Source: Anaerolineaceae bacterium (lineage in GTDB: Bacteria > Chloroflexota > Anaerolineae > Aggregatilineales > Phototrophicaceae). Taken from it: 64,000 nt of DNA. The stretch spans positions 38,480 to 102,479 of the forward strand of contig JAPPOB010000007.1 in NCBI GenBank assembly GCA_028818375.1. Reading direction: 5' to 3'. Position 1 is the first letter of the stretch. Each line of letters starts with the position of its first letter. The notes below the pieces were generated by a model, which saw only the letters and a list, made by a program, of their open reading frames with translations, did no database searches and had not been told where the DNA came from. Of the stretch, positions 1 to 64,000 are shown one piece after another. Made by a program: the position numbers and the translations under genes.

Positions 1-82
1 ACAGGACCGTCGTGAGTTCGTCGCCGGCGATGTAGCCCTGCGCGCCCAGGGCCTGACCCAGGGCGGCGGGGGCGTCAGACAT
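1..82 (-). CDS. 5' end of a partial gene, possibly a MoxR-type AAA+ ATPase
   Basis: Only the first 27 codons are in the window; the gene runs off the left edge. Its ATG (82-80) overlaps the uppS stop in an ATGTCTGA junction, so it is probably translationally coupled to uppS and is the last visible member of that operon. The peptide contains ALGAQGYIAGDEL, which resembles the short helical lead-in before the Walker A motif of MoxR/CoxD-like AAA ATPases. No diagnostic motif is visible, so the family is a guess. It does not look like the CdsA protein that often follows uppS, because no hydrophobic segment appears. Confidence 0.4.
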   Translation of the reverse strand, partial: MSDAPAALGQALGAQGYIAGDELTTVL

Positions 83-842
83 GCGGTGTGGAGAGTTTAT
101 GTCGCAGTTGTTCGTCGGTTTCGCCGAAGCGCCGCGTACGGCGGCTGTATTCTTCCAGCGCCTCGCGCAGATGCTCCCGGCCGAAGTCCGGCCAGTAGAC
201 GGCCGTGAAATGGTACTCGGCGTAGCTACCCTGCCAGACGAGGAAATTGCTCAGGCGCCGCTCGCCGCTGGTGCGAATGATGAGGTCCGGGTCGGGCAGG
301 GAGCCGGTGTACATGTAGCGGTCGATCAGGTCCTCGTCGATGGCCTCCGGCGGGATGCCCTCGGCGACGATGCGGCGCACGGCCCGCACGATCTCGTCGC
401 GGCCGCCGTAGTTGAGCGCCACGTTGAGGATCAGGGTGCGGTTGTGGCGCGTCCGGGCCACGGCATGGCGGATCTTGCGCTGCAGCTTGGGGGGGATGCC
501 TTCCAGTTCGCCGATGTGGCGGATCTGCACGCCCTGTTCGTCCAGTTCGCGCAGTTCGCGATCGATGACCAGTTCCAGAGTCTCCATCAACACGCGGATC
601 TCGGCGCGCGGGCGTTTCCAGTTCTCGGTGGAGAAGGCGAAGAGCGTCAGCACCTCGATGCCGGTTTCAACGGCGGCGCGCAGGATTTCGCGCAGGTTTT
701 CCGTGCCCTGGCGATGACCCACCGCCCGCGGCAGGCCGCGCGACCGGGCCCAGCGCCCGTTGCCATCCATGATGATGGCCACGTGCCGCGGCACGTGCAC
801 CGGCGAACTGCCGTTTTGGAAAGCGCCCGTGGTTTTGCTCAT
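75..842 (-). CDS. uppS: Isoprenyl transferase (undecaprenyl diphosphate synthase)
   Basis: Cis-prenyltransferase that condenses isopentenyl diphosphate onto farnesyl diphosphate to make the C55 lipid carrier for cell wall synthesis; acts at the cytoplasmic face of the membrane. At 255 aa it has the usual length. The catalytic motif HVAIIMDGNGRWA lies at residues 20-32, with the magnesium-binding Asp at 26. The C-terminal signature RTSGERRLSNFLVWQ, followed by AEYHF, binds the homoallylic substrate. It lies 18 bp downstream of frr in the cysS-rlmB-frr-uppS operon and overlaps the next gene by 8 bp. The pairing of frr with uppS is conserved in many bacteria, although pyrH is absent here. Confidence 0.97.
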   Translation of the reverse strand: MSKTTGAFQNGSSPVHVPRHVAIIMDGNGRWARSRGLPRAVGHRQGTENLREILRAAVETGIEVLTLFAFSTENWKRPRAEIRVLMETLELVIDRELRELDEQGVQIRHIGELEGIPPKLQRKIRHAVARTRHNRTLILNVALNYGGRDEIVRAVRRIVAEGIPPEAIDEDLIDRYMYTGSLPDPDLIIRTSGERRLSNFLVWQGSYAEYHFTAVYWPDFGREHLREALEEYSRRTRRFGETDEQLRHKLSTPHV

Positions 843-860
843 TGGCGGCCCTGCGCGGGT

Positions 861-1418
861 TCAGACCTCCAGGATTTCCGTTTCCTTGGCCACACCCATC
901 TCATCGATTTTGGAGATGGTGTCATCGGTGAGTTTCTGCACCCTCTCCTGACCCGATTTCATCTCGTCCTCGGAGATCAGCTTTTCGCGCTCGAATTCCT
1001 TCAGGTCGTCATTGGCCGAACGACGGATGTTGCGCGCCGACACGCGCGCATCCTCGATGCGCCGGTTGAGCACCCTCACCAGTTCCTGGCGCCGCTCCCG
1101 CGTCAGGGGCGGCATGTTCAGGCGGATGACGTCGCCATCCGTGCCCGGCGTGGCGCCCACGTTGGCCTGCAAAATGGCGCGCTCGATGCCCTTGATGGCC
1201 GCCTTGTCGTAGGGGCGGATGAGGATTTGCAGGGCCTCGGGCGTCGAAATGTTGGCCAGCTGACGCAACTCCGATTCCTGACCGTAATATTCGACCTTGA
1301 GCCGGTCCACCAGCGCCGTGCTGGCGCGACCGCTGCGGATCCCCGCCAGGTCCTCGCCGAGAAAGGAAAGCGTCGCGCGCATTTTTTCCCTGGCTTCGTC
1401 CATGATGTCGTCAATCAT
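861..1418 (-). CDS. frr: Ribosome recycling factor
   Basis: RRF splits post-termination ribosomes together with EF-G. The 185-aa length is typical. The family-typical stretches are clear: IRSGRAST near residue 27, LNMPPLTRERR near 100, and the helical C-terminal arm with NIRRSANDDLKEFE near 128. The start ATG overlaps the rlmB stop by 4 bp (ATGA), so it is coupled to the methyltransferase gene. There is nothing unusual in the protein itself. Confidence 0.97.
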   Translation of the reverse strand: MIDDIMDEAREKMRATLSFLGEDLAGIRSGRASTALVDRLKVEYYGQESELRQLANISTPEALQILIRPYDKAAIKGIERAILQANVGATPGTDGDVIRLNMPPLTRERRQELVRVLNRRIEDARVSARNIRRSANDDLKEFEREKLISEDEMKSGQERVQKLTDDTISKIDEMGVAKETEILEV

Positions 1419-2206
1419 GGTCGTCCCCCTGTTCCACGGGCGGCCACAGGGGCCGCCTGCCCTTCCCAGCCGCGCGCCTGCCAGGCGCTGTAGAGCGCGA
1501 TGGAGCCGACCGTGGCCACGTTCAGACTGGCGACCTGGCCGCGCATCGGCAATGATAACAGCATATCACAGTTGTCGCGCACCAGCCGACGCATGCCCTG
1601 CCCTTCACTGCCCAGCACCAGCCCCAGCGCCATGTTCAGGTCCGTCTGCCCGAGGGTTGGGATATCTGCCCCGGCCTCCAGACCGACCAGCCACACGTCC
1701 TGCGCCTTGAGCGCTTTCATCGCATTCACCAGGTTGGGTACGCGAATGACGTTCAGATGCTCAATGGCGCCGGCCGAGGCGTTGACCACCGCCGGCGTGA
1801 TGGTCACCGCGTTGCGCTGCGGCAGAAAGACGCCGTGCACACCCACCGCGTCCGCCACGCGCAACAGACTGCCGACGTTCTGCGGGTCCTGCAGCAGGTC
1901 CAGCAGCAACAGAAAGGGGCGCTCGTCGCGCTCCTCTGCCAGGGCCAGCACGTCCTCGCTGGCGGCATAGGGGTAGGGACTGACGCGCAGGACGACGTTT
2001 TGATGATTGGCGCCGTCCGCCAGGTCGTCCATGATGCGGCGCGGCACCCGCCGCAGGGGCAGACCGCGCTCCTCCGCCAGCGCGATGATGACAGCGCTGC
2101 GGCCGCCTTCGTCGGCGCCCTCGGTCAGCAGGAGCTGTTCGCCCTGCCGGCGATTGGCGCGCAGGGCTTCCATTACGGCCCAGTGACCGTAAAGGAAGTC
2201 GCTCAT
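1415..2206 (-). CDS. rlmB: TrmH/SpoU-family rRNA 2'-O-methyltransferase (RlmB-like)
   Basis: SPOUT-fold methyltransferase expected to methylate a ribose 2'-OH in 23S rRNA (G2251 in E. coli RlmB). Length 263 aa. The N-terminus YGHWAVMEALRANRR matches the RlmB substrate-binding domain. The three SPOUT motifs are visible: LDLLQDPQNVGSLLRVAD near residue 101, LVLGSEGQGMRRLV near 195 and LSLPMRGQVASLNV near 212. It overlaps cysS upstream and frr downstream by 4 bp each. The cysS-rlmB pairing is very common, which supports the RlmB name over other TrmH-family members. Confidence 0.93.
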   Translation of the reverse strand: MSDFLYGHWAVMEALRANRRQGEQLLLTEGADEGGRSAVIIALAEERGLPLRRVPRRIMDDLADGANHQNVVLRVSPYPYAASEDVLALAEERDERPFLLLLDLLQDPQNVGSLLRVADAVGVHGVFLPQRNAVTITPAVVNASAGAIEHLNVIRVPNLVNAMKALKAQDVWLVGLEAGADIPTLGQTDLNMALGLVLGSEGQGMRRLVRDNCDMLLSLPMRGQVASLNVATVGSIALYSAWQARGWEGQAAPVAARGTGGRP

Positions 2207-3666
2207 GCCCCCTCCCGGCGCCAGACGGTGCCGCCGGGCCCGTCCTCCAGCACAAAGCCCAGGCCGGCCAGTTCGTCGCGGATGCGATCGCTGGTGGCGT
2301 AATCGCGATTGACGCGGGCTTCGGCGCGCAGGGCGATGAGCAATTCAACCAGGTCGCCCTCGCGCCGGCCGTCGCCGCCCTCCTGCTCCGCCGACGTCAC
2401 AACGCCCAGCACCGCGCCACCCAGATCGCTGTAGAGCGCCTCAATCGCCGCCAGTGTCGACAAACCGGGTCGCGCCGGGCCGTTGAGCAAGGTGTTGACT
2501 TCGCGCGTCAACTCGTGCAGCACCGCCAGGGCCCGTGGCGCATTGAAGTCGTCATTCATCGCCGCCGCGAAGTCCGCGCGGGCGCGCTCCAGGCGCGGCA
2601 GGAAGGCGTTGCCCTCGTCCCCCTCCGCCGCGCTGTTCATGCGCTGCCGCGTCTGCCGCAGGGCGCCCTGCAGGCGCTCCTGACCGGCGGACGCGGCCGC
2701 CAGCGCGTCCTCGCTCCAGGTGACCGGGTTGCTGTAATGGGCGCCGAGGACGAAGGCCCGCAGCGCTTCGGGACGGGCGCGGGTCAGCATGTCGCGCACT
2801 GTGATGAAGTTGCCCAGGCTCTTGGACATCTTGACGGGGATGCCCTCGTCGTCGAGCACCATCAGGCTGCCCACCAGCAGCCAGTAGCGCGCGAAGTCCG
2901 CGTCGTTGGCGCATTCGCTTTGCGCGATCTCGTTTTCGTTGTGCGGGTAGATGTTGTCGATGCCGCCGCCATGGATGTCGAAGGTCGGGCCGAGGTATTT
3001 GCGCGCCATCGCCGAGCATTCGATGTGCCAGCCGGGAAAGCCGACGCCCCAGGGGCTGTTCCAGCGCAGAATGTGCTCCGGCTCGGCCCGCTTCCACAGG
3101 GCGAAGTCCGCCGGATGGCGCTTTTCGTCGCGCACGGCCTCGCGGCTGCCGGCCTCCTGCTCCTCCAGCACGCGGTTGGAAAGCTTGCCGTAGCCCTCGT
3201 GCGACGCGACGTCGAAGTAGACGTTGCCACCCGCGTCATAGGCGTGGCCGCTGCGGATGAGATTCTCGATCATTTCAATCTGTTCGGGCACGTGGGCGCT
3301 GGCGCGCGGAGAAATGTCGGGCCGCTGCACGCCCAGCGCGTCCATGTCGGCGAAGTAACTGCGGGTGTAGGTCTCGACGACCTGCATCGGCCCTGCCTGC
3401 ACCTGACGCGCCTTGCGCAGGATGCGATCCTCGCCACTGTCCAGCAGATGACCGACATCGGTCAGGTTTTGCACGTAGAGGACGTCCCAGGCGCTGTGAC
3501 GCAGCCAGCGGACCATCACGTCGAAGGAGACGTAGGTGCGGGCGTGGCCAATGTGCGCGTCGTCGTAGACGGTGGGGCCGCAGACGTACATGCTGACCTG
3601 GCCCTCCGTCAGCGCTTCAAAGGGCTGTTTCTCGCGTCCGAGCACATTGAACAGCTGCAGGGCCAT
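2203..3666 (-). CDS. cysS: Cysteinyl-tRNA synthetase
   Basis: Class I aminoacyl-tRNA synthetase charging tRNA-Cys. Length 487 aa, typical. The HIGH motif is at residues 38-41, preceded by the zinc ligand Cys29 in CGPTVYD. The other zinc-site elements IECSAMA and [10 protein letters not shown] follow, and KMSKSLGNF is the KMSKS loop. The C-terminus carries the DALR-like anticodon-binding helices. It is the first gene of the operon running left and lies divergent to the sugar transporter at 3821. No T-box-like leader is evident in the 154-bp gap. Confidence 0.97.
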
Positions 3667-3755
3667 GAAGCGCCTCTCTCCTCGCCGCCATAATGGCCGT
3701 CATTCTGGCGCAGAGGGGGCGGGGCTGTCAACGCCCGTGGCAGGCCATTGACTGC

Positions 3756-3783
3756 TTGCAGGCAGCTCGCGACGCGCTAGACT
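3756..3783 (+). promoter_or_regulatory. Candidate promoter of the first sugar ABC cassette
   Basis: TTGCAG (3756-3761) and TAGACT (3778-3783) are separated by 16 bp and end 37 bp upstream of the first permease start. The match is moderate. No operator palindrome was recognised nearby. Confidence 0.35.
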
Positions 3784-3820
3784 CTCCCGCATCCGGCGCA
3801 GCCAAAGGGAGCGGGGTGCC

Positions 3821-4768
3821 ATGAGCCTGGTGAGCGCGCGCAGCGGCACGTCCCGTTCCTTGCTGCGCCTGTCTCTCAGTTCGCGCCAGAGCGAGGCGCT
3901 GACCGGCATCCTGATGGCCTCGCCCTGGATTCTGGGTTTTTTGATCTTCATCGTCGGCCCCATGCTGGTCAGTCTCTATCTGTCCTTCACGCGCTGGGAC
4001 CTCTTCACCGAGCCGCGCTGGATCGGCCTGCGCAACTACGAGCAGCTTTTCCTGCGCGACGCGAAGTTCCTGCTCTCGCTGAAGGTGACCACCATCTACG
4101 CCTTCGTCAGCGTGCCGCTGCAGGTCAGCCTCGGCCTCGTGCTGGCCAACCTGCTCAACCAGAAGATCCGCCTGCTGGGGTTCTTCCGCACCGTCTACTA
4201 CCTGCCCTCGGTGATCGGCGGCATCGCCGTGGCGGTCATGTTCCGCTGGATTTTTGGCACACAGTTCGGACTGATCAACGGCATGCTGGCCACGCTTGGC
4301 ATCCAGGGCCCTTCCTGGCTGGGCGACCCGGACCTGGTGCTGGTCTCCTTCGTTCTGATGAGCATGTGGGGCGCCGGCGCGTCGATGCTGATCTACCTTG
4401 GCGCCTTGCAGGGCATCCCCACCGAACTCTACGAGGCCGCCGACGTCGATGGCGCGGGCAACCTGGCCCGCTTTCTGCGAATCACGGTGCCGATGATGAC
4501 GCCGGTCATCTTCTTCAACATGATCATGGGCATCATCACGGCCCTGCAGGAATTCGTGCTGCCCTTCATCATGACGCGTGGCGGCCCGGCCAATTCGAGC
4601 ACTTTCCTCGTACTCTACCTCTATCGCAACGCCTTCGAACTCTTCAAGATGGGCTACGCCTCGGCGATCGCCTGGATCATCTTTATCTACATCATGGTGC
4701 TGACCATTTTCATCATCCGTTCCTCCAGCATGTGGGTCTACTATGAGGGGTCGCTGAAGGGTCGCTGA
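3821..4768 (+). CDS. Carbohydrate ABC transporter permease, MalF/UgpA type
   Basis: Inner-membrane subunit of a sugar-type ABC importer, 315 aa, which is normal for the family. A cytosolic N-terminus of about 30 residues precedes TM1 (SPWILGFLIFIVGPMLVSL), followed by the usual six-helix core. The EAA loop that contacts the ATPase reads ELYEAADVDGAGNLARF near residue 204. It is followed after 1 bp by the second permease and then by a binding protein. No ATP-binding subunit is encoded in the locus, so a shared MsmX/UgpC-type ATPase elsewhere in the genome is needed. Neighbouring sulfatase and GH51 genes point to an oligosaccharide substrate. Confidence 0.93.
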   Translation: MSLVSARSGTSRSLLRLSLSSRQSEALTGILMASPWILGFLIFIVGPMLVSLYLSFTRWDLFTEPRWIGLRNYEQLFLRDAKFLLSLKVTTIYAFVSVPLQVSLGLVLANLLNQKIRLLGFFRTVYYLPSVIGGIAVAVMFRWIFGTQFGLINGMLATLGIQGPSWLGDPDLVLVSFVLMSMWGAGASMLIYLGALQGIPTELYEAADVDGAGNLARFLRITVPMMTPVIFFNMIMGIITALQEFVLPFIMTRGGPANSSTFLVLYLYRNAFELFKMGYASAIAWIIFIYIMVLTIFIIRSSSMWVYYEGSLKGR

Positions 4769-4769
4769 G

Positions 4770-5648
4770 ATGGCGCAACGGACCGCGCGGCTGCCGGCGC
4801 AGGGCAGCGACACCCGGTGGTCTGAACAGGCAAAACGCCTGTCGATTTACCTCGTGTTGCTGGCGGGCGCGATCATCGTCTTCATCCCCTTCGCCTGGAC
4901 GCTCTCCACCGCGCTCAAGGCGCCCGACCGCCTCGCCGAGTTTCCGCCGCGCTGGATTCCGGACCCGGTCGTCTGGGGCAACTTCCCCGAAGCGGTGACC
5001 ATCAAGCCTTTCGGTCGCTGGTTTCTCAACACGCTTTTCGTGGTCGGCGTGGCCACTACCGGCACCATCATGTCCGCCAGCCTGGTGGCCTTCTCCTTCG
5101 CGCGCCTGCGCTGGCCCGGTCGCAACCTGCTCTTCCTGGTGCTGCTGGCCACCATGATGCTGCCTGACCAGGTGACGCTGATCCCGACCTTTGTACTCTT
5201 CCGCCACCTGGGCTGGGTTAACACCTATCTGCCGCTGGTCGCGCCGCCCTTCTTCGCGCGCAACGCCTTCTTCGTCTTTCTGCTGCGCCAGTTTTTCATG
5301 ACGATCCCGCTGGACCTCGACGACGCCGCGCGCATGGATGGCGCCAGCTATTTCCAGATCTATCTGCGCATCATGCTGCCCATGAGCAAACCGGCGCTGG
5401 CGGTGGCGGCCATCATGTTCTCCCAGTTCAAGTGGAAGGAGTTTCTCGCGCCGCTGATCTACCTCAACAAGCAGGAGATGTTCACCGTCTCGCTGGGCCT
5501 GCGCACCTTCATCGGTGAAAGCTGGGGCACAGAGTGGCACCTGATGATGGCCGCCAACATCATCTTCATGATTCCGCTCATCCTGATTTTCTTTTTCGCC
5601 CAGAAGTACTTCATCCAGGGCGTGGTCATCACCGGCGTCAAGGGATGA
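4770..5648 (+). CDS. Carbohydrate ABC transporter permease, MalG/AraQ type
   Basis: Partner permease of the preceding gene, 292 aa, standard length for the CUT1 MalG group. Six membrane segments are visible, beginning LVLLAGAIIVFIPFAWTL. The EAA loop DLDDAARMDGASYFQIY occurs near residue 180. The start lies 1 bp after the upstream stop, so translation is coupled. This permease has no extra insertions, unlike the MalG-like proteins in the 49-62 kb cluster. Confidence 0.93.
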   Translation: MAQRTARLPAQGSDTRWSEQAKRLSIYLVLLAGAIIVFIPFAWTLSTALKAPDRLAEFPPRWIPDPVVWGNFPEAVTIKPFGRWFLNTLFVVGVATTGTIMSASLVAFSFARLRWPGRNLLFLVLLATMMLPDQVTLIPTFVLFRHLGWVNTYLPLVAPPFFARNAFFVFLLRQFFMTIPLDLDDAARMDGASYFQIYLRIMLPMSKPALAVAAIMFSQFKWKEFLAPLIYLNKQEMFTVSLGLRTFIGESWGTEWHLMMAANIIFMIPLILIFFFAQKYFIQGVVITGVKG

Positions 5649-5736
5649 CGAGCCTGGTTGCCAGGAGAAAGGAGTTGCCCGCGCATCTGCACGATCAATG
5701 CCGGAAATTCATCAGTTGAATGACAGGGAGACCATC

Positions 5737-7029
5737 ATGTCAGAGAACACAGGCAGACTTTCGCGCAGGGGTTTCCTGCGCGCGACGGCGGCGGCCATCG
5801 CTGCACCCGCCCTGGGGCAGGTTGCGACGACGGTCGTTCATGCCCAGGAACCGGTCACCATCCGCCTGACGGCCTGGGGCAACCCCACCGAATTCACCGC
5901 GCGCGAGGCGACCAACGCGCTCTTCGAAGAGGCCCAGGACGCCATCAAGATCGAGTTCATCCACATTCCCGACAGTTACAGCACCAAACTGCAGACCATG
6001 CTGGCCGGCGGCGACTATCCGGACGTGATGTACATCGGCAACGGCTGGACCGTGCCCTTCGTCTCACGCGGGCAGCTGGAATCGCTCGACAGCTACATCG
6101 AACGCGACATGTTCGATACCACGGATATCTTTGAGGCCAACCTGAAGCTTTATCAGGTGGATGGCGTGCAGTACGGCTTCCCGCTGGACGCGCCCAACCA
6201 GCAGATCTTCTACAACGTCTCCTGGTTTGAGGAGATGGGCGTGCCGCGCCCGTCTTCGGACTGGGAGGACGAGAGCTGGAACTGGGACACCTTCCTCGAG
6301 GCGGCCCTGGCCCTCACCGACCGCGACAACAACCGCTGGGGCTTCCAGGTCAAGAACGGCTTCCGCCCCTGGTGGATCTGGGTGACGGCCAACGGCGGCG
6401 GCTTCTACAATGACGATTACACAGCCTGCATACTCAACGAGCCCCCCGCGGTGGAAGCCTTCGAGTTTCTCGCCAGCCTGATCCACGAGCATCAGGTGGC
6501 GCCACCCATCGACGTCGCTTCCGAGATGGGCGCCTGGAACATCTTCGAGGCCGGCGTGGTCGCGATGGACACCTTCTGGCCGGCCATGGGCCGCATGCGC
6601 AACAACATCGGCGACAAGTTCGTCTGGGACGTCGCGCCGCACCCGGCCGGCGCGGCCGGCAAGTCCACTGCCGGCGGCGGCTCCGGCCAGGCCATCTCGG
6701 CCTTTTCGGAGCAGAAGGACGCCGCCTGGGAGTTCCTCAAGTTTATGGCCAGCACCGCCGGCGTCGAGGTCTGGACCGACATCATGGGCATCGTGCCGCC
6801 GCTGCAATCGGTGGCCGCCAGCGATGTCTTCCTCAAGCCCGGCGAGCCGCCGGAGCACATCTCGGTCTTCACCGACGGCGCGCCCTGGCTCCGGCCGGAC
6901 CCGCGCCACGCGACCTTCGCCCAGGCGTCCTCAATCGCCGTCAGCGAGCTGGATCGCCTGTGGATCGGCCAGGCCGGCGCCCAGGAAGTGGCCGACAGCC
7001 TCGTCGCGCAGATCAACGACCTGCTTTAG
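5737..7029 (+). CDS. Tat-exported extracellular solute-binding protein (family 1)
   Basis: Substrate-binding protein of the sugar importer, 430 aa from the ATG at 5737. This start was preferred over 5698 because it follows AGGGAG at good spacing and places the twin-arginine motif LSRRGFLRA near the N-terminus (RR at about residues 9-10). The hydrophobic stretch ends AAPALGQVATTVVHAQ, which suits cleavage after AHA/AQ. There is no lipobox cysteine. The mature part has the aromatic-rich clefts of CUT1 binding proteins (DESWNWDTFLEAA, FRPWWIWVTANGGGF). It is the last gene of the transporter trio, after both permeases, which is the reverse of the usual order. Confidence 0.92.
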   Translation: MSENTGRLSRRGFLRATAAAIAAPALGQVATTVVHAQEPVTIRLTAWGNPTEFTAREATNALFEEAQDAIKIEFIHIPDSYSTKLQTMLAGGDYPDVMYIGNGWTVPFVSRGQLESLDSYIERDMFDTTDIFEANLKLYQVDGVQYGFPLDAPNQQIFYNVSWFEEMGVPRPSSDWEDESWNWDTFLEAALALTDRDNNRWGFQVKNGFRPWWIWVTANGGGFYNDDYTACILNEPPAVEAFEFLASLIHEHQVAPPIDVASEMGAWNIFEAGVVAMDTFWPAMGRMRNNIGDKFVWDVAPHPAGAAGKSTAGGGSGQAISAFSEQKDAAWEFLKFMASTAGVEVWTDIMGIVPPLQSVAASDVFLKPGEPPEHISVFTDGAPWLRPDPRHATFAQASSIAVSELDRLWIGQAGAQEVADSLVAQINDLL

Positions 7030-7041
7030 GCCATCATATGC

Positions 7042-7066
7042 GGGAGGTCCGGCTACCGGGCCTCCC
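7042..7066 (+). other. Stem-loop after the binding-protein gene
   Basis: GGGAGGTCCGG (7042-7052), loop CTA, CCGGGCCTCCC (7056-7066): an 11-bp stem with one G-T pair. A pyrimidine run (TCTCTCTAC) follows instead of a T tract, so this may be a weak terminator or an mRNA-stabilising hairpin protecting the binding-protein transcript. Comparable hairpins follow the other two binding-protein genes. Confidence 0.6.
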
Positions 7067-7089
7067 TCTCTCTACCGGAAAGGCTTCCC

Positions 7090-7752
7090 TTGCTCGCCAT
7101 TCACGACTGCCTGGCAGGACTGGCCAGGAAACGACCACTGTTCCATTCCGAGGCGGATTTCCAACTCGCGCTCGCCTGGCACCTTCAACGCGCGCACCTT
7201 ACTGCGCAGGTAAGACTCGAAGTGCCCTTTGAGGCAAGACAAGGGAATCGTATTCGCGTCGATATCCTGTTTCAGGACAACGACGGACTGGTGTTACTGG
7301 AATTGAAGTACACGACACGTGGCCTGGAGTTAAGCGTTGGGAAAGAAAGTTTCCGGCTTGCCAACCAGGGCGCTCAAGATGTTCGTCGTTACGATTGCAT
7401 AAGGGACATTGTGCGATTGGAAACGCTGGTCAATCAGGGACATTGCAGCCATGGTTACGCCATCCTGCTCAGCAACGACCCTGGCTACTGGACGGCCCCG
7501 CTCTCCCATACAGTAGACGCTCAGTTTCGTTTGCACGAGGACGACAACCCACTGTATGGCACACGACATTGGGACCCCGAAGCTTCCGCCGGAACGAGAC
7601 GTGGGCGGGAAACGCCGCTACCGCTGTCTGGCAGGTATTGCAACCGGTGGCGTGACTATTCGCGCGTCTCCGAGGGTGTCGCCGGTCAGTTTCGCTATTT
7701 GTTGCACGAAGTTCGCGCGGTTGACGCGACCACAGGCGTGGAGACGACATGA
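7090..7752 (+). CDS. Uncharacterised protein with a PD-(D/E)XK nuclease-like core
   Basis: A 220-aa protein starting at TTG 7090, with GGAAAGG just upstream. I cannot assign a named family. Visible features are Glu21 in FHSEADFQLALAW, Asp58 in RVDILF, then a hydrophobic strand leading to E71-L-K73 (LVLLELKY). This is the E...D...ExK arrangement of the restriction-endonuclease-like fold. The C-terminal half has no recognised motif. Its stop overlaps the sulfatase ATG by 4 bp, so it appears co-translated with a carbohydrate enzyme, an unexpected partner. It could be a defence or DNA-repair passenger gene. The family call is inference from motif spacing. Confidence 0.6.
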   Translation: MLAIHDCLAGLARKRPLFHSEADFQLALAWHLQRAHLTAQVRLEVPFEARQGNRIRVDILFQDNDGLVLLELKYTTRGLELSVGKESFRLANQGAQDVRRYDCIRDIVRLETLVNQGHCSHGYAILLSNDPGYWTAPLSHTVDAQFRLHEDDNPLYGTRHWDPEASAGTRRGRETPLPLSGRYCNRWRDYSRVSEGVAGQFRYLLHEVRAVDATTGVETT

Positions 7753-9239
7753 GCGAGCGGCCCAACATCGTCATCATCATGAGCGACCAGCAGCGCGCCG
7801 ACGTCTCCGCGCGCGAGGGCTTCGCCCTGGATACCACGCCTTTCCTCGACGCCCTGGCGACGGAGGGCGTCTGGTTCAAGCGCGCCTACACTTCCATGCC
7901 CGCCTGCCTGCCGGCCCGCGTCAGCATGTTGACCGGGCGCTATCCCGGCGCGACCCGCGCCCGCACCAACCACAACGGGGAGGACGTCACCTGCGAACGC
8001 GACCTCTACCAGTTGCTGCGCGAAGCTGGCTACCGCACGGCGCTCTGTGGCAAGAACCACAGCCACGTCGGCCCCGACGACATGGACCACTACTTCCCGC
8101 TGGGGCATCACGGCGGCTTCGGCCCGGAACGCACGCCGGCGGAAGTGGCCTTCGACGACTACCTCGCCGGCCTGCGTCACCGGGCCGACTTCAAGCCCGC
8201 GCCCGGCGGCGTCGAGGTCCAGTGCCCCTACCGCGCCGTCAGCAGCGCCATCGATTTCGTCGACAGCGCCGCTGACGAGCCCTTCTTCCTGTGGCTCTCC
8301 TTCCCGGAACCGCACAACCCCTACCAGGCGCCGGAGCCTTACTTCTCGCTCTTTCCGCCCGACACGCTGCCGCCCACGCTCTCCGACGTCTCCGCGCTGG
8401 AGGGCAAGAGCTTCAAGTACCGCTGGCTGCGGCAGATCGGCGAGACCGCCTTCACCGACTATGCGGAACAACTGCCACAGGCGCGCAGCAACTACTTCGC
8501 CATCCTGCGCCTGATCGACGACCAGGTGCGCCGCTTCGTCGGGCATCTGGACGCGCGCGGTCTGCGCGACAACACCATCCTCTTCTTCCTCTCCGACCAC
8601 GGCGACTACGTCGGCGAGTACGGCCTGGTGCGCAAGGGCGCCGAGCTGCCGGAGGTGCTGGTGCGCATCCCCTTCCAGGTCTGCGGGCCGGGCATCCTGG
8701 CCGGCGCGGAGCCCCACGAGGCGCACGTCAGCATCGTCGACATCCTGCCCACGCTCTGCGAGGCGACCGGTATCCCCGTACCGGACGGCGTGCAGGGACG
8801 CAGTCTCTGGCCGCTGCTGAGCGGCGACGACTGGCCGCGCGAGGAATTCGCCAGCGCCTACGCCGAGCAGGGTTTCGGCGGCCTGCACTACACGGAAGAC
8901 GACGACTTCGACCCGCAGCAGGACGGCTTCCACCCCGCCATCAGCTTCGACGAACTTAATGGCTGGACGCAGAGCGGCAACATGCGCATGCTGCGCCGCG
9001 GCGACTGGAAGCTGCTCTTCGACATGCAGGGCCGCGGTCAACTCTACAACCTGGCGCAGGACCCGGTCGAGCTGAACGACCTCTATGATGACCCGGCCTG
9101 TGCGGCCATCCGGGGCGAACTGCTGGCCGAATTGCTGGCCTGGACCCTGCGCGCCCAGGACCCCCTGCCGCATCCGCGCCGCCGCTACCGCTTCAAGTCC
9201 GACCCGCGCAATTACTGGTCACCGTACCGGGAGTCGTGA
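7749..9239 (+). CDS. Sulfatase (formylglycine-dependent, S1 family)
   Basis: Alkaline-phosphatase-superfamily sulfatase that hydrolyses sulfate esters, 496 aa. The metal site starts with NIVIIMSDQQRAD (residues 6-18). The sulfatase signature C53-L-P-A-R57 provides the Cys that is converted to formylglycine, followed by SMLTGRYP. A second metal-binding segment FFLSDHGDYVGEYGL lies near residue 279. No signal peptide is visible, so the enzyme is probably cytoplasmic and acts on imported sulfated sugars. It overlaps the upstream gene by 4 bp and is followed by a clear terminator. Exact substrate cannot be read from sequence; the GH51 gene next to it suggests a sulfated arabinose-containing glycan. 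Confidence 0.93.
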   Translation: MSERPNIVIIMSDQQRADVSAREGFALDTTPFLDALATEGVWFKRAYTSMPACLPARVSMLTGRYPGATRARTNHNGEDVTCERDLYQLLREAGYRTALCGKNHSHVGPDDMDHYFPLGHHGGFGPERTPAEVAFDDYLAGLRHRADFKPAPGGVEVQCPYRAVSSAIDFVDSAADEPFFLWLSFPEPHNPYQAPEPYFSLFPPDTLPPTLSDVSALEGKSFKYRWLRQIGETAFTDYAEQLPQARSNYFAILRLIDDQVRRFVGHLDARGLRDNTILFFLSDHGDYVGEYGLVRKGAELPEVLVRIPFQVCGPGILAGAEPHEAHVSIVDILPTLCEATGIPVPDGVQGRSLWPLLSGDDWPREEFASAYAEQGFGGLHYTEDDDFDPQQDGFHPAISFDELNGWTQSGNMRMLRRGDWKLLFDMQGRGQLYNLAQDPVELNDLYDDPACAAIRGELLAELLAWTLRAQDPLPHPRRRYRFKSDPRNYWSPYRES

Positions 9240-9339
9240 CGGCGTCGGCGCATCGCTGCGCCGGAGGTGGCGCCGGGCGCACTCATGGACGTGTTCAGAG
9301 GTATCGGATAGACGAATCATTGGCCGACCGTTTTCCCCA

Positions 9340-9370
9340 CCGCGCATTGCGCACTGCGCGGTTTTCTTTT
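9340..9370 (+). terminator. Rho-independent terminator after the sulfatase gene
   Basis: CCGCGCA (9340-9346), an 8-nt loop, TGCGCGG (9355-9361), then TTTTCTTTT (9362-9370). This is a canonical GC stem with a T tract, about 100 bp past the sulfatase stop. It implies the GH51 gene has its own promoter or depends on read-through. Confidence 0.85.
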
Positions 9371-9416
9371 GTGTGGTAAGACAAGGGCCTGCGTGAAATC
9401 TCCAGGAGGGAGCACG

Positions 9417-10940
9417 ATGGCCAGCATTCGCGTTGCGCCGGAGCAGGGCACCGGCCGCATCAACCCCAACATTTACGGCCACTTCGCGGAGCACCTCGGC
9501 GCCTGCATCTACGAGGGCATATGGGTCGGCGAGGACTCGAACATCCCCAACACCAGGGGCCTGCGCAACGACGTCATCGCCGCCCTGCGCAGCCTCGCGC
9601 CGCCGGTCATTCGCTGGCCCGGCGGCTGCTTCGCCGACGACTACCACTGGCGCGACGGCATCGGCCCGCGCGAAGAGCGCCCGCGCCGCATCAACCTCTG
9701 GTGGGGCGAGGACATCGAGACCAACCACTTCGGCACGCACGAGTTCATCGAGCTCTGCCGCCAGACCGGCGCGCAGCCCTACATCGTCGGCAACGTCGGC
9801 AGCGGCACGCCGGCTGAAATGCGCAACTGGATCGAATACTGCAACTTCGGCGGCGACAGCACACTCGCCCGTGAGCGGGCCGCCAACGGTGCAGCGAAAC
9901 CCTTCGACGTGCGCTACTGGGGCGTCGGCAACGAAAACTGGGGCTGCGGCGGCAACATGGACCCCGAAGACTACGCCGCCGCCTACCGCCAGTTCGCCAC
10001 TTATCTGGGCGGTTTCGGTGGCCCCGATCCATTCCTCATCGCCTGCGGCCCGCGCGGCAACGACGTCGACTGGACGCTGCGTTTTTTCGAGAAGCTGGGG
10101 CATCGTCCTCGCTCGCGCATCGACGCCTTCGCGCCCCACTACTACGCCCGCGCCCAAAGCGCTGCCCAGGGTGATGACGACGCCTGGTCCGCTGAAACGG
10201 GTTCGGCCACCGAATATGATGCGGGCCAGTGGTATGCCCAACTCCACCTGGGGCTGCAGATGGAGCCGCTGGTGCTGCAGCAGCGCGCCGCCATGGACAG
10301 CTTCGACCCGGCGCGCCGCATCGGCATGATCGTCGATGAGTGGGGCACCTGGCACCCGCCGACGCCGGGCCGCCATCCGCGCCACCTCTGGCAGCAGAAC
10401 ACCATGCGCGACGCCGTCGTCGCCGCGACCACCCTGGATATCTTCAACCGCCACGCGGACAAGGTCATCATGGCCAACATCGCCCAGACCGTCAACGTGC
10501 TGCAGGCCATGGTGCTCACCGCCGGCGACCGCATGCTGGTCACGCCGACCGGCCACGTCTACGCCATGTACCGCGCCCACCAGGGCGGTCAGAGCCTGCA
10601 CACCCGCTTCGAGAGCGAGGGCCTGGACTATAACTTCAGGGGCGAGGCGCAGGAAATGCCGGCGCTGGCCGGCTCCGCCTCACTGAAGGGCGCGGAACTC
10701 ACGCTCAGCGTCGTCAACTGCAGCGCCAGCGACGAGATCGAGGCGGAGATAAGTCTGGTGGATGCGTCCGCGCGGGAGGTGGCCCTGACCACGCTGGCGG
10801 GGCCGGGGATTCATGCCCACAATCGCTTCGAGGCGCCCAACCTGGTGCGCCCGCAGACGCAGGCGCTGGACGTCAGCGGCGGCGCCTGGACGCAGAGCTT
10901 CGCGCCCGCTTCGGTCAGCGTATTGCGGATCGTGCTGTAG
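9417..10940 (+). CDS. Alpha-N-arabinofuranosidase, GH51 family
   Basis: Glycoside hydrolase releasing terminal arabinofuranose from oligosaccharides. The ATG at 9417 was chosen because AGGAGGG sits 7 bp upstream, giving 507 aa, the usual GH51 size. The acid/base Glu173 lies in GVGNENWGCGG and the nucleophile Glu308 in IVDEWGTWHPP. The N-terminal barrel strand NPNIYGHFAEHLG and RWPGGCFADDYHW are family hallmarks. A C-terminal beta domain follows. There is no signal peptide, so it acts inside the cell on imported arabino-oligosaccharides, fitting the adjacent transporter. It is convergent with the SDR gene, 11 bp apart. Confidence 0.94.
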   Translation: MASIRVAPEQGTGRINPNIYGHFAEHLGACIYEGIWVGEDSNIPNTRGLRNDVIAALRSLAPPVIRWPGGCFADDYHWRDGIGPREERPRRINLWWGEDIETNHFGTHEFIELCRQTGAQPYIVGNVGSGTPAEMRNWIEYCNFGGDSTLARERAANGAAKPFDVRYWGVGNENWGCGGNMDPEDYAAAYRQFATYLGGFGGPDPFLIACGPRGNDVDWTLRFFEKLGHRPRSRIDAFAPHYYARAQSAAQGDDDAWSAETGSATEYDAGQWYAQLHLGLQMEPLVLQQRAAMDSFDPARRIGMIVDEWGTWHPPTPGRHPRHLWQQNTMRDAVVAATTLDIFNRHADKVIMANIAQTVNVLQAMVLTAGDRMLVTPTGHVYAMYRAHQGGQSLHTRFESEGLDYNFRGEAQEMPALAGSASLKGAELTLSVVNCSASDEIEAEISLVDASAREVALTTLAGPGIHAHNRFEAPNLVRPQTQALDVSGGAWTQSFAPASVSVLRIVL

Positions 10941-10951
10941 CCTGGGGCTTC

Positions 10952-11719
10952 CTACCAGAGCGTGTAGCCGCCGTCCACCACCAGGTCGTGCCCGGTGACG
11001 TAGGCCGAGGCCGCCGAGGCCAGGTAAAGGACCGCGCCCTGCAGGTCTTGCGGCGTGCCCACCCGCCCCATCGGCGTGTTGGAGACCCATTCGTCGCCCA
11101 TGACCGGGATGGCTTCCACCGTCATCGGCGAGACCGTGTGACCCGGGCTGATGCAGTTGACGCGTACGCCCCGCGCCGCCCACTCCGCCGCGCAGGAGCG
11201 CGAATATTGAATGACGCCGGCCTTGGCCGCGTTGTAGTGTGAATGCAGTTGCGGCCGGTTGACGATCTGCCCGGACATGGAGGCGATATTGATGATCGAG
11301 CCGCTGCCACACGCCAGCATGGCGCGTCCCTCGGCCCGCGTGCTGAGGTAGATGCCCTTGAGATCGATGCCCACCACGTGGTCCCAGTCGTCTTCTTCCA
11401 GCTCCTCGGCGCGGGCGCGGGTGGCGACTCCGGCGCTGTTGACGGCCACGTCCAGCTGCCCCCAGGCGTCCAGCACCTGGTCGACCATGCGCTGCACCTG
11501 GTCGGCCTGCGTCACGTCCACCTCGATGGCCAGCGTCGCCGCGCCCTGCGCCGCCAGCTGCCGCGCCACAGCCTGCGCCTTGTCCGGGTGACGGTCCGCC
11601 AGCGCGACGCCGGCGCCGGCCTCCGCCAGCGCGGCGGCCAGGCAGGCGCCGATGCCGCTGCCGCCGCCGGTCACCAGGGCACTCTGACCGACCAGGGAGA
11701 ATCGCTCGCCAACACCCAT
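10952..11719 (-). CDS. SDR-family NAD(P)-dependent oxidoreductase
   Basis: Classical short-chain dehydrogenase, 255 aa from the ATG at 11719, which follows GGAGGG at good spacing (the reading frame stays open further upstream, into the tRNA). Cofactor motif TGGGSGIG is near residue 17, NSAGV near 95, catalytic Ser in NIASMSG near 145 and Y-x-x-x-K in SHYNAAKAG near 160. An acidic residue after the second strand (ALADRHPDK) suggests NAD preference. Probably oxidises a sugar or sugar alcohol in the arabinose/sulfated glycan pathway; this is inferred from position only. It is convergent with GH51 and 54 bp from tRNA-Phe. Confidence 0.9.
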   Translation of the reverse strand: MGVGERFSLVGQSALVTGGGSGIGACLAAALAEAGAGVALADRHPDKAQAVARQLAAQGAATLAIEVDVTQADQVQRMVDQVLDAWGQLDVAVNSAGVATRARAEELEEDDWDHVVGIDLKGIYLSTRAEGRAMLACGSGSIINIASMSGQIVNRPQLHSHYNAAKAGVIQYSRSCAAEWAARGVRVNCISPGHTVSPMTVEAIPVMGDEWVSNTPMGRVGTPQDLQGAVLYLASAASAYVTGHDLVVDGGYTLW

Positions 11720-11773
11720 GGTCACCCTCCCGCTCGTGTAAGACAAAGGCCCGACGCGCCCGTCAGGCCTCTG

Positions 11774-11846
11774 TGCCAGGGCCCGGACTCGAACCGGGGA
11801 CACCCTCATTTTCAGTGAGGTACTCTACCAGCTGAGCTACCCTGGC
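11774..11846 (-). tRNA. tRNA-Phe (GAA)
   Basis: A 73-nt cloverleaf: acceptor stem GCCAGGG/CCCTGGC is fully paired; D arm GCTC..GAGT; anticodon stem CCTCA/TGAGG with loop CTGAAAA (anticodon GAA); 5-nt variable loop; T arm CCCGG-TTCGAGT-CCGGG; discriminator A. The CCA end is not encoded, unlike the tRNA-Ala in this window. Confidence 0.95.
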
Positions 11847-11855
11847 GCCGCGCGC

Positions 11856-11884
11856 ACTATAGCATGGCGCCCGCCGGACAACAA
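11856..11884 (-). promoter_or_regulatory. Promoter of tRNA-Phe
   Basis: On the minus strand TTGTTG (11884-11879) and TATAGT (11861-11856) are spaced by 17 bp. The -10 ends 10 bp before the tRNA 5' end, leaving only a very short leader. Confidence 0.65.
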
Positions 11885-11958
11885 GTGAGGCGCGGGCCGT
11901 TTTGTTTCCCGCGCCGGCCCGGGTAAGATTGGCGCATCGCGTTCAGGTGGCAGGGACC

Positions 11959-12588
11959 ATGAGCGAAGAAGCCGCGGCCAGATTGCTCGACATCGCCGAA
12001 CGCGTGCGACGTTGCCAGGAATGCGGCCTCTACCAGGGCACGACCAACGCCGTGCCCGGCAGCGGCAGCGCCACCGCCGACATCGTCTTCATCGGCGAGG
12101 GGCCCGGCTTCCATGAAGACCGACTCGGCCTGCCTTTCGTCGGTCGCTCCGGCGACTACCTCGAGTATCTGCTGGGCCTGATCGACGTGCACCGCGACGA
12201 GGTCTTCATCGCCAACGTCGTCAAGCACCGCGCGCCCGACAACCGCGACCCGCGCGCCGACGAAATCTTCGCCTGCAAGCACTGGCTCGACGAGCAACTG
12301 GACATCATCCGGCCGGCCGTCATCGCCACCCTGGGCCGTTTCAGCATGGCGCGCTACTTTCCGGACGCGCGCATCAGCCGCATTCACGGCAAACCGCGCT
12401 ACGGCGGTTCCCCGATCACGGCGTACTACCCCCTCTTCCACCCGGCGGCCGCGCTGCGCAACCCGGGCCTGCGGCGCGACATGGAGGCCGACATCCGCCG
12501 CCTGCCGGACCTCGTCGCCGAGGTCAAGCAGCGCCGCGCGCGTCAGGAAGAGGCGGACGAAGCGCCCACCCAGCTCAGCCTGTTCTAG
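11959..12588 (+). CDS. Uracil-DNA glycosylase, family 4-like
   Basis: Base-excision repair enzyme removing uracil from DNA. The ATG at 11959 gives 209 aa; the upstream TTG (11902) lies in a non-conserved stretch. The active-site motif GEGPGFHEDRLGLPFVG covers residues 46-62, and the second motif FHPAAALRNP is near 170. The iron-sulfur ligands should be four cysteines; here I see C19, C22 and C106, but the third position (NVVKHRAPDNR) is His90, with spacing that fits the missing ligand. UdgX-like relatives, as I recall them, also have His near here, but the KRRIH loop of UdgX is absent. Otherwise a standard member. Confidence 0.88.
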   Translation: MSEEAAARLLDIAERVRRCQECGLYQGTTNAVPGSGSATADIVFIGEGPGFHEDRLGLPFVGRSGDYLEYLLGLIDVHRDEVFIANVVKHRAPDNRDPRADEIFACKHWLDEQLDIIRPAVIATLGRFSMARYFPDARISRIHGKPRYGGSPITAYYPLFHPAAALRNPGLRRDMEADIRRLPDLVAEVKQRRARQEEADEAPTQLSLF

Positions 12589-12600
12589 AGCCTGCAAGAC

Positions 12601-12703
12601 GGGCAGTTTTGATCAATCGCCCCCGCCCTGGACGATGTAGGGGCGACATACATTGTCGCCCGGCGCAAAAGGACGTTGCGACGGGCGATTTGATCAATCG
12701 CCC
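12601..12703. repeat. Three consecutive GGGCGA-type palindromes
   Basis: This fills most of the 179-bp gap after the glycosylase gene. A degenerate GGGC...TGATCAATCGCCC copy (12601-12622) is followed by GGGCGACA-TACAT-TGTCGCCC (12641-12661) and GGGCGATT-TGATC-AATCGCCC (12683-12703). The same hairpin types recur near 21.8, 44.0 and 45.7 kb. They look like a dispersed REP- or MITE-like family. Confidence 0.85.
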
Positions 12704-12767
12704 CTACACCTGAACCAGGAAAACGCGTGTACACTTAAACCAACGACAGTGGGGGTGAAGTACGCTC

Positions 12768-14114
12768 ATGTACGCCAGACGAGTGTCGTTGCTGCTCTTG
12801 ATTCTGTCGGCGCTGCCACTTGCGGCGCAGGAGACCATAATCGTCGCGGAGGGCCCGGCGCCAGCTTTCGAATGCGTGGAGGCTGACTGCGAGCGCCTCG
12901 CCTGGCTGCCCAATGGCGCCGGGGTCAGCGTCATCGACCAGGTGGAGGGTCGCGAGCTGGAAGGCAGCACACTTTGGTACGAGGTGCAGCTGGACTGCCC
13001 CTGTTTCGACTTTGAGCGCAACAGTCTGCGCGATATGCCGGACACGAAGGACCCGGAGCGGGCCATATTGTATGACTTTCACCTCTACTGGGCGCCGGAC
13101 AGTCAGCGCATCGCCACCGTCGCGCGCGACGGCTTACACGTCTGGGACGCAGACAGCGGCGAGCGCTTGCTGCATGAGACATTGGACCTCTTTAATCCCT
13201 CCAGCATGGCCTGGTCGCCGGACGGGTCGCGCATCGCCGCGGGCGGAGGTTTCCACTTCGCCCACGAGGGCGGCGAACACGTCACTCAGGTCGAGCCGGA
13301 ACGCAGCCTGTTGCTCATCGACGTCGACGGCCGCTCGCCGCAACCGATTGGCGGGCAGGCAGGCGGCGTGTGGGGCCTGGCCTGGTCACATGACGGGACG
13401 CGCATCGCCACGGTTGGCGAGACGCTGCGCATTCTGGACGCCCACCAGGGCGATACCCTGCTTGACCTCGAAGCCCGTGGAATGCACCTGCCCTGGTCGC
13501 CCGACGACCGCCATATCGCCCTGATTGAGTACAGCGTGGACCCTGAAATCAGCATGTTACGCCTGAGGGACGCGGCTGACGGCACGGTGATCGCATCCTT
13601 TGAGGGCGATTCCGGTACGCATTTCAGCGACGTGGCCTGGGCACCGGATGGCGAGCGCCTGGCCTACACAAGCTACACGGTGGTCGAGCGTGAAGGCGAC
13701 CATGGTCTCGTCACCGGCAGCGAACTGCACGTGCGGGACGCATTCGGGGAGAACCCCCCGCAGACCCTGCTCACGACGTCGGACTGGATTCTCAATTTTG
13801 ACTGGTCACCCGACGGTCGCTTCATCGTGCTGCCACTACAGGGCGGCATCCACATCCTGGACGCGCGTGATGGCCGCCGCATCGCCAGTCTGGCGCCGGA
13901 GTCCGTCCCGAATTATGGCCAATGGCCCGAGGGCCACTTCATGCTGAATTCAATGGACTGGTCGCCTGATGGCAAACGCATTGTCGCTTCCGGCATGGAG
14001 CTGGGTGAAAGCCTGGGTGAAATCCAGCCGGCGGCCCTGGTCTGGGACCTGACGCTCATTCCGGAAGGACCGACCCACGGCTTCATCCACAGCGGACAGT
14101 TGGGGAACGATTGA
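12768..14114 (+). CDS. Secreted WD40/TolB-like beta-propeller protein
   Basis: A 448-aa protein with a signal peptide (MYARRVSLLLLILSALPLAAQ). An N-terminal segment of about 70 residues looks SH3b-like (FECVEADCERLAWLPNGAG). It is followed by about seven propeller blades marked by WSPDG-type repeats: WAPDSQRIA, WSPDGSRIA, WSHDGTRIA, WSPDDRHIA, WAPDGERLA, WSPDGRFI and WSPDGKRI. Such proteins usually mediate protein-protein contacts outside the membrane; no catalytic motif is visible. It stands alone between a repeat cluster and the ABC exporter pair, and its partner is unknown. A TACACT element lies about 40 bp upstream of the ATG. Confidence 0.85.
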   Translation: MYARRVSLLLLILSALPLAAQETIIVAEGPAPAFECVEADCERLAWLPNGAGVSVIDQVEGRELEGSTLWYEVQLDCPCFDFERNSLRDMPDTKDPERAILYDFHLYWAPDSQRIATVARDGLHVWDADSGERLLHETLDLFNPSSMAWSPDGSRIAAGGGFHFAHEGGEHVTQVEPERSLLLIDVDGRSPQPIGGQAGGVWGLAWSHDGTRIATVGETLRILDAHQGDTLLDLEARGMHLPWSPDDRHIALIEYSVDPEISMLRLRDAADGTVIASFEGDSGTHFSDVAWAPDGERLAYTSYTVVEREGDHGLVTGSELHVRDAFGENPPQTLLTTSDWILNFDWSPDGRFIVLPLQGGIHILDARDGRRIASLAPESVPNYGQWPEGHFMLNSMDWSPDGKRIVASGMELGESLGEIQPAALVWDLTLIPEGPTHGFIHSGQLGND

Positions 14115-14306
14115 GCCCGAGTCCAATAAAGGCCACTCTTGCCGGACAGGCCATCCGACCTGTAGAATGAATCTCGCCCGATTGCAAACCAAACCTCCGC
14201 TGTGGAAGGAGTAACGGCGTCAGCCACTCTGGCCGGCTGACCGCGACATGTCAGAAGCATTGCCCTGCTGTCCATCAAAAACTGATCCTCGGAACGGTCA
14301 GCCTCA

Positions 14307-16100
14307 ATGATCGTTCCGCGTCTCGAACAGTACCGCCACATTCTCAGAGCCTACATGCTTCCCTGGCGCAACCGCGTGTTGCTGCTGGCGCTGATGCTCT
14401 TTACCAGTATCGGCCTGCAACTGGTCACGCCGCAGTTGCTGGGCCTCTTCATCGATACGGTGCGCGGCGACCGCGCGGGCCTGCCGCTGGAGCCGCCGCC
14501 CTGGCTGGGGGCCGACCCCCTGCAGGGTGAGCTGCTGCTGATCGCGCTGGTCTTCATGCTGGTGGCCCTGGCGCAGCAGGTGGTGGCCGTGGGCGCCGTC
14601 TACTTCGGCGAGGACGTCGGCTGGAAGGCCACCAACAAGCTGCGCTCCGACCTGGCGGACCACTGTCTGCGGCTGGACATGAGCTTTCACAACAAGCGCA
14701 CGCCCGGCGAGATGATCGAACGCGTCGACAGCGACGTGACGCAAATTGCCAACTTCTTCTCGCAGTTCGTCGTCACGGTGCTCGCCAACATCCTGCTGCT
14801 GGCGGGCGTCGTCTTCATGGTCTTTCTTGTGAACGAGCAGGTTGGCATGGTCATGGCCGTCTACGCGCTCTTCACCCTGTGGGCGCTTAACGCCGTGCGC
14901 AGCCTGGCCATCCCGGCCTGGGGCTCGGCGCGGGAGGCCAGCGCCAGTTTCTACGGCTTCCTCGAGGAACAGCTTTCCGGCACCGAGGATACGCGCTCCA
15001 GCGGCGCCGTCCCCTGGACGCTGCGCAACTTCGCGCGGCTGATGTACTTCCGCCTCAAGACCGAACAGAAGGCCAGCATCATGAACGCCGCCATCTTCGG
15101 CGTGGTGGCTTTCTGCGCCATCCTCGGCCTCGGCATCTCTCTCGTGGCGGGTTACCTGCTCTACAATCAGGGGCTCATCACGCTGGGCACGATCTTCCTC
15201 TTCGTGACCTACACGCACATCCTCGTGCGACCGATGCGCGAACTCACCATGCAGGTCCAGGAGTTACAGAAGGCCGGCGCCGGCATCGGCCGCGTCATCG
15301 AACTGCTCAACATCAAAACCAAAATCGAGGACGGGCCGGGTGTGCCCGTGCCCGGCGGACCGCTGGACGTCGCGTTTGACGACGTCACCTTCGCCTACAA
15401 TGACCGGGAAGTCGTACTGCAAGACGTCGACTTCCGCCTGGAGCCGGGGGTGGTGCTCGGCCTGCTGGGGCGCACCGGCAGCGGCAAGACGACCATCAGT
15501 CGCCTGCTCTTTCGCCTCTACGACCCCGTGGAAGGCAGCGTCCGCCTGGGCGGCACCGACCTGCGCGAGGCCTCGTTGCAACAACTGCGCCAGCGCGTCG
15601 GCATCGTCACCCAGGACGTGCAGCTTTTCCGCGCTTCCGTGCGCGACAACCTGACCTTCTTCGATGACAGCATCCCCGACGAGCGCATCCACGAGGCCAT
15701 CCACGACCTGGGGCTGGGCCCCTGGCTGGCGCAGCTTCCCGAAGGCCTCGACACGCGCATCGAATCCGGCGGGCGCGGCCTCTCCGCCGGGGAGGCGCAA
15801 CTGCTGGCCTTCACGCGCGTCTTTCTCAAGGACCCCGGCCTCGTCATCCTCGACGAAGCCTCCTCACGGCTCGACCCGCTGACAGAGCATCGCATCGAAC
15901 GCGCCATCGACAAGCTGCTGCACCGGCGCAGCGGCATCATCGTGGCGCACCGCCTCGCCACCGTGCAGCGCAGCGACGAAATCATGGTCATCGACAAGGG
16001 TCGCATCATCGAGCATGACAGTCGCGCCCGCCTCGCCGCGGACCCGGACTCGCGTTTTTCGCAATTGCTGCGCACCGGGCTGGAGGAAGCGCTGGCATGA
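14307..16100 (+). CDS. ABC exporter half-transporter A (membrane domain plus ATPase)
   Basis: A 597-aa type IV ABC exporter subunit: six-helix membrane domain (residues 1-320) followed by an ATPase domain. Walker A GRTGSGKTT is near residue 387, the signature is the non-canonical LSAGEAQ near 489, Walker B LVILDEASS near 512 retains the catalytic Glu, and the switch His is in VAHRLATVQ. The stop overlaps the start of the next half-transporter (ATGA), so the two form a heterodimer. Substrate is unknown; lipid or drug export is typical. TAGAAT about 140 bp upstream may be the -10 element, and no strong ribosome site precedes the start. Confidence 0.92.
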   Translation: MIVPRLEQYRHILRAYMLPWRNRVLLLALMLFTSIGLQLVTPQLLGLFIDTVRGDRAGLPLEPPPWLGADPLQGELLLIALVFMLVALAQQVVAVGAVYFGEDVGWKATNKLRSDLADHCLRLDMSFHNKRTPGEMIERVDSDVTQIANFFSQFVVTVLANILLLAGVVFMVFLVNEQVGMVMAVYALFTLWALNAVRSLAIPAWGSAREASASFYGFLEEQLSGTEDTRSSGAVPWTLRNFARLMYFRLKTEQKASIMNAAIFGVVAFCAILGLGISLVAGYLLYNQGLITLGTIFLFVTYTHILVRPMRELTMQVQELQKAGAGIGRVIELLNIKTKIEDGPGVPVPGGPLDVAFDDVTFAYNDREVVLQDVDFRLEPGVVLGLLGRTGSGKTTISRLLFRLYDPVEGSVRLGGTDLREASLQQLRQRVGIVTQDVQLFRASVRDNLTFFDDSIPDERIHEAIHDLGLGPWLAQLPEGLDTRIESGGRGLSAGEAQLLAFTRVFLKDPGLVILDEASSRLDPLTEHRIERAIDKLLHRRSGIIVAHRLATVQRSDEIMVIDKGRIIEHDSRARLAADPDSRFSQLLRTGLEEALA

Positions 16101-17905
16101 AGGACTGGCAAATCGTCCTGCAGCTGATCCGCTTCCGACCCGGCCTCTTCGCCATCACGATCCTCTTCGCCGCCCTCGGCCAGCTGGCCCAGCAGGCCCC
16201 GGCGCTGGTGACGCGAGAGTTTTTCAACGTCCTGACGGACAGCGCCCCCGTCCGCTTCGACCTCTGGGCGCTGGTGGCCTTGCTGGCCGCCTCCGGCCTG
16301 GCCGAAATCGTCGTGCGCTTCGGCGTCAGCTGGACGCGCGCGACCTTCCAGTTCACGGTCATGGCCTTGATGCGGCTGAACGTTTTCCGCCACGTGTTAA
16401 AGCAGCCCGGCGCGCGCCCCATGCCCACCTCGCCCGGCGAGTCGATCAGTCGCTTCGGCGGCGACCTGGACGAGATCGGCATGTTCTTCCGCCTGCTGGA
16501 AATGCTGGTGGGACACTTCATCGCCTCGCTGGTGGCCATCGCCATCATGGTGAGCATCAACCCGCTCATCGCCCTGGTGGCCTTCGCGCCCCTGCTGCTG
16601 GTGGCGCTCATCGCCAACCTGACGCACCAGCGCGTACAACATTACCGCCGTGTGCGCCGCCGCGCCGCCGCGCGCGTCGTCGGCTTCGTGGCCGAGACCT
16701 TCGGCGCGGCCCAGAGCGTCAAGGTGGCCGGCCGCGAAGAGCCGGTGATCCGCGAGTTCCGGCGGCTCAACGAGGTGCGCCGCGTGGCCGCCCTCAAGGA
16801 CCGCGTCTTTGAGGAAGTCCAGCGCTCCACCTATTACAACGCCGTCAACATCGGCACGGGCGTCGTTTTGATCCTCTCCGCCAGCGCCATGCGCGACGGC
16901 AGCTTCACGCTCGGCGACTTCGCGCTCTTCGTCTTCTATCTGGAGCGCATGACCCAGTTCATGCGCATGTTCGGCTTCTCCCTCTCGCGCTACAAGCAGA
17001 TCGGCATCTCCATCGATCGTGTGGAGTGGCTGCTGGGCGGCGCGCCGCGCCAGATCATGGTCGAGCACAACCCGGTCTGGCTGGATGGCCAGCTGCCCGG
17101 CATCCCGAGGATGTCGGTGGGCGAGGACGATCGCCTGCACGCGCTCGAAATCGAGGGGCTGAGCTACCAGCATCCAGGCAGCCAGAACGGCATCGACAAC
17201 ATCAACCTGCGTCTTGAGCGCGGCACGTTTACGGTGATCACCGGTCGCATCGGCGCCGGCAAAACCACACTGCTGCGCACCCTGCAGGGCCTCTTGCCGC
17301 CGGACCGCGGCGAGATCCGCTGGAACGGCGCGCCGGTCGAGCATCTGGCGGAGTTCTTCGTGCCACCCCACACGGCCTACACGCCCCAGGTGCCGCGTCT
17401 CTTCAGCGATCCCCTGCGCGACAACATCCTGATGGGCATTCCGGAAAAGGATGCCGACGTCCCCGAGGCCATCCGTTCGGCCGTGATGGAGCGCGATCTG
17501 AAGGAACTCGACGAAGGCCTGGACACGTTCGTCGGCCCGCGCGGTGTGCGCCTGAGCGGCGGCCAGATGCAGCGCACGGCCGCCTCGCGCATGTTTGTGC
17601 GCGAACCGGAACTGCTGATCTTCGACGATCTGTCCAGCGCCCTCGACGTGGAGACCGAGCAGCGCCTCTGGAACCGCGTTTTCTCGCGCGATGGCGCCAC
17701 CTGTCTCGCGGTTTCCCATCGCAAGGCCGCCCTGCGGCGCGCGGACCAAATCATCGTGATGAAGGACGGGCGCATCCACGCCCAGGGGCGGCTGGACGAT
17801 CTGCTGCAGCACTGCAGCGAAATGCAGCGCCTGTGGGAAGGGGACTTCAGCGAGGAAGCGCGCAACGGTGTGCGGGCGTCGTCGCAGCCCGCCGCGGCGT
17901 CCTGA
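16097..17905 (+). CDS. ABC exporter half-transporter B (membrane domain plus ATPase)
   Basis: Partner of the preceding gene, 602 aa with the same architecture. Walker A GRIGAGKTT is near residue 382, and the canonical signature LSGGQMQ is near 485. Walker B LLIFDDLSSALD near 506 has Asp where the catalytic Glu should be. The switch His is in AVSHRKAAL. Together with the altered signature of subunit A, one composite ATP site (B Walker A/B plus A signature) is degenerate and the other is intact, as in BmrCD or TM287/288-like asymmetric exporters. It ends 8 bp before the convergent pstB. Confidence 0.92.
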   Translation: MKDWQIVLQLIRFRPGLFAITILFAALGQLAQQAPALVTREFFNVLTDSAPVRFDLWALVALLAASGLAEIVVRFGVSWTRATFQFTVMALMRLNVFRHVLKQPGARPMPTSPGESISRFGGDLDEIGMFFRLLEMLVGHFIASLVAIAIMVSINPLIALVAFAPLLLVALIANLTHQRVQHYRRVRRRAAARVVGFVAETFGAAQSVKVAGREEPVIREFRRLNEVRRVAALKDRVFEEVQRSTYYNAVNIGTGVVLILSASAMRDGSFTLGDFALFVFYLERMTQFMRMFGFSLSRYKQIGISIDRVEWLLGGAPRQIMVEHNPVWLDGQLPGIPRMSVGEDDRLHALEIEGLSYQHPGSQNGIDNINLRLERGTFTVITGRIGAGKTTLLRTLQGLLPPDRGEIRWNGAPVEHLAEFFVPPHTAYTPQVPRLFSDPLRDNILMGIPEKDADVPEAIRSAVMERDLKELDEGLDTFVGPRGVRLSGGQMQRTAASRMFVREPELLIFDDLSSALDVETEQRLWNRVFSRDGATCLAVSHRKAALRRADQIIVMKDGRIHAQGRLDDLLQHCSEMQRLWEGDFSEEARNGVRASSQPAAAS

Positions 17906-17913
17906 AGGGCGTT

Positions 17914-18719
<806 letters not shown>

Positions 18720-18723
<4 letters not shown>

Positions 18724-20177
18724 AGGGTCCTTCGCGCCCTGGCGCTGTAACGGTTGCGCAGAATGATGGCGCTGACGTTGAGCGAAAGCAACAACAGCAG
18801 CAACACAATGATTGTGGCGGCGGCGACGTCCTGAAAGCCCTCGCGCGGGTCCGCCGTCCAGCGATAGATCTGGATCGGCAACACGGTGAAACGCGAGAAG
18901 GGACTGTCCGGATCGATGAAGATGGTCGTGGCCGCGCCAACCACCACCAGCGGCGCGGTCTCCCCGATGGCGCGAGAGACTGACAGGATGACGCCGGTCA
19001 GCATGCCGGGCAGGGCCACCGGCAGCACCTGGCGCGCGATCGTCTGCAGTCGCGTCGCGCCAAGGGCATGGCTGCCCTCGCGCAGCGCCTGGGGCACGGC
19101 GCGGATGGCTTCCTGGGCATTGATGATGATGATCGGCAGGATCAGCAGCGCCATCGTCAGCCCGGCGGACAGGACGGTGCGCCCGTCCGTGCCACCCATC
19201 CCCGCCAGACGCCCGCTGGTCAGGGGTTCCATGGCGCGCACGAACACCGCCAGACCGAGTATGCCGTAAATGATCGAGGGCACGCCGGCCAGGTTGCGGA
19301 TATTGATCTCAATGAAACCGTTGAGCAGGCGCAACAAACGATGGTTGTTGACGTCGCGGGCGTACTCCTCCAGATAGATGGCCGCGCCCAGCCCCAGCGG
19401 CAGTGACACGCCGATGGCGATCACCAGCATCCAGAGCGTACCCAGCAGGGCCACGCGGATGCCGCTGGTCAACGCCTGGCTGGAGCCGGGCGTGCGCAGA
19501 AAGTCGGCGTTCAGCCAGGAGCGGAATTCAAGCGTCGCCTGCGGGAAGTCCCGCGCGGCCCGGTCCCGGATCTCGTCCTGGCGCGTCAGCGAGTCGATCA
19601 GGTTCCAGCTTTCCAGTAACTCGATTTGCACGACGTCGCTATAGACCAGTTCCAGCAGGCGACCCTGCTCCACGTTGTCGGCCAGCAACGTGGCGATGTC
19701 GGCCCTGGCCCTGGCGTCCCGTTCGCTGCGCTCCACGTCCGGCAGGCGCAGGTCAAACAAAGTGCGGTCGGCCCACTCCTGCGGGAATTTCTGGCCGTCG
19801 ATCAGGGCCTGGCCCAGAGTCAGGTTGCGCAGCGCGGAAGGCGGCAAGGCCGTCCGGGCGATCTCGTCCAGGAACAGGGTGAAAAGGCGGTCCGTGCTGA
19901 CGTAGGGACGTCCCTCCTCGTCGAGGGTGTCGCGGGCGAGGCCGGCCAGTTCACCCGCGCTCTGCCGGTCAAGGCTGCGGCCGTCGGCGCTGACCAGGCT
20001 GGCCGGATCGACGACGTTGACGACGGCGACGGTGCCGAAGGCGTCATCCACGATCTTGAGCAGCAGAATGACCAGGGCCAGGGCCGCCAGCCCGACGCAG
20101 GCCTGATAGACCCGCGCCCAGACGCGACCGACGCGCCGGCGTCGCGCAAGACCGCCTTGTTCCGACATGTTGGCCAT
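18720..20177 (-). CDS. pstA: Phosphate ABC transporter permease PstA with a large insertion
   Basis: Inner-membrane permease. The ATG at 20177 sits 1 bp after the pstC stop with GAGGCG upstream, giving 485 aa, far above the usual 280-300 aa. After TM1 ([17 protein letters not shown]) there is an extra extracytoplasmic stretch of about 170 residues before the permease core begins at [18 protein letters not shown]. The core has the PstA-typical [12 protein letters not shown] and the cytoplasmic loop [20 protein letters not shown]. The insertion is charged, helical-looking and has no recognised motif; long PstA/PstC loops are known in some phyla. Overlaps pstB by 4 bp. Confidence 0.93.
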
Positions 20178-20178
20178 C

Positions 20179-21654
20179 TCAGCTCGCCTCACGATAGCGA
20201 CGCGTAATCGCGCCGCTGACAATGTTGAAGGCCAGTGTCAGCAGGAATAGCAGCAGGCCAATGGCGAAGAGGCTGTTGTAATCGATGGTGTTGTAGCTGA
20301 TGTCGCCGCCGGAGATGCGAACGATGTGCCCCGTCATCGTCTCCGCCCCTTCCAGGGGGTTGAAGGTGAAGTTGGGGCCGGCGCCCGCCGCCAGCGCCAC
20401 GATCATGGTCTCACCCACCGCGCGCGAGATGCCCAGCAGGAAGGCCGCCATGATGCCCGATACGGCCGCCGGCAAGACCGCGCGCCGGATCGTCTCCTGA
20501 CGCGTGGCGCCCAGCGCGCAGGAGGCCTCGCGCAGGGCCCGCGGCACCGCGCCCAGCGCGTCCTCACTGATGGAAGCGATGGTCGGCACGATCATGATGC
20601 CCATCACCAGCCCCGCCGACAGGGTGTTGAACTGCTTCACTTCGGGCCCGATGATCTGCTGCAGGAGCGGCGTCATCCAGGTGAGCGCGAAGTAGCCAAA
20701 GACCACCGTCGGCACGCCCACCAGCAATTCCAGCACGGGCTTGACGAGGGAGCGGACCCGGCTGCTGGCGAATTCGCTGAGGTAAATCGCCACGCCCAGG
20801 CCGACGGGCAGCGCCGTCAGCAGCGCGAAGAAGGTCGTCATCAGGGTGGCGTTCAGCAGCGGCCAGATTCCCAAATGCCCCAGCTGCGGGTTCCAGCGTG
20901 TGCCGGTCAAAAACTCGCCGGGGGTGACGGCAGCCGGGCTGAACAGGGGCAGGCCGGCGCTGTGGCGGGCGGGGTTGCTGCCATCCTCGCCGCGGCGCAC
21001 CGTCAGCATGTCGGACACGGGTTCGACCAGCAGGACGCGCATCACCTCCTCGTCGGCCTGGATCAGGTCATCGACCTGAAAGGCGGCGGCCGCGCCTGGC
21101 GGCAGTTCAATCACCGTGTCATCGGCCGTCATTTCCGCGCCCAGCAGAGCGGTGCGCTCCTTGTGCACGAACACCGCCGTATCGACAGGGTGAGCCAGCG
21201 CCTGCGTATCGTTGGCGCCGCGCTCCACTTCCAGGCCCTCGCGCCTGGCCGTCACCACCCGCATCTGCTCCACGCCCAGTTCAATCAACTGGCCCTCGCT
21301 GATGGGCAGTGTGGCCCGTTCATCGAGGTTGAGCGTCAAATACCGGTCCTGCGCGTCCATGGCCGCGGCGAGGGACACGTCCTGCCCCAGATTGACCACT
21401 TCGGCGCGTTCCACGCTGTCGTATTTCACCTGCTGCCAGGAGCGTTGACTGAAGAAGAGCAGCGAGTTCTCCCCCAGGGTGACGAGGATGCCGATGGTGG
21501 AGAGAATGGAGACCAGCCCACAGAGCAGGAGAAGCAGGCGGACGATGGCTTCAAGCGGCCGCGGCCGTCGTTTGAGGCTGCGGCTGCGCAGCGCGCGTTC
21601 CAGCGTGGCCGCCTTGCCGGCCCCCGGACCCTGCACCGCCTGAACCTGCGCCAT
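20179..21654 (-). CDS. pstC: Phosphate ABC transporter permease PstC with a repeat-containing insertion
   Basis: Inner-membrane permease, 491 aa instead of about 300. TM1 is LLLLLCGLVSILSTIGILV (about 40-60). Residues 80-245 form an extracytoplasmic insertion containing two similar units: EQMRVVTARREGLEVERG (129-146) with a later H155, and EVMRVLLVEPVSDMLTVRRG (203-222) with H231. The core resumes at WPLLNATLMTTFFALL and includes GVPTVVFGYFALTW and the loop GAVPRALREASCALGATR. First gene of pstCAB. The pstS gene is separated from it by an opposite-strand gene, so pstC probably has its own promoter (21692-21745). Confidence 0.94.
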   Translation of the reverse strand: MAQVQAVQGPGAGKAATLERALRSRSLKRRPRPLEAIVRLLLLLCGLVSILSTIGILVTLGENSLLFFSQRSWQQVKYDSVERAEVVNLGQDVSLAAAMDAQDRYLTLNLDERATLPISEGQLIELGVEQMRVVTARREGLEVERGANDTQALAHPVDTAVFVHKERTALLGAEMTADDTVIELPPGAAAAFQVDDLIQADEEVMRVLLVEPVSDMLTVRRGEDGSNPARHSAGLPLFSPAAVTPGEFLTGTRWNPQLGHLGIWPLLNATLMTTFFALLTALPVGLGVAIYLSEFASSRVRSLVKPVLELLVGVPTVVFGYFALTWMTPLLQQIIGPEVKQFNTLSAGLVMGIMIVPTIASISEDALGAVPRALREASCALGATRQETIRRAVLPAAVSGIMAAFLLGISRAVGETMIVALAAGAGPNFTFNPLEGAETMTGHIVRISGGDISYNTIDYNSLFAIGLLLFLLTLAFNIVSGAITRRYREAS

Positions 21655-21691
21655 TTCTGCCTGCCTGATTGTCGGAGATCGTCCGCGCGGC

Positions 21692-21745
21692 AGTATAGCC
21701 GACTGCAGGTTAAGGAACGGGGCTGTTGCGTTAAATCCCGATTAA
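21692..21745 (-). promoter_or_regulatory. Candidate pstC promoter with phased TTAA elements (Pho-box-like)
   Basis: On the minus strand TATACT (21697-21692) lies 37 bp before the pstC ATG. Upstream of it are TTAA cores at 21710, 21731 and 21742, spaced by 21 and 11 bp, and no consensus -35. The segment GGTTAAGGAACG is shared with the pstS upstream region. PhoB/PhoP-type activators bind direct repeats with an 11-bp period, so this is a plausible Pho box. This region lies inside the 302-bp gap 21655-21956, which also holds two palindromic repeats. Confidence 0.5.
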
Positions 21746-21762
21746 GCACAATGTCCCACACT

Positions 21763-21829
21763 GGGCGATTTGATCAATCGCCCCTGCACAGATTGGTGAT
21801 TGTTGTACGGGCGACATACCATGTCGCCC
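21763..21829. repeat. Two GGGCGA-type palindromes
   Basis: GGGCGATT-TGATC-AATCGCCC (21763-21783) and GGGCGACAT-ACC-ATGTCGCCC (21809-21829). The first is identical to the copy at 12683. They sit between the pstC promoter and the opposite-strand coiled-coil gene. Confidence 0.85.
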
Positions 21830-21956
21830 GCCACACAGGCACGCGCGGCGCCCGGCCCCGGACCGGCACATGAAGAAAGCGTTTGGGCAAGCAGTCAGAT
21901 TTTGCCTTTCACAACGCTATACTCCCCTGCGGACAAGGAATGAATGCGAGGCCCGT

Positions 21957-23564
21957 ATGGCAGATTACTTCTTCGAGTCCCGCGAGGACTTCCACTACGA
22001 CAACAGCGGCTACTACGGTTACATCGTCTTCAATGGCGATGAAAAGACGCTGAACGGACTGCGCAATGCCCTGGGACAAGGCAAGCAGTCCCATGGCCTG
22101 GGCTGGTACCGCTACGGCAAAAGCTTCCGCCCCGCCAACGATGGCAGAATGTACGACTGGTACATCCGCCTGCACAGCGGCGGCAATGACAAGCCGGCCG
22201 CGCAGGCCGTCGACGATTTCCTGCGCAGTCATTTGCAGCCACCGAAGGTCACTCCCGGGCCATCCGGGCACTCCCGGCGCCCGAGTGCACCCCTCACCCG
22301 GGACCTGCAAAGGCTGCAGACTGACATCGCCCGGGAGAGAGCCGTCCACCAGGAAGCCTACGGCGCCCAGCAGCGTCTGGCCACCTTGCTTGGCAGCTTG
22401 CAAGGCATTGACACACGCATCAGCGACGACCTGGAGCAGTTGCGTCTGGACTTGCAGGATATCGCCGATACCTGGCGCGCGGACAACTGGAGCGACCTGA
22501 ACCTCGGGTCGATTATCCACGCTCTGGATTCGGTCAACGAACGCCTGACCCGGGACCTGACCCGTCTGCAACGGGACTACAGCGACATCGCCAGCGCCCA
22601 CGCCGATACCCTGCGCGCCCAGGACGAACTGGCCCAGGTGCTGGAGCGCATCAAGGATCATGACCGTCACATCAGCGACGACCTGGCGCGCCTGCAACAG
22701 GACGTGCAGCGAATTGCGGAGCGGGAGAGTTCTGAGCGCGCGGGCGAAAGTCAGGAGGCCCTGCTGACGCGCTTCGACGATCTTGAGCAGCGAATGGGCG
22801 AACGCATCAGCGAGTTGGAACGCGCTGTGAAGACTGGCACCGCTGCTCAGGCATCGCTTGAGGAGATGCGCACGCGCCTTGAAATAGCCGAAGAGGCGCA
22901 AGAAAGTGCCGAGCAAGCGCAAGCCGAGGCTGAAACCGCTTTGGATGCAATGCAGGCAGAACTGGCTGCCATGCAGGAAGAGAGTCCTGGTGATCAATTC
23001 TGGCATGAGAAATACAACGATTCCGAAAACCTGAACCGGAAACTAAACAAGGACAACAAGACTCTGGAAAAGGAAAATAAAAGGCTTCAACGGGACCTGA
23101 GAAAAACAGCCGGAGAACGGGACAACTTTTCCAGGCAGTTTCTTGAGGCGAGTAAAAAAATCGGCGAAATGGAAAAGAACGCTTCACAAGAATTGCCGGA
23201 GCCCTTCCCGTTGCCTGCCGATCGGCGAATGAAAACAGGTGATCTGCAGAACATCCTCGAAGGTGCATTTCCCAACCTGGTATTGGCTCGAGATTCTCTG
23301 GATACACTCCATCACGAAATACAGAACTACCGACCTGTGTTTCAACGTCTAAGCCAAATCGTAAACGTCCCGGAGTACAACGGAAGAAACTCGCTCAAGG
23401 GGAAAAGCAAGTGGCGAGAAGACACAATTGGCAAGAGATGGCGCATCTACTTTTGCAAGGAATCCATGCCTGGCAACAAGTTGGTCGTTTACCTGGGAGA
23501 CAAGAACCACCAGAACGATGACATCGCATGGCTGTTCAGCAATCCGCCCGAGACCTGCCTGTAA
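21957..23564 (+). CDS. Uncharacterised coiled-coil protein with a possible RelE/ParE-like C-terminus
   Basis: A 535-aa protein from the ATG at 21957 (GAGG upstream); the in-frame ATG at 21870 is less likely. Residues 1-95 form a compact aromatic-rich domain (DYFFESREDFHYDNSGYYGY). Residues about 105-430 are a long coiled coil with a repeated ISDDL..L..D.Q.IA pattern. The last 90 residues (KWREDTIGKRWRIYF, then KLVVYLGDKNHQND) resemble the final strands of RelE/ParE-fold proteins. Base composition falls sharply after about 22,990, with many AAA/AAT codons, suggesting a fused or transferred 3' part. It interrupts the pst locus on the opposite strand. Function unknown; the toxin-fold idea is weak inference. 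Confidence 0.7.
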   Translation: MADYFFESREDFHYDNSGYYGYIVFNGDEKTLNGLRNALGQGKQSHGLGWYRYGKSFRPANDGRMYDWYIRLHSGGNDKPAAQAVDDFLRSHLQPPKVTPGPSGHSRRPSAPLTRDLQRLQTDIARERAVHQEAYGAQQRLATLLGSLQGIDTRISDDLEQLRLDLQDIADTWRADNWSDLNLGSIIHALDSVNERLTRDLTRLQRDYSDIASAHADTLRAQDELAQVLERIKDHDRHISDDLARLQQDVQRIAERESSERAGESQEALLTRFDDLEQRMGERISELERAVKTGTAAQASLEEMRTRLEIAEEAQESAEQAQAEAETALDAMQAELAAMQEESPGDQFWHEKYNDSENLNRKLNKDNKTLEKENKRLQRDLRKTAGERDNFSRQFLEASKKIGEMEKNASQELPEPFPLPADRRMKTGDLQNILEGAFPNLVLARDSLDTLHHEIQNYRPVFQRLSQIVNVPEYNGRNSLKGKSKWREDTIGKRWRIYFCKESMPGNKLVVYLGDKNHQNDDIAWLFSNPPETCL

Positions 23565-23600
23565 CTTTTGTTGACTCTATCTGACTGAACAAGAGAAAGG

Positions 23601-23624
23601 AGCGGCGGGGTTTCCCCCGCCGCT
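23601..23624. terminator. GC-rich hairpin between convergent genes
   Basis: AGCGGCGGGG (23601-23610), loop TTTC, CCCCGCCGCT (23615-23624): a perfect 10-bp stem without a T tract. It lies between the stop of the coiled-coil gene and the stop of pstS and probably limits read-through in both directions. Confidence 0.55.
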
Positions 23625-23651
23625 CACACAGTCTCGCGCTGTCCCCGCCGC

Positions 23652-24899
23652 TCAGCCGCCGGTGGCCGCCGCCACCAGCAGGCGCGCCAGGTTCAGACCG
23701 GCCGCGTCCGCCGGGAAGTAGCCGGCGGCCTCAACCTCATCATTGACGACGCTCAGGTAGTAAACCAGGAAGTCGCCGACCTGCGGCTTGCCGGCGATGA
23801 TCTCCGGCGCCGCGTAGAGGAAGAGCGGGCGCGCCAGCGGGTAGCTGCCATCATCCACGCTGCTGCCGGCCGGCGCCACACCCTCGATCGGGACCGCGTT
23901 CAGAATCTCGCGGTTGGCCTCGAAGTAAGCGTAGCCGAAGAAGCCCACGGCGTAAGGATTGCCCGACACGCCCTTCACCAGCACGTTGTCGTCCTCGCTC
24001 AGGCTGGTGCGCGCGGCATCCAGAATGCGCGCCTGGTCCCTGTCGAAGACCTCTTCCGCGAAGTAGTCAAAGGTGCCGCTGTCGGTGCCGGGGATGAAAC
24101 GCTCGATCGGCTGCGCGGGCCAGTCCGCGTTGACGTCCTGCCAGGTGTCGGCCGTGCTGAAGAGACGGGCCAGTTCCTCCAGGGTCAGGCTGTCGGCGAA
24201 GTAATTGGCCCGGTTGACGACCACCGCCAGGGCGTCCGTCCCCACGCGGATGGGGAAGGCGCTGCGGCCGATGGCGCGGCAGTTCTCCACCTCGGCATCC
24301 CTGATCGGGCGGCTGGCATTGGCGACGTCGGTCACGCCTTCGGCGCAGAAGCGCTCGAAGCCGGCGCCCGAGCCAATGCTGTCGACGGTGATGTTGCCCG
24401 CGTAGCCCTCGTCACGGAAGCGCGTGGCAATGGCGTCGCTGAGCGGGAACACGGTCGAGCTGCCGGCGACGATGATGTCACCGTCCACGAAGGCGGGGAC
24501 CACCTCGGCCAGTTCGATTCCGGGCAGCAACAGGGAGTCAATCAGTTGCAGCCTGCCGTTGTCGGCCTCCACCGGATCAGCGACGGCGACAGCGTCCGTC
24601 ATGTCACCGTTCAGATGCTCGCCGATCACCGCGGACAGTTGATCGGGATTCTCCAGCAGCCAGTTGAGCGCGAAGTCCGGCAGGGCCGCGAAGGCCTCGT
24701 TGACCGGCGCGTAAAGGGTCAGGGGACCTTCTGCGGCGAGGGCGTCGCCCGGTCCGGCCGCGACAATCAGCGATTGCAGTGTGGTCAGGTCTTCGTTTTC
24801 GGCAACCAGTGCAGCCAGTGAATGGCCCTCCGCCTGAACGACCGCGAGTGGCGGGGCCAGTACAGCGATCAGAAACAGAATGCTGCGGACTCTCATCAT
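23652..24899 (-). CDS. pstS: Phosphate-binding protein PstS fused to an N-terminal fasciclin (FAS1) domain
   Basis: A 415-aa secreted protein from the ATG at 24899 (GGGGAG upstream); the upstream in-frame ATG lacks this. Signal peptide 1-23 ends VVQA-EG without a lipobox. Residues 27-133 match a short FAS1 domain: LTLYAPVNEAFAALP (60-74) and NGRLQLIDSLLLP (114-126). Residues 138-415 are PstS: GSSTVFPLSDAIATRF, SIGSGAGFERFC, NASRPIRDAE and GTDSGTFDYF, which form the phosphate site. FAS1 domains are adhesive, so the fusion may tether the binding protein to the wall or matrix, standing in for a lipid anchor; this role is inferred. A decayed second pstS lies just upstream. Confidence 0.93.
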   Translation of the reverse strand: MMRVRSILFLIAVLAPPLAVVQAEGHSLAALVAENEDLTTLQSLIVAAGPGDALAAEGPLTLYAPVNEAFAALPDFALNWLLENPDQLSAVIGEHLNGDMTDAVAVADPVEADNGRLQLIDSLLLPGIELAEVVPAFVDGDIIVAGSSTVFPLSDAIATRFRDEGYAGNITVDSIGSGAGFERFCAEGVTDVANASRPIRDAEVENCRAIGRSAFPIRVGTDALAVVVNRANYFADSLTLEELARLFSTADTWQDVNADWPAQPIERFIPGTDSGTFDYFAEEVFDRDQARILDAARTSLSEDDNVLVKGVSGNPYAVGFFGYAYFEANREILNAVPIEGVAPAGSSVDDGSYPLARPLFLYAAPEIIAGKPQVGDFLVYYLSVVNDEVEAAGYFPADAAGLNLARLLVAAATGG

Positions 24900-24958
24900 C
24901 TCTTTGCGCTCCCCGTGACAGATGTCCTTCGTCCGCGGCACATGCTGTCACGGAAGCT

Positions 24959-25006
24959 TTAAGTACAGGCTGCCCCTGGATTAAGAAAAGTCATTGCGTT
25001 CCTTAA
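24959..25006 (-). promoter_or_regulatory. Candidate pstS promoter with TTAA repeats at 22-bp spacing (Pho-box-like)
   Basis: TTAA cores at 24959, 24981 and 25003 are exactly 22 bp (two helical turns) apart, 60-107 bp upstream of the pstS ATG. TGTACT (24967-24962, minus strand) is a candidate -10. The element GGTTAAGGAACGC is shared with the pstC upstream region, supporting a common phosphate-starvation regulator. Confidence 0.55.
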
Positions 25007-25042
25007 CCGCAGGATAATCCGGCCCTGCTTTCACCGCTCAGC

Positions 25043-25225
25043 TCAGTCCCCGATGGCCGCCTTCAGAATGAGGCGCGAGCGATTGAGCACCTGCGCGTCC
25101 GCCGGAAAGTAGCCGGCCGTCTCGATTTCCTCGTCAACCACCGAGAGGTAGTAGCTCAGGAATTCGCCGACCTGCGGCCGCCCGGCGATGATCCCGGGCG
25201 CAGAACAGAGCAGGAGCGCGCGTCT
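25043..25225 (-). pseudogene. Decayed 3' end of a second pstS
   Basis: Read on the minus strand this encodes a C-terminus parallel to the intact PstS: IIAGRPQVGEFLSYYLSVVD, then ETAGYFPADAQ, and ends KAAIGD before TGA (25045-25043). The intact gene has IIAGKPQVGDFLVYYLSVVN and AGYFPADAAG. Only about 55 codons remain; homology fades beyond about 25,225, with no upstream part in the window. It is a remnant of a tandem duplication or of recombination. The next 156 bp (25226-25381) hold an 8-bp inverted repeat CCCGGTTC/GAACCGGG (25235-25242, 25268-25275) and the nadK promoter region. Confidence 0.85.
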
Positions 25226-25349
25226 CCCTCATGACCCGGTTCTCCTGATGCCCTGCCCTCCTGACAGGAACCGGGAGACATCCAGTCATTGCGGGCATCA
25301 GCATAGTATGGCGGTTCAGCGCGGGATACGCAGCCGCCCCGCGCTGCAC

Positions 25350-25355
25350 TATAAT
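25350..25355 (+). promoter_or_regulatory. -10 element upstream of nadK
   Basis: A perfect TATAAT lies 26 bp before the nadK ATG. No consensus -35 is visible. It probably drives nadK, the zinc-finger gene and recN. Confidence 0.5.
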
Positions 25356-25381
25356 CACCGACACTGAAGACCGGAGACTCA

Positions 25382-26275
25382 ATGCCCTTCCGCCGCACAG
25401 GCATTCTGGCGCACCCGCGCCGCCCGCAGTCCGCGTCCGTCGCTAGGGAAATCGCCGCCCTGCTGCGGGAACGCGGCCTCGAGACCTGGGTGCGCGAGGT
25501 GTGGACGGAAGAGGATGTCCGGGCGGAGGTGACGGGCTCGGACCTCGTGGTCGCCATCGGCGGCGACGGCGCCATGCTGCACGCCGCGCGCGTCTGCGCC
25601 GAACCCCGTGTGCCGGTGCTGGGCGTGAACATGGGCAACCTCGGCTTTCTGACCGAAATCGTCAATCCGGGTGACTGGTCGCAGTACCTGGACCGCCTGC
25701 TGGGCGGCGATTTCTGGATCGAGGAGCGCATGATGATCCGCGCCCAGGTGCTGCGCGACGACGCCCTGCTGGCCAGCGAGGACGCGCTCAATGACGTGGT
25801 CGTCAGCAGCAACCGGGTCACGACGACGGCGCGCATGGACATGTACATTGACGGCGACTGGGCCACGACCTACACCGCGGACGCGCTCGTGATCGCCACG
25901 GCCACCGGCGCCACCGCCTACGCCCTGGCCGCGGGCGGCCCCATTCTGCCGCCGGAACTGTTCAACATCCTCGTTGTCCCGGTCGCGCCGCACCTCAGCA
26001 TGAACCGCCCCATCGTGCTCTCGCGGGGCTCCGTCGTCGACGTCATCCCGGCTGCCGGGGACCGCAGCCCCGCGCTGCTGAGCGTCGACGGCCGCATTCT
26101 GCGCGCGCTGGAGCCGGACGAGCAGTTGCGTTTGCAGGCCAGTTCGCGCGTCAGCCGCTTTGTGCGCATGCGCGATCGCAACTACTTCTACCGTTCCCTG
26201 CTGGACCGCCTGGAACCGCGAATCGACGCGCCGCCACCACCGACCCTGCCCCGGCGCGGCCTCGTCCCCGGATGA
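25382..26275 (+). CDS. nadK: NAD kinase
   Basis: Phosphorylates NAD to NADP in the cytoplasm. Length 297 aa. The diagnostic GGDG motif is at residues 60-63 (VAIGGDGAMLHAAR), followed by GVNMGNLGFLTE near 81 and TATGATAYALAAGGPILPP near 178, the NAD-binding loop. The stop overlaps the next ATG by 4 bp. The nadK-recN neighbourhood is widely conserved in bacteria and supports the assignment. Confidence 0.96.
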   Translation: MPFRRTGILAHPRRPQSASVAREIAALLRERGLETWVREVWTEEDVRAEVTGSDLVVAIGGDGAMLHAARVCAEPRVPVLGVNMGNLGFLTEIVNPGDWSQYLDRLLGGDFWIEERMMIRAQVLRDDALLASEDALNDVVVSSNRVTTTARMDMYIDGDWATTYTADALVIATATGATAYALAAGGPILPPELFNILVVPVAPHLSMNRPIVLSRGSVVDVIPAAGDRSPALLSVDGRILRALEPDEQLRLQASSRVSRFVRMRDRNYFYRSLLDRLEPRIDAPPPPTLPRRGLVPG

Positions 26276-26754
26276 ACGCCATGAGCGACGCGACCTTCTG
26301 CGCGCGGCACCCGGATCGTGAGACCGGTCTGCGCTGCAACCGCTGCGACCGCTTCATGTGCCCCGCCTGCGCCGTGCAAACGCCGGTCGGCTATCGCTGC
26401 CGCGAATGTGTGCGCGAGCAGGAGGACCGTTTCTTCAGCGGCACAAGCGGCGACTACGCGCTGGTCTTCGCCATCAGCGCGGTCGGCGCGGGACTGGCGC
26501 AATTGCTGGCCGGCCTGCTGCCATCGATCTTTCTTATATTGCTGGCCATACCGCTGGGCGGGGGCATCGCCACACTGGCGCTGCAACTGAGCGGGCGGCG
26601 GCGCGGTCGCTGGTCCGGCGTTGTGGCGGCAACCGGCGTGGTCGCCGGCAGCCTGCTCTTCGCGTTGACCCTGAGCGGCCTGGGGATTCGCACCCTGCTT
26701 TTCACCACGATCCTGGCCGTCACGGTCTACGGCCGCTACCGCGTCAGAATTTAG
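26272..26754 (+). CDS. Small B-box-type zinc-finger membrane protein
   Basis: 160 aa, inserted between nadK and recN. The N-terminus carries a treble of Cys/His pairs: C-x-x-H (FCARHPD), C-x-x-C (LRCNRCDRF), C-x-x-C (MCPACAV) and C-x-x-C (YRCREC). This is the B-box-like zinc finger often found on bacterial rhomboid-like and other membrane proteins. Three or four hydrophobic helices follow from about residue 60 (ALVFAISAVGAGLAQLLAGLL onward). Function is unknown; the finger may recruit a cytosolic partner. It is translationally coupled to nadK by ATGA. Confidence 0.8.
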   Translation: MNAMSDATFCARHPDRETGLRCNRCDRFMCPACAVQTPVGYRCRECVREQEDRFFSGTSGDYALVFAISAVGAGLAQLLAGLLPSIFLILLAIPLGGGIATLALQLSGRRRGRWSGVVAATGVVAGSLLFALTLSGLGIRTLLFTTILAVTVYGRYRVRI

Positions 26755-26768
26755 GCAGGGCCCAGCGC

Positions 26769-28514
26769 ATGCTTGAGGAACTGCAGATCCGCAACCTGGC
26801 CGTCATTGAGGACCTGAGCCTGGTCTTCGGGCCGGGTTTCAACGTCATCACCGGCGAGACCGGCGCCGGCAAGTCCTTGCTGGTCGACGCCCTCGGTTTG
26901 GCGCTGGGCCGTCGGGCGGACCCCGTCTTCGTCCGCGCCGACGCGGAACGCGCCAGCGTCGAGGCCTGTTTCCGCCTGGACGATGCGACGCGCGCCAACC
27001 TGGCGCCCCTGCTGCGCGCCGAAGAGCTGGAAGACGAAGTCGGCAGTTCCCTGCTGCTGACGCGCGTGATCCGCCGCAACGGCCGCTCCACCGCGCGCGT
27101 CAACGGCATCGCCGTGCGCAGCAGTCTGCTCAAGGCCCTCGGCGAGGCAATGGTCGACATCCACGGCCAGTCCGACCATCTTTCGCTGCTGCGGCCCGCC
27201 ACCCACGTCGACCTGCTCGACCGCCACGCCAACCTGCTCGACCAGCGCGCCGCCGTTGCGAAGCTGGTGGGTCGCCTGCAGGCGACGCGCGCGCAACTGG
27301 GCCAATTGCAGCTGGATGAAGGCCGGCGCGAACGCCGCGCCGAACAACTGCGGCGCGAGGTCGCGGAAATCGAGGCTGTGGCGCCGCAGCCCGACGAGGA
27401 CGAGCGTCTGCGCCAGGAACGCGCGCGGCTCGGCAACAGCGAACAACTGGCGCAACTGGGCGCGGAGGCGCAACTGGCGCTCAGCGGCGACGAGCGGGGC
27501 GGCGAGACGCCTGGCGCGCTCGAGCAGTTGATGCAGGCCGAGCAGTTGCTGGCCCGTCTGGCGCGCATCGACCCGCAACTGCAGGAGGGACATGCCCTGG
27601 CCGACGCCCTTGCGCAGCAGGTGCAGGAGTTGACCGGCGCCCTGCAGGACTACCGCGACCGAATCGAACACAACCCGCAGCGTCTGGCGGACGTAGAGCA
27701 GCGCCTCGAGGCCATCAACACCCTGCGCCGGCGCTTCGGCGCCACAATTCAGGCCGTGCTGGCGCATGCCGACGAGGCGCGGGCGCAACTCGACGCGCTG
27801 GAACACAACGAGCAACAGCTGCTGGCCTGTCAGGCGGAGGAAAACCGGCTGCTGGCCGACCTGGGCCGGACGGCATCGGCCCTGAGCAGGGCGCGGCGGG
27901 AGGCCGGCCAAAAGCTCGCGCGCCAGGTGATGAGCGAACTGGCCGACCTGCGCATGGGCGGCACGCGCTTCGAGGTCAGCATCGCGCAACAGGAGAGCGC
28001 GGACGGCTGCCTCGTCGAGGGACGTCGCCTGCGCTTTGACAGGGTGGGTATCGACCGGTTGCAGTTTCTCATGAGCGCCAACCCCGGCCAGCCGCCACAG
28101 CCCCTGGCGAAGGTCGCTTCCGGCGGCGAGGCGGCCCGCCTGATGCTGGCGCTCAAGCACGTGCTGGCCCGCGCGGACCGCACCCCTGCCCTCATCTTTG
28201 ACGAAATCGACCAGGGCATCGGCGGGCGCGTCGGCGCCGTGGCAGGTTACAAGTTGCGCGCGCTGGGCGACGCCCACCAGGTGCTGGCCGTCACCCACCT
28301 GGCCCAGCTGGCCGCCTGCGCCGACCGCCATTACCGCGTCGACAAGGACCCGGCCGACCGGCGCGCCCGAGCCACGGTGCAGCTGCTGCAGGACGAGGAA
28401 GCGCGCGTCGCCGAGCTGGCATCGATGCTGGGCGCCGCCGGCGACAGCGGACGGCAGACCGCGCGCGAACTCTTGCAGGCGGCCGCAAGGCACGCTACCC
28501 GCGACGCGGAATGA
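26769..28514 (+). CDS. recN: DNA repair protein RecN
   Basis: SMC-like ATPase that organises DNA ends during double-strand break repair. The ATG at 26769 gives 581 aa, the usual length. Walker A GETGAGKS is at residues 29-36, HGQSDHLSLL near 136 is RecN-specific, central arms form a coiled coil from about 150 to 380, and the C-terminal ATPase half has LAKVASGGEAARLMLALK near 447 and Walker B LIFDEIDQGIGG near 475. A longer in-frame extension to 26358 overlaps the zinc-finger gene and is not real. Confidence 0.96.
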   Translation: MLEELQIRNLAVIEDLSLVFGPGFNVITGETGAGKSLLVDALGLALGRRADPVFVRADAERASVEACFRLDDATRANLAPLLRAEELEDEVGSSLLLTRVIRRNGRSTARVNGIAVRSSLLKALGEAMVDIHGQSDHLSLLRPATHVDLLDRHANLLDQRAAVAKLVGRLQATRAQLGQLQLDEGRRERRAEQLRREVAEIEAVAPQPDEDERLRQERARLGNSEQLAQLGAEAQLALSGDERGGETPGALEQLMQAEQLLARLARIDPQLQEGHALADALAQQVQELTGALQDYRDRIEHNPQRLADVEQRLEAINTLRRRFGATIQAVLAHADEARAQLDALEHNEQQLLACQAEENRLLADLGRTASALSRARREAGQKLARQVMSELADLRMGGTRFEVSIAQQESADGCLVEGRRLRFDRVGIDRLQFLMSANPGQPPQPLAKVASGGEAARLMLALKHVLARADRTPALIFDEIDQGIGGRVGAVAGYKLRALGDAHQVLAVTHLAQLAACADRHYRVDKDPADRRARATVQLLQDEEARVAELASMLGAAGDSGRQTARELLQAAARHATRDAE

Positions 28515-28553
28515 GGACTACAATGCTTTCAGCAGGAAACGGGGAATGCAGCC

Positions 28554-29753
28554 ATGACGCTCATCGGGCATGAGGAAACCCTCGTCGATTTCGACGAGAT
28601 CATCGACCGCCGCAACTCGGACAGCGCCAAGTGGAATCGCTACGACGGGGACGTCATCCCGGCCTGGACGGCCGACATGGACTTTCTCTCGCCGCCGCCG
28701 GTAACCGCGGCCCTGCAACGGCGCGTCGCCCACGGCGTCTTCGGCTACAGCGCCGTTGGACGCTTTGGCAACAGTGGCGGGCTGCAGGAGGCGGTCAGCG
28801 AGCGCTACCGCCGGCGCCATGGTCTGGATTGCGCGCCCGATGACGTGCTGATCGTGCCCGGCGTGGTCAGCGGCCTTTACGCCATGAGCCAGTACATCGC
28901 CCCGGACGAGAGCATCCTGATTCAGACGCCCAACTACTGGCCCTTCTTCAGCGCCGCCGAGACCAACGCGCGCGCCACCGTGAGCGCGCCGCTGGTGCCC
29001 TGTGCGCAGGGCCCGCTGGACCGCTACGAGATCGACTTCGACGCCCTTGAGGCGGCCATTCAGCCACACACGCGCATGTTGATGTTCTGCAACCCGCACA
29101 ATCCCGTCGGCCGCGCCTACCGCCGCGACGAACTGGAGCGTCTCGCCGACATCTGCCTGCGCCACCGCCTCGTCATCTGCTCCGACGAAATCCACGCCGG
29201 CCTGACCTTCCCCGACCACGAGCATCTGGCCATCGCCGGCATCGATCGGGAAGTCGCCGCCTGCACCGTCACGCTCAACTCTTCCACCAAGTCCTACAAT
29301 CTGGCGGGCTTCAAGCTGGGCGTGGCCATCGCCACAAGCGCGGAGATGCGGGACTGGCTGGGCGCGTACTACCAGAAGGTGGGGGTCTATTCCGTGTCCG
29401 CGCTGGGCCTGGTCGCCGCCGAGGCGGCCTTCCGGCAGGGCCAGCCCTGGCTGGACTCGCTGCTGGCCTACCTGCAGGACAATCGCGATTACGCCATCGA
29501 CTTCGTGCTGCGCGAAATGCCGGCGCTGCGCCCCACCTGCCCCGAGGCGACCTACCTGCTGCTGCTGGATTGCGCGGCGACGCCCTTCGCCGCCGACCCC
29601 GTCCAGTTTTTCCTCGACGAGGCCCGCGTGGCGCTCAGCGGCAACTTCGGCCCCCAAGGTTATCCCAATCTGGCGCGGCTGAACTTCGGCTGTCCGCGCG
29701 CCACGCTGACGGAAATGCTGGAACGTATGGCGGCGGCCTGCGCCCGCGCCTGA
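28554..29753 (+). CDS. PLP-dependent aminotransferase/C-S lyase, MalY/PatB family
   Basis: Fold-type I PLP enzyme, 399 aa, of the group that cleaves cystathionine or other cysteine S-conjugates. The N-terminus has the PatB/MalY pattern FDEIIDRRNSDSAKWNRYD with AWTADMDF. NPHNPVGRAY near residue 180 and SDEIHAGLTF near 215 contact the cofactor, and the PLP lysine is in NSSTKSYNLAGFK near 247. TACAAT about 30 bp upstream may be its -10. It is convergent with selA, 3 bp apart. Physiological substrate not deducible; cystathionine beta-lyase activity is the most likely. Confidence 0.9.
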   Translation: MTLIGHEETLVDFDEIIDRRNSDSAKWNRYDGDVIPAWTADMDFLSPPPVTAALQRRVAHGVFGYSAVGRFGNSGGLQEAVSERYRRRHGLDCAPDDVLIVPGVVSGLYAMSQYIAPDESILIQTPNYWPFFSAAETNARATVSAPLVPCAQGPLDRYEIDFDALEAAIQPHTRMLMFCNPHNPVGRAYRRDELERLADICLRHRLVICSDEIHAGLTFPDHEHLAIAGIDREVAACTVTLNSSTKSYNLAGFKLGVAIATSAEMRDWLGAYYQKVGVYSVSALGLVAAEAAFRQGQPWLDSLLAYLQDNRDYAIDFVLREMPALRPTCPEATYLLLLDCAATPFAADPVQFFLDEARVALSGNFGPQGYPNLARLNFGCPRATLTEMLERMAAACARA

Positions 29754-29756
29754 CGC

Positions 29757-31118
29757 TCAGGGACGCAAGGCGCACTCCAGCGCGGCCAGCAGGGCGCCCT
29801 CCTCGTCCGGCAGGACCGTGCGCGGGTCCAGCAGGACGCGGCCCTCGGCGATGCGCGCGATGACCGGCGGCTCCGCCGCGCGCAGACCCGCCAGAAACTC
29901 GTTCGGCTGCGCAACCTCCAGCGCCAGCAGCCAGGTCGGCAAGGTCGCGCCGGGCAGTGACCCGCCGCCCACGGCGGACTCGCCGGCCAGCACCTCTCCG
30001 CCCAGACGCCGCGCCCAGTTGTCGGCCACGGCGCGCAACTCCCCCGCCTCACGCGCGATCATGCGCCAGATCGGGATCTGCGTCAGCGCCTGACCCCGTA
30101 GCCAAAGGCCCAAGGTGGCGGACAGCCCCGCCAGGCAGAGTTTGTCGGCGCGCAGGGCGCGCGCCAGCGGATGCCGCCTGAGGGCCGCCAGCGGCTCCGA
30201 CCGACCGACGATGATGCCCGCCTGCGGCCCGCCGACCAGCTTGTCGCCGCTGAAGGCCACCAGGTCCGCGCCCGCCGCCAGGCTTTCCATCACGGTCGGT
30301 TCGTGCAGCAGACCGAAGTCGGCAGTATCCAGCAGCGCCCCGCTGCCGAGGTCGTCGACGAGCAGGAGTTCTCTCGCATGGGCCTGTTTTGCCAGCTCCG
30401 CCAGCGGCGTTTCTTCGGTGAAGCCGCTCATGCGGAAGTTGGAGGCGTGGGCGCGCATCAGCAGGGCTGTGTCGGGGCCGATGGCGTTTTCGTAGTCCGC
30501 CAGGCGCGTGCGATTGGTGGCGCCGACCTCGACCAAACGCGCCCCGGCGCCGGCCATCACTTCCGGCACGCGAAAACCGCCCCCAATCTCGATCAACTGG
30601 CCACGGCTGATGATCACTTCCCGCCCCCGGGCGAGGGTCGCCAGCAGCAGCACCAGAGCGGCCGCATTGTTGTTGACCACCAGCGCCGCTTCCGCGCCGG
30701 TCAGTTCGCAGAGGGCCTCCTCGCAGTGTATCAGGCGGCTGCCGCGCGCGCCGCGCTCCAGGTCGTATTCCAGCGTGCTGTAGTGCCCACCGACCTGCGC
30801 CATGGCCTGGATGGCCGCCGGCGCCAGGGGCGCGCGCCCCAGGTTGGTATGCAGGATGACGCCGCCGGCGTTGATCACCGGGCGCAGGCCGGGCCGAAAG
30901 CGTTGCGCCAGTTGCGCGGCGGCGCGCCCCAGCAGACTCTCGCGCGTGGGTTCCTGTCCGTCCCCGGCGCGGAGCGCGACGCGCGCCTGCTGCAAACAGT
31001 CGCGCAAGGCCGCCACGGTGGTCTCGCGACCATACTGCGCGCAGAGCGCCAGGGCCGCCTCTTCTCCCAGCAGCGCGTCCACCGCAGGCAGGCGGCGCAA
31101 CGCTTCAGCGACGCTCAC
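29757..31118 (-). CDS. selA: L-seryl-tRNA(Sec) selenium transferase
   Basis: PLP enzyme converting seryl-tRNA(Sec) to selenocysteinyl-tRNA(Sec). Length 453 aa. N-terminal tRNA-binding part AEALRRLPAVDALL, then NAGGVILHTNLGRAPL near residue 82, ALVVNNNAAALVLLLA near 146, and the PLP lysine in AFSGDKLVGGPQAG near 292. Its presence implies that the organism makes selenoproteins, but selB, selD and tRNA-Sec are not in this window. The start overlaps the end of the upstream small membrane protein gene. Confidence 0.94.
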   Translation of the reverse strand: MSVAEALRRLPAVDALLGEEAALALCAQYGRETTVAALRDCLQQARVALRAGDGQEPTRESLLGRAAAQLAQRFRPGLRPVINAGGVILHTNLGRAPLAPAAIQAMAQVGGHYSTLEYDLERGARGSRLIHCEEALCELTGAEAALVVNNNAAALVLLLATLARGREVIISRGQLIEIGGGFRVPEVMAGAGARLVEVGATNRTRLADYENAIGPDTALLMRAHASNFRMSGFTEETPLAELAKQAHARELLLVDDLGSGALLDTADFGLLHEPTVMESLAAGADLVAFSGDKLVGGPQAGIIVGRSEPLAALRRHPLARALRADKLCLAGLSATLGLWLRGQALTQIPIWRMIAREAGELRAVADNWARRLGGEVLAGESAVGGGSLPGATLPTWLLALEVAQPNEFLAGLRAAEPPVIARIAEGRVLLDPRTVLPDEEGALLAALECALRP

Positions 31119-31515
31119 TGGCCAGCTCCCGGCCGCGCAGCATGATCTCCAGGATGATGAAGACCAGCGCCACCAGCAGCACGATGTGCAGTTGCAGGGC
31201 GCGCGGAATCTGTAGCCAGACGCAGATCACTGCGAAGAGTCCGATCCACACGCTCTGCCGCACCAGCACCACGGCCGGCGGCAATGGCATCGCGCGCGAC
31301 GTAAAGCGGGCGTTGAGCGCGCGCACCAGTGGTAGCGCCGTGCCCGTGACGGCGACCTGCAGCAGCACGAAAAAGACCCAGCGCGGCCCGATGCGCGGCG
31401 TCGTGCTGATGACCAGCAGATAGATGCCGCCCCAGCCGACCAGCAGCATCACCAGAGCGGCGATCAACACGCCAACGTGATCGGCGGGAAAGCGTCGCCT
31501 GCGCGGTTCATTCAT
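31105..31515 (-). CDS. Small uncharacterised four-helix membrane protein
   Basis: 136 aa from the ATG at 31515. Four hydrophobic segments are visible (VGVLIAALVMLLVGWGGIYL; WVFFVLLQVAVTGTALPLV; SVWIGLFAVICVWLQI; IVLLVALVFIILEIML) after a basic N-terminus NEPRRRRF. No family recognised. The minus-strand -10 TATACT (31528-31523) ends only 7 nt before the ATG, so the mRNA is probably leaderless. Its 3' end overlaps selA by 14 bp, so selA is likely co-transcribed and coupled to it. Confidence 0.75.
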   Translation of the reverse strand: MNEPRRRRFPADHVGVLIAALVMLLVGWGGIYLLVISTTPRIGPRWVFFVLLQVAVTGTALPLVRALNARFTSRAMPLPPAVVLVRQSVWIGLFAVICVWLQIPRALQLHIVLLVALVFIILEIMLRGRELASERR

Positions 31516-31525
31516 GGCGCACAGT

Positions 31526-31612
31526 ATAGCGACGGCACCTGCCGGAAGCATCCCTGTGGGGTAGCGACGGCCCCGGCCGGAAGCATCCCTTCGGGATAGC
31601 GACAGCGCCCTG
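31526..31612. repeat. 35-bp tandem repeat units (TAGCGA...GGAAGCATCCC)
   Basis: Two tandem 35-bp units (31526-31560 and 31561-31595) read TAGCGACGGC...GCCGGAAGCATCCCT..GGG and are followed by a partial third. Each unit contains two small inverted repeats. Another 35-bp copy occurs at about 45746-45780. The repeat sits between the -10 of the membrane gene and the end of the next gene. Confidence 0.75.
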
Positions 31613-31616
31613 GCTG

Positions 31617-32042
31617 TCAGCGCGGCTCCGGCTCCGGCACTTCCAGCAGATGCTGCGCCAGGGTCTGCAGGCCCGTCTGCAGGGCGGGCGCGCAGGGCAA
31701 GGCGTCGGCCAGTTTCCCCAGGCGAAAGCTGTCGTCGAGGCAGTTGGCGCGCATCACGCCCAGGCTCTCGTCGCCGAAACGCCGCCGCAGGTGCGGAAAC
31801 TCCTCGTCGAGGTGGTAGCGCAACCCGGCCAGGATGAGACCCATGCTCATTTCGCGCCGGTCGATGCGCAGGCGCATGGCTTCCGGCGCGACGCCCTCGC
31901 GCGCGGCCAGCGCCTCGACCGCCGTCAACTGTTCACTGGCCGACACACGCCAGCGCTCGATGGCATCCGCGCTCGCCGGCTCGTTGCGCAGGGTGCGCAC
32001 CAGGGCCACGACGAAGGCCCGCAGCACCCGCCGCGCCTTCAT
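31617..32042 (-). CDS. Uncharacterised protein
   Basis: 141 aa from ATG 32042, whose start overlaps the stop of the CAP/LysM gene by 4 bp. The protein is helical and charged (ERWRVSASEQLTAVEALAARE, DEEFPHLRRRFGDE) with no signal peptide, membrane segment or recognised motif. A basic N-terminus MKARRVLRAF is the only notable feature. The tight overlap argues that it is a real gene co-expressed with the secreted protein. Function unknown. Confidence 0.6.
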   Translation of the reverse strand: MKARRVLRAFVVALVRTLRNEPASADAIERWRVSASEQLTAVEALAAREGVAPEAMRLRIDRREMSMGLILAGLRYHLDEEFPHLRRRFGDESLGVMRANCLDDSFRLGKLADALPCAPALQTGLQTLAQHLLEVPEPEPR

Positions 32043-33007
32043 CGCCGCCGCCACAGGACGAAGAAGATGAGCGCCAGACCCAGCAGCGCCGCCTGCGCGG
32101 CCAGCGCCAGAATCACCCACAAGGGCGCGTTGCCAGCCCCCTGTCCGGAGGGCGCCTGATGGGGCGTGGCGCGGGCGGGCAACGGGCGGGCTGCGGTGAC
32201 AAGGTCCGGCGGCAGACGCTCGCTGGTGGCCCCGGCGCGCGGCGTCGACGTGGAGGTCGCTGCCAGCGTCGGCGACGGCATGGGCGTGCCGGTCGCAGCC
32301 GGCCTGCCGGGCGTGGGCGTGTAGGTGCCGTCGGCGGGCGGCACAAGGAAGATCTCGCCCGGCTGCAGCAGATTGTCATGCTCCTCCATGCCGTTGATCG
32401 CGCGCATGTAGGGCAGGTCATCCCAGGAGTAGCCGTAAATCAGCGCGATCAGGCCGAGGGTGTCGTCGGGCTGGATGCGGTGCATGATAAAGCCGCGCGG
32501 GTCGCGGCCGACAACGTAGGAGGGCGGCGCGGCGGGCGCGCTGCGACCCGGCGCCACCGGCGCGCCGCCCGGGTTGCCGAAGACGATCACATAAGCCGTG
32601 CGACCGTTGGCGGCCCTGGCGTAGCCGATGCCCATCTCCTGCAGGTAGGGGCCGGTGAGCGTATCGTAGTGGATTTTCGAGCCGAGCCAGAAGCTCCAGG
32701 CGTTGGCGACGCTCCCGCCCATGTAAATGATTTCCGCCACCCAGGTGGTAGGGTAACCGGCGGCGCGGGCGCGCGCGCGCAGGTCGGTGCCGTCGGGTCG
32801 GGTGTGGCGGATCAGGCCGCTGTCGGCCATCCAGCGCGCCTGGCTGCGCGCGGCGACCCCCAGCGCGTTGTTAACGCGCATGGCCGCCAGGCCCTGCGAC
32901 GCCCGCAGTCTGTTGACGCGCTGCGCCAGGTCCGCGCCGGGGTCCTGGGCCTGCGTTGTTGCGGCCCCGATGAGCAGTGCCGCAAGCAACAGGCAGCGAC
33001 GAAACAT
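32039..33007 (-). CDS. Secreted CAP-domain protein with LysM and a C-terminal membrane anchor
   Basis: 322 aa. The ATG at 33007 is preferred over 33016 because the -10 TAGAAT (33020-33015) overlaps the latter and ends 7 nt before 33007, implying a leaderless mRNA. Signal peptide LLLAALLIGAATTQAQ; CAP/SCP domain about residues 25-160 (RVNRLRASQGLAAMRVN, GYPTTWVAEIIYMGG, the SCP-like histidine in SKIHYDTL); LysM about 172-225 (MHRIQPDDTLGLIALIYGYS, LQPGEIFLVPP); a Pro/Thr-rich linker; then TM helix LWVILALAAQAALLGLALIF and RRR. A cell-wall-associated protein, anchored in the membrane and able to bind peptidoglycan. Confidence 0.88.
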   Translation of the reverse strand: MFRRCLLLAALLIGAATTQAQDPGADLAQRVNRLRASQGLAAMRVNNALGVAARSQARWMADSGLIRHTRPDGTDLRARARAAGYPTTWVAEIIYMGGSVANAWSFWLGSKIHYDTLTGPYLQEMGIGYARAANGRTAYVIVFGNPGGAPVAPGRSAPAAPPSYVVGRDPRGFIMHRIQPDDTLGLIALIYGYSWDDLPYMRAINGMEEHDNLLQPGEIFLVPPADGTYTPTPGRPAATGTPMPSPTLAATSTSTPRAGATSERLPPDLVTAARPLPARATPHQAPSGQGAGNAPLWVILALAAQAALLGLALIFFVLWRRR

Positions 33008-33017
33008 GACATACATT

Positions 33018-33046
33018 CTAACACGCGCCAGGGCCGCGGCTATAAT
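33018..33046 (+). promoter_or_regulatory. Promoter of the DUF4231 gene pair
   Basis: CTAACA (33018-33023) and a perfect TATAAT (33041-33046), spacing 17 bp, 40 bp before the ATG at 33086. It overlaps the divergent -10 of the CAP/LysM gene, so the two promoters may compete. Confidence 0.6.
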
Positions 33047-33085
33047 GACGGAGCAGCGTTAAGCCACCCAGGAGACCCCCTTGCA

Positions 33086-33736
33086 ATGAGACCGGCTGTG
33101 GAGGGGCGCGCCCCGGCCAGCCAGGGCGGGAGTTTCTTCCGCCGCCATTTGCCCGTCTGGCTGCGCGAAATGCCGCGCTACGGGCCCTTCCGTCCCGCCC
33201 AACCGGACCCCCGCTTCCGGCTGCTGGACCCCGACCAGCTGGAGCGGGTGCTGCAGGGCGTGCCGGAGGCCGTGCGTCAGGAGATTTACGAGGATGTCGA
33301 CTACCTCGAATACGAGGTGCTGCGCCTCTTTCGCGAGCGCGATCATCGCGCCAAGATGCAACAAAACCGCTATCGGCGCCAGCAAATCAACTTCCTGCTG
33401 CTGGCCATTCTCTCCACCCTGGTCGGCTCCCTGCAGCTGATCGCCCTCTCCAACCAGCCGGAGCAGATGCCGGTCTTCGCCTTTATCGAGACGATTATCT
33501 CCCTGCTGACGGCCTTCCTTGCGGCCGTCGGAGGGCGCGTGCCGCCCCAGGAGCAGTGGCTGCTCAACCGCCGCCGCGCCGAGGAATTGCGCCGCGAATA
33601 CTTCCGCTTCCTCACCCGCGTGCCACCCTATGACGAGACCGGCGGTTACCAGCGCCGCATGCTGCTGGCGCAACGCGCCGCCGAGATCAACCGCGGCCTG
33701 CAACCGCGGGACGCAGCCACGGGGGCCGCAACATGA
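33086..33736 (+). CDS. 2TM protein, DUF4231/SLATT-like
   Basis: 216 aa from ATG 33086 with AGGAGA upstream. A cytosolic N-terminus of about 100 residues precedes two close membrane helices (101-121 and 129-149) and a helical tail with RRAEELRREYFRFLTR. This 2TM-plus-helix layout and the RAEELR.EYF signature match DUF4231 of the SLATT superfamily. SLATT proteins were proposed from genome context to be membrane effectors in nucleotide-signalled conflict systems. The stop overlaps the next gene by ATGA. No cyclase or nucleotide sensor gene is adjacent, so a defence role is only a possibility. Confidence 0.75.
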   Translation: MRPAVEGRAPASQGGSFFRRHLPVWLREMPRYGPFRPAQPDPRFRLLDPDQLERVLQGVPEAVRQEIYEDVDYLEYEVLRLFRERDHRAKMQQNRYRRQQINFLLLAILSTLVGSLQLIALSNQPEQMPVFAFIETIISLLTAFLAAVGGRVPPQEQWLLNRRRAEELRREYFRFLTRVPPYDETGGYQRRMLLAQRAAEINRGLQPRDAATGAAT

Positions 33737-34572
33737 TGCCGCCCGAACAACTCGAACGCATGCGCCTGCGCGCCGCCTATCGTATCTTTCAGTGGTTTTC
33801 GCTGGAAGACCAGCGCAACTACTGGCAACGCGCCGCCAGCCAGTACCGCCGCGCCGGCAACCAGGTCAATTTCATCGTGGCCGTCTTCGCCTTCATCGCC
33901 GGTCTGGCCGCCGCGCTGGCCGGCCTGCTGGCCACCGGCTGGCTGGTGCCGGGCTCCTTCGCCAACAACGGCGCCTGCGCCGAACTGGCGGACAGCCAGG
34001 GGCTGGTGCGCAGCATGCATCAGCTGGGGCTCATCGAACAGGCGGACGCCGGGGATGACGCGCTGGCGGAATTCGGCGAACTGCTGGCGACCTCACCCAT
34101 CGCCCAGGCTCGCGTCGATGGCATGGAATTCATCGGCGCCCTGAACGACATGGCCGGCATCGACAGCGACGAATGCAGCACCGTGCACGCCCTGACCAAC
34201 CTGCTGATGCTGATCGCCGTGGTCGCGCCCGCCGTCGGCGGCGCCTTCACCACCCTCGCCGGCCTCTACCAGTGGGACCGCTCGGCCAACATTTATGAAA
34301 GCGCGCTGGAGAGCCTCGAAGTGGCCGATTCGCAGTCGCCGCTGGACGACATGGACACGCTGACCTATCGCGCTGCCCTGCGGGCCTACGTGGAAAACAC
34401 GCTGCAGGTGATGAGCGACGAGTCCGCCCAGTGGGGCCAGTCGGTGCGCCCGCCGGCGCAACTGGAACAATTCCTGAGTGAAGAGCGCGAGAAAGCCCTG
34501 CGCGCCACGCGCCTGGGCAACGCCTGGGACCTCGGCGGCGGCGAAGACGAGGGTATCGGCCCGCTCGGCTGA
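33733..34572 (+). CDS. Second 2TM protein, SLATT/DUF4231-like, with long extracytoplasmic loop
   Basis: 279 aa, coupled to the preceding gene by ATGA. N-terminus AAYRIFQWFSLEDQRNYWQRA leads to TM1 (FIVAVFAFIAGLAAALAGLLA, about 47-70). A loop of about 80 residues with two cysteines (NNGACAEL, DECSTVHA) is followed by TM2 (LMLIAVVAPAVGGAFTTLAGL, about 155-178). The helix after it (DRSANIYESALESLE) and ENTLQVMSDESAQW resemble the SLATT C-terminal helix. Likely an interacting partner of the first 2TM protein. Function unknown. Confidence 0.7.
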   Translation: MMPPEQLERMRLRAAYRIFQWFSLEDQRNYWQRAASQYRRAGNQVNFIVAVFAFIAGLAAALAGLLATGWLVPGSFANNGACAELADSQGLVRSMHQLGLIEQADAGDDALAEFGELLATSPIAQARVDGMEFIGALNDMAGIDSDECSTVHALTNLLMLIAVVAPAVGGAFTTLAGLYQWDRSANIYESALESLEVADSQSPLDDMDTLTYRAALRAYVENTLQVMSDESAQWGQSVRPPAQLEQFLSEEREKALRATRLGNAWDLGGGEDEGIGPLG

Positions 34573-34580
34573 GCCTTTAC

Positions 34581-35330
34581 TCAGTGCTGCTGCTTGATGG
34601 TTGCCGGGTCGATGATGCCCGCCGTCGCGCCCTTGCGCACGGCCAGCTTGACCTCGCCGATGGCGCGCGTCACCTCAATGCCGCGCGGACAGGCCGGCGT
34701 GCAGTTGAAGATCGTGCGGCAGCGCCAGACGCCATCCGGCGCGCCGAGGGCGTCGAGGCGGGCGTCGTCGCCCGTGTCGCGGGTATCGAACAGGAAGCGG
34801 TGCGCCTGCACGATGGCCGCCGGCCCGACGTACTCGCCATTGGCCCAGAAACTCGGGCAGGACGTCGTGCAGGCCGCGCAGAGGATGCAGTTGGTGCTAT
34901 CGGTGATGAGGTCCTTGTCTTCCTGCGCCTGCAGGCGCTCGCGCCCGTCCGCCGGCAGCGGCCCGTCGTTGACGAACCAGGGCAATACCTGGCGATAATG
35001 CGCGAGGAAGGGCTCCATATCCACGATCAGGTCCTTGATGACCCGCAGACCGAGGATCGGCTCCACCTGAATCTTCGGGCCCACGTCGCGCGCCAGCAGC
35101 TTGCAGGCCAGGGCGTTGCGCCCGTTGATGCGCATGGCGTCCGAGCCGCAGATGCCACTGGAGCAGGAGCGGCGGAAGGCCAGCGTGCCGTCCTGTTCCC
35201 ACTTGACGCGATGCAGCAGTTCCAGCACCCGATGGGACGGCTCGACGTCGTTTAGCTCGAATTCCTGCCAGTAGGGCTTCGTCCGCCCGGCTTCCGGATT
35301 GTAGCGCCGGATGCGAAAGCTGATGTCCAT
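34581..35330 (-). CDS. sdhB: Succinate dehydrogenase iron-sulfur subunit
   Basis: Transfers electrons from SdhA to quinone. 249 aa from ATG 35330; GTG at 35339 is an alternative start. Three cluster sites are clear: [2Fe-2S] CSSGICGSDAM with a later C, [4Fe-4S] CILCAACTTSC, and the [3Fe-4S] CRTIFNCTPACPRGI. Last gene of the sdhCD-sdhA-sdhB operon, 9-18 bp after sdhA. The cluster motifs do not distinguish succinate oxidation from fumarate reduction. Confidence 0.95.
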   Translation of the reverse strand: MDISFRIRRYNPEAGRTKPYWQEFELNDVEPSHRVLELLHRVKWEQDGTLAFRRSCSSGICGSDAMRINGRNALACKLLARDVGPKIQVEPILGLRVIKDLIVDMEPFLAHYRQVLPWFVNDGPLPADGRERLQAQEDKDLITDSTNCILCAACTTSCPSFWANGEYVGPAAIVQAHRFLFDTRDTGDDARLDALGAPDGVWRCRTIFNCTPACPRGIEVTRAIGEVKLAVRKGATAGIIDPATIKQQH

Positions 35331-35348
35331 GCGGCTCACCGTCCCCTG

Positions 35349-37169
35349 CTAATAGACGCGTTCTTTCGGCGCGAAACGCTCGTCCTCCGCTTCCAGCGAG
35401 CGGTCCACCGACTTGTCGTGATTCAGCGCCAGCTCCAGCTGCTCCGTGACGAGGCCGCTGGCCTGGCTGCTGATCAGCGAATGCACCATCCAGTTCGCGT
35501 CGTCGCGTTCACGGAAGTCCTCGCGGCTGTGGGCGCCGCGGCTTTCCTCGCGCGCCAGCGCGCACTCCGCCGTCACCACGGCCGTATCCAGCAGACAGCC
35601 CAGCTCCCAGGCTTCCATCAGGTCCGTGTTGAAGACCTGGCCGCGGTCGTCGATGCCGAGGTCCTGCAGGAAGCGCTGGCGCAACTCCAGCACGGCGTCG
35701 CGACCCTGCCGCATGCCATCCGCGCTGCGGAAGACGCCGACGTGCGTCATCATCAGGCTCTGCATTTGCGCGCGCAACTCGCCGGGCCGGCTGCTGCCCT
35801 CACTGTTGCGAATGCGTTCGAACTCCGCGCGCACTTCCTCAGCGGCGTCCATCGGCGGCGGGATCAGGGGCGCCTCGCGCACGAAATTGGCGATGCGCTT
35901 GCCGCCGCGGCGCCCGAAGACGACCAGGTCCACCAGGGAATTGGTGCCCAGCCGGTTGGCGCCGTGGCAACTGACGCAGGCCACCTCGCCCGCCGCATAC
36001 AGGCCCTGCATCACCTTGCCGGCCGCGTCAACGATCACCTCGGCGTTGACGTTAGTGGGGATGCCGCCCATGGCATAGTGTGCCGTGGGTTGCACCGGCA
36101 TCGGCTCCTGCAGCGGGTCCACACCGGCGTAGGTGCGACAGACCTCCAGGGTCTCCGCCAGGTTGCGCGCGATGAAGTCCTCGTCGATGCGCCGCGTCTC
36201 GCCGGCCTCCGCCAGATAGCGGTTGACCGTCTCCGGCCGGATGTCGAGGTGCAGGTAGTCGCTGCCGCGGATGCCCTTGCCGTCGCGCAGTTCAAGATAC
36301 ATGGAGCGGCTGACCACGTCGCGGCTGGCGAGGTCCTTGATCGTCGGCGCATAGCGCTCCATGAAACGCTCGCCATGGCGGTTGAGCAACACGCCGCCCT
36401 CGCCGCGGATGCCCTCGGTCAGCAGCACGCCGAGGCCGTACAGCCCGGTGGGATGAAACTGGTAGAACTCCATGTCCTCCAGTGGCAGGCCGCGGCGCAG
36501 GACAATGGCCGCGCCGTCGCCGGTCAGGCTGTGGGCGTTGCTGGTCACCTGCCACACGCGGCCCCAGCCGCCGGTGGCGAAGAGCGTGGCTTTTGCATTG
36601 AAGCAGTGAAACTCGCCGCTGCCCAGTTTGATGGCCACCGCGCCGCAGGCCACCCCCTGATTGAGCAGCAGATCGACCACCTGGTACTCGTCGAAGAAGC
36701 GCACCTCGTTGCGCAGACACTGCTGATAGAGCGTCTGCAAAATCATGTGGCCGGTGCGGTCCGCCGAGTGGCAGGCGCGGCGCACGGCCTTCTCACCGAA
36801 GTTGCTGGTGTGGCCGCCGAAACGCCGCTGGCTGATGCGCCCCTCGGAAGTGCGGTCGAAGGGCAGGCCCATGTGCTCCAGTTCGATGACGGCGTCGACG
36901 GCCTCCTCGCCCAGCACCCGCACCGCATCCTGGTCAGCGAGGTAGTCGCCACCCTTGACCGTGTCGTACATGTGCCATTCGGGCCGGTCTTCCTCGTGGT
37001 TGCCGAGGGCCGCCCCGATGCCGCCGAGGGCCGCCCCGGTGTGGCTGCGGGTGGGGTAAAGCTTGCTGACCACGGCGACCTTCGCGCCGCCCTGGCTGGC
37101 GTAAAGCGCCGCCATCAACCCGGCGCCGCCGGCGCCCACGATCAGTGCGTCAAACTGGTGGGTCTGCAT
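35349..37169 (-). CDS. sdhA: Succinate dehydrogenase flavoprotein subunit
   Basis: Catalytic FAD subunit, 606 aa. The FAD-binding motif [12 protein letters not shown] is at residues 10-21, and the covalent-FAD histidine lies in SHTGAALGG (canonical SHTxAAxGG). The active-site segments HPTGLYG and RGEGGVLLN near 246-265, and [10 protein letters not shown] near 370, are present. It is located 18 bp after the anchor subunit. Completes a three-gene complex II. Confidence 0.96.
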
Positions 37170-37187
37170 CGTCTCCGCGTCTCCGCT

Positions 37188-38207
37188 TCAGGAGCCGGCG
37201 TGCAGGCGCTCCATGGCCTCCACGCCCATCTCGATGGCGGTCTCGTCGATCGTGCCCAGCAGCGCGCCCACGCCCAGCACCAGCAGCGTCAGCGCGCCCA
37301 GCATACACAGGTATACGCTGGCGCGGCGCAGGAAGGGGCTGTGTGAGGTGTAGTCGGTGAGTACGTAACGCAGGCCGTTGAAGCCGTGCGCCACGACCAG
37401 CGCCAGCAGCGCGAAATCGTAGACGCGCCAGACCGCCACGCCGCCCACCAGCAGGTTCCAGCGGTTGGCGACGAACTCGACGGCCGTGCCGCTTTCATTG
37501 ATGACGCCGCCCGTCCCGACCACGTCGTGCCCCTGGGCCGTGATGTCGAAAACGCCTTGCAACACGTGCATCACAGCCAGATGACCGAAGACCAGCGGAA
37601 GGATCAGCAGCGAACTGACGCGCATGAAGGACCACCAGAAACGCTCGCTGCGGCTGCCCTGGGGGTCAACGACGCCGGTCGCGCTGTCGCCGCCGGAGAT
37701 CAGGCCGTGCAGACCGGACAGGATCAGCGCGGCGACGATGGCGGCGATGAAGCCGGGTAGAAAGACCAGTTGCGCGCGCAGCACTTCCGTCAGCGGCAGC
37801 ACCTGCGGCGCCGAATTGTAGAAATCCAGCACGTGGCCGAACATCAGCAGGAAGACCGGCGCCAGCACGACCAGCGTGACGAGCAGCACGATCTGCGCGG
37901 CGCGTTGCTGATGGCGCCAGAGATGGGGATTGTAATCGAAGAAGACGATGCGCAGGCCGTTGAAGGCGTGGTAAACCACCGCCGCCACAAGGCCGAACTC
38001 GCCGATGGTGAAAAGCGGCGACTGGTAAGTGGCGATCGCCTCCTCGTAGAGCTCGGGCCAGAAGACGGCCCAGGAGGTATCGACGACGTGCAGCACCAGG
38101 AAGAGCACCACGCCGAGCCCGCTCAGGCGGTGCAGCACCCAACTCCACTGACCGATGGCGCCCCGGTAGCGCAGCGTCTCGGTGACCGTGATGACCAGTG
38201 ACGTCAA
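37188..38207 (-). CDS. sdhC: Fused succinate dehydrogenase membrane anchor (SdhC-SdhD in one chain)
   Basis: 339 aa from a TTG start at 38207, chosen because GGAGG lies 6 bp upstream; the longer frame to 38303 lacks conserved residues. The N-terminal half is SdhC-like (GQWSWVLHRLSGLGVVLFLVLHVVD with heme-type His, then YHAFNGLRIVFFDY). The C-terminal half repeats the theme (RVSSLLILPLVFGHLAVMHVLQG, then VVAHGFNGLRYVLTDY), so both anchors are in one polypeptide. HAFNGLR and HGFNGLR are the paired family motifs with a His each. About seven to eight TM helices in all. -10 TATACT lies at 38245-38240 on the minus strand. Confidence 0.9.
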   Translation of the reverse strand: MTSLVITVTETLRYRGAIGQWSWVLHRLSGLGVVLFLVLHVVDTSWAVFWPELYEEAIATYQSPLFTIGEFGLVAAVVYHAFNGLRIVFFDYNPHLWRHQQRAAQIVLLVTLVVLAPVFLLMFGHVLDFYNSAPQVLPLTEVLRAQLVFLPGFIAAIVAALILSGLHGLISGGDSATGVVDPQGSRSERFWWSFMRVSSLLILPLVFGHLAVMHVLQGVFDITAQGHDVVGTGGVINESGTAVEFVANRWNLLVGGVAVWRVYDFALLALVVAHGFNGLRYVLTDYTSHSPFLRRASVYLCMLGALTLLVLGVGALLGTIDETAIEMGVEAMERLHAGS

Positions 38208-38341
38208 GGAATGCCTCCGGGCTGCGGGCGCAGGCGCGCAGTATAGCAGCGCGGACAGGCCGTCGCAATGCCGCCGGACTGCGGGCGCGGGCTGCCGCGG
38301 CACAGGGCCGGATCAAATGACGGTCTTGTCGCTGTGGCCGT

Positions 38342-38893
38342 TCAGGACGTTTCGGAGAAGATGTCGCTGACGGGGACGCGGAACCCCGGCAGCACCTCGC
38401 CGCCTTCGATGAGGTCGTCGCCGCGCAGGGTACGTGGCGGACCGTCGGCGACGTGAAGCTCGAGCGTACCCGTCCGCGGGTAGAGGAGCCAGACCATTGA
38501 CGTGCCATGCTGCAGGTAGCGTGCCGCTTTCACTTCCAGTTCGCTGCGGGTGTTGCTGCGGCTGTGCACCTCCACCGCCAGCAGGGGGGCTTCGGTCGGA
38601 ACGCCAGGGTCAGCACCTGTCCGCTGGACGGCGACATCCGGCTGACAGTACCAGCCGTCGAGGTTGTGCAGGGCTTCGGTACCCACGTCGTAGCCGGGCA
38701 AGGCACCGGCATCCAGCCACGCCGCCAGCAACACGGCGACGCGCGCCTGCTTCCTGGAGTGCAACCAGCTCGGCGCCATCTCGACGATTTCCCCCCTGGA
38801 GTTGAATGTGAACTTCTTGCCGGGGTACTGCCTGACCAACTCGAAATACCGCTCCAGGGTCAGTTCGGCCGGGTTGCGAACGGTGACAGCCAT
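38342..38893 (-). CDS. Uma2-family (DUF820) endonuclease-like protein, copy 1
   Basis: 183 aa. PD-(D/E)XK-fold protein of a family greatly expanded in Cyanobacteria and Chloroflexota. Putative catalytic residues: P85-D86 (CQPDVAV), E108 in LLAVEVHS and K122 in EVKAARYL. Residues 1-36 and the last 40 or so are identical to copy 2 at 39020, and so is the upstream DNA with TATACT (38926-38921); the middle differs strongly. Biological role of the family is unsettled. AAGGGAG precedes the start. Confidence 0.88.
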   Translation of the reverse strand: MAVTVRNPAELTLERYFELVRQYPGKKFTFNSRGEIVEMAPSWLHSRKQARVAVLLAAWLDAGALPGYDVGTEALHNLDGWYCQPDVAVQRTGADPGVPTEAPLLAVEVHSRSNTRSELEVKAARYLQHGTSMVWLLYPRTGTLELHVADGPPRTLRGDDLIEGGEVLPGFRVPVSDIFSETS

Positions 38894-39019
38894 GCTGCGC
38901 TCCCTTTACGCTCCGCCTTCAGTATAACCGACAGTCGCGCAGCCAGAGAACCGGGCGTAGTGACGCGGGCTGCCCCGTCCCGGGGCGGGATTAGTGGACG
39001 GTCTTGTCGCTGTGGCCGT

Positions 39020-39568
39020 TCAGGACGTTTCGGAGAAGATGTCGCTGACGGGGACGCGGAACCCCGGCAGCACCTCGCCGCCTTCGATGAGGTCGTCGCC
39101 GCGCAGGGTACGTGGCGGACCGTCGGCGACGTGTAGCACGAGCGAAGCCGTTTGCGGATAGAGCAGCCAGACCATCTGCGTGCCCTTCTGCAGGTAGCGC
39201 GCCGCCTTCGCTTCCAGTTCGCTGCGGGTGTTGCTGCGGCTGTGCACCTCCACCGCCAGCAAGGGGGCTTCCTGCGCAACGGGCGGGCCTTCCTCGCGGC
39301 AAATCACCACGTCCGGTTGACAGATCCAGCCATCGAGATTGTGCAGAATTTCCACGCCTGTTCGAAATCCAGGCAGGGAACCGGTCAGCAACCAGTTTTT
39401 CAGCAGCCAAGCAATGTCCACCTGCAGGAAGCCGTGAGCGCGTACAGGTGCCATCTCGATGATTTCCCCCCTGGAGTTGAATGTGAACTTCTTGCCGGGG
39501 TATTGCCTGACCAACTCGAAATACCGCTCCAGGGTCAGTTCGGCCGGGTTGCGAACGGTGACAGCCAT
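39020..39568 (-). CDS. Uma2-family (DUF820) endonuclease-like protein, copy 2
   Basis: 182 aa, tandem paralogue of copy 1. Core motif CQPDVVI, then LLAVEVHSRSNTRSELE and KAARYLQ give the same D/E/K set. The divergent segment (residues about 41-100, PVRAHGFLQVDIAWLLKNWL) aligns only loosely with copy 1, while both flanks including 30-40 bp of promoter and the 3' region are near-identical at DNA level. This points to gene conversion or a selectively replaced middle. Promoter TATACT at 39601-39596. Confidence 0.88.
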   Translation of the reverse strand: MAVTVRNPAELTLERYFELVRQYPGKKFTFNSRGEIIEMAPVRAHGFLQVDIAWLLKNWLLTGSLPGFRTGVEILHNLDGWICQPDVVICREEGPPVAQEAPLLAVEVHSRSNTRSELEAKAARYLQKGTQMVWLLYPQTASLVLHVADGPPRTLRGDDLIEGGEVLPGFRVPVSDIFSETS

Positions 39569-39668
39569 GCTGCGCTCCCTTTACGCTCCGCCTTCAGTAT
39601 AACCGACAGCCGCGAGACCAGAGAATTGGGCGTGGTGGCGCGGGAAGGCCGTCGCCACGCCGCCTGGC

Positions 39669-39698
39669 TTGACGCTGCGCCGCCGCCTCCTGTAAAAT
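39669..39698 (+). promoter_or_regulatory. Promoter of tRNA-Ala
   Basis: TTGACG (39669-39674) and TAAAAT (39693-39698) with an 18-bp spacer, 11 bp before the tRNA. This is the best -35/-10 pair in the window. Confidence 0.75.
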
Positions 39699-39709
39699 GT
39701 GCCGCCAGC

Positions 39710-39785
39710 GGGCCTGTAGCTCAGTTGGGAGAGCGCCACAATCGCACTGTGGAGGCCAGGGGTTCGAGTCCCCTCAGGTCCACCA
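39710..39785 (+). tRNA. tRNA-Ala (CGC)
   Basis: Cloverleaf: acceptor GGGCCTG/CAGGTCC with the G3-U70 pair that identifies alanine tRNA; D arm GCTC..GAGC; anticodon stem CCACA/TGTGG with loop ATCGCAC (anticodon CGC); variable loop AGGCC; T arm AGGGG-TTCGAGT-CCCCT; discriminator A; encoded CCA at 39783-39785. Confidence 0.95.
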
Positions 39786-39842
39786 GAATCTGAAATGTGA
39801 GACCCCGACCAGGCGCACGCGGGGCGGCCAGGAGCAAACGGG

Positions 39843-40313
39843 ATGGCCGGCAAGTCATCAGGGAAGTCAACCAGCTTCGAGGAGAGAGCAGCTGCCCTGC
39901 GGGCCAGCGGAAAGCCCGTCCTGCTCTCCGGCGGCAACCCGCAGATCCCCAAAGGCGACGGCGACGCGCCCGTGCAGGCCTACATCGCCGCCATGCCCGG
40001 CTGGAAGCGCGCGCTCGGGCGGCGCATCGACGAGATCATCGTGGAACAGGCGCCGGAGGTGCGCAAGGCGGTGCGCTGGAACTCACCCTTCTATGGCATC
40101 AAGGGCCAGGGCTGGTTCCTCAGCACCCACGTCTTCACGCGCTATGTAAAAGTGACCTTCCTCGACGGCAAGTCGCTGGATCCCTACCCGCCCGGCTCGG
40201 GCAAGGACCCCGACGCGCGCTGGTACGACATCTACGAGGATGCTTTCGACGAGGAACAGTTCGTCGAGTGGGTGCGGCAGGCGGCCGCCCTGCCCGGCTG
40301 GGACGGCTTTTGA
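39843..40313 (+). CDS. DUF1801 domain-containing protein
   Basis: 156 aa. The family core is visible: VQAYIAAMPGWKRALGRRIDEI, EVRKAVRWNSPFYGIKGQGW and YVKVTFLDG. DUF1801 proteins (YdhG/YobT type) have a small alpha/beta fold of unclear function; some relatives were linked to iron handling or stress. A basic Ser/Lys N-terminus (MAGKSSGKSTS) precedes the domain. Located 57 bp after tRNA-Ala as a single-gene unit. Confidence 0.85.
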   Translation: MAGKSSGKSTSFEERAAALRASGKPVLLSGGNPQIPKGDGDAPVQAYIAAMPGWKRALGRRIDEIIVEQAPEVRKAVRWNSPFYGIKGQGWFLSTHVFTRYVKVTFLDGKSLDPYPPGSGKDPDARWYDIYEDAFDEEQFVEWVRQAAALPGWDGF

Positions 40314-40359
40314 TACGCTGAACAGTCAGGGCCGTCGCCGCTGACCGGTCCGCCCGTCT

Positions 40360-40749
40360 TCAGATCTCGTGCTCTAAGGTCATGTCGTGCTGTTCGGCGT
40401 GGCCGGCAGCGAAGCCGCCGCTGCCCGACAGCCCCGCCAGCTCGCCGGTCCCCGAGCCCGGCACGACCTCGCAGCTCGCCCTGGCCTGCTCGCCGTCGTA
40501 GACGCCCGTATGCCGCAGCACGAAGCTGCCGGTCCGCCCGCCCAGAGTGCCCACGACCTTTTCGAAGCCCAGGAAGGAGGCGTTTTCGTCGTCGAGGTAG
40601 GTCATCGCGTACATCAGGACGCCCGTCGCGACCAGATCGCCCTCAAAGGACTTGCGGATCTGCGCCCGGGTCAATGTCGGGCCGTCCTCCGGCTCGTCAA
40701 AGGCTTCTTCGTCCCGGCCCAGGATTCTGAAGGTCACACTGGCGTGCAT
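40360..40749 (-). CDS. DUF3224 domain-containing protein
   Basis: 129 aa from ATG 40749, which follows AGGAAAGG. Typical DUF3224 features: TRAQIRKSFEGDLVATGV (residues about 28-45), the segment TYLDDENASFLGFEKVVGTLGG, then SFVLRHTGVYDG, and a C-terminal acidic/histidine end EQHDMTLEHEI. The family is a small beta-barrel related to allene-oxide-cyclase-like folds; function unknown, small-molecule binding suspected. Confidence 0.85.
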   Translation of the reverse strand: MHASVTFRILGRDEEAFDEPEDGPTLTRAQIRKSFEGDLVATGVLMYAMTYLDDENASFLGFEKVVGTLGGRTGSFVLRHTGVYDGEQARASCEVVPGSGTGELAGLSGSGGFAAGHAEQHDMTLEHEI

Positions 40750-40851
40750 TCGCCTTTCCTCAAATGGTTGACTGGAATCAGCATACACCGGGCGCGCTGT
40801 GAATCCCGGGGGCAAGGGATCGGCCGCGGAGTGACGCTGGCCGCCCTGTCT

Positions 40852-41241
40852 TCAGACCTCGTCAAGGGGCTGATGGAAGTAGTAGCAAAGTCCGTCCGGC
40901 GCGATGACGAAGAAGACCTGAAGCTTACACCCGTCCTCCTCGTCCACGCGCCAGTTGCCGGTTTCGACGCCTTTGGCCTGCAGTTCGTCGCGAGCCCTGT
41001 GGATGTCCGTGACGCGGATCGCCGCGCCCTCGCTGGCGGGATCGCCGCCGTTGACCGCAAAGCCGATTTGCACGCCGTCGCGCTCCAGCGTCACCGCCGG
41101 CTGCGGCCCGCCGCGCCTTTCGACTTCCCGCAGCCCGAAGGCGTGACTGTACCAGCGCGTGGCGTCATCGATGTCCGCCACCGGCAGGGCGAGGACGTCG
41201 TCGCCATAGGGGAAGGCCGCCTCGTAGAGTTTCTCGCTCAT
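40852..41241 (-). CDS. VOC-superfamily (glyoxalase/bleomycin resistance-like) protein
   Basis: 129 aa, one pair of VOC beta-alpha-beta modules: VLALPVADIDDATRWYSHAF (about 16-35) and AIRVTDIHRARDELQAKG near 74, ending in FFVIAPDGLCYYFHQP. Metal ligands cannot be fixed: only some of the His/Glu positions are present (no His in the first strand), so it may be a non-metal binding variant. Substrate unknown. TACAAT about 70 bp upstream may be its -10. Confidence 0.82.
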   Translation of the reverse strand: MSEKLYEAAFPYGDDVLALPVADIDDATRWYSHAFGLREVERRGGPQPAVTLERDGVQIGFAVNGGDPASEGAAIRVTDIHRARDELQAKGVETGNWRVDEEDGCKLQVFFVIAPDGLCYYFHQPLDEV

Positions 41242-41343
41242 CCTGTCCGGGTCTCCGTTGATGTGGAGTCGCTTGCGGGACGAATGACGGACTCATCCCG
41301 CTCTGGAGATGATTGTACAGCCCTCCGTACACCCGTCTAGCGT

Positions 41344-41445
41344 TCAGACCCGGAATTTGAAGGGCTTCTTGTGGCGGTACTGCGGGATTTCCACGCGCGC
41401 GCCCCCCTGCATCGCCGACTCATGCGCGCAGACCCTCAGCTCCCT
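41344..41445 (-). pseudogene. C-terminal remnant of a Gfo/Idh/MocA-family oxidoreductase
   Basis: The minus strand encodes ELRVCAHESAMQGGARVEIP followed by QYRHKKPFKFRV and TGA (41346-41344). SAMQGGARVEIP is the usual C-terminal end of sugar dehydrogenases of this family. No upstream coding part exists because the desaturase promoter and gene begin immediately after, so this is a truncated fossil left by rearrangement at the desaturase junction. Confidence 0.7.
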
Positions 41446-41490
41446 CGCTATACTCCGGCGCAGGTGGCAGTTGTGTCAGGAGCATGAGCG

Positions 41491-42642
41491 ATGGGCTACC
41501 AGCCACTGGACGAAGTGCGCAAGACGCTGCGCGTGGAGTGGTATCGCAGCCCGATCCCCGGCGCGAAACTGCGCGAACTTTCGCGCCGCAGCGACCGCCA
41601 GGCCTGGTTCCAGGCCGGCGGGCACCTGGCGCTTTTCGTCATCACTGCCGCGCTGGTCACCCACTTCTGGTCGCTGCAACTTTGGGGCGTCTTTCTGGTC
41701 GCGCTCTTCTGTCACGGCACGGTCACCAGCTTCTTCACCGGTGTGGCGCCGCACGAGCTGGGCCACGGCACCGTCTTCCGCACGAAATGGCTCAACAAGG
41801 TCTTTCTCTACCTCTTCAGCCTGATCGGCTGGTGGAATATCTACGACTACGGCAGCAGCCACACCTACCACCATCGCTACACCCTGCACCCCGAGGGCGA
41901 CCGCGAGAACCTCTTGCCGCTGGAACCCTCGCTGGCCTCCTTCTTCATGCTGCAGCTCTTCACCGTCAATCTGGTGACGCAGCCCCGCCGCGTCTTCAGC
42001 AAGGGCGGCCTGGTCTCGACCGTATGGGTCACACTCAAGGCCGCCTTCGGCGTCGTCGGCCCGCCCGAGGTGCCGATCTTCGAATGGCTGCGCGCCCTGC
42101 ACGTCGACCAGCCGGAAGAGTTCCGCAAGTCGGTGCGCTGGTCGCGCATCCTGATCCTCTTCCATGGAAGCGTTCTGGTCATCGCCATCCTGACCGGCCT
42201 GTGGGTTCTGCCGCTGATCTTCAGCGTCGCGCCCTTCATCGCCAACTGGTTGCACTACTTCGTCGGCATGACGCAGCACTGCGGCCTGATGGAAAACGTG
42301 CCCGACTTCCGCAAGAGCGTACGCTCGATGCGCCTTAACCCGCTTTTCTCCTTCCTCTACTGGCGCATGGAATGGCACACCGAGCACCACATGTACGCCG
42401 GCGTGCCCTGCTACAACCTCGGCCGGCTTTACGAGGAAATCGCCGACGACATGCCCGAGCCGCGCAGCCTCATCGGCGCCTGGCGCGAGATGCGCATGAT
42501 CTGGCGTGTACAGAAGCGTGACCCCGACTACCAGTTCGACACGCCCCTGCCGCCGACGGCGCGCCGCATCCGCAGCGAAAAGCCGGAAGCAATCGAACTG
42601 GAAAGCTCCATCGGCGAGCTGGCGCCGGCGGGCCTGAGGTAG
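41491..42642 (+). CDS. Fatty acid desaturase family protein, copy 1 of 3
   Basis: 383-aa membrane di-iron enzyme. The three histidine boxes are HELGHGTVFR (residues about 89-98), HTYHHRYTLHPEGD (about 125-138) and EWHTEHHMYAGVPCYNL (about 289-305). Four to five membrane helices lie between. Expected to introduce a double bond or hydroxylate a lipid acyl chain; the precise substrate is not known. -10 TATACT (41449-41454) is 36 bp before the ATG with TCAGGAG as ribosome site; this leader is repeated in front of all three copies. Confidence 0.9.
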   Translation: MGYQPLDEVRKTLRVEWYRSPIPGAKLRELSRRSDRQAWFQAGGHLALFVITAALVTHFWSLQLWGVFLVALFCHGTVTSFFTGVAPHELGHGTVFRTKWLNKVFLYLFSLIGWWNIYDYGSSHTYHHRYTLHPEGDRENLLPLEPSLASFFMLQLFTVNLVTQPRRVFSKGGLVSTVWVTLKAAFGVVGPPEVPIFEWLRALHVDQPEEFRKSVRWSRILILFHGSVLVIAILTGLWVLPLIFSVAPFIANWLHYFVGMTQHCGLMENVPDFRKSVRSMRLNPLFSFLYWRMEWHTEHHMYAGVPCYNLGRLYEEIADDMPEPRSLIGAWREMRMIWRVQKRDPDYQFDTPLPPTARRIRSEKPEAIELESSIGELAPAGLR

Positions 42643-42838
42643 GCCTGGCCCTCGCTTCCTGACCCTCTTTGCCTCGTGAGGTGAGCAAGGGATTCAGGTG
42701 AGGGCGAATTGCCCCAAGTCTTTCTCCTGTCCCGCTCCAACGGGAGAGCCCTTCCCTCAGCATAAGGGCCGCCAGGCAGACGCTCGCCTCCCTGGCTATA
42801 CTCCAGCGCAGGTGGCATCTGTGTCAGGAGTGTGAGCG

Positions 42839-43990
42839 ATGGGTTACCCAGCGCTGGCTGACGTGCGCAAGACCTTTCGCGTCGACTGGTACCGCAGCCC
42901 GGTCCCCGGCGCGAAGCTGCGCGAGCTATCCCGCCGCAGCGACCGCCAGGCCTGGTTTCAGGCCGGCGGGCACCTGACGCTCTTCATTCTCACCGGCGCG
43001 CTGGTCTTTCACTTCTGGACCCTGCAACTCCAGGGCGCCTTTCTCGCCGCGCTCTTCTGCCACGGCACGGTCACCAGCTTCATGCGGGGCGTGGCCGCGC
43101 ACGAACTCGGCCACGGCACCGTCTTCCGCACCAAATGGCTCAACAAGGCCTTTCTCTATCCCTTCAGCCTGATCGGCTGGTGGGATCATTACGACTACGG
43201 CAGCAGCCACACCTACCATCACCGCTACACCCTGCACCCCGAGGGCGACCGCGAGGTGTTGCTGCCGCTGGAACCCTCGCTGGCCTCCTTATTCATGCTT
43301 CAACTCTTCACGATCAACATAACGACGAAGCCACGGCGCGTCTTCGACAAGGGCGGCCTGATCTCCACCGTATGGGTCACACTGCAACGCGCCTTCGGCG
43401 TCGATGGGCCGGCCAGGGTGCCGATCTTTGAATGGTTCCGCGCCCTGCACGCCGACCAGCCGGAGGAATTCCGCAAGTCGGTCCGCTGGTCGCGCCTGCT
43501 GCTCCTCTTCCATGGCAGCATTTTGCTGATTGCCATCGCCACCGGCCTGTGGGTGCTGCCGCTGATCTTCAGCACCGCGACATTCACCGCCAACGGAATT
43601 CGTTACTTCGTCACCCTGCCGCAGCACTGCGGCCTGCAGGACAACGTCAACGACTTCCGCAAAAGCGTGCGTTCGATGCGCCTCAACCCGCTCTTTTCCT
43701 TCCTCTACTGGCGCATGGAATGGCACCTCGAGCACCACATGTACGCCGGCGTGCCCTGCTACAACCTGCGTAAACTTTACGAGGAAATCGCCGACGACCT
43801 GCCCGAGCCGCGCACCCTCATCGGCGCCTGGAAAGAAATGCGCATGGTCTGGCGCGTGCAGAAGGGTGACCCCGACTACCAGTTCGACACGCCCCTGCCG
43901 CCGACGGCGCGCCGCATCCGCAGCGAAAAGCCGGAAGAAATTGAGTTGGAAAGCTCCATCGGCGACCTGGCGCCGGCTGGCCTGCAGTAG
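42839..43990 (+). CDS. Fatty acid desaturase family protein, copy 2 of 3
   Basis: 383 aa, closely similar along its whole length to copy 1, with the same start pattern (MGYPALADVRKTFRVDWYRS) and C-terminus. His boxes: HELGHGTVFR, HTYHHRYTLHPEGD, EWHLEHHMYAGVPCYNL. The first insertion loop differs (FMRGVAAHELGHG). TATACT at 42797-42802. The 196-bp gap to copy 1 carries a CGGGAAAGG-like repeat remnant and the duplicated leader. Confidence 0.9.
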   Translation: MGYPALADVRKTFRVDWYRSPVPGAKLRELSRRSDRQAWFQAGGHLTLFILTGALVFHFWTLQLQGAFLAALFCHGTVTSFMRGVAAHELGHGTVFRTKWLNKAFLYPFSLIGWWDHYDYGSSHTYHHRYTLHPEGDREVLLPLEPSLASLFMLQLFTINITTKPRRVFDKGGLISTVWVTLQRAFGVDGPARVPIFEWFRALHADQPEEFRKSVRWSRLLLLFHGSILLIAIATGLWVLPLIFSTATFTANGIRYFVTLPQHCGLQDNVNDFRKSVRSMRLNPLFSFLYWRMEWHLEHHMYAGVPCYNLRKLYEEIADDLPEPRTLIGAWKEMRMVWRVQKGDPDYQFDTPLPPTARRIRSEKPEEIELESSIGDLAPAGLQ

Positions 43991-44479
43991 GGGCGATTGA
44001 ATTAACCGCCCATGGTGACAGCATGTCGCATGCGGGCGACATGGTATGTCGCCCGTACATCCCGGCACCTACATCTGTAGGGGCGACTTATCAAGTCGCC
44101 CGCCACGTCGGCATGTCACACGCGGGAAAGGATTTTGGGGTGAGGGCTCTCTGGCCCGACGTTTGCCCTCACCCCCCAACCCCCTCTCCCTGAGGGAGAG
44201 GGGGAGATGCCTTTCTGGTTTCTCTCTTCAGATCTTTGTGCAAACGAAAAAAGTGAAACTCTTTTCGGTCTTTTCGCTTTGTTAAAGTCCCTCTCCCTGA
44301 GGGAAGGTCTCCTGCGACTGAGCGGGAAAGGATTTAGGGTGAGGGCGCACTCCCCCCGATCTCTTTCCCGTCCCGCTCCAACGGGCGAGCCTTTCCCTCA
44401 GCGGGATGGCCGCCAGGCAGACCTTCGCCTCCCTGGCTATACTCCGGCGCAGGTGGCATTTGTGTCAGGAGTTTGCGAG
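43991..44479. repeat. 489-bp intergenic region of palindromic repeats and duplicated desaturase leader
   Basis: Contents in order: an imperfect GGGCGATT-type palindrome (43991-44011); GGGCGACAT-GGT-ATGTCGCCC (44034-44054); GGGCGACTT-ATC-AAGTCGCCC (44081-44101); GGGGTGAGGG (44137-44146) paired with CCCTCACCCC (44166-44175); a perfect CCCCTCTCCC-TGA-GGGAGAGGGG hairpin (44181-44203); an AT-rich patch about 44222-44290; another GCGGGAAAGG copy (about 44320); and the duplicated desaturase leader with TATACT at 44438-44443. No coding potential recognised. Confidence 0.8.
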
Positions 44480-45631
44480 ATGAGTTACCCACCGCTGGCT
44501 GACGTGCGCAAAACGCTGCGCGTGGAGTGGTACCGTAGCCCGATTCCGGGCAAAAAGCTGCGCGAACTGTCCCGCCGCAGCGACCTGCAGGGCTGGTTCC
44601 AGGCCGGCGGTCACCTGGCCCTCTTCTGCCTGACCGGCGCGCTGGTCTTTCACTTCTGGTCGCTGCAGCTTTGGGGCGCCTTTCTGCTGGCGCTTTTCTG
44701 CCACGGCACGGTCACCAGCTTTTTCAGCGGCATCGCCCCGCATGAGCTTGGCCATGGCACCGTCTTCCGCACCAAATGGCTCAACAAGGTCTTCCTGCAC
44801 ATCTTCAGCCTGATCGGCTGGTTCGATACCTACGACTACAACATGAGCCACACCTACCACCACCGTTACACCCTGCACCCCGAGGGCGACCGCGAGGTGC
44901 TGCTGCCGATAGAGCCCACGCTGGCCTCGACCTTCGTGCTGCAACTCTTCACGATGAACTTGCTGACGCGGCGCGGGCGCACCTTCAGCAAGGGCGGGCT
45001 GTTCGACAATATCGTCACTTCCCTGCGGACGGCCCTCGGGCTCAACGACCCGGGAAGAGCGCCCGGCACGGACTGGGTGCGCGCCCTGCATCAGGACCAG
45101 CCGGAGGAATACCGCAAGACCGTGCTCTGGTCGCGCATCCTGATTCTCTTCCACGGCTCGATTTTGGTCATCGCCATCCTGACCGGCCTGTGGGTGCTGC
45201 CGCTGATCTTCAGCACCGCGGTCTTCACCGCCAACTGGCTGGGTTACTTCGTCGGCCTGCCGCAGCACTGCGGCCTGCAGGACAACGTCAACGACTTCCG
45301 CAAGAGCGTGCGTTCGATGCGCCTCAACCCGCTCTTCTCCTTCCTCTACTGGCGCATGGAATGGCACATCGAGCACCACATGTACGCCGGCGTGCCCTGC
45401 TACAACCTCGGCCGGCTCTACGAGGAAATCGCCGACGACATGCCCGTGCCGCGCACCCTCACAGGCGCCTGGAAAGAAATGCGTATGGTCTGGCGTGTAC
45501 AGAAGGGTGACCCCGATTACCAGTTCGATACGCCCCTGCCAGCGACGGCGAAGCTCGCCCGCAGCGAGGTCGTGGAAGATCTCGAACTGGAAAGCTCGAT
45601 TGGCGAACTGGCGCCGCAGGGCCTGCGTTAG
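44480..45631 (+). CDS. Fatty acid desaturase family protein, copy 3 of 3
   Basis: 383 aa from the ATG at 44480; a frame extension back to 44207 runs through repeats and is not real. His boxes HELGHGTVFR, HTYHHRYTLHPEGD and EWHIEHHMYAGVPCYNL are intact. It diverges most from the other two in the middle (LLTRRGRTFSKGGLFDNIVTS, residues about 163-200) and at the C-terminus (LPATAKLARSEVVEDLE). It keeps the TATACT leader with identical 36-bp distance to the ATG. Confidence 0.9.
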   Translation: MSYPPLADVRKTLRVEWYRSPIPGKKLRELSRRSDLQGWFQAGGHLALFCLTGALVFHFWSLQLWGAFLLALFCHGTVTSFFSGIAPHELGHGTVFRTKWLNKVFLHIFSLIGWFDTYDYNMSHTYHHRYTLHPEGDREVLLPIEPTLASTFVLQLFTMNLLTRRGRTFSKGGLFDNIVTSLRTALGLNDPGRAPGTDWVRALHQDQPEEYRKTVLWSRILILFHGSILVIAILTGLWVLPLIFSTAVFTANWLGYFVGLPQHCGLQDNVNDFRKSVRSMRLNPLFSFLYWRMEWHIEHHMYAGVPCYNLGRLYEEIADDMPVPRTLTGAWKEMRMVWRVQKGDPDYQFDTPLPATAKLARSEVVEDLELESSIGELAPQGLR

Positions 45632-45984
45632 GGGCGATCGGTCAGATCGCCAACATCCACAAAACGCAACGCCCGCAGGCGACATCGTGTATCTGCGGGC
45701 GACATCATATGTCGCCCGTACAACGATCCCCAATCTGTGTACGGGTAGCGAGAGCGCAAGCTCGAAGCATCCCGCAGGGACGACTTGTCAAGTCGCCCGC
45801 TTCACCCCGAAACCCATATGGTACTGGATGGTCGCGGGAAAGGATTTGCTGGAGGGCTCCCGCGACTGAGCGGGAAAGGGCCGTCCCCGCCCGCGGTCGT
45901 TTTCCTGTACAATCATCCCGGCCCGGCAGGATTTGAACGGGCTCGCGCCGCGCAGAGTCCGCCGACAGGAGCGACCCAGTCCCC
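45632..45984. repeat. 353-bp intergenic region with GGGCGA palindromes and a 35-bp unit
   Basis: GGGCGATC-GGTCA-GATCGCC (45632-45651); GGGCGACAT-CAT-ATGTCGCCC (45697-45717); a 35-bp TAGCGA...GAAGCATCCC unit (about 45746-45780); GGACGACTT-GTC-AAGTCGCCC (45778-45798); then GCGGGAAAGG (45834-45843) and GCGGGAAAGGG (45869-45879). The 35-bp unit and the last palindrome overlap by a few bases. The final 100 bp should carry the carbamoyltransferase promoter, with no clear consensus. Confidence 0.8.
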
Positions 45985-47727
45985 GTGAGCGTCATCCTCG
46001 GCATCAACAGCGAACACGCCGGCGCCTCGGCCGCCCTGGTCATCGACGGCCAGCCGGTCGCCGCCATCGCCGAGGAGCGTCTCAACCGGGTCAAGTACTA
46101 CGCCGGTTTCCCGCGCCAGGCCATTCGCCAGGTGCTGGACATGGCCGGCATCGGCCCGCAGGATATCGACTGCGTCGCCGTCCCGCGCGATCCCGCGGCC
46201 AACCTGACGCGCAAGGCCGCCTTCCTCTTCGGCAATCCGACGCGCCTGCCCGCCCTGCTGCAAGCCGGCGCCGGTCAGGTGAAGCAACTGGACGTGAAGT
46301 CGCAACTGGCCGCGGAATTCGGCCTCGACCCGGCCGCCCTGACCTTCCGCCAGCTGCGCGTCGAACACCACCTCGCTCACGTCGCCAGCGCGTACTTCAG
46401 TTCGCCCTGGGACGAGGCCGCCGGCTTCAGCGTGGACGGCTCCGGCGACTTTGTCACCTGCATGCTGGCCCGTTGCCAGGGCGATGACATCAAGGTGCTG
46501 CAGCGCATCCACGTGCCGCACTCGCTGGGCTCGCTCTACACCATGATCTGCCAGTTCATCGGCTACGGCCGCTATGGCGACGAGGGCAAGGTGATGGGTC
46601 TGGCGCCCTACGGCGAGGACTCCTGCCGCGCGCATTTCGACGACATGCTGCGCCTGACGGACGACGGCTTTCGCCTCAACAGTCGCTGGTTTCTGCCCTT
46701 CGGCGCCGAGCAGTCCATCAGCATCAACGCGCGCGGCGAAATGGAGATCGGGCGCCACTGGTCCGACCACATGGTCGCGACCTTCGGCGCGCCGCGCAAG
46801 CCGGGCAGCGAGATCACACAGCGCGACATGGACCTCGCCCGTGGCCTGCAGGCCGCTTTCGAACGCGCCTGGCTGCATTTGTTGCGGCGTCTGCACACCC
46901 TCGCCCCTACCGACCGCGTGGTGATGGCCGGCGGCTGCGCGCTCAACAGCGTGGCCAACGGCCTCGTCACAACGCAGACACCCTTCCGCGAGACCTGGAT
47001 TCACCCCGCCGCCGGCGACGAGGGCCTGTCACTGGGCGCGGCGCTCCATGCCGGCCGGCAAACCCCCGACAGCGGCGAGCGCTACGTCATGGGCAGCGCC
47101 GGACTCGGTCCGGAGTACACGCAGCAGGAGATTCGCAGCGCCCTGGCGCGTCGGGGCGTGGCGGCGCAGGAGTTGCCGGAGCCGGAGCTGCTGGAACGCA
47201 CGGCGGCGGCGATAGAGGCCGGGGCGATCGTCGGCTGGTTCCAGGGCCGTATGGAGTGGGGGCCGCGCGCCCTTGGCAACCGCTCCATCCTCGCCCACCC
47301 GGGCCTGGCGGACATGAAGCAGACGCTCAACGACCGCATCAAACGCCGCGAGTGGTTCCGACCCTTCGCGCCGGCTGTGCTGGCGGAGGCGCAGACCCGG
47401 ATCTTCGAGCAAGGGGAGCCCTCACCCCACATGCTGCACGTCTGTCGCATCCGCGATGCGTGGCGCGAGCGTCTCTGCGCCGTGGCTCACGTCGACCAGA
47501 CAGGCCGTCTGCAGACCGTGGTGCGCGAGCACAACCCGCGCTATTACGACCTGCTGAAGGGCTTCGAGCGGCGCACGGGCCTGCCCGTCGTCGTCAACAC
47601 CAGCTTCAACGAAAATGAGCCCATCGTCTGCACGCCGGAAGAAGCCATCGACTGCTTCCTGCGCACGCGCATGGACCTGCTCGTCATCGGCGACAGCTAC
47701 TGCGAGAAACCGCCGGGCGCCGACTAA
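45985..47727 (+). CDS. Carbamoyltransferase, NodU/CmcH family
   Basis: 580 aa from a GTG start. This family transfers a carbamoyl group from carbamoyl phosphate via carbamoyl-adenylate to a hydroxyl of sugars or natural products. The N-terminal ASKHA-like domain begins VILGINSEHAGASAALVIDG; the ligand histidines lie in VEHHLAHVASAYFSSP near residue 125. GGCALNSVANG is near 315, and the C-terminal YrdC-like part has NTSFNENEPIVCTPEEAIDC near 536. No glycosyltransferase or biosynthetic cluster is adjacent, so the acceptor is unknown; a surface glycan is possible. A terminator follows. Confidence 0.92.
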   Translation: MSVILGINSEHAGASAALVIDGQPVAAIAEERLNRVKYYAGFPRQAIRQVLDMAGIGPQDIDCVAVPRDPAANLTRKAAFLFGNPTRLPALLQAGAGQVKQLDVKSQLAAEFGLDPAALTFRQLRVEHHLAHVASAYFSSPWDEAAGFSVDGSGDFVTCMLARCQGDDIKVLQRIHVPHSLGSLYTMICQFIGYGRYGDEGKVMGLAPYGEDSCRAHFDDMLRLTDDGFRLNSRWFLPFGAEQSISINARGEMEIGRHWSDHMVATFGAPRKPGSEITQRDMDLARGLQAAFERAWLHLLRRLHTLAPTDRVVMAGGCALNSVANGLVTTQTPFRETWIHPAAGDEGLSLGAALHAGRQTPDSGERYVMGSAGLGPEYTQQEIRSALARRGVAAQELPEPELLERTAAAIEAGAIVGWFQGRMEWGPRALGNRSILAHPGLADMKQTLNDRIKRREWFRPFAPAVLAEAQTRIFEQGEPSPHMLHVCRIRDAWRERLCAVAHVDQTGRLQTVVREHNPRYYDLLKGFERRTGLPVVVNTSFNENEPIVCTPEEAIDCFLRTRMDLLVIGDSYCEKPPGAD

Positions 47728-47744
47728 CCCGGCCCCTGCCCGAC

Positions 47745-47783
47745 AAGAAAGCAAAAGGCCGGCCCCGAAACGGGACCGGCCTT
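47745..47783 (-). terminator. Rho-independent terminator of the secreted-protein gene
   Basis: Stem AAGGCCGG-C-CCCG (47755-47767), loop AAA, CGGG-A-CCGGCCTT (47771-47783), 13 bp with one mismatch. On the minus strand it is followed by TTTTGCTTTCTT, which fits termination of the gene ending at 47805; it may also serve the convergent carbamoyltransferase gene. Confidence 0.8.
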
Positions 47784-47804
47784 CCGGTCAGTGGCAGTTC
47801 CGGA

Positions 47805-49085
47805 CTACCACTGCACGTAACGCACCGTGTGGTGCTCGTCAATGGTGATGATGTAGGGCTTGTCGACGTCCGGCCCCTTGTCGGCGTAGTAGGTGCTGAG
47901 CGTCATCGTGCAGTCGCCATCGTAGCTGACGGTGTAGGCCTTGTTGGCGGCGACGTTGGTGCCGCTGGCCAGATTGTCTTCAGCTTCAGCCTTCGCGCCG
48001 CAGAGACTGGAGGCGCTGGTGACGCTGGAGAGCGATTGCACGGTGCTGTCCTGGTAAACACCGTAGAGCGTGTAGGACGAGTAGTCGGCGTTGGCGCAGA
48101 CCTTGATCGGGGCGGCCTCGTCGGTGTTCAGGCAGTTTCCGCCGACCCCGCCGCCGCCGCCGTCACCATCACCGCCGCCGCCCGGCACGGAAGAATTCCA
48201 CAGAGCGGCGCAGTCCACGTCCGGGTCGACGCAGAAATAGTAGACCACGGGGTGGCTGTCCACGTAGATATTGGAACCACTCGGGGCCACGGTGCGCAGG
48301 GTGATGCGAACACTTTCATCCGGCTCGAAATCGATCAGGTCCGCGCCGAATTGAATGGTCTCGAAGGAATCAACCGCCTGGGCCTCTGCCTGGACCTCTG
48401 CCTCTGCCTGGGCCTGGACCAGGACCTGACTGGTGCCCAGATTTTCCTGGCCGCTGGCCGAATTGCCGTCCGAGTTGTGCGCATTCCACTGGAAACCGTC
48501 AGCGCTGGCGATGACCGTGCCCCTGATGGGAATGTTAACTTCGAAGGTGCCGCCGGTACCCTCGGTCTGGGCTTGCGCGGTAGCGGACAGGCTGACAGTC
48601 GCATCCACCGGCGGCGGCAGGGAACGAACCAGAGTTCTGGGGTCGCTACAGGATTCGTGGACCGGATAGCAGAAGATCAGGCTGGGGCTGTCGCTGTAGG
48701 TTGCGTCATCAAGGGCGGCCAGACCGGTCAGCGAGAAGGAGACGATGTCACCGTCCTCGTATTCCAGGTCCTCGGCGGAAATCCGGATGGTGCCGGCATC
48801 AGCGGGCGAGACTATTTCTTCCGCCTCCGTCCTTCTGGATTCAATGGCTGAAAACAGTTCAACGGATTCAGCGTTATTGAACACACTCGTATTGGATGAC
48901 GTAACGACAAAGTCGCCGGTTTCCACGTCATTCTCAATGTTCGAATCGAGCGTCACGACCGGCGATTCCGGCACGGGCAGCGGTGTTTTCGTCGCAGGGG
49001 GATCCTGAGCCAGGGCCTGTCCCGTTACTGCAAGCAACAATACAAGAACCAAACACACCACGATATGGCACCTGTCAGTGTTCAT
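47805..49085 (-). CDS. Secreted uncharacterised protein with AE/Q-rich and Gly-rich stretches
   Basis: 426 aa from ATG 49085 (GGAAGGA upstream). Signal peptide CLVLVLLLAVTGQALAQ. The mature protein is acidic and Ser/Thr-rich with beta-sandwich-like segments (GTIRISAEDLEYEDGDIVSF; ESVRITLRTVAPSGS), a low-complexity QAQAEAEVQAEAQ patch near residue 220 and a GGGGDGDGGGGGVGG linker near 315. Several cysteine pairs suggest disulfides outside the cell. A C-terminal domain of about 105 residues follows the linker. No family recognised; a surface or matrix protein is plausible. Confidence 0.75.
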   Translation of the reverse strand: MNTDRCHIVVCLVLVLLLAVTGQALAQDPPATKTPLPVPESPVVTLDSNIENDVETGDFVVTSSNTSVFNNAESVELFSAIESRRTEAEEIVSPADAGTIRISAEDLEYEDGDIVSFSLTGLAALDDATYSDSPSLIFCYPVHESCSDPRTLVRSLPPPVDATVSLSATAQAQTEGTGGTFEVNIPIRGTVIASADGFQWNAHNSDGNSASGQENLGTSQVLVQAQAEAEVQAEAQAVDSFETIQFGADLIDFEPDESVRITLRTVAPSGSNIYVDSHPVVYYFCVDPDVDCAALWNSSVPGGGGDGDGGGGGVGGNCLNTDEAAPIKVCANADYSSYTLYGVYQDSTVQSLSSVTSASSLCGAKAEAEDNLASGTNVAANKAYTVSYDGDCTMTLSTYYADKGPDVDKPYIITIDEHHTVRYVQW

Positions 49086-49362
49086 GAGTGTCCTTCCCCA
49101 CGTTATGTGACAGTTCATGCGTTCACAAGCATACGTTGAGTCATCAAAGTCTGCCAGCGCTACGCTACCCCGAATCCGGCGCAGTCATCAGGCTTTCGCC
49201 GACTCCCCGGCCTGGTATTCGCAGGGCGCGCGGCCCCGTCGCCAATCCGGCCGCACATTATAGCGTGTCCTGATGGTGACGCAAACTGACCTGTTGTGAA
49301 TGCCGCCTGGTCCCGTCGCCCCGCTTCATCCAGAAAACGCGTCCGGGCCCTGCCGGCATTGT

Positions 49363-49391
49363 TTGCAAGGCCAGGAAAACTGTGTTACAGT
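49363..49391 (+). promoter_or_regulatory. Promoter of the LacI-family regulator gene
   Basis: TTGCAA (49363-49368) and TACAGT (49386-49391) with 17-bp spacing; transcription should start near 49398. The rest of the 343-bp gap 49086-49428 holds no recognisable gene or repeat. Confidence 0.55.
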
Positions 49392-49404
49392 CCCGCGCAG
49401 GTAG

Positions 49405-49418
49405 CGAAATCGTTTTCG
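49405..49418. promoter_or_regulatory. LacI-family operator
   Basis: CGAAATCGTTTTCG fits the LacI/GalR family consensus CGAAAnCGnTTTCG, with a central CG. It lies about 7-20 bp after the predicted transcription start and just before the GTG start, an ideal place for autorepression by the product of the next gene. Confidence 0.65.
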
Positions 49419-49428
49419 GAAGTGCCTT

Positions 49429-50424
49429 GTGCCTACCTCACTCACGGACATAGCGCGGCGGCTGGAACTCTCCCCTTCCACCGTCTCCAAGGCCCTCAAC
49501 GGCTATCGCGACGTTTCCAGCGACACGCGTGAAATGGTGCTGCGCGCCGCTCTTGAACTCGATTACCAGCCCAGCAGCGCCGCGCGCGACCTGCGTCGCG
49601 GCCGCACCGACCGCATCGGCCTCTTCCTTAACACAACCCTCGAATACGTCGTCGATTACCTTTCCGGCATCATCCCCGGCGCCGTTCGCTGCTCGCAGGA
49701 ATGCGGCAAACGACTGCTCATCTACACCCTGACCGACAACGACCCCGGCCAGTTGCTGCAGGTCTGCCGCGCCGGTGAAATTGACGGCGTCATCCTTTTC
49801 TCCACCCACTACGACAGCCACACCATCGAGGCCCTGCTGGAAGACGATTTCCCCTTCGTCGTCATGGGCCGTTACATCCCCGATGAACGCGTCTCCTGCG
49901 TCGTGCCCGACTATTACGACGGCACGCGCCAAATCATGGACCATTTGCTGGCTGTGGGGCATCGACGCATCGCCTTCATGACCCGCCCCGAACTGACCAC
50001 CGCCAACGAAGCCCGCCTGCAGGGCTATCTCGACGCCCTGGCCGCGGCAGAAATCGCGAGGGACGATCGACTCATCGTCGAAACGCGCCTCGAACCCGAC
50101 AGCGGCGTCGCCCCCACCCGTCAGTTGCTGGCCCTGACGCCGCATCCCACGGCCATCGTTGCCGCCCACGATCTGGTGGCCGTGGACGTTATCAACACAT
50201 TGCAGGCGGCCGGTCTGTGCGTCCCGCAGGATGTGGCCGTCACCGGTTTCGACGGCCTGCGCGCCGGTTTCCGCACCCTGCCGCACATCAGCACCGTGCA
50301 ACAACCCCTGGAGCGCATCGGCGAACGCGTCGTAGAACTGGTCAACCGTCGATTGAACGAGCCCGCCGCCCCGGCCGTGCAGGAGACCCTGCCGGTGCAA
50401 CTGGTGTTGCGTGGTTCCGCCTGA
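49429..50424 (+). CDS. LacI-family transcriptional regulator
   Basis: 331 aa from GTG 49429. The N-terminal helix-turn-helix SLTDIARRLELSPSTVSKAL (residues 4-23) and hinge helix region SSAARDLRRGRTDRIGLFL are typical; the rest is a periplasmic-binding-protein-like effector domain (GEIDGVILFSTHYDSHTIEALL; VAVTGFDGLRAGFRTLPHIS). Expected to repress in the absence of an imported sugar-like ligand. It is the first gene of the same-strand run that continues through the SnoaL and ABC genes to 62.2 kb, so it is the likely local regulator of that cluster. The next gene starts 24 bp downstream. Confidence 0.94.
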   Translation: MPTSLTDIARRLELSPSTVSKALNGYRDVSSDTREMVLRAALELDYQPSSAARDLRRGRTDRIGLFLNTTLEYVVDYLSGIIPGAVRCSQECGKRLLIYTLTDNDPGQLLQVCRAGEIDGVILFSTHYDSHTIEALLEDDFPFVVMGRYIPDERVSCVVPDYYDGTRQIMDHLLAVGHRRIAFMTRPELTTANEARLQGYLDALAAAEIARDDRLIVETRLEPDSGVAPTRQLLALTPHPTAIVAAHDLVAVDVINTLQAAGLCVPQDVAVTGFDGLRAGFRTLPHISTVQQPLERIGERVVELVNRRLNEPAAPAVQETLPVQLVLRGSA

Positions 50425-50447
50425 GTATGCCGCAGCAAGGAGGCCCC

Positions 50448-51539
50448 ATGAGCGAGAGAGAAGAGACGACGGACGCGCAGGACACCGGCATCACCCTGCA
50501 GGACAAGGTCGACATCCAGAATCTGCGCGACGCCAACGGTCTCCAGCGTCAGGGGATGAAGGGCTTCAACCCCCGCTATGAGGATTTCGTGGACTACATC
50601 ATCGGCATCACCCACGAAATCTGGGAAGAAAAGGCCATCGGCAAGCTTTACGACTACTACGCCAACACCATCCGCCTGCACACTTCGGATGGCGCCAGCT
50701 ATGGCCGTGAGGCGGTCTTCGCAGCGACCCTCGGCACCCTCGCCGCCTACCCCGACCGCCGTCTCTATGGCGACGAGGTCATCTGGGATGGCGACGATGA
50801 ACAGGGCTACTACTCCTCGCACCGCCTGGTGCATACGGGCACCAACCGCGGCTGGTCGCTCTACGGCCCGCCGACCAACAGGCGCGTGCGCTACTACGCC
50901 ATCGCCGACTGCTTCTGCCGCCGCAACCGGGTCGTTGAGGAGTGGCTGGTGCGCGACGAGCTGACCCTGGTGCATCAACTGGGCCTGGACCCGGTGAAGA
51001 CGGCGCGCGCCATGGCCTGCGCCGAACCCCCGCAACAGCATGCCGCCGATATCGAGCGCGGCACCGGCCAGCTGCCGCCGCCCGCCCTGCCGGAGCCGCA
51101 AGGCCCCCTCGACCCCGCCGACTTCGCCCGCCGCGCCATGCACGAGATCTGGAACTGGCGCTTGCTCAACAAGGTGCGCGAGTACCATGCGGAGACCCTG
51201 CGGGCCGAAGGGCCTTCGCTGCGGCGCATCCACGGACACAACGAGTACCAGGGCTTCGCGCTGGCCCTGCTGGCGCCCTTCCCGGACCTGGCCTTCACGA
51301 TCGAGCGCAGCACCTGCTGCGGTGACGGGGAGAAGGGCTGGCGGGTGGCGCTGCGCTGGCGCATGCAGGGCACGCACACCGGCTACGGCAACTACGGCGA
51401 GCCCGGCGGTCAACGCATCAACATTCTGGGCATCTCGCACATGCTGATTCAGGAAGGGCGCATTCAGCAGGAATGGATGCTTTTCGACGAATTCGCGCTG
51501 CTCAGACAAATCCACCGCCCTCAGGATTCAGGGAGTTAG
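50448..51539 (+). CDS. SnoaL-like (NTF2-fold) protein 1, two tandem domains
   Basis: 363 aa from ATG 50448, preceded by AAGGAGG. Two cone-like domains: about 45-185 (DFVDYIIGITHEIWEEKAIG, GREAVFAATLGTLAAYPD, RVVEEWLVRDELTLVHQLG) and about 218-355 (FARRAMHEIWNWRLLNKVRE, YQGFALALLAPFPDLAFTIE, GRIQQEWMLFDEFALL). The pattern of helix, pocket loop, AxFPD and long strands is that of SnoaL-like polyketide-cyclase/ester-cyclase proteins. It lacks the WYGP motif of the other four. Position directly after the regulator suggests an early pathway step or a ligand-modifying role; reaction unknown. Confidence 0.82.
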   Translation: MSEREETTDAQDTGITLQDKVDIQNLRDANGLQRQGMKGFNPRYEDFVDYIIGITHEIWEEKAIGKLYDYYANTIRLHTSDGASYGREAVFAATLGTLAAYPDRRLYGDEVIWDGDDEQGYYSSHRLVHTGTNRGWSLYGPPTNRRVRYYAIADCFCRRNRVVEEWLVRDELTLVHQLGLDPVKTARAMACAEPPQQHAADIERGTGQLPPPALPEPQGPLDPADFARRAMHEIWNWRLLNKVREYHAETLRAEGPSLRRIHGHNEYQGFALALLAPFPDLAFTIERSTCCGDGEKGWRVALRWRMQGTHTGYGNYGEPGGQRINILGISHMLIQEGRIQQEWMLFDEFALLRQIHRPQDSGS

Positions 51540-51592
51540 CGGAGTGACAGGCTCCGTTTTGACCCATTTTTCGGTTAGCGACAGGAGAAGAC

Positions 51593-52900
51593 ATGTACCG
51601 TCAGAAGTTTTACGTCCTTGCACTGCTGGCCCTGTGTATGGGCCTCGTCGCGATGCCCGGCGCCGTCGCGCAGGAAGCCGGCGCATGCAACGTTGAAGCG
51701 CCGATGGAAGCCGTTGAGCTCAACGCGCTCGGCTGGAGCTTCCCCATCCTTGATTTCTACTACAGCGAAATGGAGGCCTGCGACGCGGTCGAGAACATCG
51801 ACATCAACGTCAACCAGCTGTCCGGCGAGGACGTGCAGGAGCAGGTCAACCTGGCGCTCTCGGCCGGCGGCGATTCGCCCTACGACATCCTCAGCGGCGC
51901 CAATGGACAGGTGGCCGACTGGGGCGGCAAGGGCTGGTTGATGCCGCTCAACGACCTCATTGACAAGTACCGCGACGAATACGACCTCGACGACATTTCG
52001 GCCTCGAACTGGGACGTCGGCGCCATCGACGGCAACATCTACGGCATTCCCGTCATCGCCAACACCCTGCATCTCTTCTATCGCAGTGACGTGCTGGCCG
52101 GGATGGGCATGATGCCGCCCGAGACCTACGCCGACGTCATCGCGCTCTGCGATGCCATTGGCCTCGACAACATGGACTGGGACGCGCCCTTTGGCATGGA
52201 CCTTTCCCGCCCCCGCGGCTGGGAGCTGGAATTCTTCATGGTGCTGGGCGGCCTCGGCGGCAGCTACCTTGATGAAGGCGCCATGCCGGCCTTCAACGGG
52301 CCGGAGGGCGTACAGGCCGTCGAGATCATGCTCGACTTTTTCAACAGCTGCCTCGGCGAAGCGGCCTCCTCCATGAGCAACAACAACATGGAGACCGGCA
52401 TGCATCAGGGCACGCTGCCGGCCGTCAAGCTTTGGGCCAGCCGCGCCGCCGGCATGAGCGACCCGGACAACACCGAGCTCAGCGAGGTCATCGATTTCGC
52501 GCCCGCGCCGCGCGTCGTTGAGGGCGGCCCGCGCGCCGGCTCCGCCTGGCTGGACTTCTTCTTCATCCCGGCCAACACCACCAACGACCCGGACCTCATT
52601 TTCCGCGTCATCATGGAAGCCGTCGACGCCGCCTCGCAGCAGCAGGCCGCGGTATTCGGCATCCCCACACGCGGCTCGGCGGCTGATTTCGGCGGCAAGT
52701 ATCTGCCGGCCGCCAGCGGCACCGTGGCTGACAGCGTCGGGAACTACTCCAAGCACCCGGCCAACGACATCGCCATCGACAAGCTGAGCGAGTTCCTGCC
52801 CCTCACCGCCACCGGCGAGCTGAGCCCGCAGGAGGCGCTTGACGCCGCTGCCGACGCCTACATGGAGGAAGCGACCGCCCAGGGCTACATCGGGGGCTAG
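51593..52900 (+). CDS. Extracellular solute-binding protein (family 1), cassette 1
   Basis: 435 aa with a Sec signal peptide (FYVLALLALCMGLVAMPGAVA-QE) and no lipobox. Mature part typical of CUT1 sugar-binding proteins: LNALGWSFPILDFYYSE, GDSPYDILSG, GWLMPLNDLIDKY near 115, IYGIPVIANTLHLFYRSD near 148. It shares long stretches with the binding protein at 55969 (GW.FPILDFY.SE; GWLMPLNDLID.Y), so the two arose by duplication. AGGAG precedes the start. First gene of a binding protein-permease-permease cassette. Confidence 0.93.
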   Translation: MYRQKFYVLALLALCMGLVAMPGAVAQEAGACNVEAPMEAVELNALGWSFPILDFYYSEMEACDAVENIDINVNQLSGEDVQEQVNLALSAGGDSPYDILSGANGQVADWGGKGWLMPLNDLIDKYRDEYDLDDISASNWDVGAIDGNIYGIPVIANTLHLFYRSDVLAGMGMMPPETYADVIALCDAIGLDNMDWDAPFGMDLSRPRGWELEFFMVLGGLGGSYLDEGAMPAFNGPEGVQAVEIMLDFFNSCLGEAASSMSNNNMETGMHQGTLPAVKLWASRAAGMSDPDNTELSEVIDFAPAPRVVEGGPRAGSAWLDFFFIPANTTNDPDLIFRVIMEAVDAASQQQAAVFGIPTRGSAADFGGKYLPAASGTVADSVGNYSKHPANDIAIDKLSEFLPLTATGELSPQEALDAAADAYMEEATAQGYIGG

Positions 52901-52918
52901 ACGCTTCAGCGACCGGGC

Positions 52919-52942
52919 GGGGTGGCGGGCGTCCGCCGCCCC
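52919..52942 (+). other. Stem-loop after binding-protein gene 1
   Basis: GGGGTGGCGG (52919-52928), loop GCGT, CCGCCGCCCC (52933-52942). No T tract, so it probably stabilises the upstream mRNA or attenuates transcription into the permease genes. Confidence 0.55.
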
Positions 52943-52974
52943 GTCCTCACCCGGTTGGCCAGAGAAACGAGACC

Positions 52975-53838
52975 ATGGATCGCCGGATATTCCTGGGCTT
53001 CGCCGGCCCGAGCATCATCGTCATGCTCCTGCTGATGGTCCTGCCGCTGGCCATGGCCATCTGGCTGGGCATGCACTTCATGACTTTCGACAACGTGCTG
53101 GAGCCGCAGTGGGTCGGCCTGCGCAACTTCGTCGCCGCCCTCGGCGACGAGCGCTTCTGGCAGTCCTTCAACTTCACCGCGCTCTACATCGCCGTGGTGG
53201 TGCCGTCCTGGATCGTCATCGGCTTCATCGTGGCCCTCCTGCTGGATCAGGTGACGGGACTGGCGCGCGGCGTTTACCTCTCCATCTTTTTGCTGCCCTT
53301 CATCATCGTGCCCATCGTCGGCACCATCATGTTTCGCCAGTTGTTTGAACCCTCCGGCCTGCTGCGCTGGGTCTACCAGGAACTGCTCAACGAGCGTTTC
53401 CGCTACACCGAGCAAACCGTGAAGGCGCTCATCTTCCTCCACGGCATCTGGTACGTCACGCCCTTCACCCTCGTCGTCTACTTCGCCGGTCTGCAGACCC
53501 TGCCCCCGGATCTGATGGAGGCCTCCGGCATCGACGGCGCCAGTCGCCTGCAGAAGATTCGTCACATCGTCATCCCGCACGTGCGCTCGCTAACGCTCTT
53601 CATCCTGCTCTTCAGTATCATGGATTCCTACCGCGTCTTTGACAGCGTCTTCGTCCTGACCGGCCTCAATCCCCTCTACAAGGCCAACACCATCATGACC
53701 TATACCTACCAGACGGCGACCCAGTTTGAACGCCTGGGCAAGGCCAACGCCATGGCCGTGCTCACCGTCATCGGCATCATGGTCGTGCTCATTCCCAATC
53801 TCTACCTTTCCTGGAAAGAACAGATCGCGGAGCGTTAG
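52975..53838 (+). CDS. Sugar-type ABC transporter permease, MalF-like, cassette 1
   Basis: 287 aa, six TM helices beginning PSIIVMLLLMVLPLAMAIWL. EAA loop DLMEASGIDGASRLQKIRHI near residue 180. N-terminus and overall sequence parallel the permease at 58349 (GPSI.VMLLLMV.PL, PQWVGLRNF/PEWVGLENY), confirming cassette duplication. Four bases separate it from the next permease. Confidence 0.93.
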   Translation: MDRRIFLGFAGPSIIVMLLLMVLPLAMAIWLGMHFMTFDNVLEPQWVGLRNFVAALGDERFWQSFNFTALYIAVVVPSWIVIGFIVALLLDQVTGLARGVYLSIFLLPFIIVPIVGTIMFRQLFEPSGLLRWVYQELLNERFRYTEQTVKALIFLHGIWYVTPFTLVVYFAGLQTLPPDLMEASGIDGASRLQKIRHIVIPHVRSLTLFILLFSIMDSYRVFDSVFVLTGLNPLYKANTIMTYTYQTATQFERLGKANAMAVLTVIGIMVVLIPNLYLSWKEQIAER

Positions 53839-53841
53839 GCG

Positions 53842-54846
53842 ATGGACCCCGTAACCAGCCGTCCCGGACGCGTACTGATCCATGTGTTTCTGCTGGCCTT
53901 CGCCATCTACAGCGTGGTGCCTTTCCTGTGGACGGCCCTGCAGTCCATCAAGAAACTGCGGGACGCCAGTTCGCGCACGCCCAAATTCCTGTTCTCGCCC
54001 ACGCTCGAGAATTATGAGGATCTCTGGTTGCGCTCCACGCCGGAGAACCCGGAAGCCCTGGCTTTTTTCCTGTTGCTGGCCCTGTCGCTGCTGGTCTGCC
54101 TGCTGATCTTCGCGCAGCACATCCCCCTGCGCCGGAACCTAGTCTATGGCATCGCCCTGTCCGGCCTTGTCGGGCTGCTGTGGCTGATCCCGCAGGTGCT
54201 GGATATGGCCCGCTTCTACGACTTTTTCATCAACACCCTCATCGTCACCGTCGGCACCATCGTGGTGTCGATCAGCTTCGGTTGCCTGGCGGGCTATGCC
54301 CTCGCCCGTTACGCCGGCCTGCTGGGTGTGGTCGTGCTGATCGCGGCGCTGGCCTTCCGCGCCCTGCCGCGCCTGGCCTACGTCCTGCCCTATTACTGGA
54401 TCGGCAGCGCGCTCAATCTCATCGACTCCCACATCCTCGTCATCATCACCCTGGTCGCCGTCAACCAGCCCTTCACCATCTGGATGCTGCGCAGCTTCTT
54501 TATGGAGATTCCGAAGGACCTGGAGGAATCGGCGATGGTCGACGGCGCCGGCCGTCTCGTCGCCTTTGCGCGCGTCATCATCCCGGTCATGTGGCCGGGA
54601 ATCGTCGCCACCGCGCTCTTCACCCTGCTGCTGGCCTACAACGAGTTCCTGCTGGTGCGCATCCTGACCCAGACCAACTGGACCTTGCCGGTGGCCATCT
54701 CGCGCTTCACCGGCGGCGAAGATCCCCGCCACCTGACGCTGGCGGCCGCGGCGGCAGTATCGTCCACCATTCCCATCATCATCGTCATCCTCTTTTTCCA
54801 GAAGCAACTGGTCAAGGGACTGGCAGCCGGCGCTGTGAAGGGTTAG
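53842..54846 (+). CDS. Sugar-type ABC transporter permease, MalG-like with extra TM hairpin, cassette 1
   Basis: 334 aa, about 50 longer than the family norm. TM1 (IHVFLLAFAIYSVVPFLWTAL) is followed by the usual ENYEDLW, but before the next conserved element FYDFFINTLIVTVGT there is an extra pair of hydrophobic segments (LAFFLLLALSLLVCLLIFA; LVYGIALSGLVGLLWLI). The core then continues normally with the EAA loop DLEESAMVDGAGRLVAFARV near 228. The extra hairpin is shared, and enlarged, in the MalG-like partner of cassette 2. Confidence 0.92.
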   Translation: MDPVTSRPGRVLIHVFLLAFAIYSVVPFLWTALQSIKKLRDASSRTPKFLFSPTLENYEDLWLRSTPENPEALAFFLLLALSLLVCLLIFAQHIPLRRNLVYGIALSGLVGLLWLIPQVLDMARFYDFFINTLIVTVGTIVVSISFGCLAGYALARYAGLLGVVVLIAALAFRALPRLAYVLPYYWIGSALNLIDSHILVIITLVAVNQPFTIWMLRSFFMEIPKDLEESAMVDGAGRLVAFARVIIPVMWPGIVATALFTLLLAYNEFLLVRILTQTNWTLPVAISRFTGGEDPRHLTLAAAAAVSSTIPIIIVILFFQKQLVKGLAAGAVKG

Positions 54847-54853
54847 GGAATAC

Positions 54854-55852
54854 ATGGAAGATCGTCTGGCGCAGGCCAAACAGATGGTGTGGGACTTCGC
54901 GCAAGCCCGCGAACAGGGTCCCGCCGCGCGTCGCGATCTGGCCCGCTTCCTCGGGCCGGACCTGGAGTGGCACGGCATCCAGCCCCTGCGTTTGCTGGCA
55001 GGCCGCGACGCCTTTCTCGAACGCTTTCTGCAGCCCCTCTACTGCGCCTTCCCGGACTGGCAGCGCCGACCCTGCCTCTTCCTCGGCGGCCATTTCGAGG
55101 GCGAGGTCTGGGTCGCCGCCATGGGCGACGCCATCGGCAGCTTCGTCAACGAATGGCGCCTGACGCCGGACCTCGTCATCGCGCCGACGGGCTTCAGCCT
55201 GCGCACGCGCTACGGCGAGTTCTGCCGCGTGGAGGCCGGACGCATCGTCGAAATTCGTTACCTGATGGACCTGCCCGCCCTGCTGCTGCAGGCCGGCATC
55301 GATCTCATTCCGCCTGGCGCCGCCCACGAAGTCTGGCCGCCCGGCCCGGCCACCGGCGACGGTCTCGACCATGCCGGTCGCGATCCCGCCGAGTCGGCCA
55401 GGACCCTGGCGCTGGTCGAGGCGATGATCTTCGGCGGCCTCAACAAGTACGACGGCCAGGACCCCGACAGCCAGGACCTGGTGGAATACTGGCATCCGCA
55501 GATGACCTGGCACGGGCCGCGCGGCACGGGCTCCTCGCTGGATCTCGACGAATTCCGTCACCTCGCCCAGGCGCCCTTCCTGCGCATGACGCCCGACCGC
55601 AAAGGCGTCGGCCATCGCGCGCGCATCGCGGAGGGCCATTTCGCCGCCTCCACCGGCTGGCCCGCCTCGGTCGGCACCATGACCGGCGACTTCCTCGACT
55701 GGCCCGCCAGCGGCCGCGAAATGCGCCTCAACGTCATGGACTTCTGGCGCCGCGAGGGCGACATGCTACGCGAGGACTGGGTACTCATCGACATGATCGA
55801 CGCCGCCGCCCAGGCCGGCGTCGACGTCTGGCGGAAGGCCGGCCTGCGATGA
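54854..55852 (+). CDS. SnoaL-like (NTF2-fold) protein 2, two tandem domains
   Basis: 332 aa. Domain 1 covers about 1-150 (LAGRDAFLERFLQPLYCAFPD, RYGEFCRVEAGRIVEIRYLM). A linker with W161-P-P-G-P..GDGL and DPAESARTLALVEAM is shared with proteins 3 and 5. Domain 2 begins near 185 and holds the signature W219-H-G-P-R-G-T-G, then RLNVMDFWRREGDMLREDWV and LIDMIDAAAQAG. No signal peptide: cytoplasmic. Sits 7 bp after the permease, so it belongs to the cassette 1 operon. Possible activities of this fold include cyclase, isomerase, dehydratase and epoxide-hydrolase chemistry; none can be chosen from sequence. Confidence 0.82.
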   Translation: MEDRLAQAKQMVWDFAQAREQGPAARRDLARFLGPDLEWHGIQPLRLLAGRDAFLERFLQPLYCAFPDWQRRPCLFLGGHFEGEVWVAAMGDAIGSFVNEWRLTPDLVIAPTGFSLRTRYGEFCRVEAGRIVEIRYLMDLPALLLQAGIDLIPPGAAHEVWPPGPATGDGLDHAGRDPAESARTLALVEAMIFGGLNKYDGQDPDSQDLVEYWHPQMTWHGPRGTGSSLDLDEFRHLAQAPFLRMTPDRKGVGHRARIAEGHFAASTGWPASVGTMTGDFLDWPASGREMRLNVMDFWRREGDMLREDWVLIDMIDAAAQAGVDVWRKAGLR

Positions 55853-55968
55853 AATCCATGGAAAAAACTGCGCGCCTCACCACCCCTTTTCGCAAAATGG
55901 CGACCGTTCCCCTGCGGACGCGCCTGTTGTATCGTTTCATTTACCGTTGTGACAGAGAGGACTCTCAC

Positions 55969-57258
55969 ATGAAGAAGTTCGTTCTACTGCTCGCCGCACT
56001 GGGGCTGGCCCTGACCGGCCTCCCCGCCATGGCAGACATGCACGGCTGTGACGTCGCCGCGCCGGCGGAGCCGGTGCAGGTCAATTTCATCGGCTGGACC
56101 TTCCCAATTCTTGATTTCTACGCCAGCGAAATCGAAAGCTGCAACCAGGTCGAGAATCTGGACGTCAACGCCCAGGTGTTGCAGAGCGCCGACGCGCAGA
56201 ATGAAATGCGTCTGGCGGCGTCCAGCACCGGCGCCTCGCCCTACGACATCGTCCACGGCAGCAACGCCTTCATCGGCGAACTGGCCGCCCTGGGCTGGCT
56301 GATGCCGCTCAATGACCTGATCGACGAATACAGCGAGGCCTACGACCTCGGCGACATGTCGGACGCCATGTATGCCGCGGCCACCCTGAACGGCAATATC
56401 TACGGCATCCCGATCATCGTCAACACGTCGATCTTCATGTACAACGGTGATCTGCTGGAGGCCGCCGGCGTCGAGCCGCCGCAGACCTATGACGACGTCA
56501 TCGGCATCTGCAACTCGATGGCCCTTGAGGGCGCCGGCGCGGACATGGGCTTCGGCCTCGTCGTTTCCGCCGGCTGGGCCTGGCGCGTCGAGTACGTCAA
56601 CCTTTACGGTACCTGGGGCGGACATCTGCTGGACGAGAACCTGATGCCCGCCTTCAACAGCGAGACCGGCATAGCCGCGCTGGACAAGCTGCTGGAAATC
56701 GTGGATGCCTGCCTCGGCGAGGAAGGTGTCCTGCTCTCCACCGATGACGTGCAGGCCGGCCTCGCCAACGGCAGCATCGCCATGGCGCACATCTGGGCCA
56801 GCCGCGCCGCCATGATGGACGACGAGGAACTCTCCGACGTGGTCGGTGTGATCGAGTTCGCCCCGGCGCTGCACGCCACGGCGGATACGCCCAACCGCGG
56901 CGGCATCCCCTGGGCGGATTTCCTCGCCATCCCCGCCACCAGCGAGATCGACAAGGACCTCCTCTTCCAGATCATCATGGAAGCGGCTGACCTCGACTCG
57001 CAACTGGGCGCGGCGGAGTTCGGTCTGGTGCCGCGTAACGGCGCCTCGGCCAACGCGCCCCGTTATTCCGAAGCCTCCCTGACGACCATCGCCGAGGGCG
57101 GACCCGCCATCGATCATCCGGCCCAGCAGATCGCCAACTCCGCCCTGGGGCAATTCCTGCCCATGGCCGCCACCGGCGAAATGACCTCCGCGGAGGCCCT
57201 GCAGGCCGCGGCCGATCTCTACGTTGAAGAAGCTACGGCCCAGGGTTACATCGGGTAA
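55969..57258 (+). CDS. Extracellular solute-binding protein (family 1), cassette 2
   Basis: 429 aa from ATG 55969 with AGAGAGG upstream; a longer open frame running back into the preceding gene is spurious. Signal peptide MKKFVLLLAALGLALTGLPAMA without lipobox. Paralogue of the 51593 product (VNFIGWTFPILDFYASE, SPYDIVHGSNAF, GWLMPLNDLIDEYSEAYDL, NIYGIPIIVNTSIFMYNGD). A 116-bp leader separates it from SnoaL gene 2 and includes TTTTCGCAAAA, so cassette 2 may have its own promoter. Confidence 0.93.
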   Translation: MKKFVLLLAALGLALTGLPAMADMHGCDVAAPAEPVQVNFIGWTFPILDFYASEIESCNQVENLDVNAQVLQSADAQNEMRLAASSTGASPYDIVHGSNAFIGELAALGWLMPLNDLIDEYSEAYDLGDMSDAMYAAATLNGNIYGIPIIVNTSIFMYNGDLLEAAGVEPPQTYDDVIGICNSMALEGAGADMGFGLVVSAGWAWRVEYVNLYGTWGGHLLDENLMPAFNSETGIAALDKLLEIVDACLGEEGVLLSTDDVQAGLANGSIAMAHIWASRAAMMDDEELSDVVGVIEFAPALHATADTPNRGGIPWADFLAIPATSEIDKDLLFQIIMEAADLDSQLGAAEFGLVPRNGASANAPRYSEASLTTIAEGGPAIDHPAQQIANSALGQFLPMAATGEMTSAEALQAAADLYVEEATAQGYIG

Positions 57259-57274
57259 GCTTCTTCGCACACCG

Positions 57275-57306
57275 CTGACGGGCGGGCACGCCAGCCCGCC
57301 TGTCAG
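57275..57306 (+). other. Stem-loop after binding-protein gene 2
   Basis: CTGACGGGCGGGC (57275-57287), loop ACGCCA, GCCCGCCTGTCAG (57294-57306), 13-bp stem with one mismatch and no T tract. Matches in position the hairpins after the other two binding-protein genes. Confidence 0.6.
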
Positions 57307-57332
57307 TCACACGAACAGGGGCGGAAAAGCGC

Positions 57333-58310
57333 TTGCCCGCAGACGAAAACCAGGCCGCAAAAGAGACCGTCCGGTCCCTGTGGCAGGCCCTGCTACAAGA
57401 GGGGGAGGTCGCAGCGGCGCTGGACTCATACGCCGCGCCGGACCTGCGCCTGCAAGCCTTTCACCCCGTCAACGAAGTGCAGGGCGCCGACGCCCTTGCG
57501 CGCGACTTCGTTGCGCCCCTGCGTCAGGCCTTCCCCGACCTGCAGCGCCGCCCCTACATCAGCATCGCCGGGCGGCACCGGGGCTCGACCTGGGTCGCCA
57601 CCACCGGCGATTTCATCGGCAGTTTTGTGAAAGGGTGGCTCGGCATCCCGGCCTGTGGACACAGCGTCCACATGCGCTTCGGCGAATTTTGCCGTGTGGC
57701 GAAGGGCCGCGTCTGTGAGATCATGCTGCTGCTCGATCTGGTCAGTCTGTTGCGCCAGTGCGGCCGCCAGGCCCTGCCGCCGGAAAGCGGCGACACGCGC
57801 TGGATCCCCGGGCCGCGCGCCGGCGACGGCCTGCGCCAGTCCAGCTCCGACCCCGCCGACTCCGCGCGCAGCCTCGAGCTGGTGCTGGCCATGATCGACG
57901 CGCTCAACGACTACGACGGAAACAACCTGGTCAGCATGGGCATGACGCGCTTCTGGGCGGAGGACATGCGCTGGTACGGCCCGGCCGGCATCGGCTCGAC
58001 CGTGGCGCTGGCCGGCTTTGAAGAGCACCACCAGGTCCCCTTTCTGCGCGCCTTTCCGGACCGCGTTGGCGGCACGGAAGACACCGTCTGGATCGCCGAG
58101 GGTCCCTACGTGGCCTGCGCCGGTTTCCCGGTGCTGCACATGCGCCACCTGGGTCCGTATCTGGGCCATCCGGCCACCTGCCGTCCCGTCACCATGCGCG
58201 GCATCGACTGGTGGCGGCGTGACGGCGACCGCCTGGCCGAGAACTGGGTTTTCGTTGACCTGCCGCACTTCTTCGACCAACTTGACGTGGACCTGCGTCA
58301 GCGGCAATGA
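57333..58310 (+). CDS. SnoaL-like (NTF2-fold) protein 3, two tandem domains
   Basis: 325 aa from a TTG start. Domain 1 (about 8-145): HPVNEVQGADALARDFVAPL, RQAFPDLQRRPYI, then GDFIGSFVKGWLGIPACG and RFGEFCRVAKGRVCEIMLLL. Linker WIPGPRAGDGL with DPADSARSLELVLAMI. Domain 2 (about 180-325): signature W214-Y-G-P-A-G-I-G, HHQVPFLRAFPDRVGG, WWRRDGDRLAENWVFVDLPH. Its first domain is closest to that of protein 5 (HPVND.TG.DAIRREF). Encoded between the binding protein and the permeases of cassette 2, which is an odd place unless its function is tied to the transported compound. Confidence 0.83.
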   Translation: MPADENQAAKETVRSLWQALLQEGEVAAALDSYAAPDLRLQAFHPVNEVQGADALARDFVAPLRQAFPDLQRRPYISIAGRHRGSTWVATTGDFIGSFVKGWLGIPACGHSVHMRFGEFCRVAKGRVCEIMLLLDLVSLLRQCGRQALPPESGDTRWIPGPRAGDGLRQSSSDPADSARSLELVLAMIDALNDYDGNNLVSMGMTRFWAEDMRWYGPAGIGSTVALAGFEEHHQVPFLRAFPDRVGGTEDTVWIAEGPYVACAGFPVLHMRHLGPYLGHPATCRPVTMRGIDWWRRDGDRLAENWVFVDLPHFFDQLDVDLRQRQ

Positions 58311-58348
58311 ACAATCAGGAAAGGGACTATTGAGAGAAAGGAGGAACG

Positions 58349-59215
58349 ATGAGCCGCAAACACTTTTCCTTCTTCGTCGGCCCCAGCATCGTCATCATGC
58401 TGCTGCTGATGGTCGCGCCCCTGCTGGCGGCGGTCTGGCTGGGTTTCCAGCTCATCACCTTCCGCAACGTGACCAGCCCGGAATGGGTCGGGCTGGAAAA
58501 CTACCTTTTTATGCTGGGCGACCCGGGCTTCTGGAACGCCCTGCGCTTCACCCTGATTTACATCGTGGTGACCGTGCCGCTGCAAATGATCATCGGCCTG
58601 GGGGTGGCGCTGCTGCTGGACCAGGTGAGCACCTTCCGCGGCCTGTACATCGCCGCCACCCTGCTGCCCTTCATCGTCACGCCCATCGTCGGCACCCTGG
58701 TCTTCCGCCAGACCTTTGACCGCTACGGCATTTACCCCTTCATTCTTGAGCAGGTTTTCGGTCTCGACATAAACTTTTTCACGACCGACAACATCACCTG
58801 GCTGGTCATTTTCCACGCCATCTGGTACGTGACGCCCTTCGCCATCATCACGCTCTTCGCCGGCCTGCAGACCGTGCCGCAGGAGCCGCTGGAAGCCGCG
58901 AAGGTCGACGGGGCCGGCTGGCTGATGCGCCTGCGACACGTTGTGCTGCCGCATCTGCGCAGCCTCTTCCTTTTCATCGCGCTCATCTCGGTCATGGACG
59001 CCTACCGGGTCTTCGACAGCATCTTCGTGCTCACCAAGCAGAACCCGATCTACAGTCATATCGAGACCCTGATGTACTACAACTATCTGGTGGCCGTCGA
59101 ATTCCAGCGTCTCGGCCGCGCCAACGCCATGAGCGTGCTGACCGTGCTGGGAATCTTCATCATCCTCATCCCCTTCCTCATCATTTCCTACCGTGAGCAG
59201 GTGGAGGAACGCTGA
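58349..59215 (+). CDS. Sugar-type ABC transporter permease, MalF-like, cassette 2
   Basis: 288 aa with a strong AAGGAGG ribosome site. TM1 PSIVIMLLLMVAPLLAAVWL; EAA loop PLEAAKVDGAGWLMRLRHV near residue 182. Close parallel of the 52975 product. Its TGA and the next ATG overlap in TGATG (59213-59217). Confidence 0.93.
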   Translation: MSRKHFSFFVGPSIVIMLLLMVAPLLAAVWLGFQLITFRNVTSPEWVGLENYLFMLGDPGFWNALRFTLIYIVVTVPLQMIIGLGVALLLDQVSTFRGLYIAATLLPFIVTPIVGTLVFRQTFDRYGIYPFILEQVFGLDINFFTTDNITWLVIFHAIWYVTPFAIITLFAGLQTVPQEPLEAAKVDGAGWLMRLRHVVLPHLRSLFLFIALISVMDAYRVFDSIFVLTKQNPIYSHIETLMYYNYLVAVEFQRLGRANAMSVLTVLGIFIILIPFLIISYREQVEER

Positions 59216-60432
59216 TGCAACGCACCAACAGCGCCTGGGCCCGCGGCGCCATCCATCTTGTGCTCATTCTGTGGGTCATCTACAGCGTCGGCCCCTTCAT
59301 CTGGGCCATCATCGGTTCCACCCAACGCACGCGCGACGCCATCGCGCGCGAACCGCGTTTCGTGCCGCAGTTCATCCTCGACAGCCCCCTCGCCATCGTG
59401 CTGCTGATCGCCCTGCTGGTCCTCGGCGCCGTGTTCTGGATTCGCCGCAGCGCCAAAGTCGACGAGGAGACCGGCGTCGTGCCCAAACCCCTCGCCTGGC
59501 GCTGGCCGATTCTCGCCATCGTGGTGCTGGCGGGGGTTTTCCTGCTGGCCCATGGCGGTATCAACGATCGCAACATCTTCAGCGGCTCCATGAACAACTA
59601 CCAGGAGCTGTGGCTGAGCGAAGACCCGGCCGGCCTGACCGGCATCGCCTTCGGTCTGGTCGCCCTGCTGATCATCCTGATCGCCGTCGGCGTCTACGCC
59701 CGCAACCTGGAAAAGTGGCGCACGCAGATCTACTTCGCGATCGCGGCCATCGTCGTGGGCGTCATCCTGTGGTTGCCCTCAATCGTGCAGTTCGCGGAGT
59801 TCTACGACTACTTCCTCAACAGCGTGGTGGTCACCGTGGGCACGGTGCTAATCTCGATCAGCATCGGCTGCCTGGCGGGCTACGGCCTGGCGCGCTACTC
59901 GGGCATCGCCGGCGTCGTCATCCTCTTCGCCGCGCTGGCCTTCCGCGCCCTGCCGCGCATGGCCTTCATCCTGCCCTACTACTACTTCGCCCAACTCTCC
60001 GGCCTCTACGACACCTTCCCGCTGCTGATCGTCACCTTCGTCGCCATCAACCAGCCCTTCACCATCTGGATGCTGCGCAGCTTCTTCATGGAGATTCCGC
60101 GCGAACTGGAGGAGGCGGCCATGATCGACGGCTGCAACCGCCTCACCGGCTTCGTGCGCGTCATTGTGCCCATCGTCTGGCCGGGCATCATCACCACCGC
60201 GCTTTTCACCCTGCTGCTGGCCTATAACGAGTTCCTGCTGGCGCGCCTGCTGACGGCCACCAACTCCACCCTGCCGGTCGGCATCTCGCGCTACACCAGC
60301 GGCGAGGACGCGCGGCTGATCCCGCTCTCGAACGCCAGCGCGGTTTCCATCACGCTGCCGATCGTCTTCATCATCATTTTCTTCCAGCGCTATCTCATCA
60401 AGGGCCTCGCCGGTGGCGCGGTCAAGGGTTGA
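59215..60432 (+). CDS. Sugar-type ABC transporter permease, MalG-like with two extra TM hairpins, cassette 2
   Basis: 405 aa, over 100 longer than ordinary MalG-type permeases. After TM1 (VLILWVIYSVGPFIWAIIG) and REPRFVPQF there is a first extra hairpin (LAIVLLIALLVLGAVFWI; WPILAIVVLAGVFLLAHGG). Then comes the conserved NNYQELW and a second hairpin (IAFGLVALLIILIAVGVYA; IYFAIAAIVVGVILWLPSI) before the conserved FYDYFLNSVVVTVGT. Core helices and EAA loop ELEEAAMIDGCNRLTGFVRV follow normally. That predicts about ten TM helices. The second hairpin matches the one in the 53842 permease. Confidence 0.92.
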   Translation: MQRTNSAWARGAIHLVLILWVIYSVGPFIWAIIGSTQRTRDAIAREPRFVPQFILDSPLAIVLLIALLVLGAVFWIRRSAKVDEETGVVPKPLAWRWPILAIVVLAGVFLLAHGGINDRNIFSGSMNNYQELWLSEDPAGLTGIAFGLVALLIILIAVGVYARNLEKWRTQIYFAIAAIVVGVILWLPSIVQFAEFYDYFLNSVVVTVGTVLISISIGCLAGYGLARYSGIAGVVILFAALAFRALPRMAFILPYYYFAQLSGLYDTFPLLIVTFVAINQPFTIWMLRSFFMEIPRELEEAAMIDGCNRLTGFVRVIVPIVWPGIITTALFTLLLAYNEFLLARLLTATNSTLPVGISRYTSGEDARLIPLSNASAVSITLPIVFIIIFFQRYLIKGLAGGAVKG

Positions 60433-60441
60433 TCAATGACT

Positions 60442-60503
60442 CCCTCACCCCAAACCCTTTCCCGTTCTGCCGCGGGGCGGCGGGAAAAGGGCCGGGGTGA
60501 GGG
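60442..60503. repeat. GGGGTGAGGG-family inverted repeat
   Basis: CCCTCACCCC (60442-60451) pairs with GGGGTGAGGG (60494-60503), and inside it CCCTTTCCCG (60455-60464) pairs with CGGGAAAAGGG (60481-60491). The long hairpin lies between the permease and SnoaL gene 4 and may lower downstream expression. The same family occurs at 44137-44175. Confidence 0.75.
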
Positions 60504-60578
60504 CAAAAGACCGCTACCTGCTCTTCCAGGGGGCGGCCGTTGTTTTCGCATGCTGCACGCAGCGAAGGAGAATACGCC

Positions 60579-61088
60579 ATGGGCGAACAGGAGCGCCGCA
60601 ACCACCAGCTGGTCGAGGACATGTACGCCGCCATGAACGAGAACCGAACCGGCGTCATGGGAGATTACTGGTTCGACGACATGGTCTGGTACGGCCCGGC
60701 CGGCATCGGCGCCAAACGCGGCATCGATGAGTTCGACCTCGACTACCGCAGGGAATTCATCCACTCCTTCCCCGACAAGGTCGGTGCGGACGTCATCCGC
60801 CTCGCCCAGGGCGACTGGGTCGCCGGTACCGGCTACCAGACCGCCACCTTCGCCCGCGACTGGCTGGGCATCCCCGCCACAGGCCAGCAGATTAAAATGC
60901 GCTACATGGACTTCTGGCGCGTGGAGGAACGCGAGGGCGTGCGCAAGCTGGTCGAAAATCACGTGCTGATCGACATCCCTGGCGTGCTGGAGCAGGCCGG
61001 CTACGACGTCAACAAGGTGCTGCGCTTCGTCGGCTCGCAGCCGCCCGAATTCTTCGAGGAACAGGATAAAGAGAAGGCGGGTGACTGA
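60579..61088 (+). CDS. SnoaL-like (NTF2-fold) protein 4, single domain
   Basis: 169 aa from ATG 60579 with AAGGAG upstream. A single domain equivalent to the C-terminal domains of proteins 2, 3 and 5: W37-Y-G-P-A-G-I-G, EFIHSFPDKVGADVIRLAQG, RDWLGIPATGQQIKMRYMDF, and the end LVENHVLIDIPGVLEQAGYD. Its A/TG stop-start junction with gene 5 (both at 61088) implies coupled translation, so it may work with that two-domain protein. Confidence 0.84.
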   Translation: MGEQERRNHQLVEDMYAAMNENRTGVMGDYWFDDMVWYGPAGIGAKRGIDEFDLDYRREFIHSFPDKVGADVIRLAQGDWVAGTGYQTATFARDWLGIPATGQQIKMRYMDFWRVEEREGVRKLVENHVLIDIPGVLEQAGYDVNKVLRFVGSQPPEFFEEQDKEKAGD

Positions 61089-62242
61089 TGTCGCCCAACG
61101 CCATTCCTGACCGGCGCGCCGGAGACCCGTCAAAAACCTTCACGCCCGTTGACCAGAGCCGCAACCTCGCCAACAAGCGTCTGGTCCAGGCCGCCTGGGG
61201 GGACCTGACGCTGGCGCCAGTAGAGCAGCTTGACCGGGTCCTCGCCGCCGTCTACAGCGAGGACGCCGATTTCCACGGCACGCACCCGGTCAACGACCTG
61301 ACTGGCCCTGACGCCATCCGCCGCGAGTTTCTGGAGCCGCTGCGCCTGGCCCTGCCCGACGTCGAACGGCGCGAGGGTATCCTCGCCGGCGGCGTCTACC
61401 AGGGCCGCGAACTGGTCGCCTGTTACGGCCACTACCTCGGCACCTTCGCTGAAGACTGGTTCGATATCCCCGCCACACAGCAGATTCTGAATGTGCGCTT
61501 CTGCGAATGCCACGAAGTACTGGACGGGAAGATTCGCCGCAGTTACGTCTTCATCGACTATCTCGACGTCATGCGCCAGGCCGGTTACTGGCCGCTGGCC
61601 CCGTCGCTGGGCCGCGAAGGCGTCTGGCAACATCCCATGACCCGTGATGGCGTCCTGCTCACGCCGCAGGACGAGGCGACGTCGCGTCGCAGCCTCGACC
61701 TCGTCATGGCCATGCAGAGCGCCATGACCTGGTATGGCGGCGGCGCGCCCACGCGCGCCAACCTCGACGACATGCAGCAGCGGCGCTTCTGGCACCCCTG
61801 GATGCTGTGGTATGGCCCGGCCGGCATCGGCAGCACGCGCGGCCTCGCCAATTACGAGCAGTACCACCAAATCCCCTTCCTCGTCGCCTTCCCGGACCGC
61901 GGCAAGCTGCAGGGCGCGGGCTACAGCGGCCATTTCATCCGCATCGGCGACGGCGACTACGCGGTCACCGGCGGCTGGGGACATCTGCTGGCCACGCATA
62001 CGGGTGTTGACTGGCTCGGCCTGGCGCCGACCAACAGGGTCGTCAACATGCGCGTGATGGACTTCTACCGCTGCGATACGGACGAGGCCGGCGTGACCAC
62101 CCTGCGCGAAAACTGGGTGCCGATCGACATCCCGCAGTTGCTGCTGCAGATGAGCGTGGACGTCTTCGGCCGCATGCGCCACCAGTTCCGCCAGAGGGGC
62201 ACCATCAACGCCAGCGACTTTCTGCTGCGCGAGAGGCGCTGA
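61088..62242 (+). CDS. SnoaL-like (NTF2-fold) protein 5, two tandem domains
   Basis: 384 aa. Domain 1 (about 28-165): HPVNDLTGPDAIRREFLEPL, RLALPDVERREGILAGG, GTFAEDWFDIPATQQIL, SYVFIDYLDVMRQAGYWPL. Linker with VWQHPMTRDGVLLTPQDEA. Domain 2 (about 195-375): W241-Y-G-P-A-G-I-G, HQIPFLVAFPDRGKLQGAGY, VVNMRVMDFYRCDTDEAGV, then RENWVPIDIPQLLLQMSVD. The last gene of the long same-strand run. No signal peptide. Reaction unknown. Confidence 0.84.
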   Translation: MSPNAIPDRRAGDPSKTFTPVDQSRNLANKRLVQAAWGDLTLAPVEQLDRVLAAVYSEDADFHGTHPVNDLTGPDAIRREFLEPLRLALPDVERREGILAGGVYQGRELVACYGHYLGTFAEDWFDIPATQQILNVRFCECHEVLDGKIRRSYVFIDYLDVMRQAGYWPLAPSLGREGVWQHPMTRDGVLLTPQDEATSRRSLDLVMAMQSAMTWYGGGAPTRANLDDMQQRRFWHPWMLWYGPAGIGSTRGLANYEQYHQIPFLVAFPDRGKLQGAGYSGHFIRIGDGDYAVTGGWGHLLATHTGVDWLGLAPTNRVVNMRVMDFYRCDTDEAGVTTLRENWVPIDIPQLLLQMSVDVFGRMRHQFRQRGTINASDFLLRERR

Positions 62243-62331
62243 AGGCCCTGCGCGCCGGACGGAGGCTGTGTACGACAGCCCCGGCTATATCCTCCCGGAA
62301 CCGGTTGCCGGTTACCAGGGAATTGAGGCTG

Positions 62332-62514
62332 TCATTTCTTCGTTCTGTCCGGTACGAAGAGCGCGATGGCCAAGCCAATCGGGCCCAGCAGGGACCCAAG
62401 CAGACAGCCTGCCACGCGCGATTGCCCCCGATTTGCCAGAATGTTGCCCGCCACAATGCCACAGACCAGCCAAATGAGCGGCAGGATCAATAATTCCACG
62501 CTTAACTGCTCCAT
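62332..62514 (-). CDS. Small two-helix membrane protein
   Basis: 60 aa from ATG 62514. Two hydrophobic segments: LSVELLILPLIWLVCGIVAGN and VAGCLLGSLLGPIGLAIALF, with NRGQSR between and a charged tail VPDRTKK. The LG..LGPIGL.IAL pattern is common in small bacterial membrane proteins of unknown role. It lies opposite the cluster and may mark its right boundary. Confidence 0.6.
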   Translation of the reverse strand: MEQLSVELLILPLIWLVCGIVAGNILANRGQSRVAGCLLGSLLGPIGLAIALFVPDRTKK

Positions 62515-62670
62515 TTCACCCTCTCCCCTATTCTGGAGCGCGCGCCCGTCCCGCGCAAGTGACACGGCGCATCCCACTCGACAGCGCGGTTAAAAACGTG
62601 GCACACTACCTCTTCCGGTGGTGCCGGAGGCTGCGTTGACAGCATATCCAACCCCAGGAAAGGCGGCGAC

Positions 62671-63777
62671 ATGAAGATCATCGACATTGAACTGCGACAG
62701 TACCGTTGGGAGCGGGGCACAGCCATCCGCAACGGCAAACACGTTTACACCCACAGCGGTCTGAATCTGATGTGCGTCCATACCGACGAAGGAGTCACGG
62801 GCATCGGCTGGGCGCACAAGCCGCAGACGATGGGCATGGCCAAAGTGACGCAGGGCTTGCTGGAATACTTCAAACCGCTGGTGATCGGCCAGGACCCCTT
62901 CGATTACCGCCGCATCTGGGAGACGCTGTGGGAACCCAAACTGGTCGGGCGTCGCGGCATCACGACGCGCTTCATCAGCGGGCTGGACATCGCGCTCTGG
63001 GACCTGATGGGGGTGGCGACGGGCAAGTCCGTCCACAAACTGCTGGGCGGCTTTCGCGATCGTGTGCCCGCCTACATCGCGGGCGGCTATTACGAAGAGG
63101 GCAAGGGACTCGACGGCCTGGCCGCGGAAATGGAAGAGAACCTGCGGCTTGGCGCCAAAGCCGTCAAGATGAAAATCGGCGGCGCCCCGATCCATGAAGA
63201 CGTCGAGCGCGTTCGCGTCGCGCGCGAGACTGTCGGCGACGGGATCAAACTGATGGTGGACGCCAATTGCGCCTACAGCGTGCCCGAGGCGATCAGCATC
63301 GCCCGCAAGATGGAGCCTTATGACATATTCTGGTTTGAAGAACCGATCGCGCCGGATGACTTCCGCGGGCACGGCAAACTGGCGCAGGCCACCACGATCC
63401 CGATCGCAACGGGCGAGAACGAATACACGCGCTACGGATTCCGTGACCTGATCGCCGCCGATGCCGCGGCGGTGTTCAACGCGGACGCGCAGGTTCTGGG
63501 CGGCATTACGGAATTCATGAACGTCGCCGCCCTGGCGGCCGCCCATGACCTGCAGATCGCGCCGCATGGCGACCAGGAGGTCCATCTGCATCTGGTCGGC
63601 GCCATCCCCAACGGTCTCATCGTCGAGTTCTATCGCGAGACCGTCGACATCAACCGCGCCAGGAGGTTCCAGGAAACATTGACTCTGGATGAAGACGGCT
63701 ACCTCACCGTTCCCGATCGCCCGGGACTGGGGGTCACGCCGGATTTCGAGTTCCTTGAGCGCTTCCGCATCAACTGA
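62671..63777 (+). CDS. Mandelate racemase/muconate lactonizing enzyme family protein (sugar-acid dehydratase-like)
   Basis: Enolase-superfamily enzyme, 368 aa. The catalytic set is complete: K166-x-K168 in VKMKIGG, metal ligands D197 (with N199), E223 in WFEEP and E249 in TGENEYTR, D272 in NADAQVLGG, and H299 in APHGDQE. The KxK plus His/Asp pair fits members that epimerise or dehydrate sugar acids such as galactonate, though the true substrate cannot be told. It is 428 bp beyond the last SnoaL gene with a short opposite-strand gene between, so it may be regulated separately. A link to the cluster is plausible but inferred. Confidence 0.92.
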   Translation: MKIIDIELRQYRWERGTAIRNGKHVYTHSGLNLMCVHTDEGVTGIGWAHKPQTMGMAKVTQGLLEYFKPLVIGQDPFDYRRIWETLWEPKLVGRRGITTRFISGLDIALWDLMGVATGKSVHKLLGGFRDRVPAYIAGGYYEEGKGLDGLAAEMEENLRLGAKAVKMKIGGAPIHEDVERVRVARETVGDGIKLMVDANCAYSVPEAISIARKMEPYDIFWFEEPIAPDDFRGHGKLAQATTIPIATGENEYTRYGFRDLIAADAAAVFNADAQVLGGITEFMNVAALAAAHDLQIAPHGDQEVHLHLVGAIPNGLIVEFYRETVDINRARRFQETLTLDEDGYLTVPDRPGLGVTPDFEFLERFRIN

Positions 63778-63890
63778 CGTCCGCATCACGCGCCATCATC
63801 GGCGGCCGCAGCGCCGATTGCCTCGCTGTTTCCCTTGCAGCCGGGAGTCAACCCCAATCGGACGATCGCCATGATGGCCGAATGCTGCGC

Positions 63891-64000
63891 GGGGGGGGGG
63901 GGGGGGCCCCCGGGATTTTGATATCCCCGGCCCAATTTTGAATTAAAAAAAAGGGGGGTGCCCGTAAATGAATGGTATTTCCCGGGGGGCCCCCGGGCAC
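63891..64000. other. Low-quality contig-end sequence
   Basis: A run of 16 G (63891-63906), then CCCCCGGG, an A run of eight, GGGGGG blocks and other homopolymers, with base composition unlike the rest of the window. It looks like an assembly or sequencing artefact. The preceding stretch 63778-63890 shows no gene. Confidence 0.8.

Follow-up and report, generated by a model that had tools for sequence, protein, structure and literature searches.

The SnoaL enzyme family is best known from antibiotic biosynthesis, and in SnoaL itself the catalytic acid/base residue is Asp121. The polyketide cyclases SnoaL2, IdmH and AclR belong to the same Pfam family (PF07366), the polyether epoxide hydrolases Lsd19 and MonB carry tandem SnoaL-like domains in a single chain, and some proteins with the related NTF2 fold only bind ligands. 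Here, we describe SnoaL genes in a rather different setting, within a stretch of 64,000 nucleotides from an Anaerolineaceae bacterium (hereafter, the window). The closest described relatives of their neighbors are the CUT1 (maltose-type) importers, the sulfopropanediol 3-dehydrogenase HpsN, and the acid-sugar dehydratases and 3,6-anhydrogalactonate cycloisomerase. We consider it probable that the locus is a LacI-controlled system for the uptake and catabolism of a polyhydroxylated, probably sugar-acid-like compound or a set of stereoisomers.

The 12 genes from the LacI regulator to SnoaL-5 lie on one strand in the order first described (Table 1), and the open reading frames and Pfam matches bear out the initial annotation of a regulator, five SnoaL genes and two importers; the LacI, SnoaL/SnoaL_2, SBP_bac_1 and BPD_transp_1 matches all score above the curated cut-offs. 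Two further points hold in part: a two-domain architecture applies to SnoaL-1, -2, -3 and -5 but not to the single-domain SnoaL-4, and the absence of other enzymes is true of the core (49.4–62.2 kb) but not beyond it, where enolase-superfamily, SDR, HDH, MetE-like and cupin genes adjoin. As these are also frequent partners in relatives, the picture of a locus without other enzymes has to be abandoned. All seven SnoaL_2 matches in the 3.04 Mb genome (E up to 0.001) fall inside the cluster, and relatives carry the gene set as well, so the cluster is not a product of chance.

Table 1. Features of the locus, in window coordinates (49429–62242 from LacI to SnoaL-5); positions marked "past end" are window-equivalent and lie beyond the end of the window.
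Feature	Position	Strand	Basis or remark
LacI-type operator CGAAATCGTTTTCG	49405..49418	+	10 bases before LacI start
LacI-family regulator	49429..50424	+	Pfam LacI and Peripla_BP_3 above cut-off
SnoaL-1, two-domain, 363 aa, distinct subfamily	50448..51539	+	Pfam SnoaL 6e-31, two stretches; AF2 model
ABC binding protein 1	51593..52900	+	Pfam SBP_bac_1; binding-protein tree
ABC permease A1	52975..53838	+	Pfam BPD_transp_1
ABC permease B1	53842..54846	+	Pfam BPD_transp_1
SnoaL-2, two-domain	54854..55852	+	Pfam; 41% identity with SnoaL-3
ABC binding protein 2	55969..57258	+	Pfam SBP_bac_1; subfamily search; tree
SnoaL-3, two-domain, TTG start	57333..58310	+	Pfam; AF2 model
ABC permease A2	58349..59215	+	Pfam BPD_transp_1
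ABC permease B2	59215..60432	+	Pfam BPD_transp_1
SnoaL-4, single-domain	60579..61088	+	Pfam
SnoaL-5, two-domain	61088..62242	+	Pfam domain 1 only; domain 2 aligns to SnoaL-4 and SnoaL-3
Enolase-superfamily (MR_MLE) acid-sugar dehydratase-like enzyme	62671..63777	+	Profile matches
SDR	about 65578–66384 (past end)	-	Profile match
HDH (histidinol-dehydrogenase-like)	about 66330–67631 (past end)	-	Profile match
MetE-like protein	about 67765–68919 (past end)	-	Profile match
Cupin-motif protein	about 68916–69590 (past end)	-	Motif

All five SnoaL proteins score above the curated cut-off of the SnoaL profile (PF07366), the family of the polyketide cyclases. AF2 models of SnoaL-1 (pLDDT 88, pTM 0.86) and SnoaL-3 (pLDDT 92.8, pTM 0.92), compared with Foldseek, predict the NTF2-type alpha+beta cone fold for these two proteins; for SnoaL-5, a search by sequence found no near solved structure. 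Foldseek aligns single domains with SnoaL2, IdmH and AclR (target TM about 0.65–0.84), whereas the two-domain proteins of the cluster are tandem arrangements in a transport and catabolic locus, and the examined stretch showed no polyketide genes. Lsd19 and MonB are top or near-top hits with the best Foldseek E-values, but over the whole chain the TM is only 0.3–0.4 (rmsd about 14–18), so a shared domain arrangement is no more than a possibility; they also differ in being biosynthetic enzymes.

The idea that the SnoaL proteins are converters fits their conserved residues, and most likely they are acid/base enzymes. Each domain has two carboxylates at equivalent positions, and among relatives of SnoaL-2, -3 and -5, E118 is retained in 44 of 47 and D135, D292 and D309 each in 47 of 47; in more distant relatives from Chloroflexota and Pseudomonadota, the same four are kept in 17, 17, 18 and 18 of 18. 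E118 and D292, nearly invariant in SnoaL-3 relatives, are at most candidate counterparts of Asp121 in SnoaL. H310 of SnoaL-1 is found in 37/37 and 31/31 relatives, and the Foldseek neighbors of SnoaL-1 and SnoaL-3 include hydrolases and cyclases. All these observations speak against a non-enzymatic role of the SnoaL proteins, as sensors or binders that retain what is imported or what is made from it, a reading that we regard as unlikely even though proteins of this fold can be pure binders, five copies are odd for a linear pathway, and the same-genus genome G001 (locus L027) retains all five beside one importer.

Each importer cassette combines an SBP_bac_1 binding protein with two different BPD_transp_1 permeases, the composition of a CUT1 sugar importer. 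As in CUT1 systems, no ATPase gene was found near the cluster and MalK-type ATPases are available elsewhere in the genome (two OB_MalK matches); the two importers probably share an ATPase encoded elsewhere, and the OB_MalK proteins may serve them. In contrast to known CUT1 systems, the binding proteins form a subfamily of their own, far from the solved ones (best E 2e-13). The cassettes are paralogous, as proposed at the outset (45% identity for the binding proteins, 52% and 55% for the permeases), but they are not a recently duplicated pair: in a tree of 80 rows, from which identical proteins and matches of <180 residues were left out and in which the control rows have long branches flagged by the program, the two binding proteins fall into separate, well-supported groups, each spanning genera, and recent tandem duplication of the cassette was therefore rejected.

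The site in front of the LacI gene is an exact match to a LacI-type operator shared with other loci, and nowhere else in the window does a site come within one mismatch of CGAAAWCGWTTTCG. Exact 14-mers of this class are present in 24 of 60 SnoaL loci and in none of 38 other importer loci (0/18 in clade A and 0/20 controls), and a one-mismatch form was seen in 3 of the 20 control importer loci. At two loci (L031 and L038), the operator lies between divergent cupin and LacI genes, with a second copy directly 5′ of SnoaL-1. Across the source genome, the 12-base core has one exact occurrence, and sites with at most one mismatch number 13, versus 3 for a reversed-pattern control; on these counts, a genome-wide operator regulon was rejected. 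None of the sites is near the HDH, SDR, MetE and cupin genes, a point against the favored reading. The operator, the gene set and the co-conservation of SnoaL genes and importers all support a single regulated uptake-and-conversion locus, as initially envisaged.

This co-conservation is real but clade-limited. Our searches covered Chloroflexota genomes, plasmids and one pattern scan for close relatives. The binding-protein subfamily occupies at least 94 places, two of them in the window, with two short fragments further down; 20 of the 94 were obtained via SnoaL-1, a route that favors loci with SnoaL, and from the remaining 72 we sampled 40, for the most part at alternate ranks. SnoaL genes are near 21 of these 40 importers versus 0/20 control importers. 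A strict link does not hold: 18 of the 40 form a clade in which none has SnoaL, and outside it the genes are present at 21 of 22, the exception being L095. Nor is the importer universal around SnoaL-1, as 21 of 39 stretches selected by that gene lack one of the subfamily. Several contigs end inside loci, making gene absences soft, and locus L047, which overlaps L046, was left out of the counts. A one-to-one tie between SnoaL and importer numbers was rejected on genome G001. Locus L032 has SnoaL genes nearby, yet its binding protein groups with the SnoaL-free clade.

The enzyme partners follow SnoaL-1 more widely. In two phylum searches, apparently of the same 400 genomes, all six genomes with SnoaL-1-type genes are among the nine with this HDH type (hypergeometric 1.5e-11, or 6.8e-10 without the source genome, uncorrected for phylogeny), and the five others each have SnoaL-1, HDH and SDR together in one 15–20 kb stretch; the HDH also occurs without SnoaL (loci L162–L165). 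LacI, HDH, SDR and cupin genes accompany SnoaL-1 in other Chloroflexota classes and also at plasmid loci in Deinococcota, Bacillota and Pseudomonadota. Among 53 plasmid records, 18 annotated neighborhoods chosen to cover genera, Bacillota being one record, contain LacI in 17, an ABC importer in 15, HDH in 14, cupin in 14 and SDR in 13; L151 has an additional two-piece, unannotated HDH match. The plasmid locus of Ruegeria conchae (L154) has the full set, with an ABC importer, four SnoaL genes, HDH, SDR, LacI, cupin, MetE-like and RraA genes. In three of the 18, the stretch includes MFS genes but lacks an ABC importer, further loosening the link, and in Phaeobacter (L146) and Vibrio (L153) no HDH, SDR or cupin is in the stretch seen. 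At an unannotated locus outside the 18 (L149), tblastn finds SnoaL-1, SnoaL-3, importer and LacI and no HDH. None of six control plasmid importer loci has an HDH, or a SnoaL gene within the importer's operon; there is a single occurrence each of LacI, of a cupin and of a gene annotated as SDR, and one control has an NTF2-family gene of single-domain size in another operon.

Some neighbors in other hosts are nitrogen related (amidase, Asp/Glu racemase, amine-oxidase type) and do not suit a plain sugar acid. An amidase or carbon-nitrogen hydrolase is present in 9 of the 18 plasmid loci, Asp/Glu racemase and DAO-type oxidase genes lie beside SnoaL-1 in another genus (g18), and nucleoside hydrolase and PfkB genes adjoin the type-B loci. 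Breakdown of a nitrogen-containing compound (an amide, a heterocycle or something nucleoside derived) despite the sugar-type importer nevertheless has, in our judgment, a low probability: among the frames scanned in the window and the same-genus loci, none of these genes was seen, a DAO-type gene being present in L030, and none of the 18 plasmid stretches has both an amidase and a MetE-like gene, two functions that may, therefore, be optional side branches.

The HDH has its closest solved structures in HpsN (E 4e-123; best histidinol dehydrogenase, 9e-80) and retains the lysine aligned to HpsN Lys353, both of which would suit an HpsN-like role in degrading 2,3-dihydroxypropanesulfonate (DHPS) or another sulfonate. 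According to the source (PMC11382572), HpsN has the motif GRY[AS]H with the sulfonate-recognizing His126, and HisD has GSAPL at the same place. The cluster HDH has GRYPM, matching neither motif as given there and missing the diagnostic histidine, and the importer is of the sugar type; sulfonate degradation was rejected on the missing histidine and seems improbable to us. The pattern G[RK][YF]P[MLI] was found in 20 of 21 inspected HDH-type reading frames, a set short of all HDHs, the remaining frame having been inspected outside the motif region; two further HDH paralogs did not match the motif pattern used in the search. Least credible of all is a chance neighborhood of importers and unrelated SnoaL genes, which would suit the SnoaL-free clade but which the counts outside that clade and in the controls, along with the operator shared among SnoaL loci, refute unless the sampling is badly biased.

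For the preferred reading, catabolism of a sugar-acid-like compound, we infer the substrate class, the order of steps and each reaction from the gene set. The two importers would bring the compound in, and HDH and SDR would oxidize its alcohol groups inside the cell; the SnoaL proteins would then perform acid/base chemistry on the resulting carbonyls (isomerization, retro-aldol cleavage, lactone opening or hydration), and the breakdown would be completed here by the enolase-superfamily enzyme and elsewhere, depending on the host, by a pyruvate-type aldolase. Hints of a sugar acid come from the locus' own enolase-family gene, from DHDPS-family and oligogalacturonate-lyase-like genes in g18, and from 3-oxo-tetronate kinase and class II aldolase genes in Ensifer. 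The enolase-family protein belongs to MR_MLE (E down to 9e-57), like the acid-sugar dehydratases and 3,6-anhydrogalactonate cycloisomerase, but differs from them in scoring below the cut-offs of all 17 listed NCBIfam models; copies 78–86% identical are found in the SnoaL loci of g18. As the enzyme partners vary by host (amidase, MetE-like, HpcH, RraA), a single fixed pathway is not certain.

Our searches of an open-access library found no description of such a locus. Somewhat tentatively, we suggest a catabolic pathway new to the literature searched and spread over at least four phyla (Chloroflexota, Deinococcota, Bacillota and Pseudomonadota), in which two-domain SnoaL proteins with paired carboxylates may carry out the core conversions, a distinct HDH type and an SDR may oxidize the compound, and the transporter, ABC or MFS, may be exchangeable; that SnoaL copy number is matched to substrate stereochemistry is speculation.

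Proteins named "ester cyclase" or "SnoaL-like" occur in bacteria without an evident polyketide role, and the locus ties such proteins to a defined, regulated gene set. Since cultured bacteria (Ruegeria, Deinococcus, Pantoea and Phaeobacter) also carry this gene set, on plasmids, the function of these proteins is open to simple deletions and growth screens, and the identity of the substrate would also reveal a compound taken up by these uncultured Chloroflexota.

The LacI-controlled cluster proposed in the initial annotation as a candidate uptake and conversion pathway is real and larger than first reported. The gene order is as first described, and all seven SnoaL_2 matches in the 3.04-Mb genome (E ≤ 0.001) fall inside the cluster, on contig C10, with the SnoaL-3 gene inserted between the binding protein of importer 2 and its permeases. 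What did not hold was the picture of a locus without other enzymes: an enolase-superfamily gene lies inside the window, and directly past its end, on the minus strand, follow an SDR, a histidinol-dehydrogenase-like enzyme (HDH), a MetE-like protein and a cupin-motif protein, the last called in this genome from a motif read by eye and from relatives matching Cupin_2, two of three under the Pfam cut-off. The distance between the enolase-family gene and SDR/HDH is uncertain, as the homopolymer and N runs between them are an assembly join or masking; the order across the N run is backed by a contig of a same-genus genome (G001). ABC ATPase matches are absent from 57.1–193.6 kb of the contig, where the cluster occupies 87.9–102.3 kb, and because two MalK-type ATPases are encoded elsewhere in the genome, the importers likely use a shared ATPase. 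Upstream, the carbamoyltransferase is apparently unrelated to the cluster, and the 437-aa frame is possibly a secreted protein.

Features of the SnoaL–importer locus and its surroundings
Feature	Position	Strand	Description
Carbamoyltransferase	window 45985-47727		both Pfam domains; upstream of cluster
437-aa open frame	window 47805-49118	minus	glycine-rich stretch; zero Pfam matches
Cluster	window 49.4-63.8 kb	plus	LacI, SnoaL-1, importer 1, SnoaL-2, importer 2 (enclosing SnoaL-3), SnoaL-4, SnoaL-5, enolase-superfamily enzyme
Homopolymer runs and N run	stretch L002 1857-2512 (window-equivalent ~63777-64432)		directly after enolase-family gene

The association of SnoaL genes with these importers stands in part. 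SnoaL-1 has matches in 84 of 200 relatives (E ≤ 0.001), many of them weak and single-domain; the long, strong ones among those listed belong to the window's own family. In the genome's closest relatives, metagenome assemblies labelled Anaerolineaceae, Anaerolineae and Chloroflexi bacterium, SnoaL-1 is 92, 89 and 65% identical. Among 39 distinct stretches selected by SnoaL-1, the importer subfamily, defined from binding protein 2 (at least 94 places, identity ≥42%, next match 4e-24), was present in 18 and absent from 21. Conversely, 21 of 40 sampled subfamily importers have SnoaL nearby, versus 0/20 control importers, but the remaining 19 do not: one is locus L095, and 18 come from a single clade, which forms one group in the binding-protein tree (support 98/95). 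The same tree speaks against a recent duplication of the importers, since it places the window's two binding proteins apart, one in a group of 20 rows and the other in a group of 9 (support 100/100 for both), and either group includes more than one genus. A same-genus genome (L027) has the identical order with a single importer and all five SnoaL genes. The SnoaL-less clade (L066-L078, L086, L091, L102, L104, L105) carries a sulfatase-family gene in 14/18 loci and an alpha/beta-hydrolase family gene in 10/18, both called from a Pfam scan of one member each; the sulfatases hint at a sulfated compound. In another genus, g18 (L035-L045, L055-L060), SnoaL-1/SnoaL-5 genes often occur without the importer; several loci place a BMP-type (PnrA-like) binding protein near them, along with FAD amine-oxidase-type, Asp/Glu-racemase-type and dTDP-sugar isomerase-type genes.

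A putative operator, the 14-mer CGAAAWCGWTTTCG, is found exactly in 24/60 SnoaL loci, 0/18 loci of the SnoaL-less clade and 0/20 controls (with at most one mismatch, 30/60, 0/18 and 3/20); it precedes LacI and, in several loci, directly precedes SnoaL-1. In the window's own genome the exact 12-base core occurs once, and the relatives L031 and L038 are the only ones whose sequence suggests that the same LacI may control the HDH/MetE operon.

The enzymes past the window recur with SnoaL-1. Cupin and MetE-like genes stand beside it in seven relatives other than the window genome (L027, L028, L030, L031, L034, L038 and L046, the last with a 41% identical SnoaL-1 counterpart), five of which also have HDH. 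In a sample of 400 genomes of the phylum, SnoaL-1-type matches (E ≤ 1e-20) occur in six, all among the nine with the window's HDH type (E ≤ 1e-120). Five besides our own, one from the same class and four from other classes, have SnoaL-1, HDH and SDR in one fetched stretch each; three of these contain MetE-like and cupin relatives, and L136 alone has permeases 49–52% identical to the window's. On contig C20 of genome G039, 92–114.5 kb (L046, L047), five SnoaL-1 relatives and two HDH genes are packed into about 22 kb.

SnoaL-1 relatives also appear in 53 plasmid records, for which genes were counted in 18 annotated neighbourhoods (within L143-L161). LacI is present in 17, one of these being labelled simply transcriptional regulator and recognised by tblastn; a sugar-type ABC importer in 15, the other three having MFS genes; HDH in 14, with L151 adding an unannotated match in two pieces; cupin in 14; SDR and alpha/beta hydrolase in 13 each; and additional SnoaL genes in 10. 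An HpcH or RraA aldolase is found in 12, including one gene annotated as demethylmenaquinone methyltransferase that we take to be RraA. At only 20–50% identity to the window's, the importers of these loci therefore belong to different branches within one importer type. Amidase or carbon-nitrogen hydrolase genes (9/18) and MetE-like genes (4/18) never occur together in these stretches, so that one may stand in for the other or the two may distinguish variants of the substrate. HDH, SDR and cupin are all absent from the Phaeobacter (L146) and Vibrio (L153) stretches, and in Ensifer L161, where HDH and SDR are absent, a 3-oxo-tetronate kinase and an aldolase are present. Six control importer loci contained zero HDH, and one had an NTF2-family gene, a single one, outside the importer's operon; HDH occurs without SnoaL in L162-L165 and is therefore not exclusive to the SnoaL module.

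AF2 models of SnoaL-1 (pLDDT 88, pTM 0.86) and SnoaL-3 (pLDDT 92.8, pTM 0.92) are tandem NTF2-type domains. By single domain, the nearest solved structures are SnoaL-type cyclases; the two-domain epoxide hydrolases Lsd19 and MonB are among the nearest, with whole-chain TM of only 0.3–0.4. Across SnoaL-2/3/5 relatives, E118 is kept in 44/47 and D135, D292 and D309 in 47/47 each (among more distant Chloroflexota and Pseudomonadota relatives, 17/18, 17/18, 18/18 and 18/18), while H310 and E342 of SnoaL-1 are kept in 37/37 relatives and in 31/31 and 28/31 across four phyla. This conservation would fit acid/base enzymes. The nearest solved relatives of HDH are the sulfopropanediol 3-dehydrogenases, HpsN. 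At the position of the motif GRY[AS]H, as given for HpsN in PMC11382572, our genome and five relatives have GRYPM, and 20 of 21 HDH-type frames printed have G[RK][YF]P[MLI]; judged from this replacement, HDH is an HpsN-like enzyme whose substrate is probably a different one.

As to what is taken up, LacI, the sugar-type importer and the enolase-family enzyme, together with the aldolase or tetronate enzymes in related loci, make a sugar acid the leading class among the candidates; the main alternative is a nitrogen-containing compound. Overall, the catabolic gene set is found across at least four phyla, and these importers seem to be the way in which one lineage has solved transport for it.
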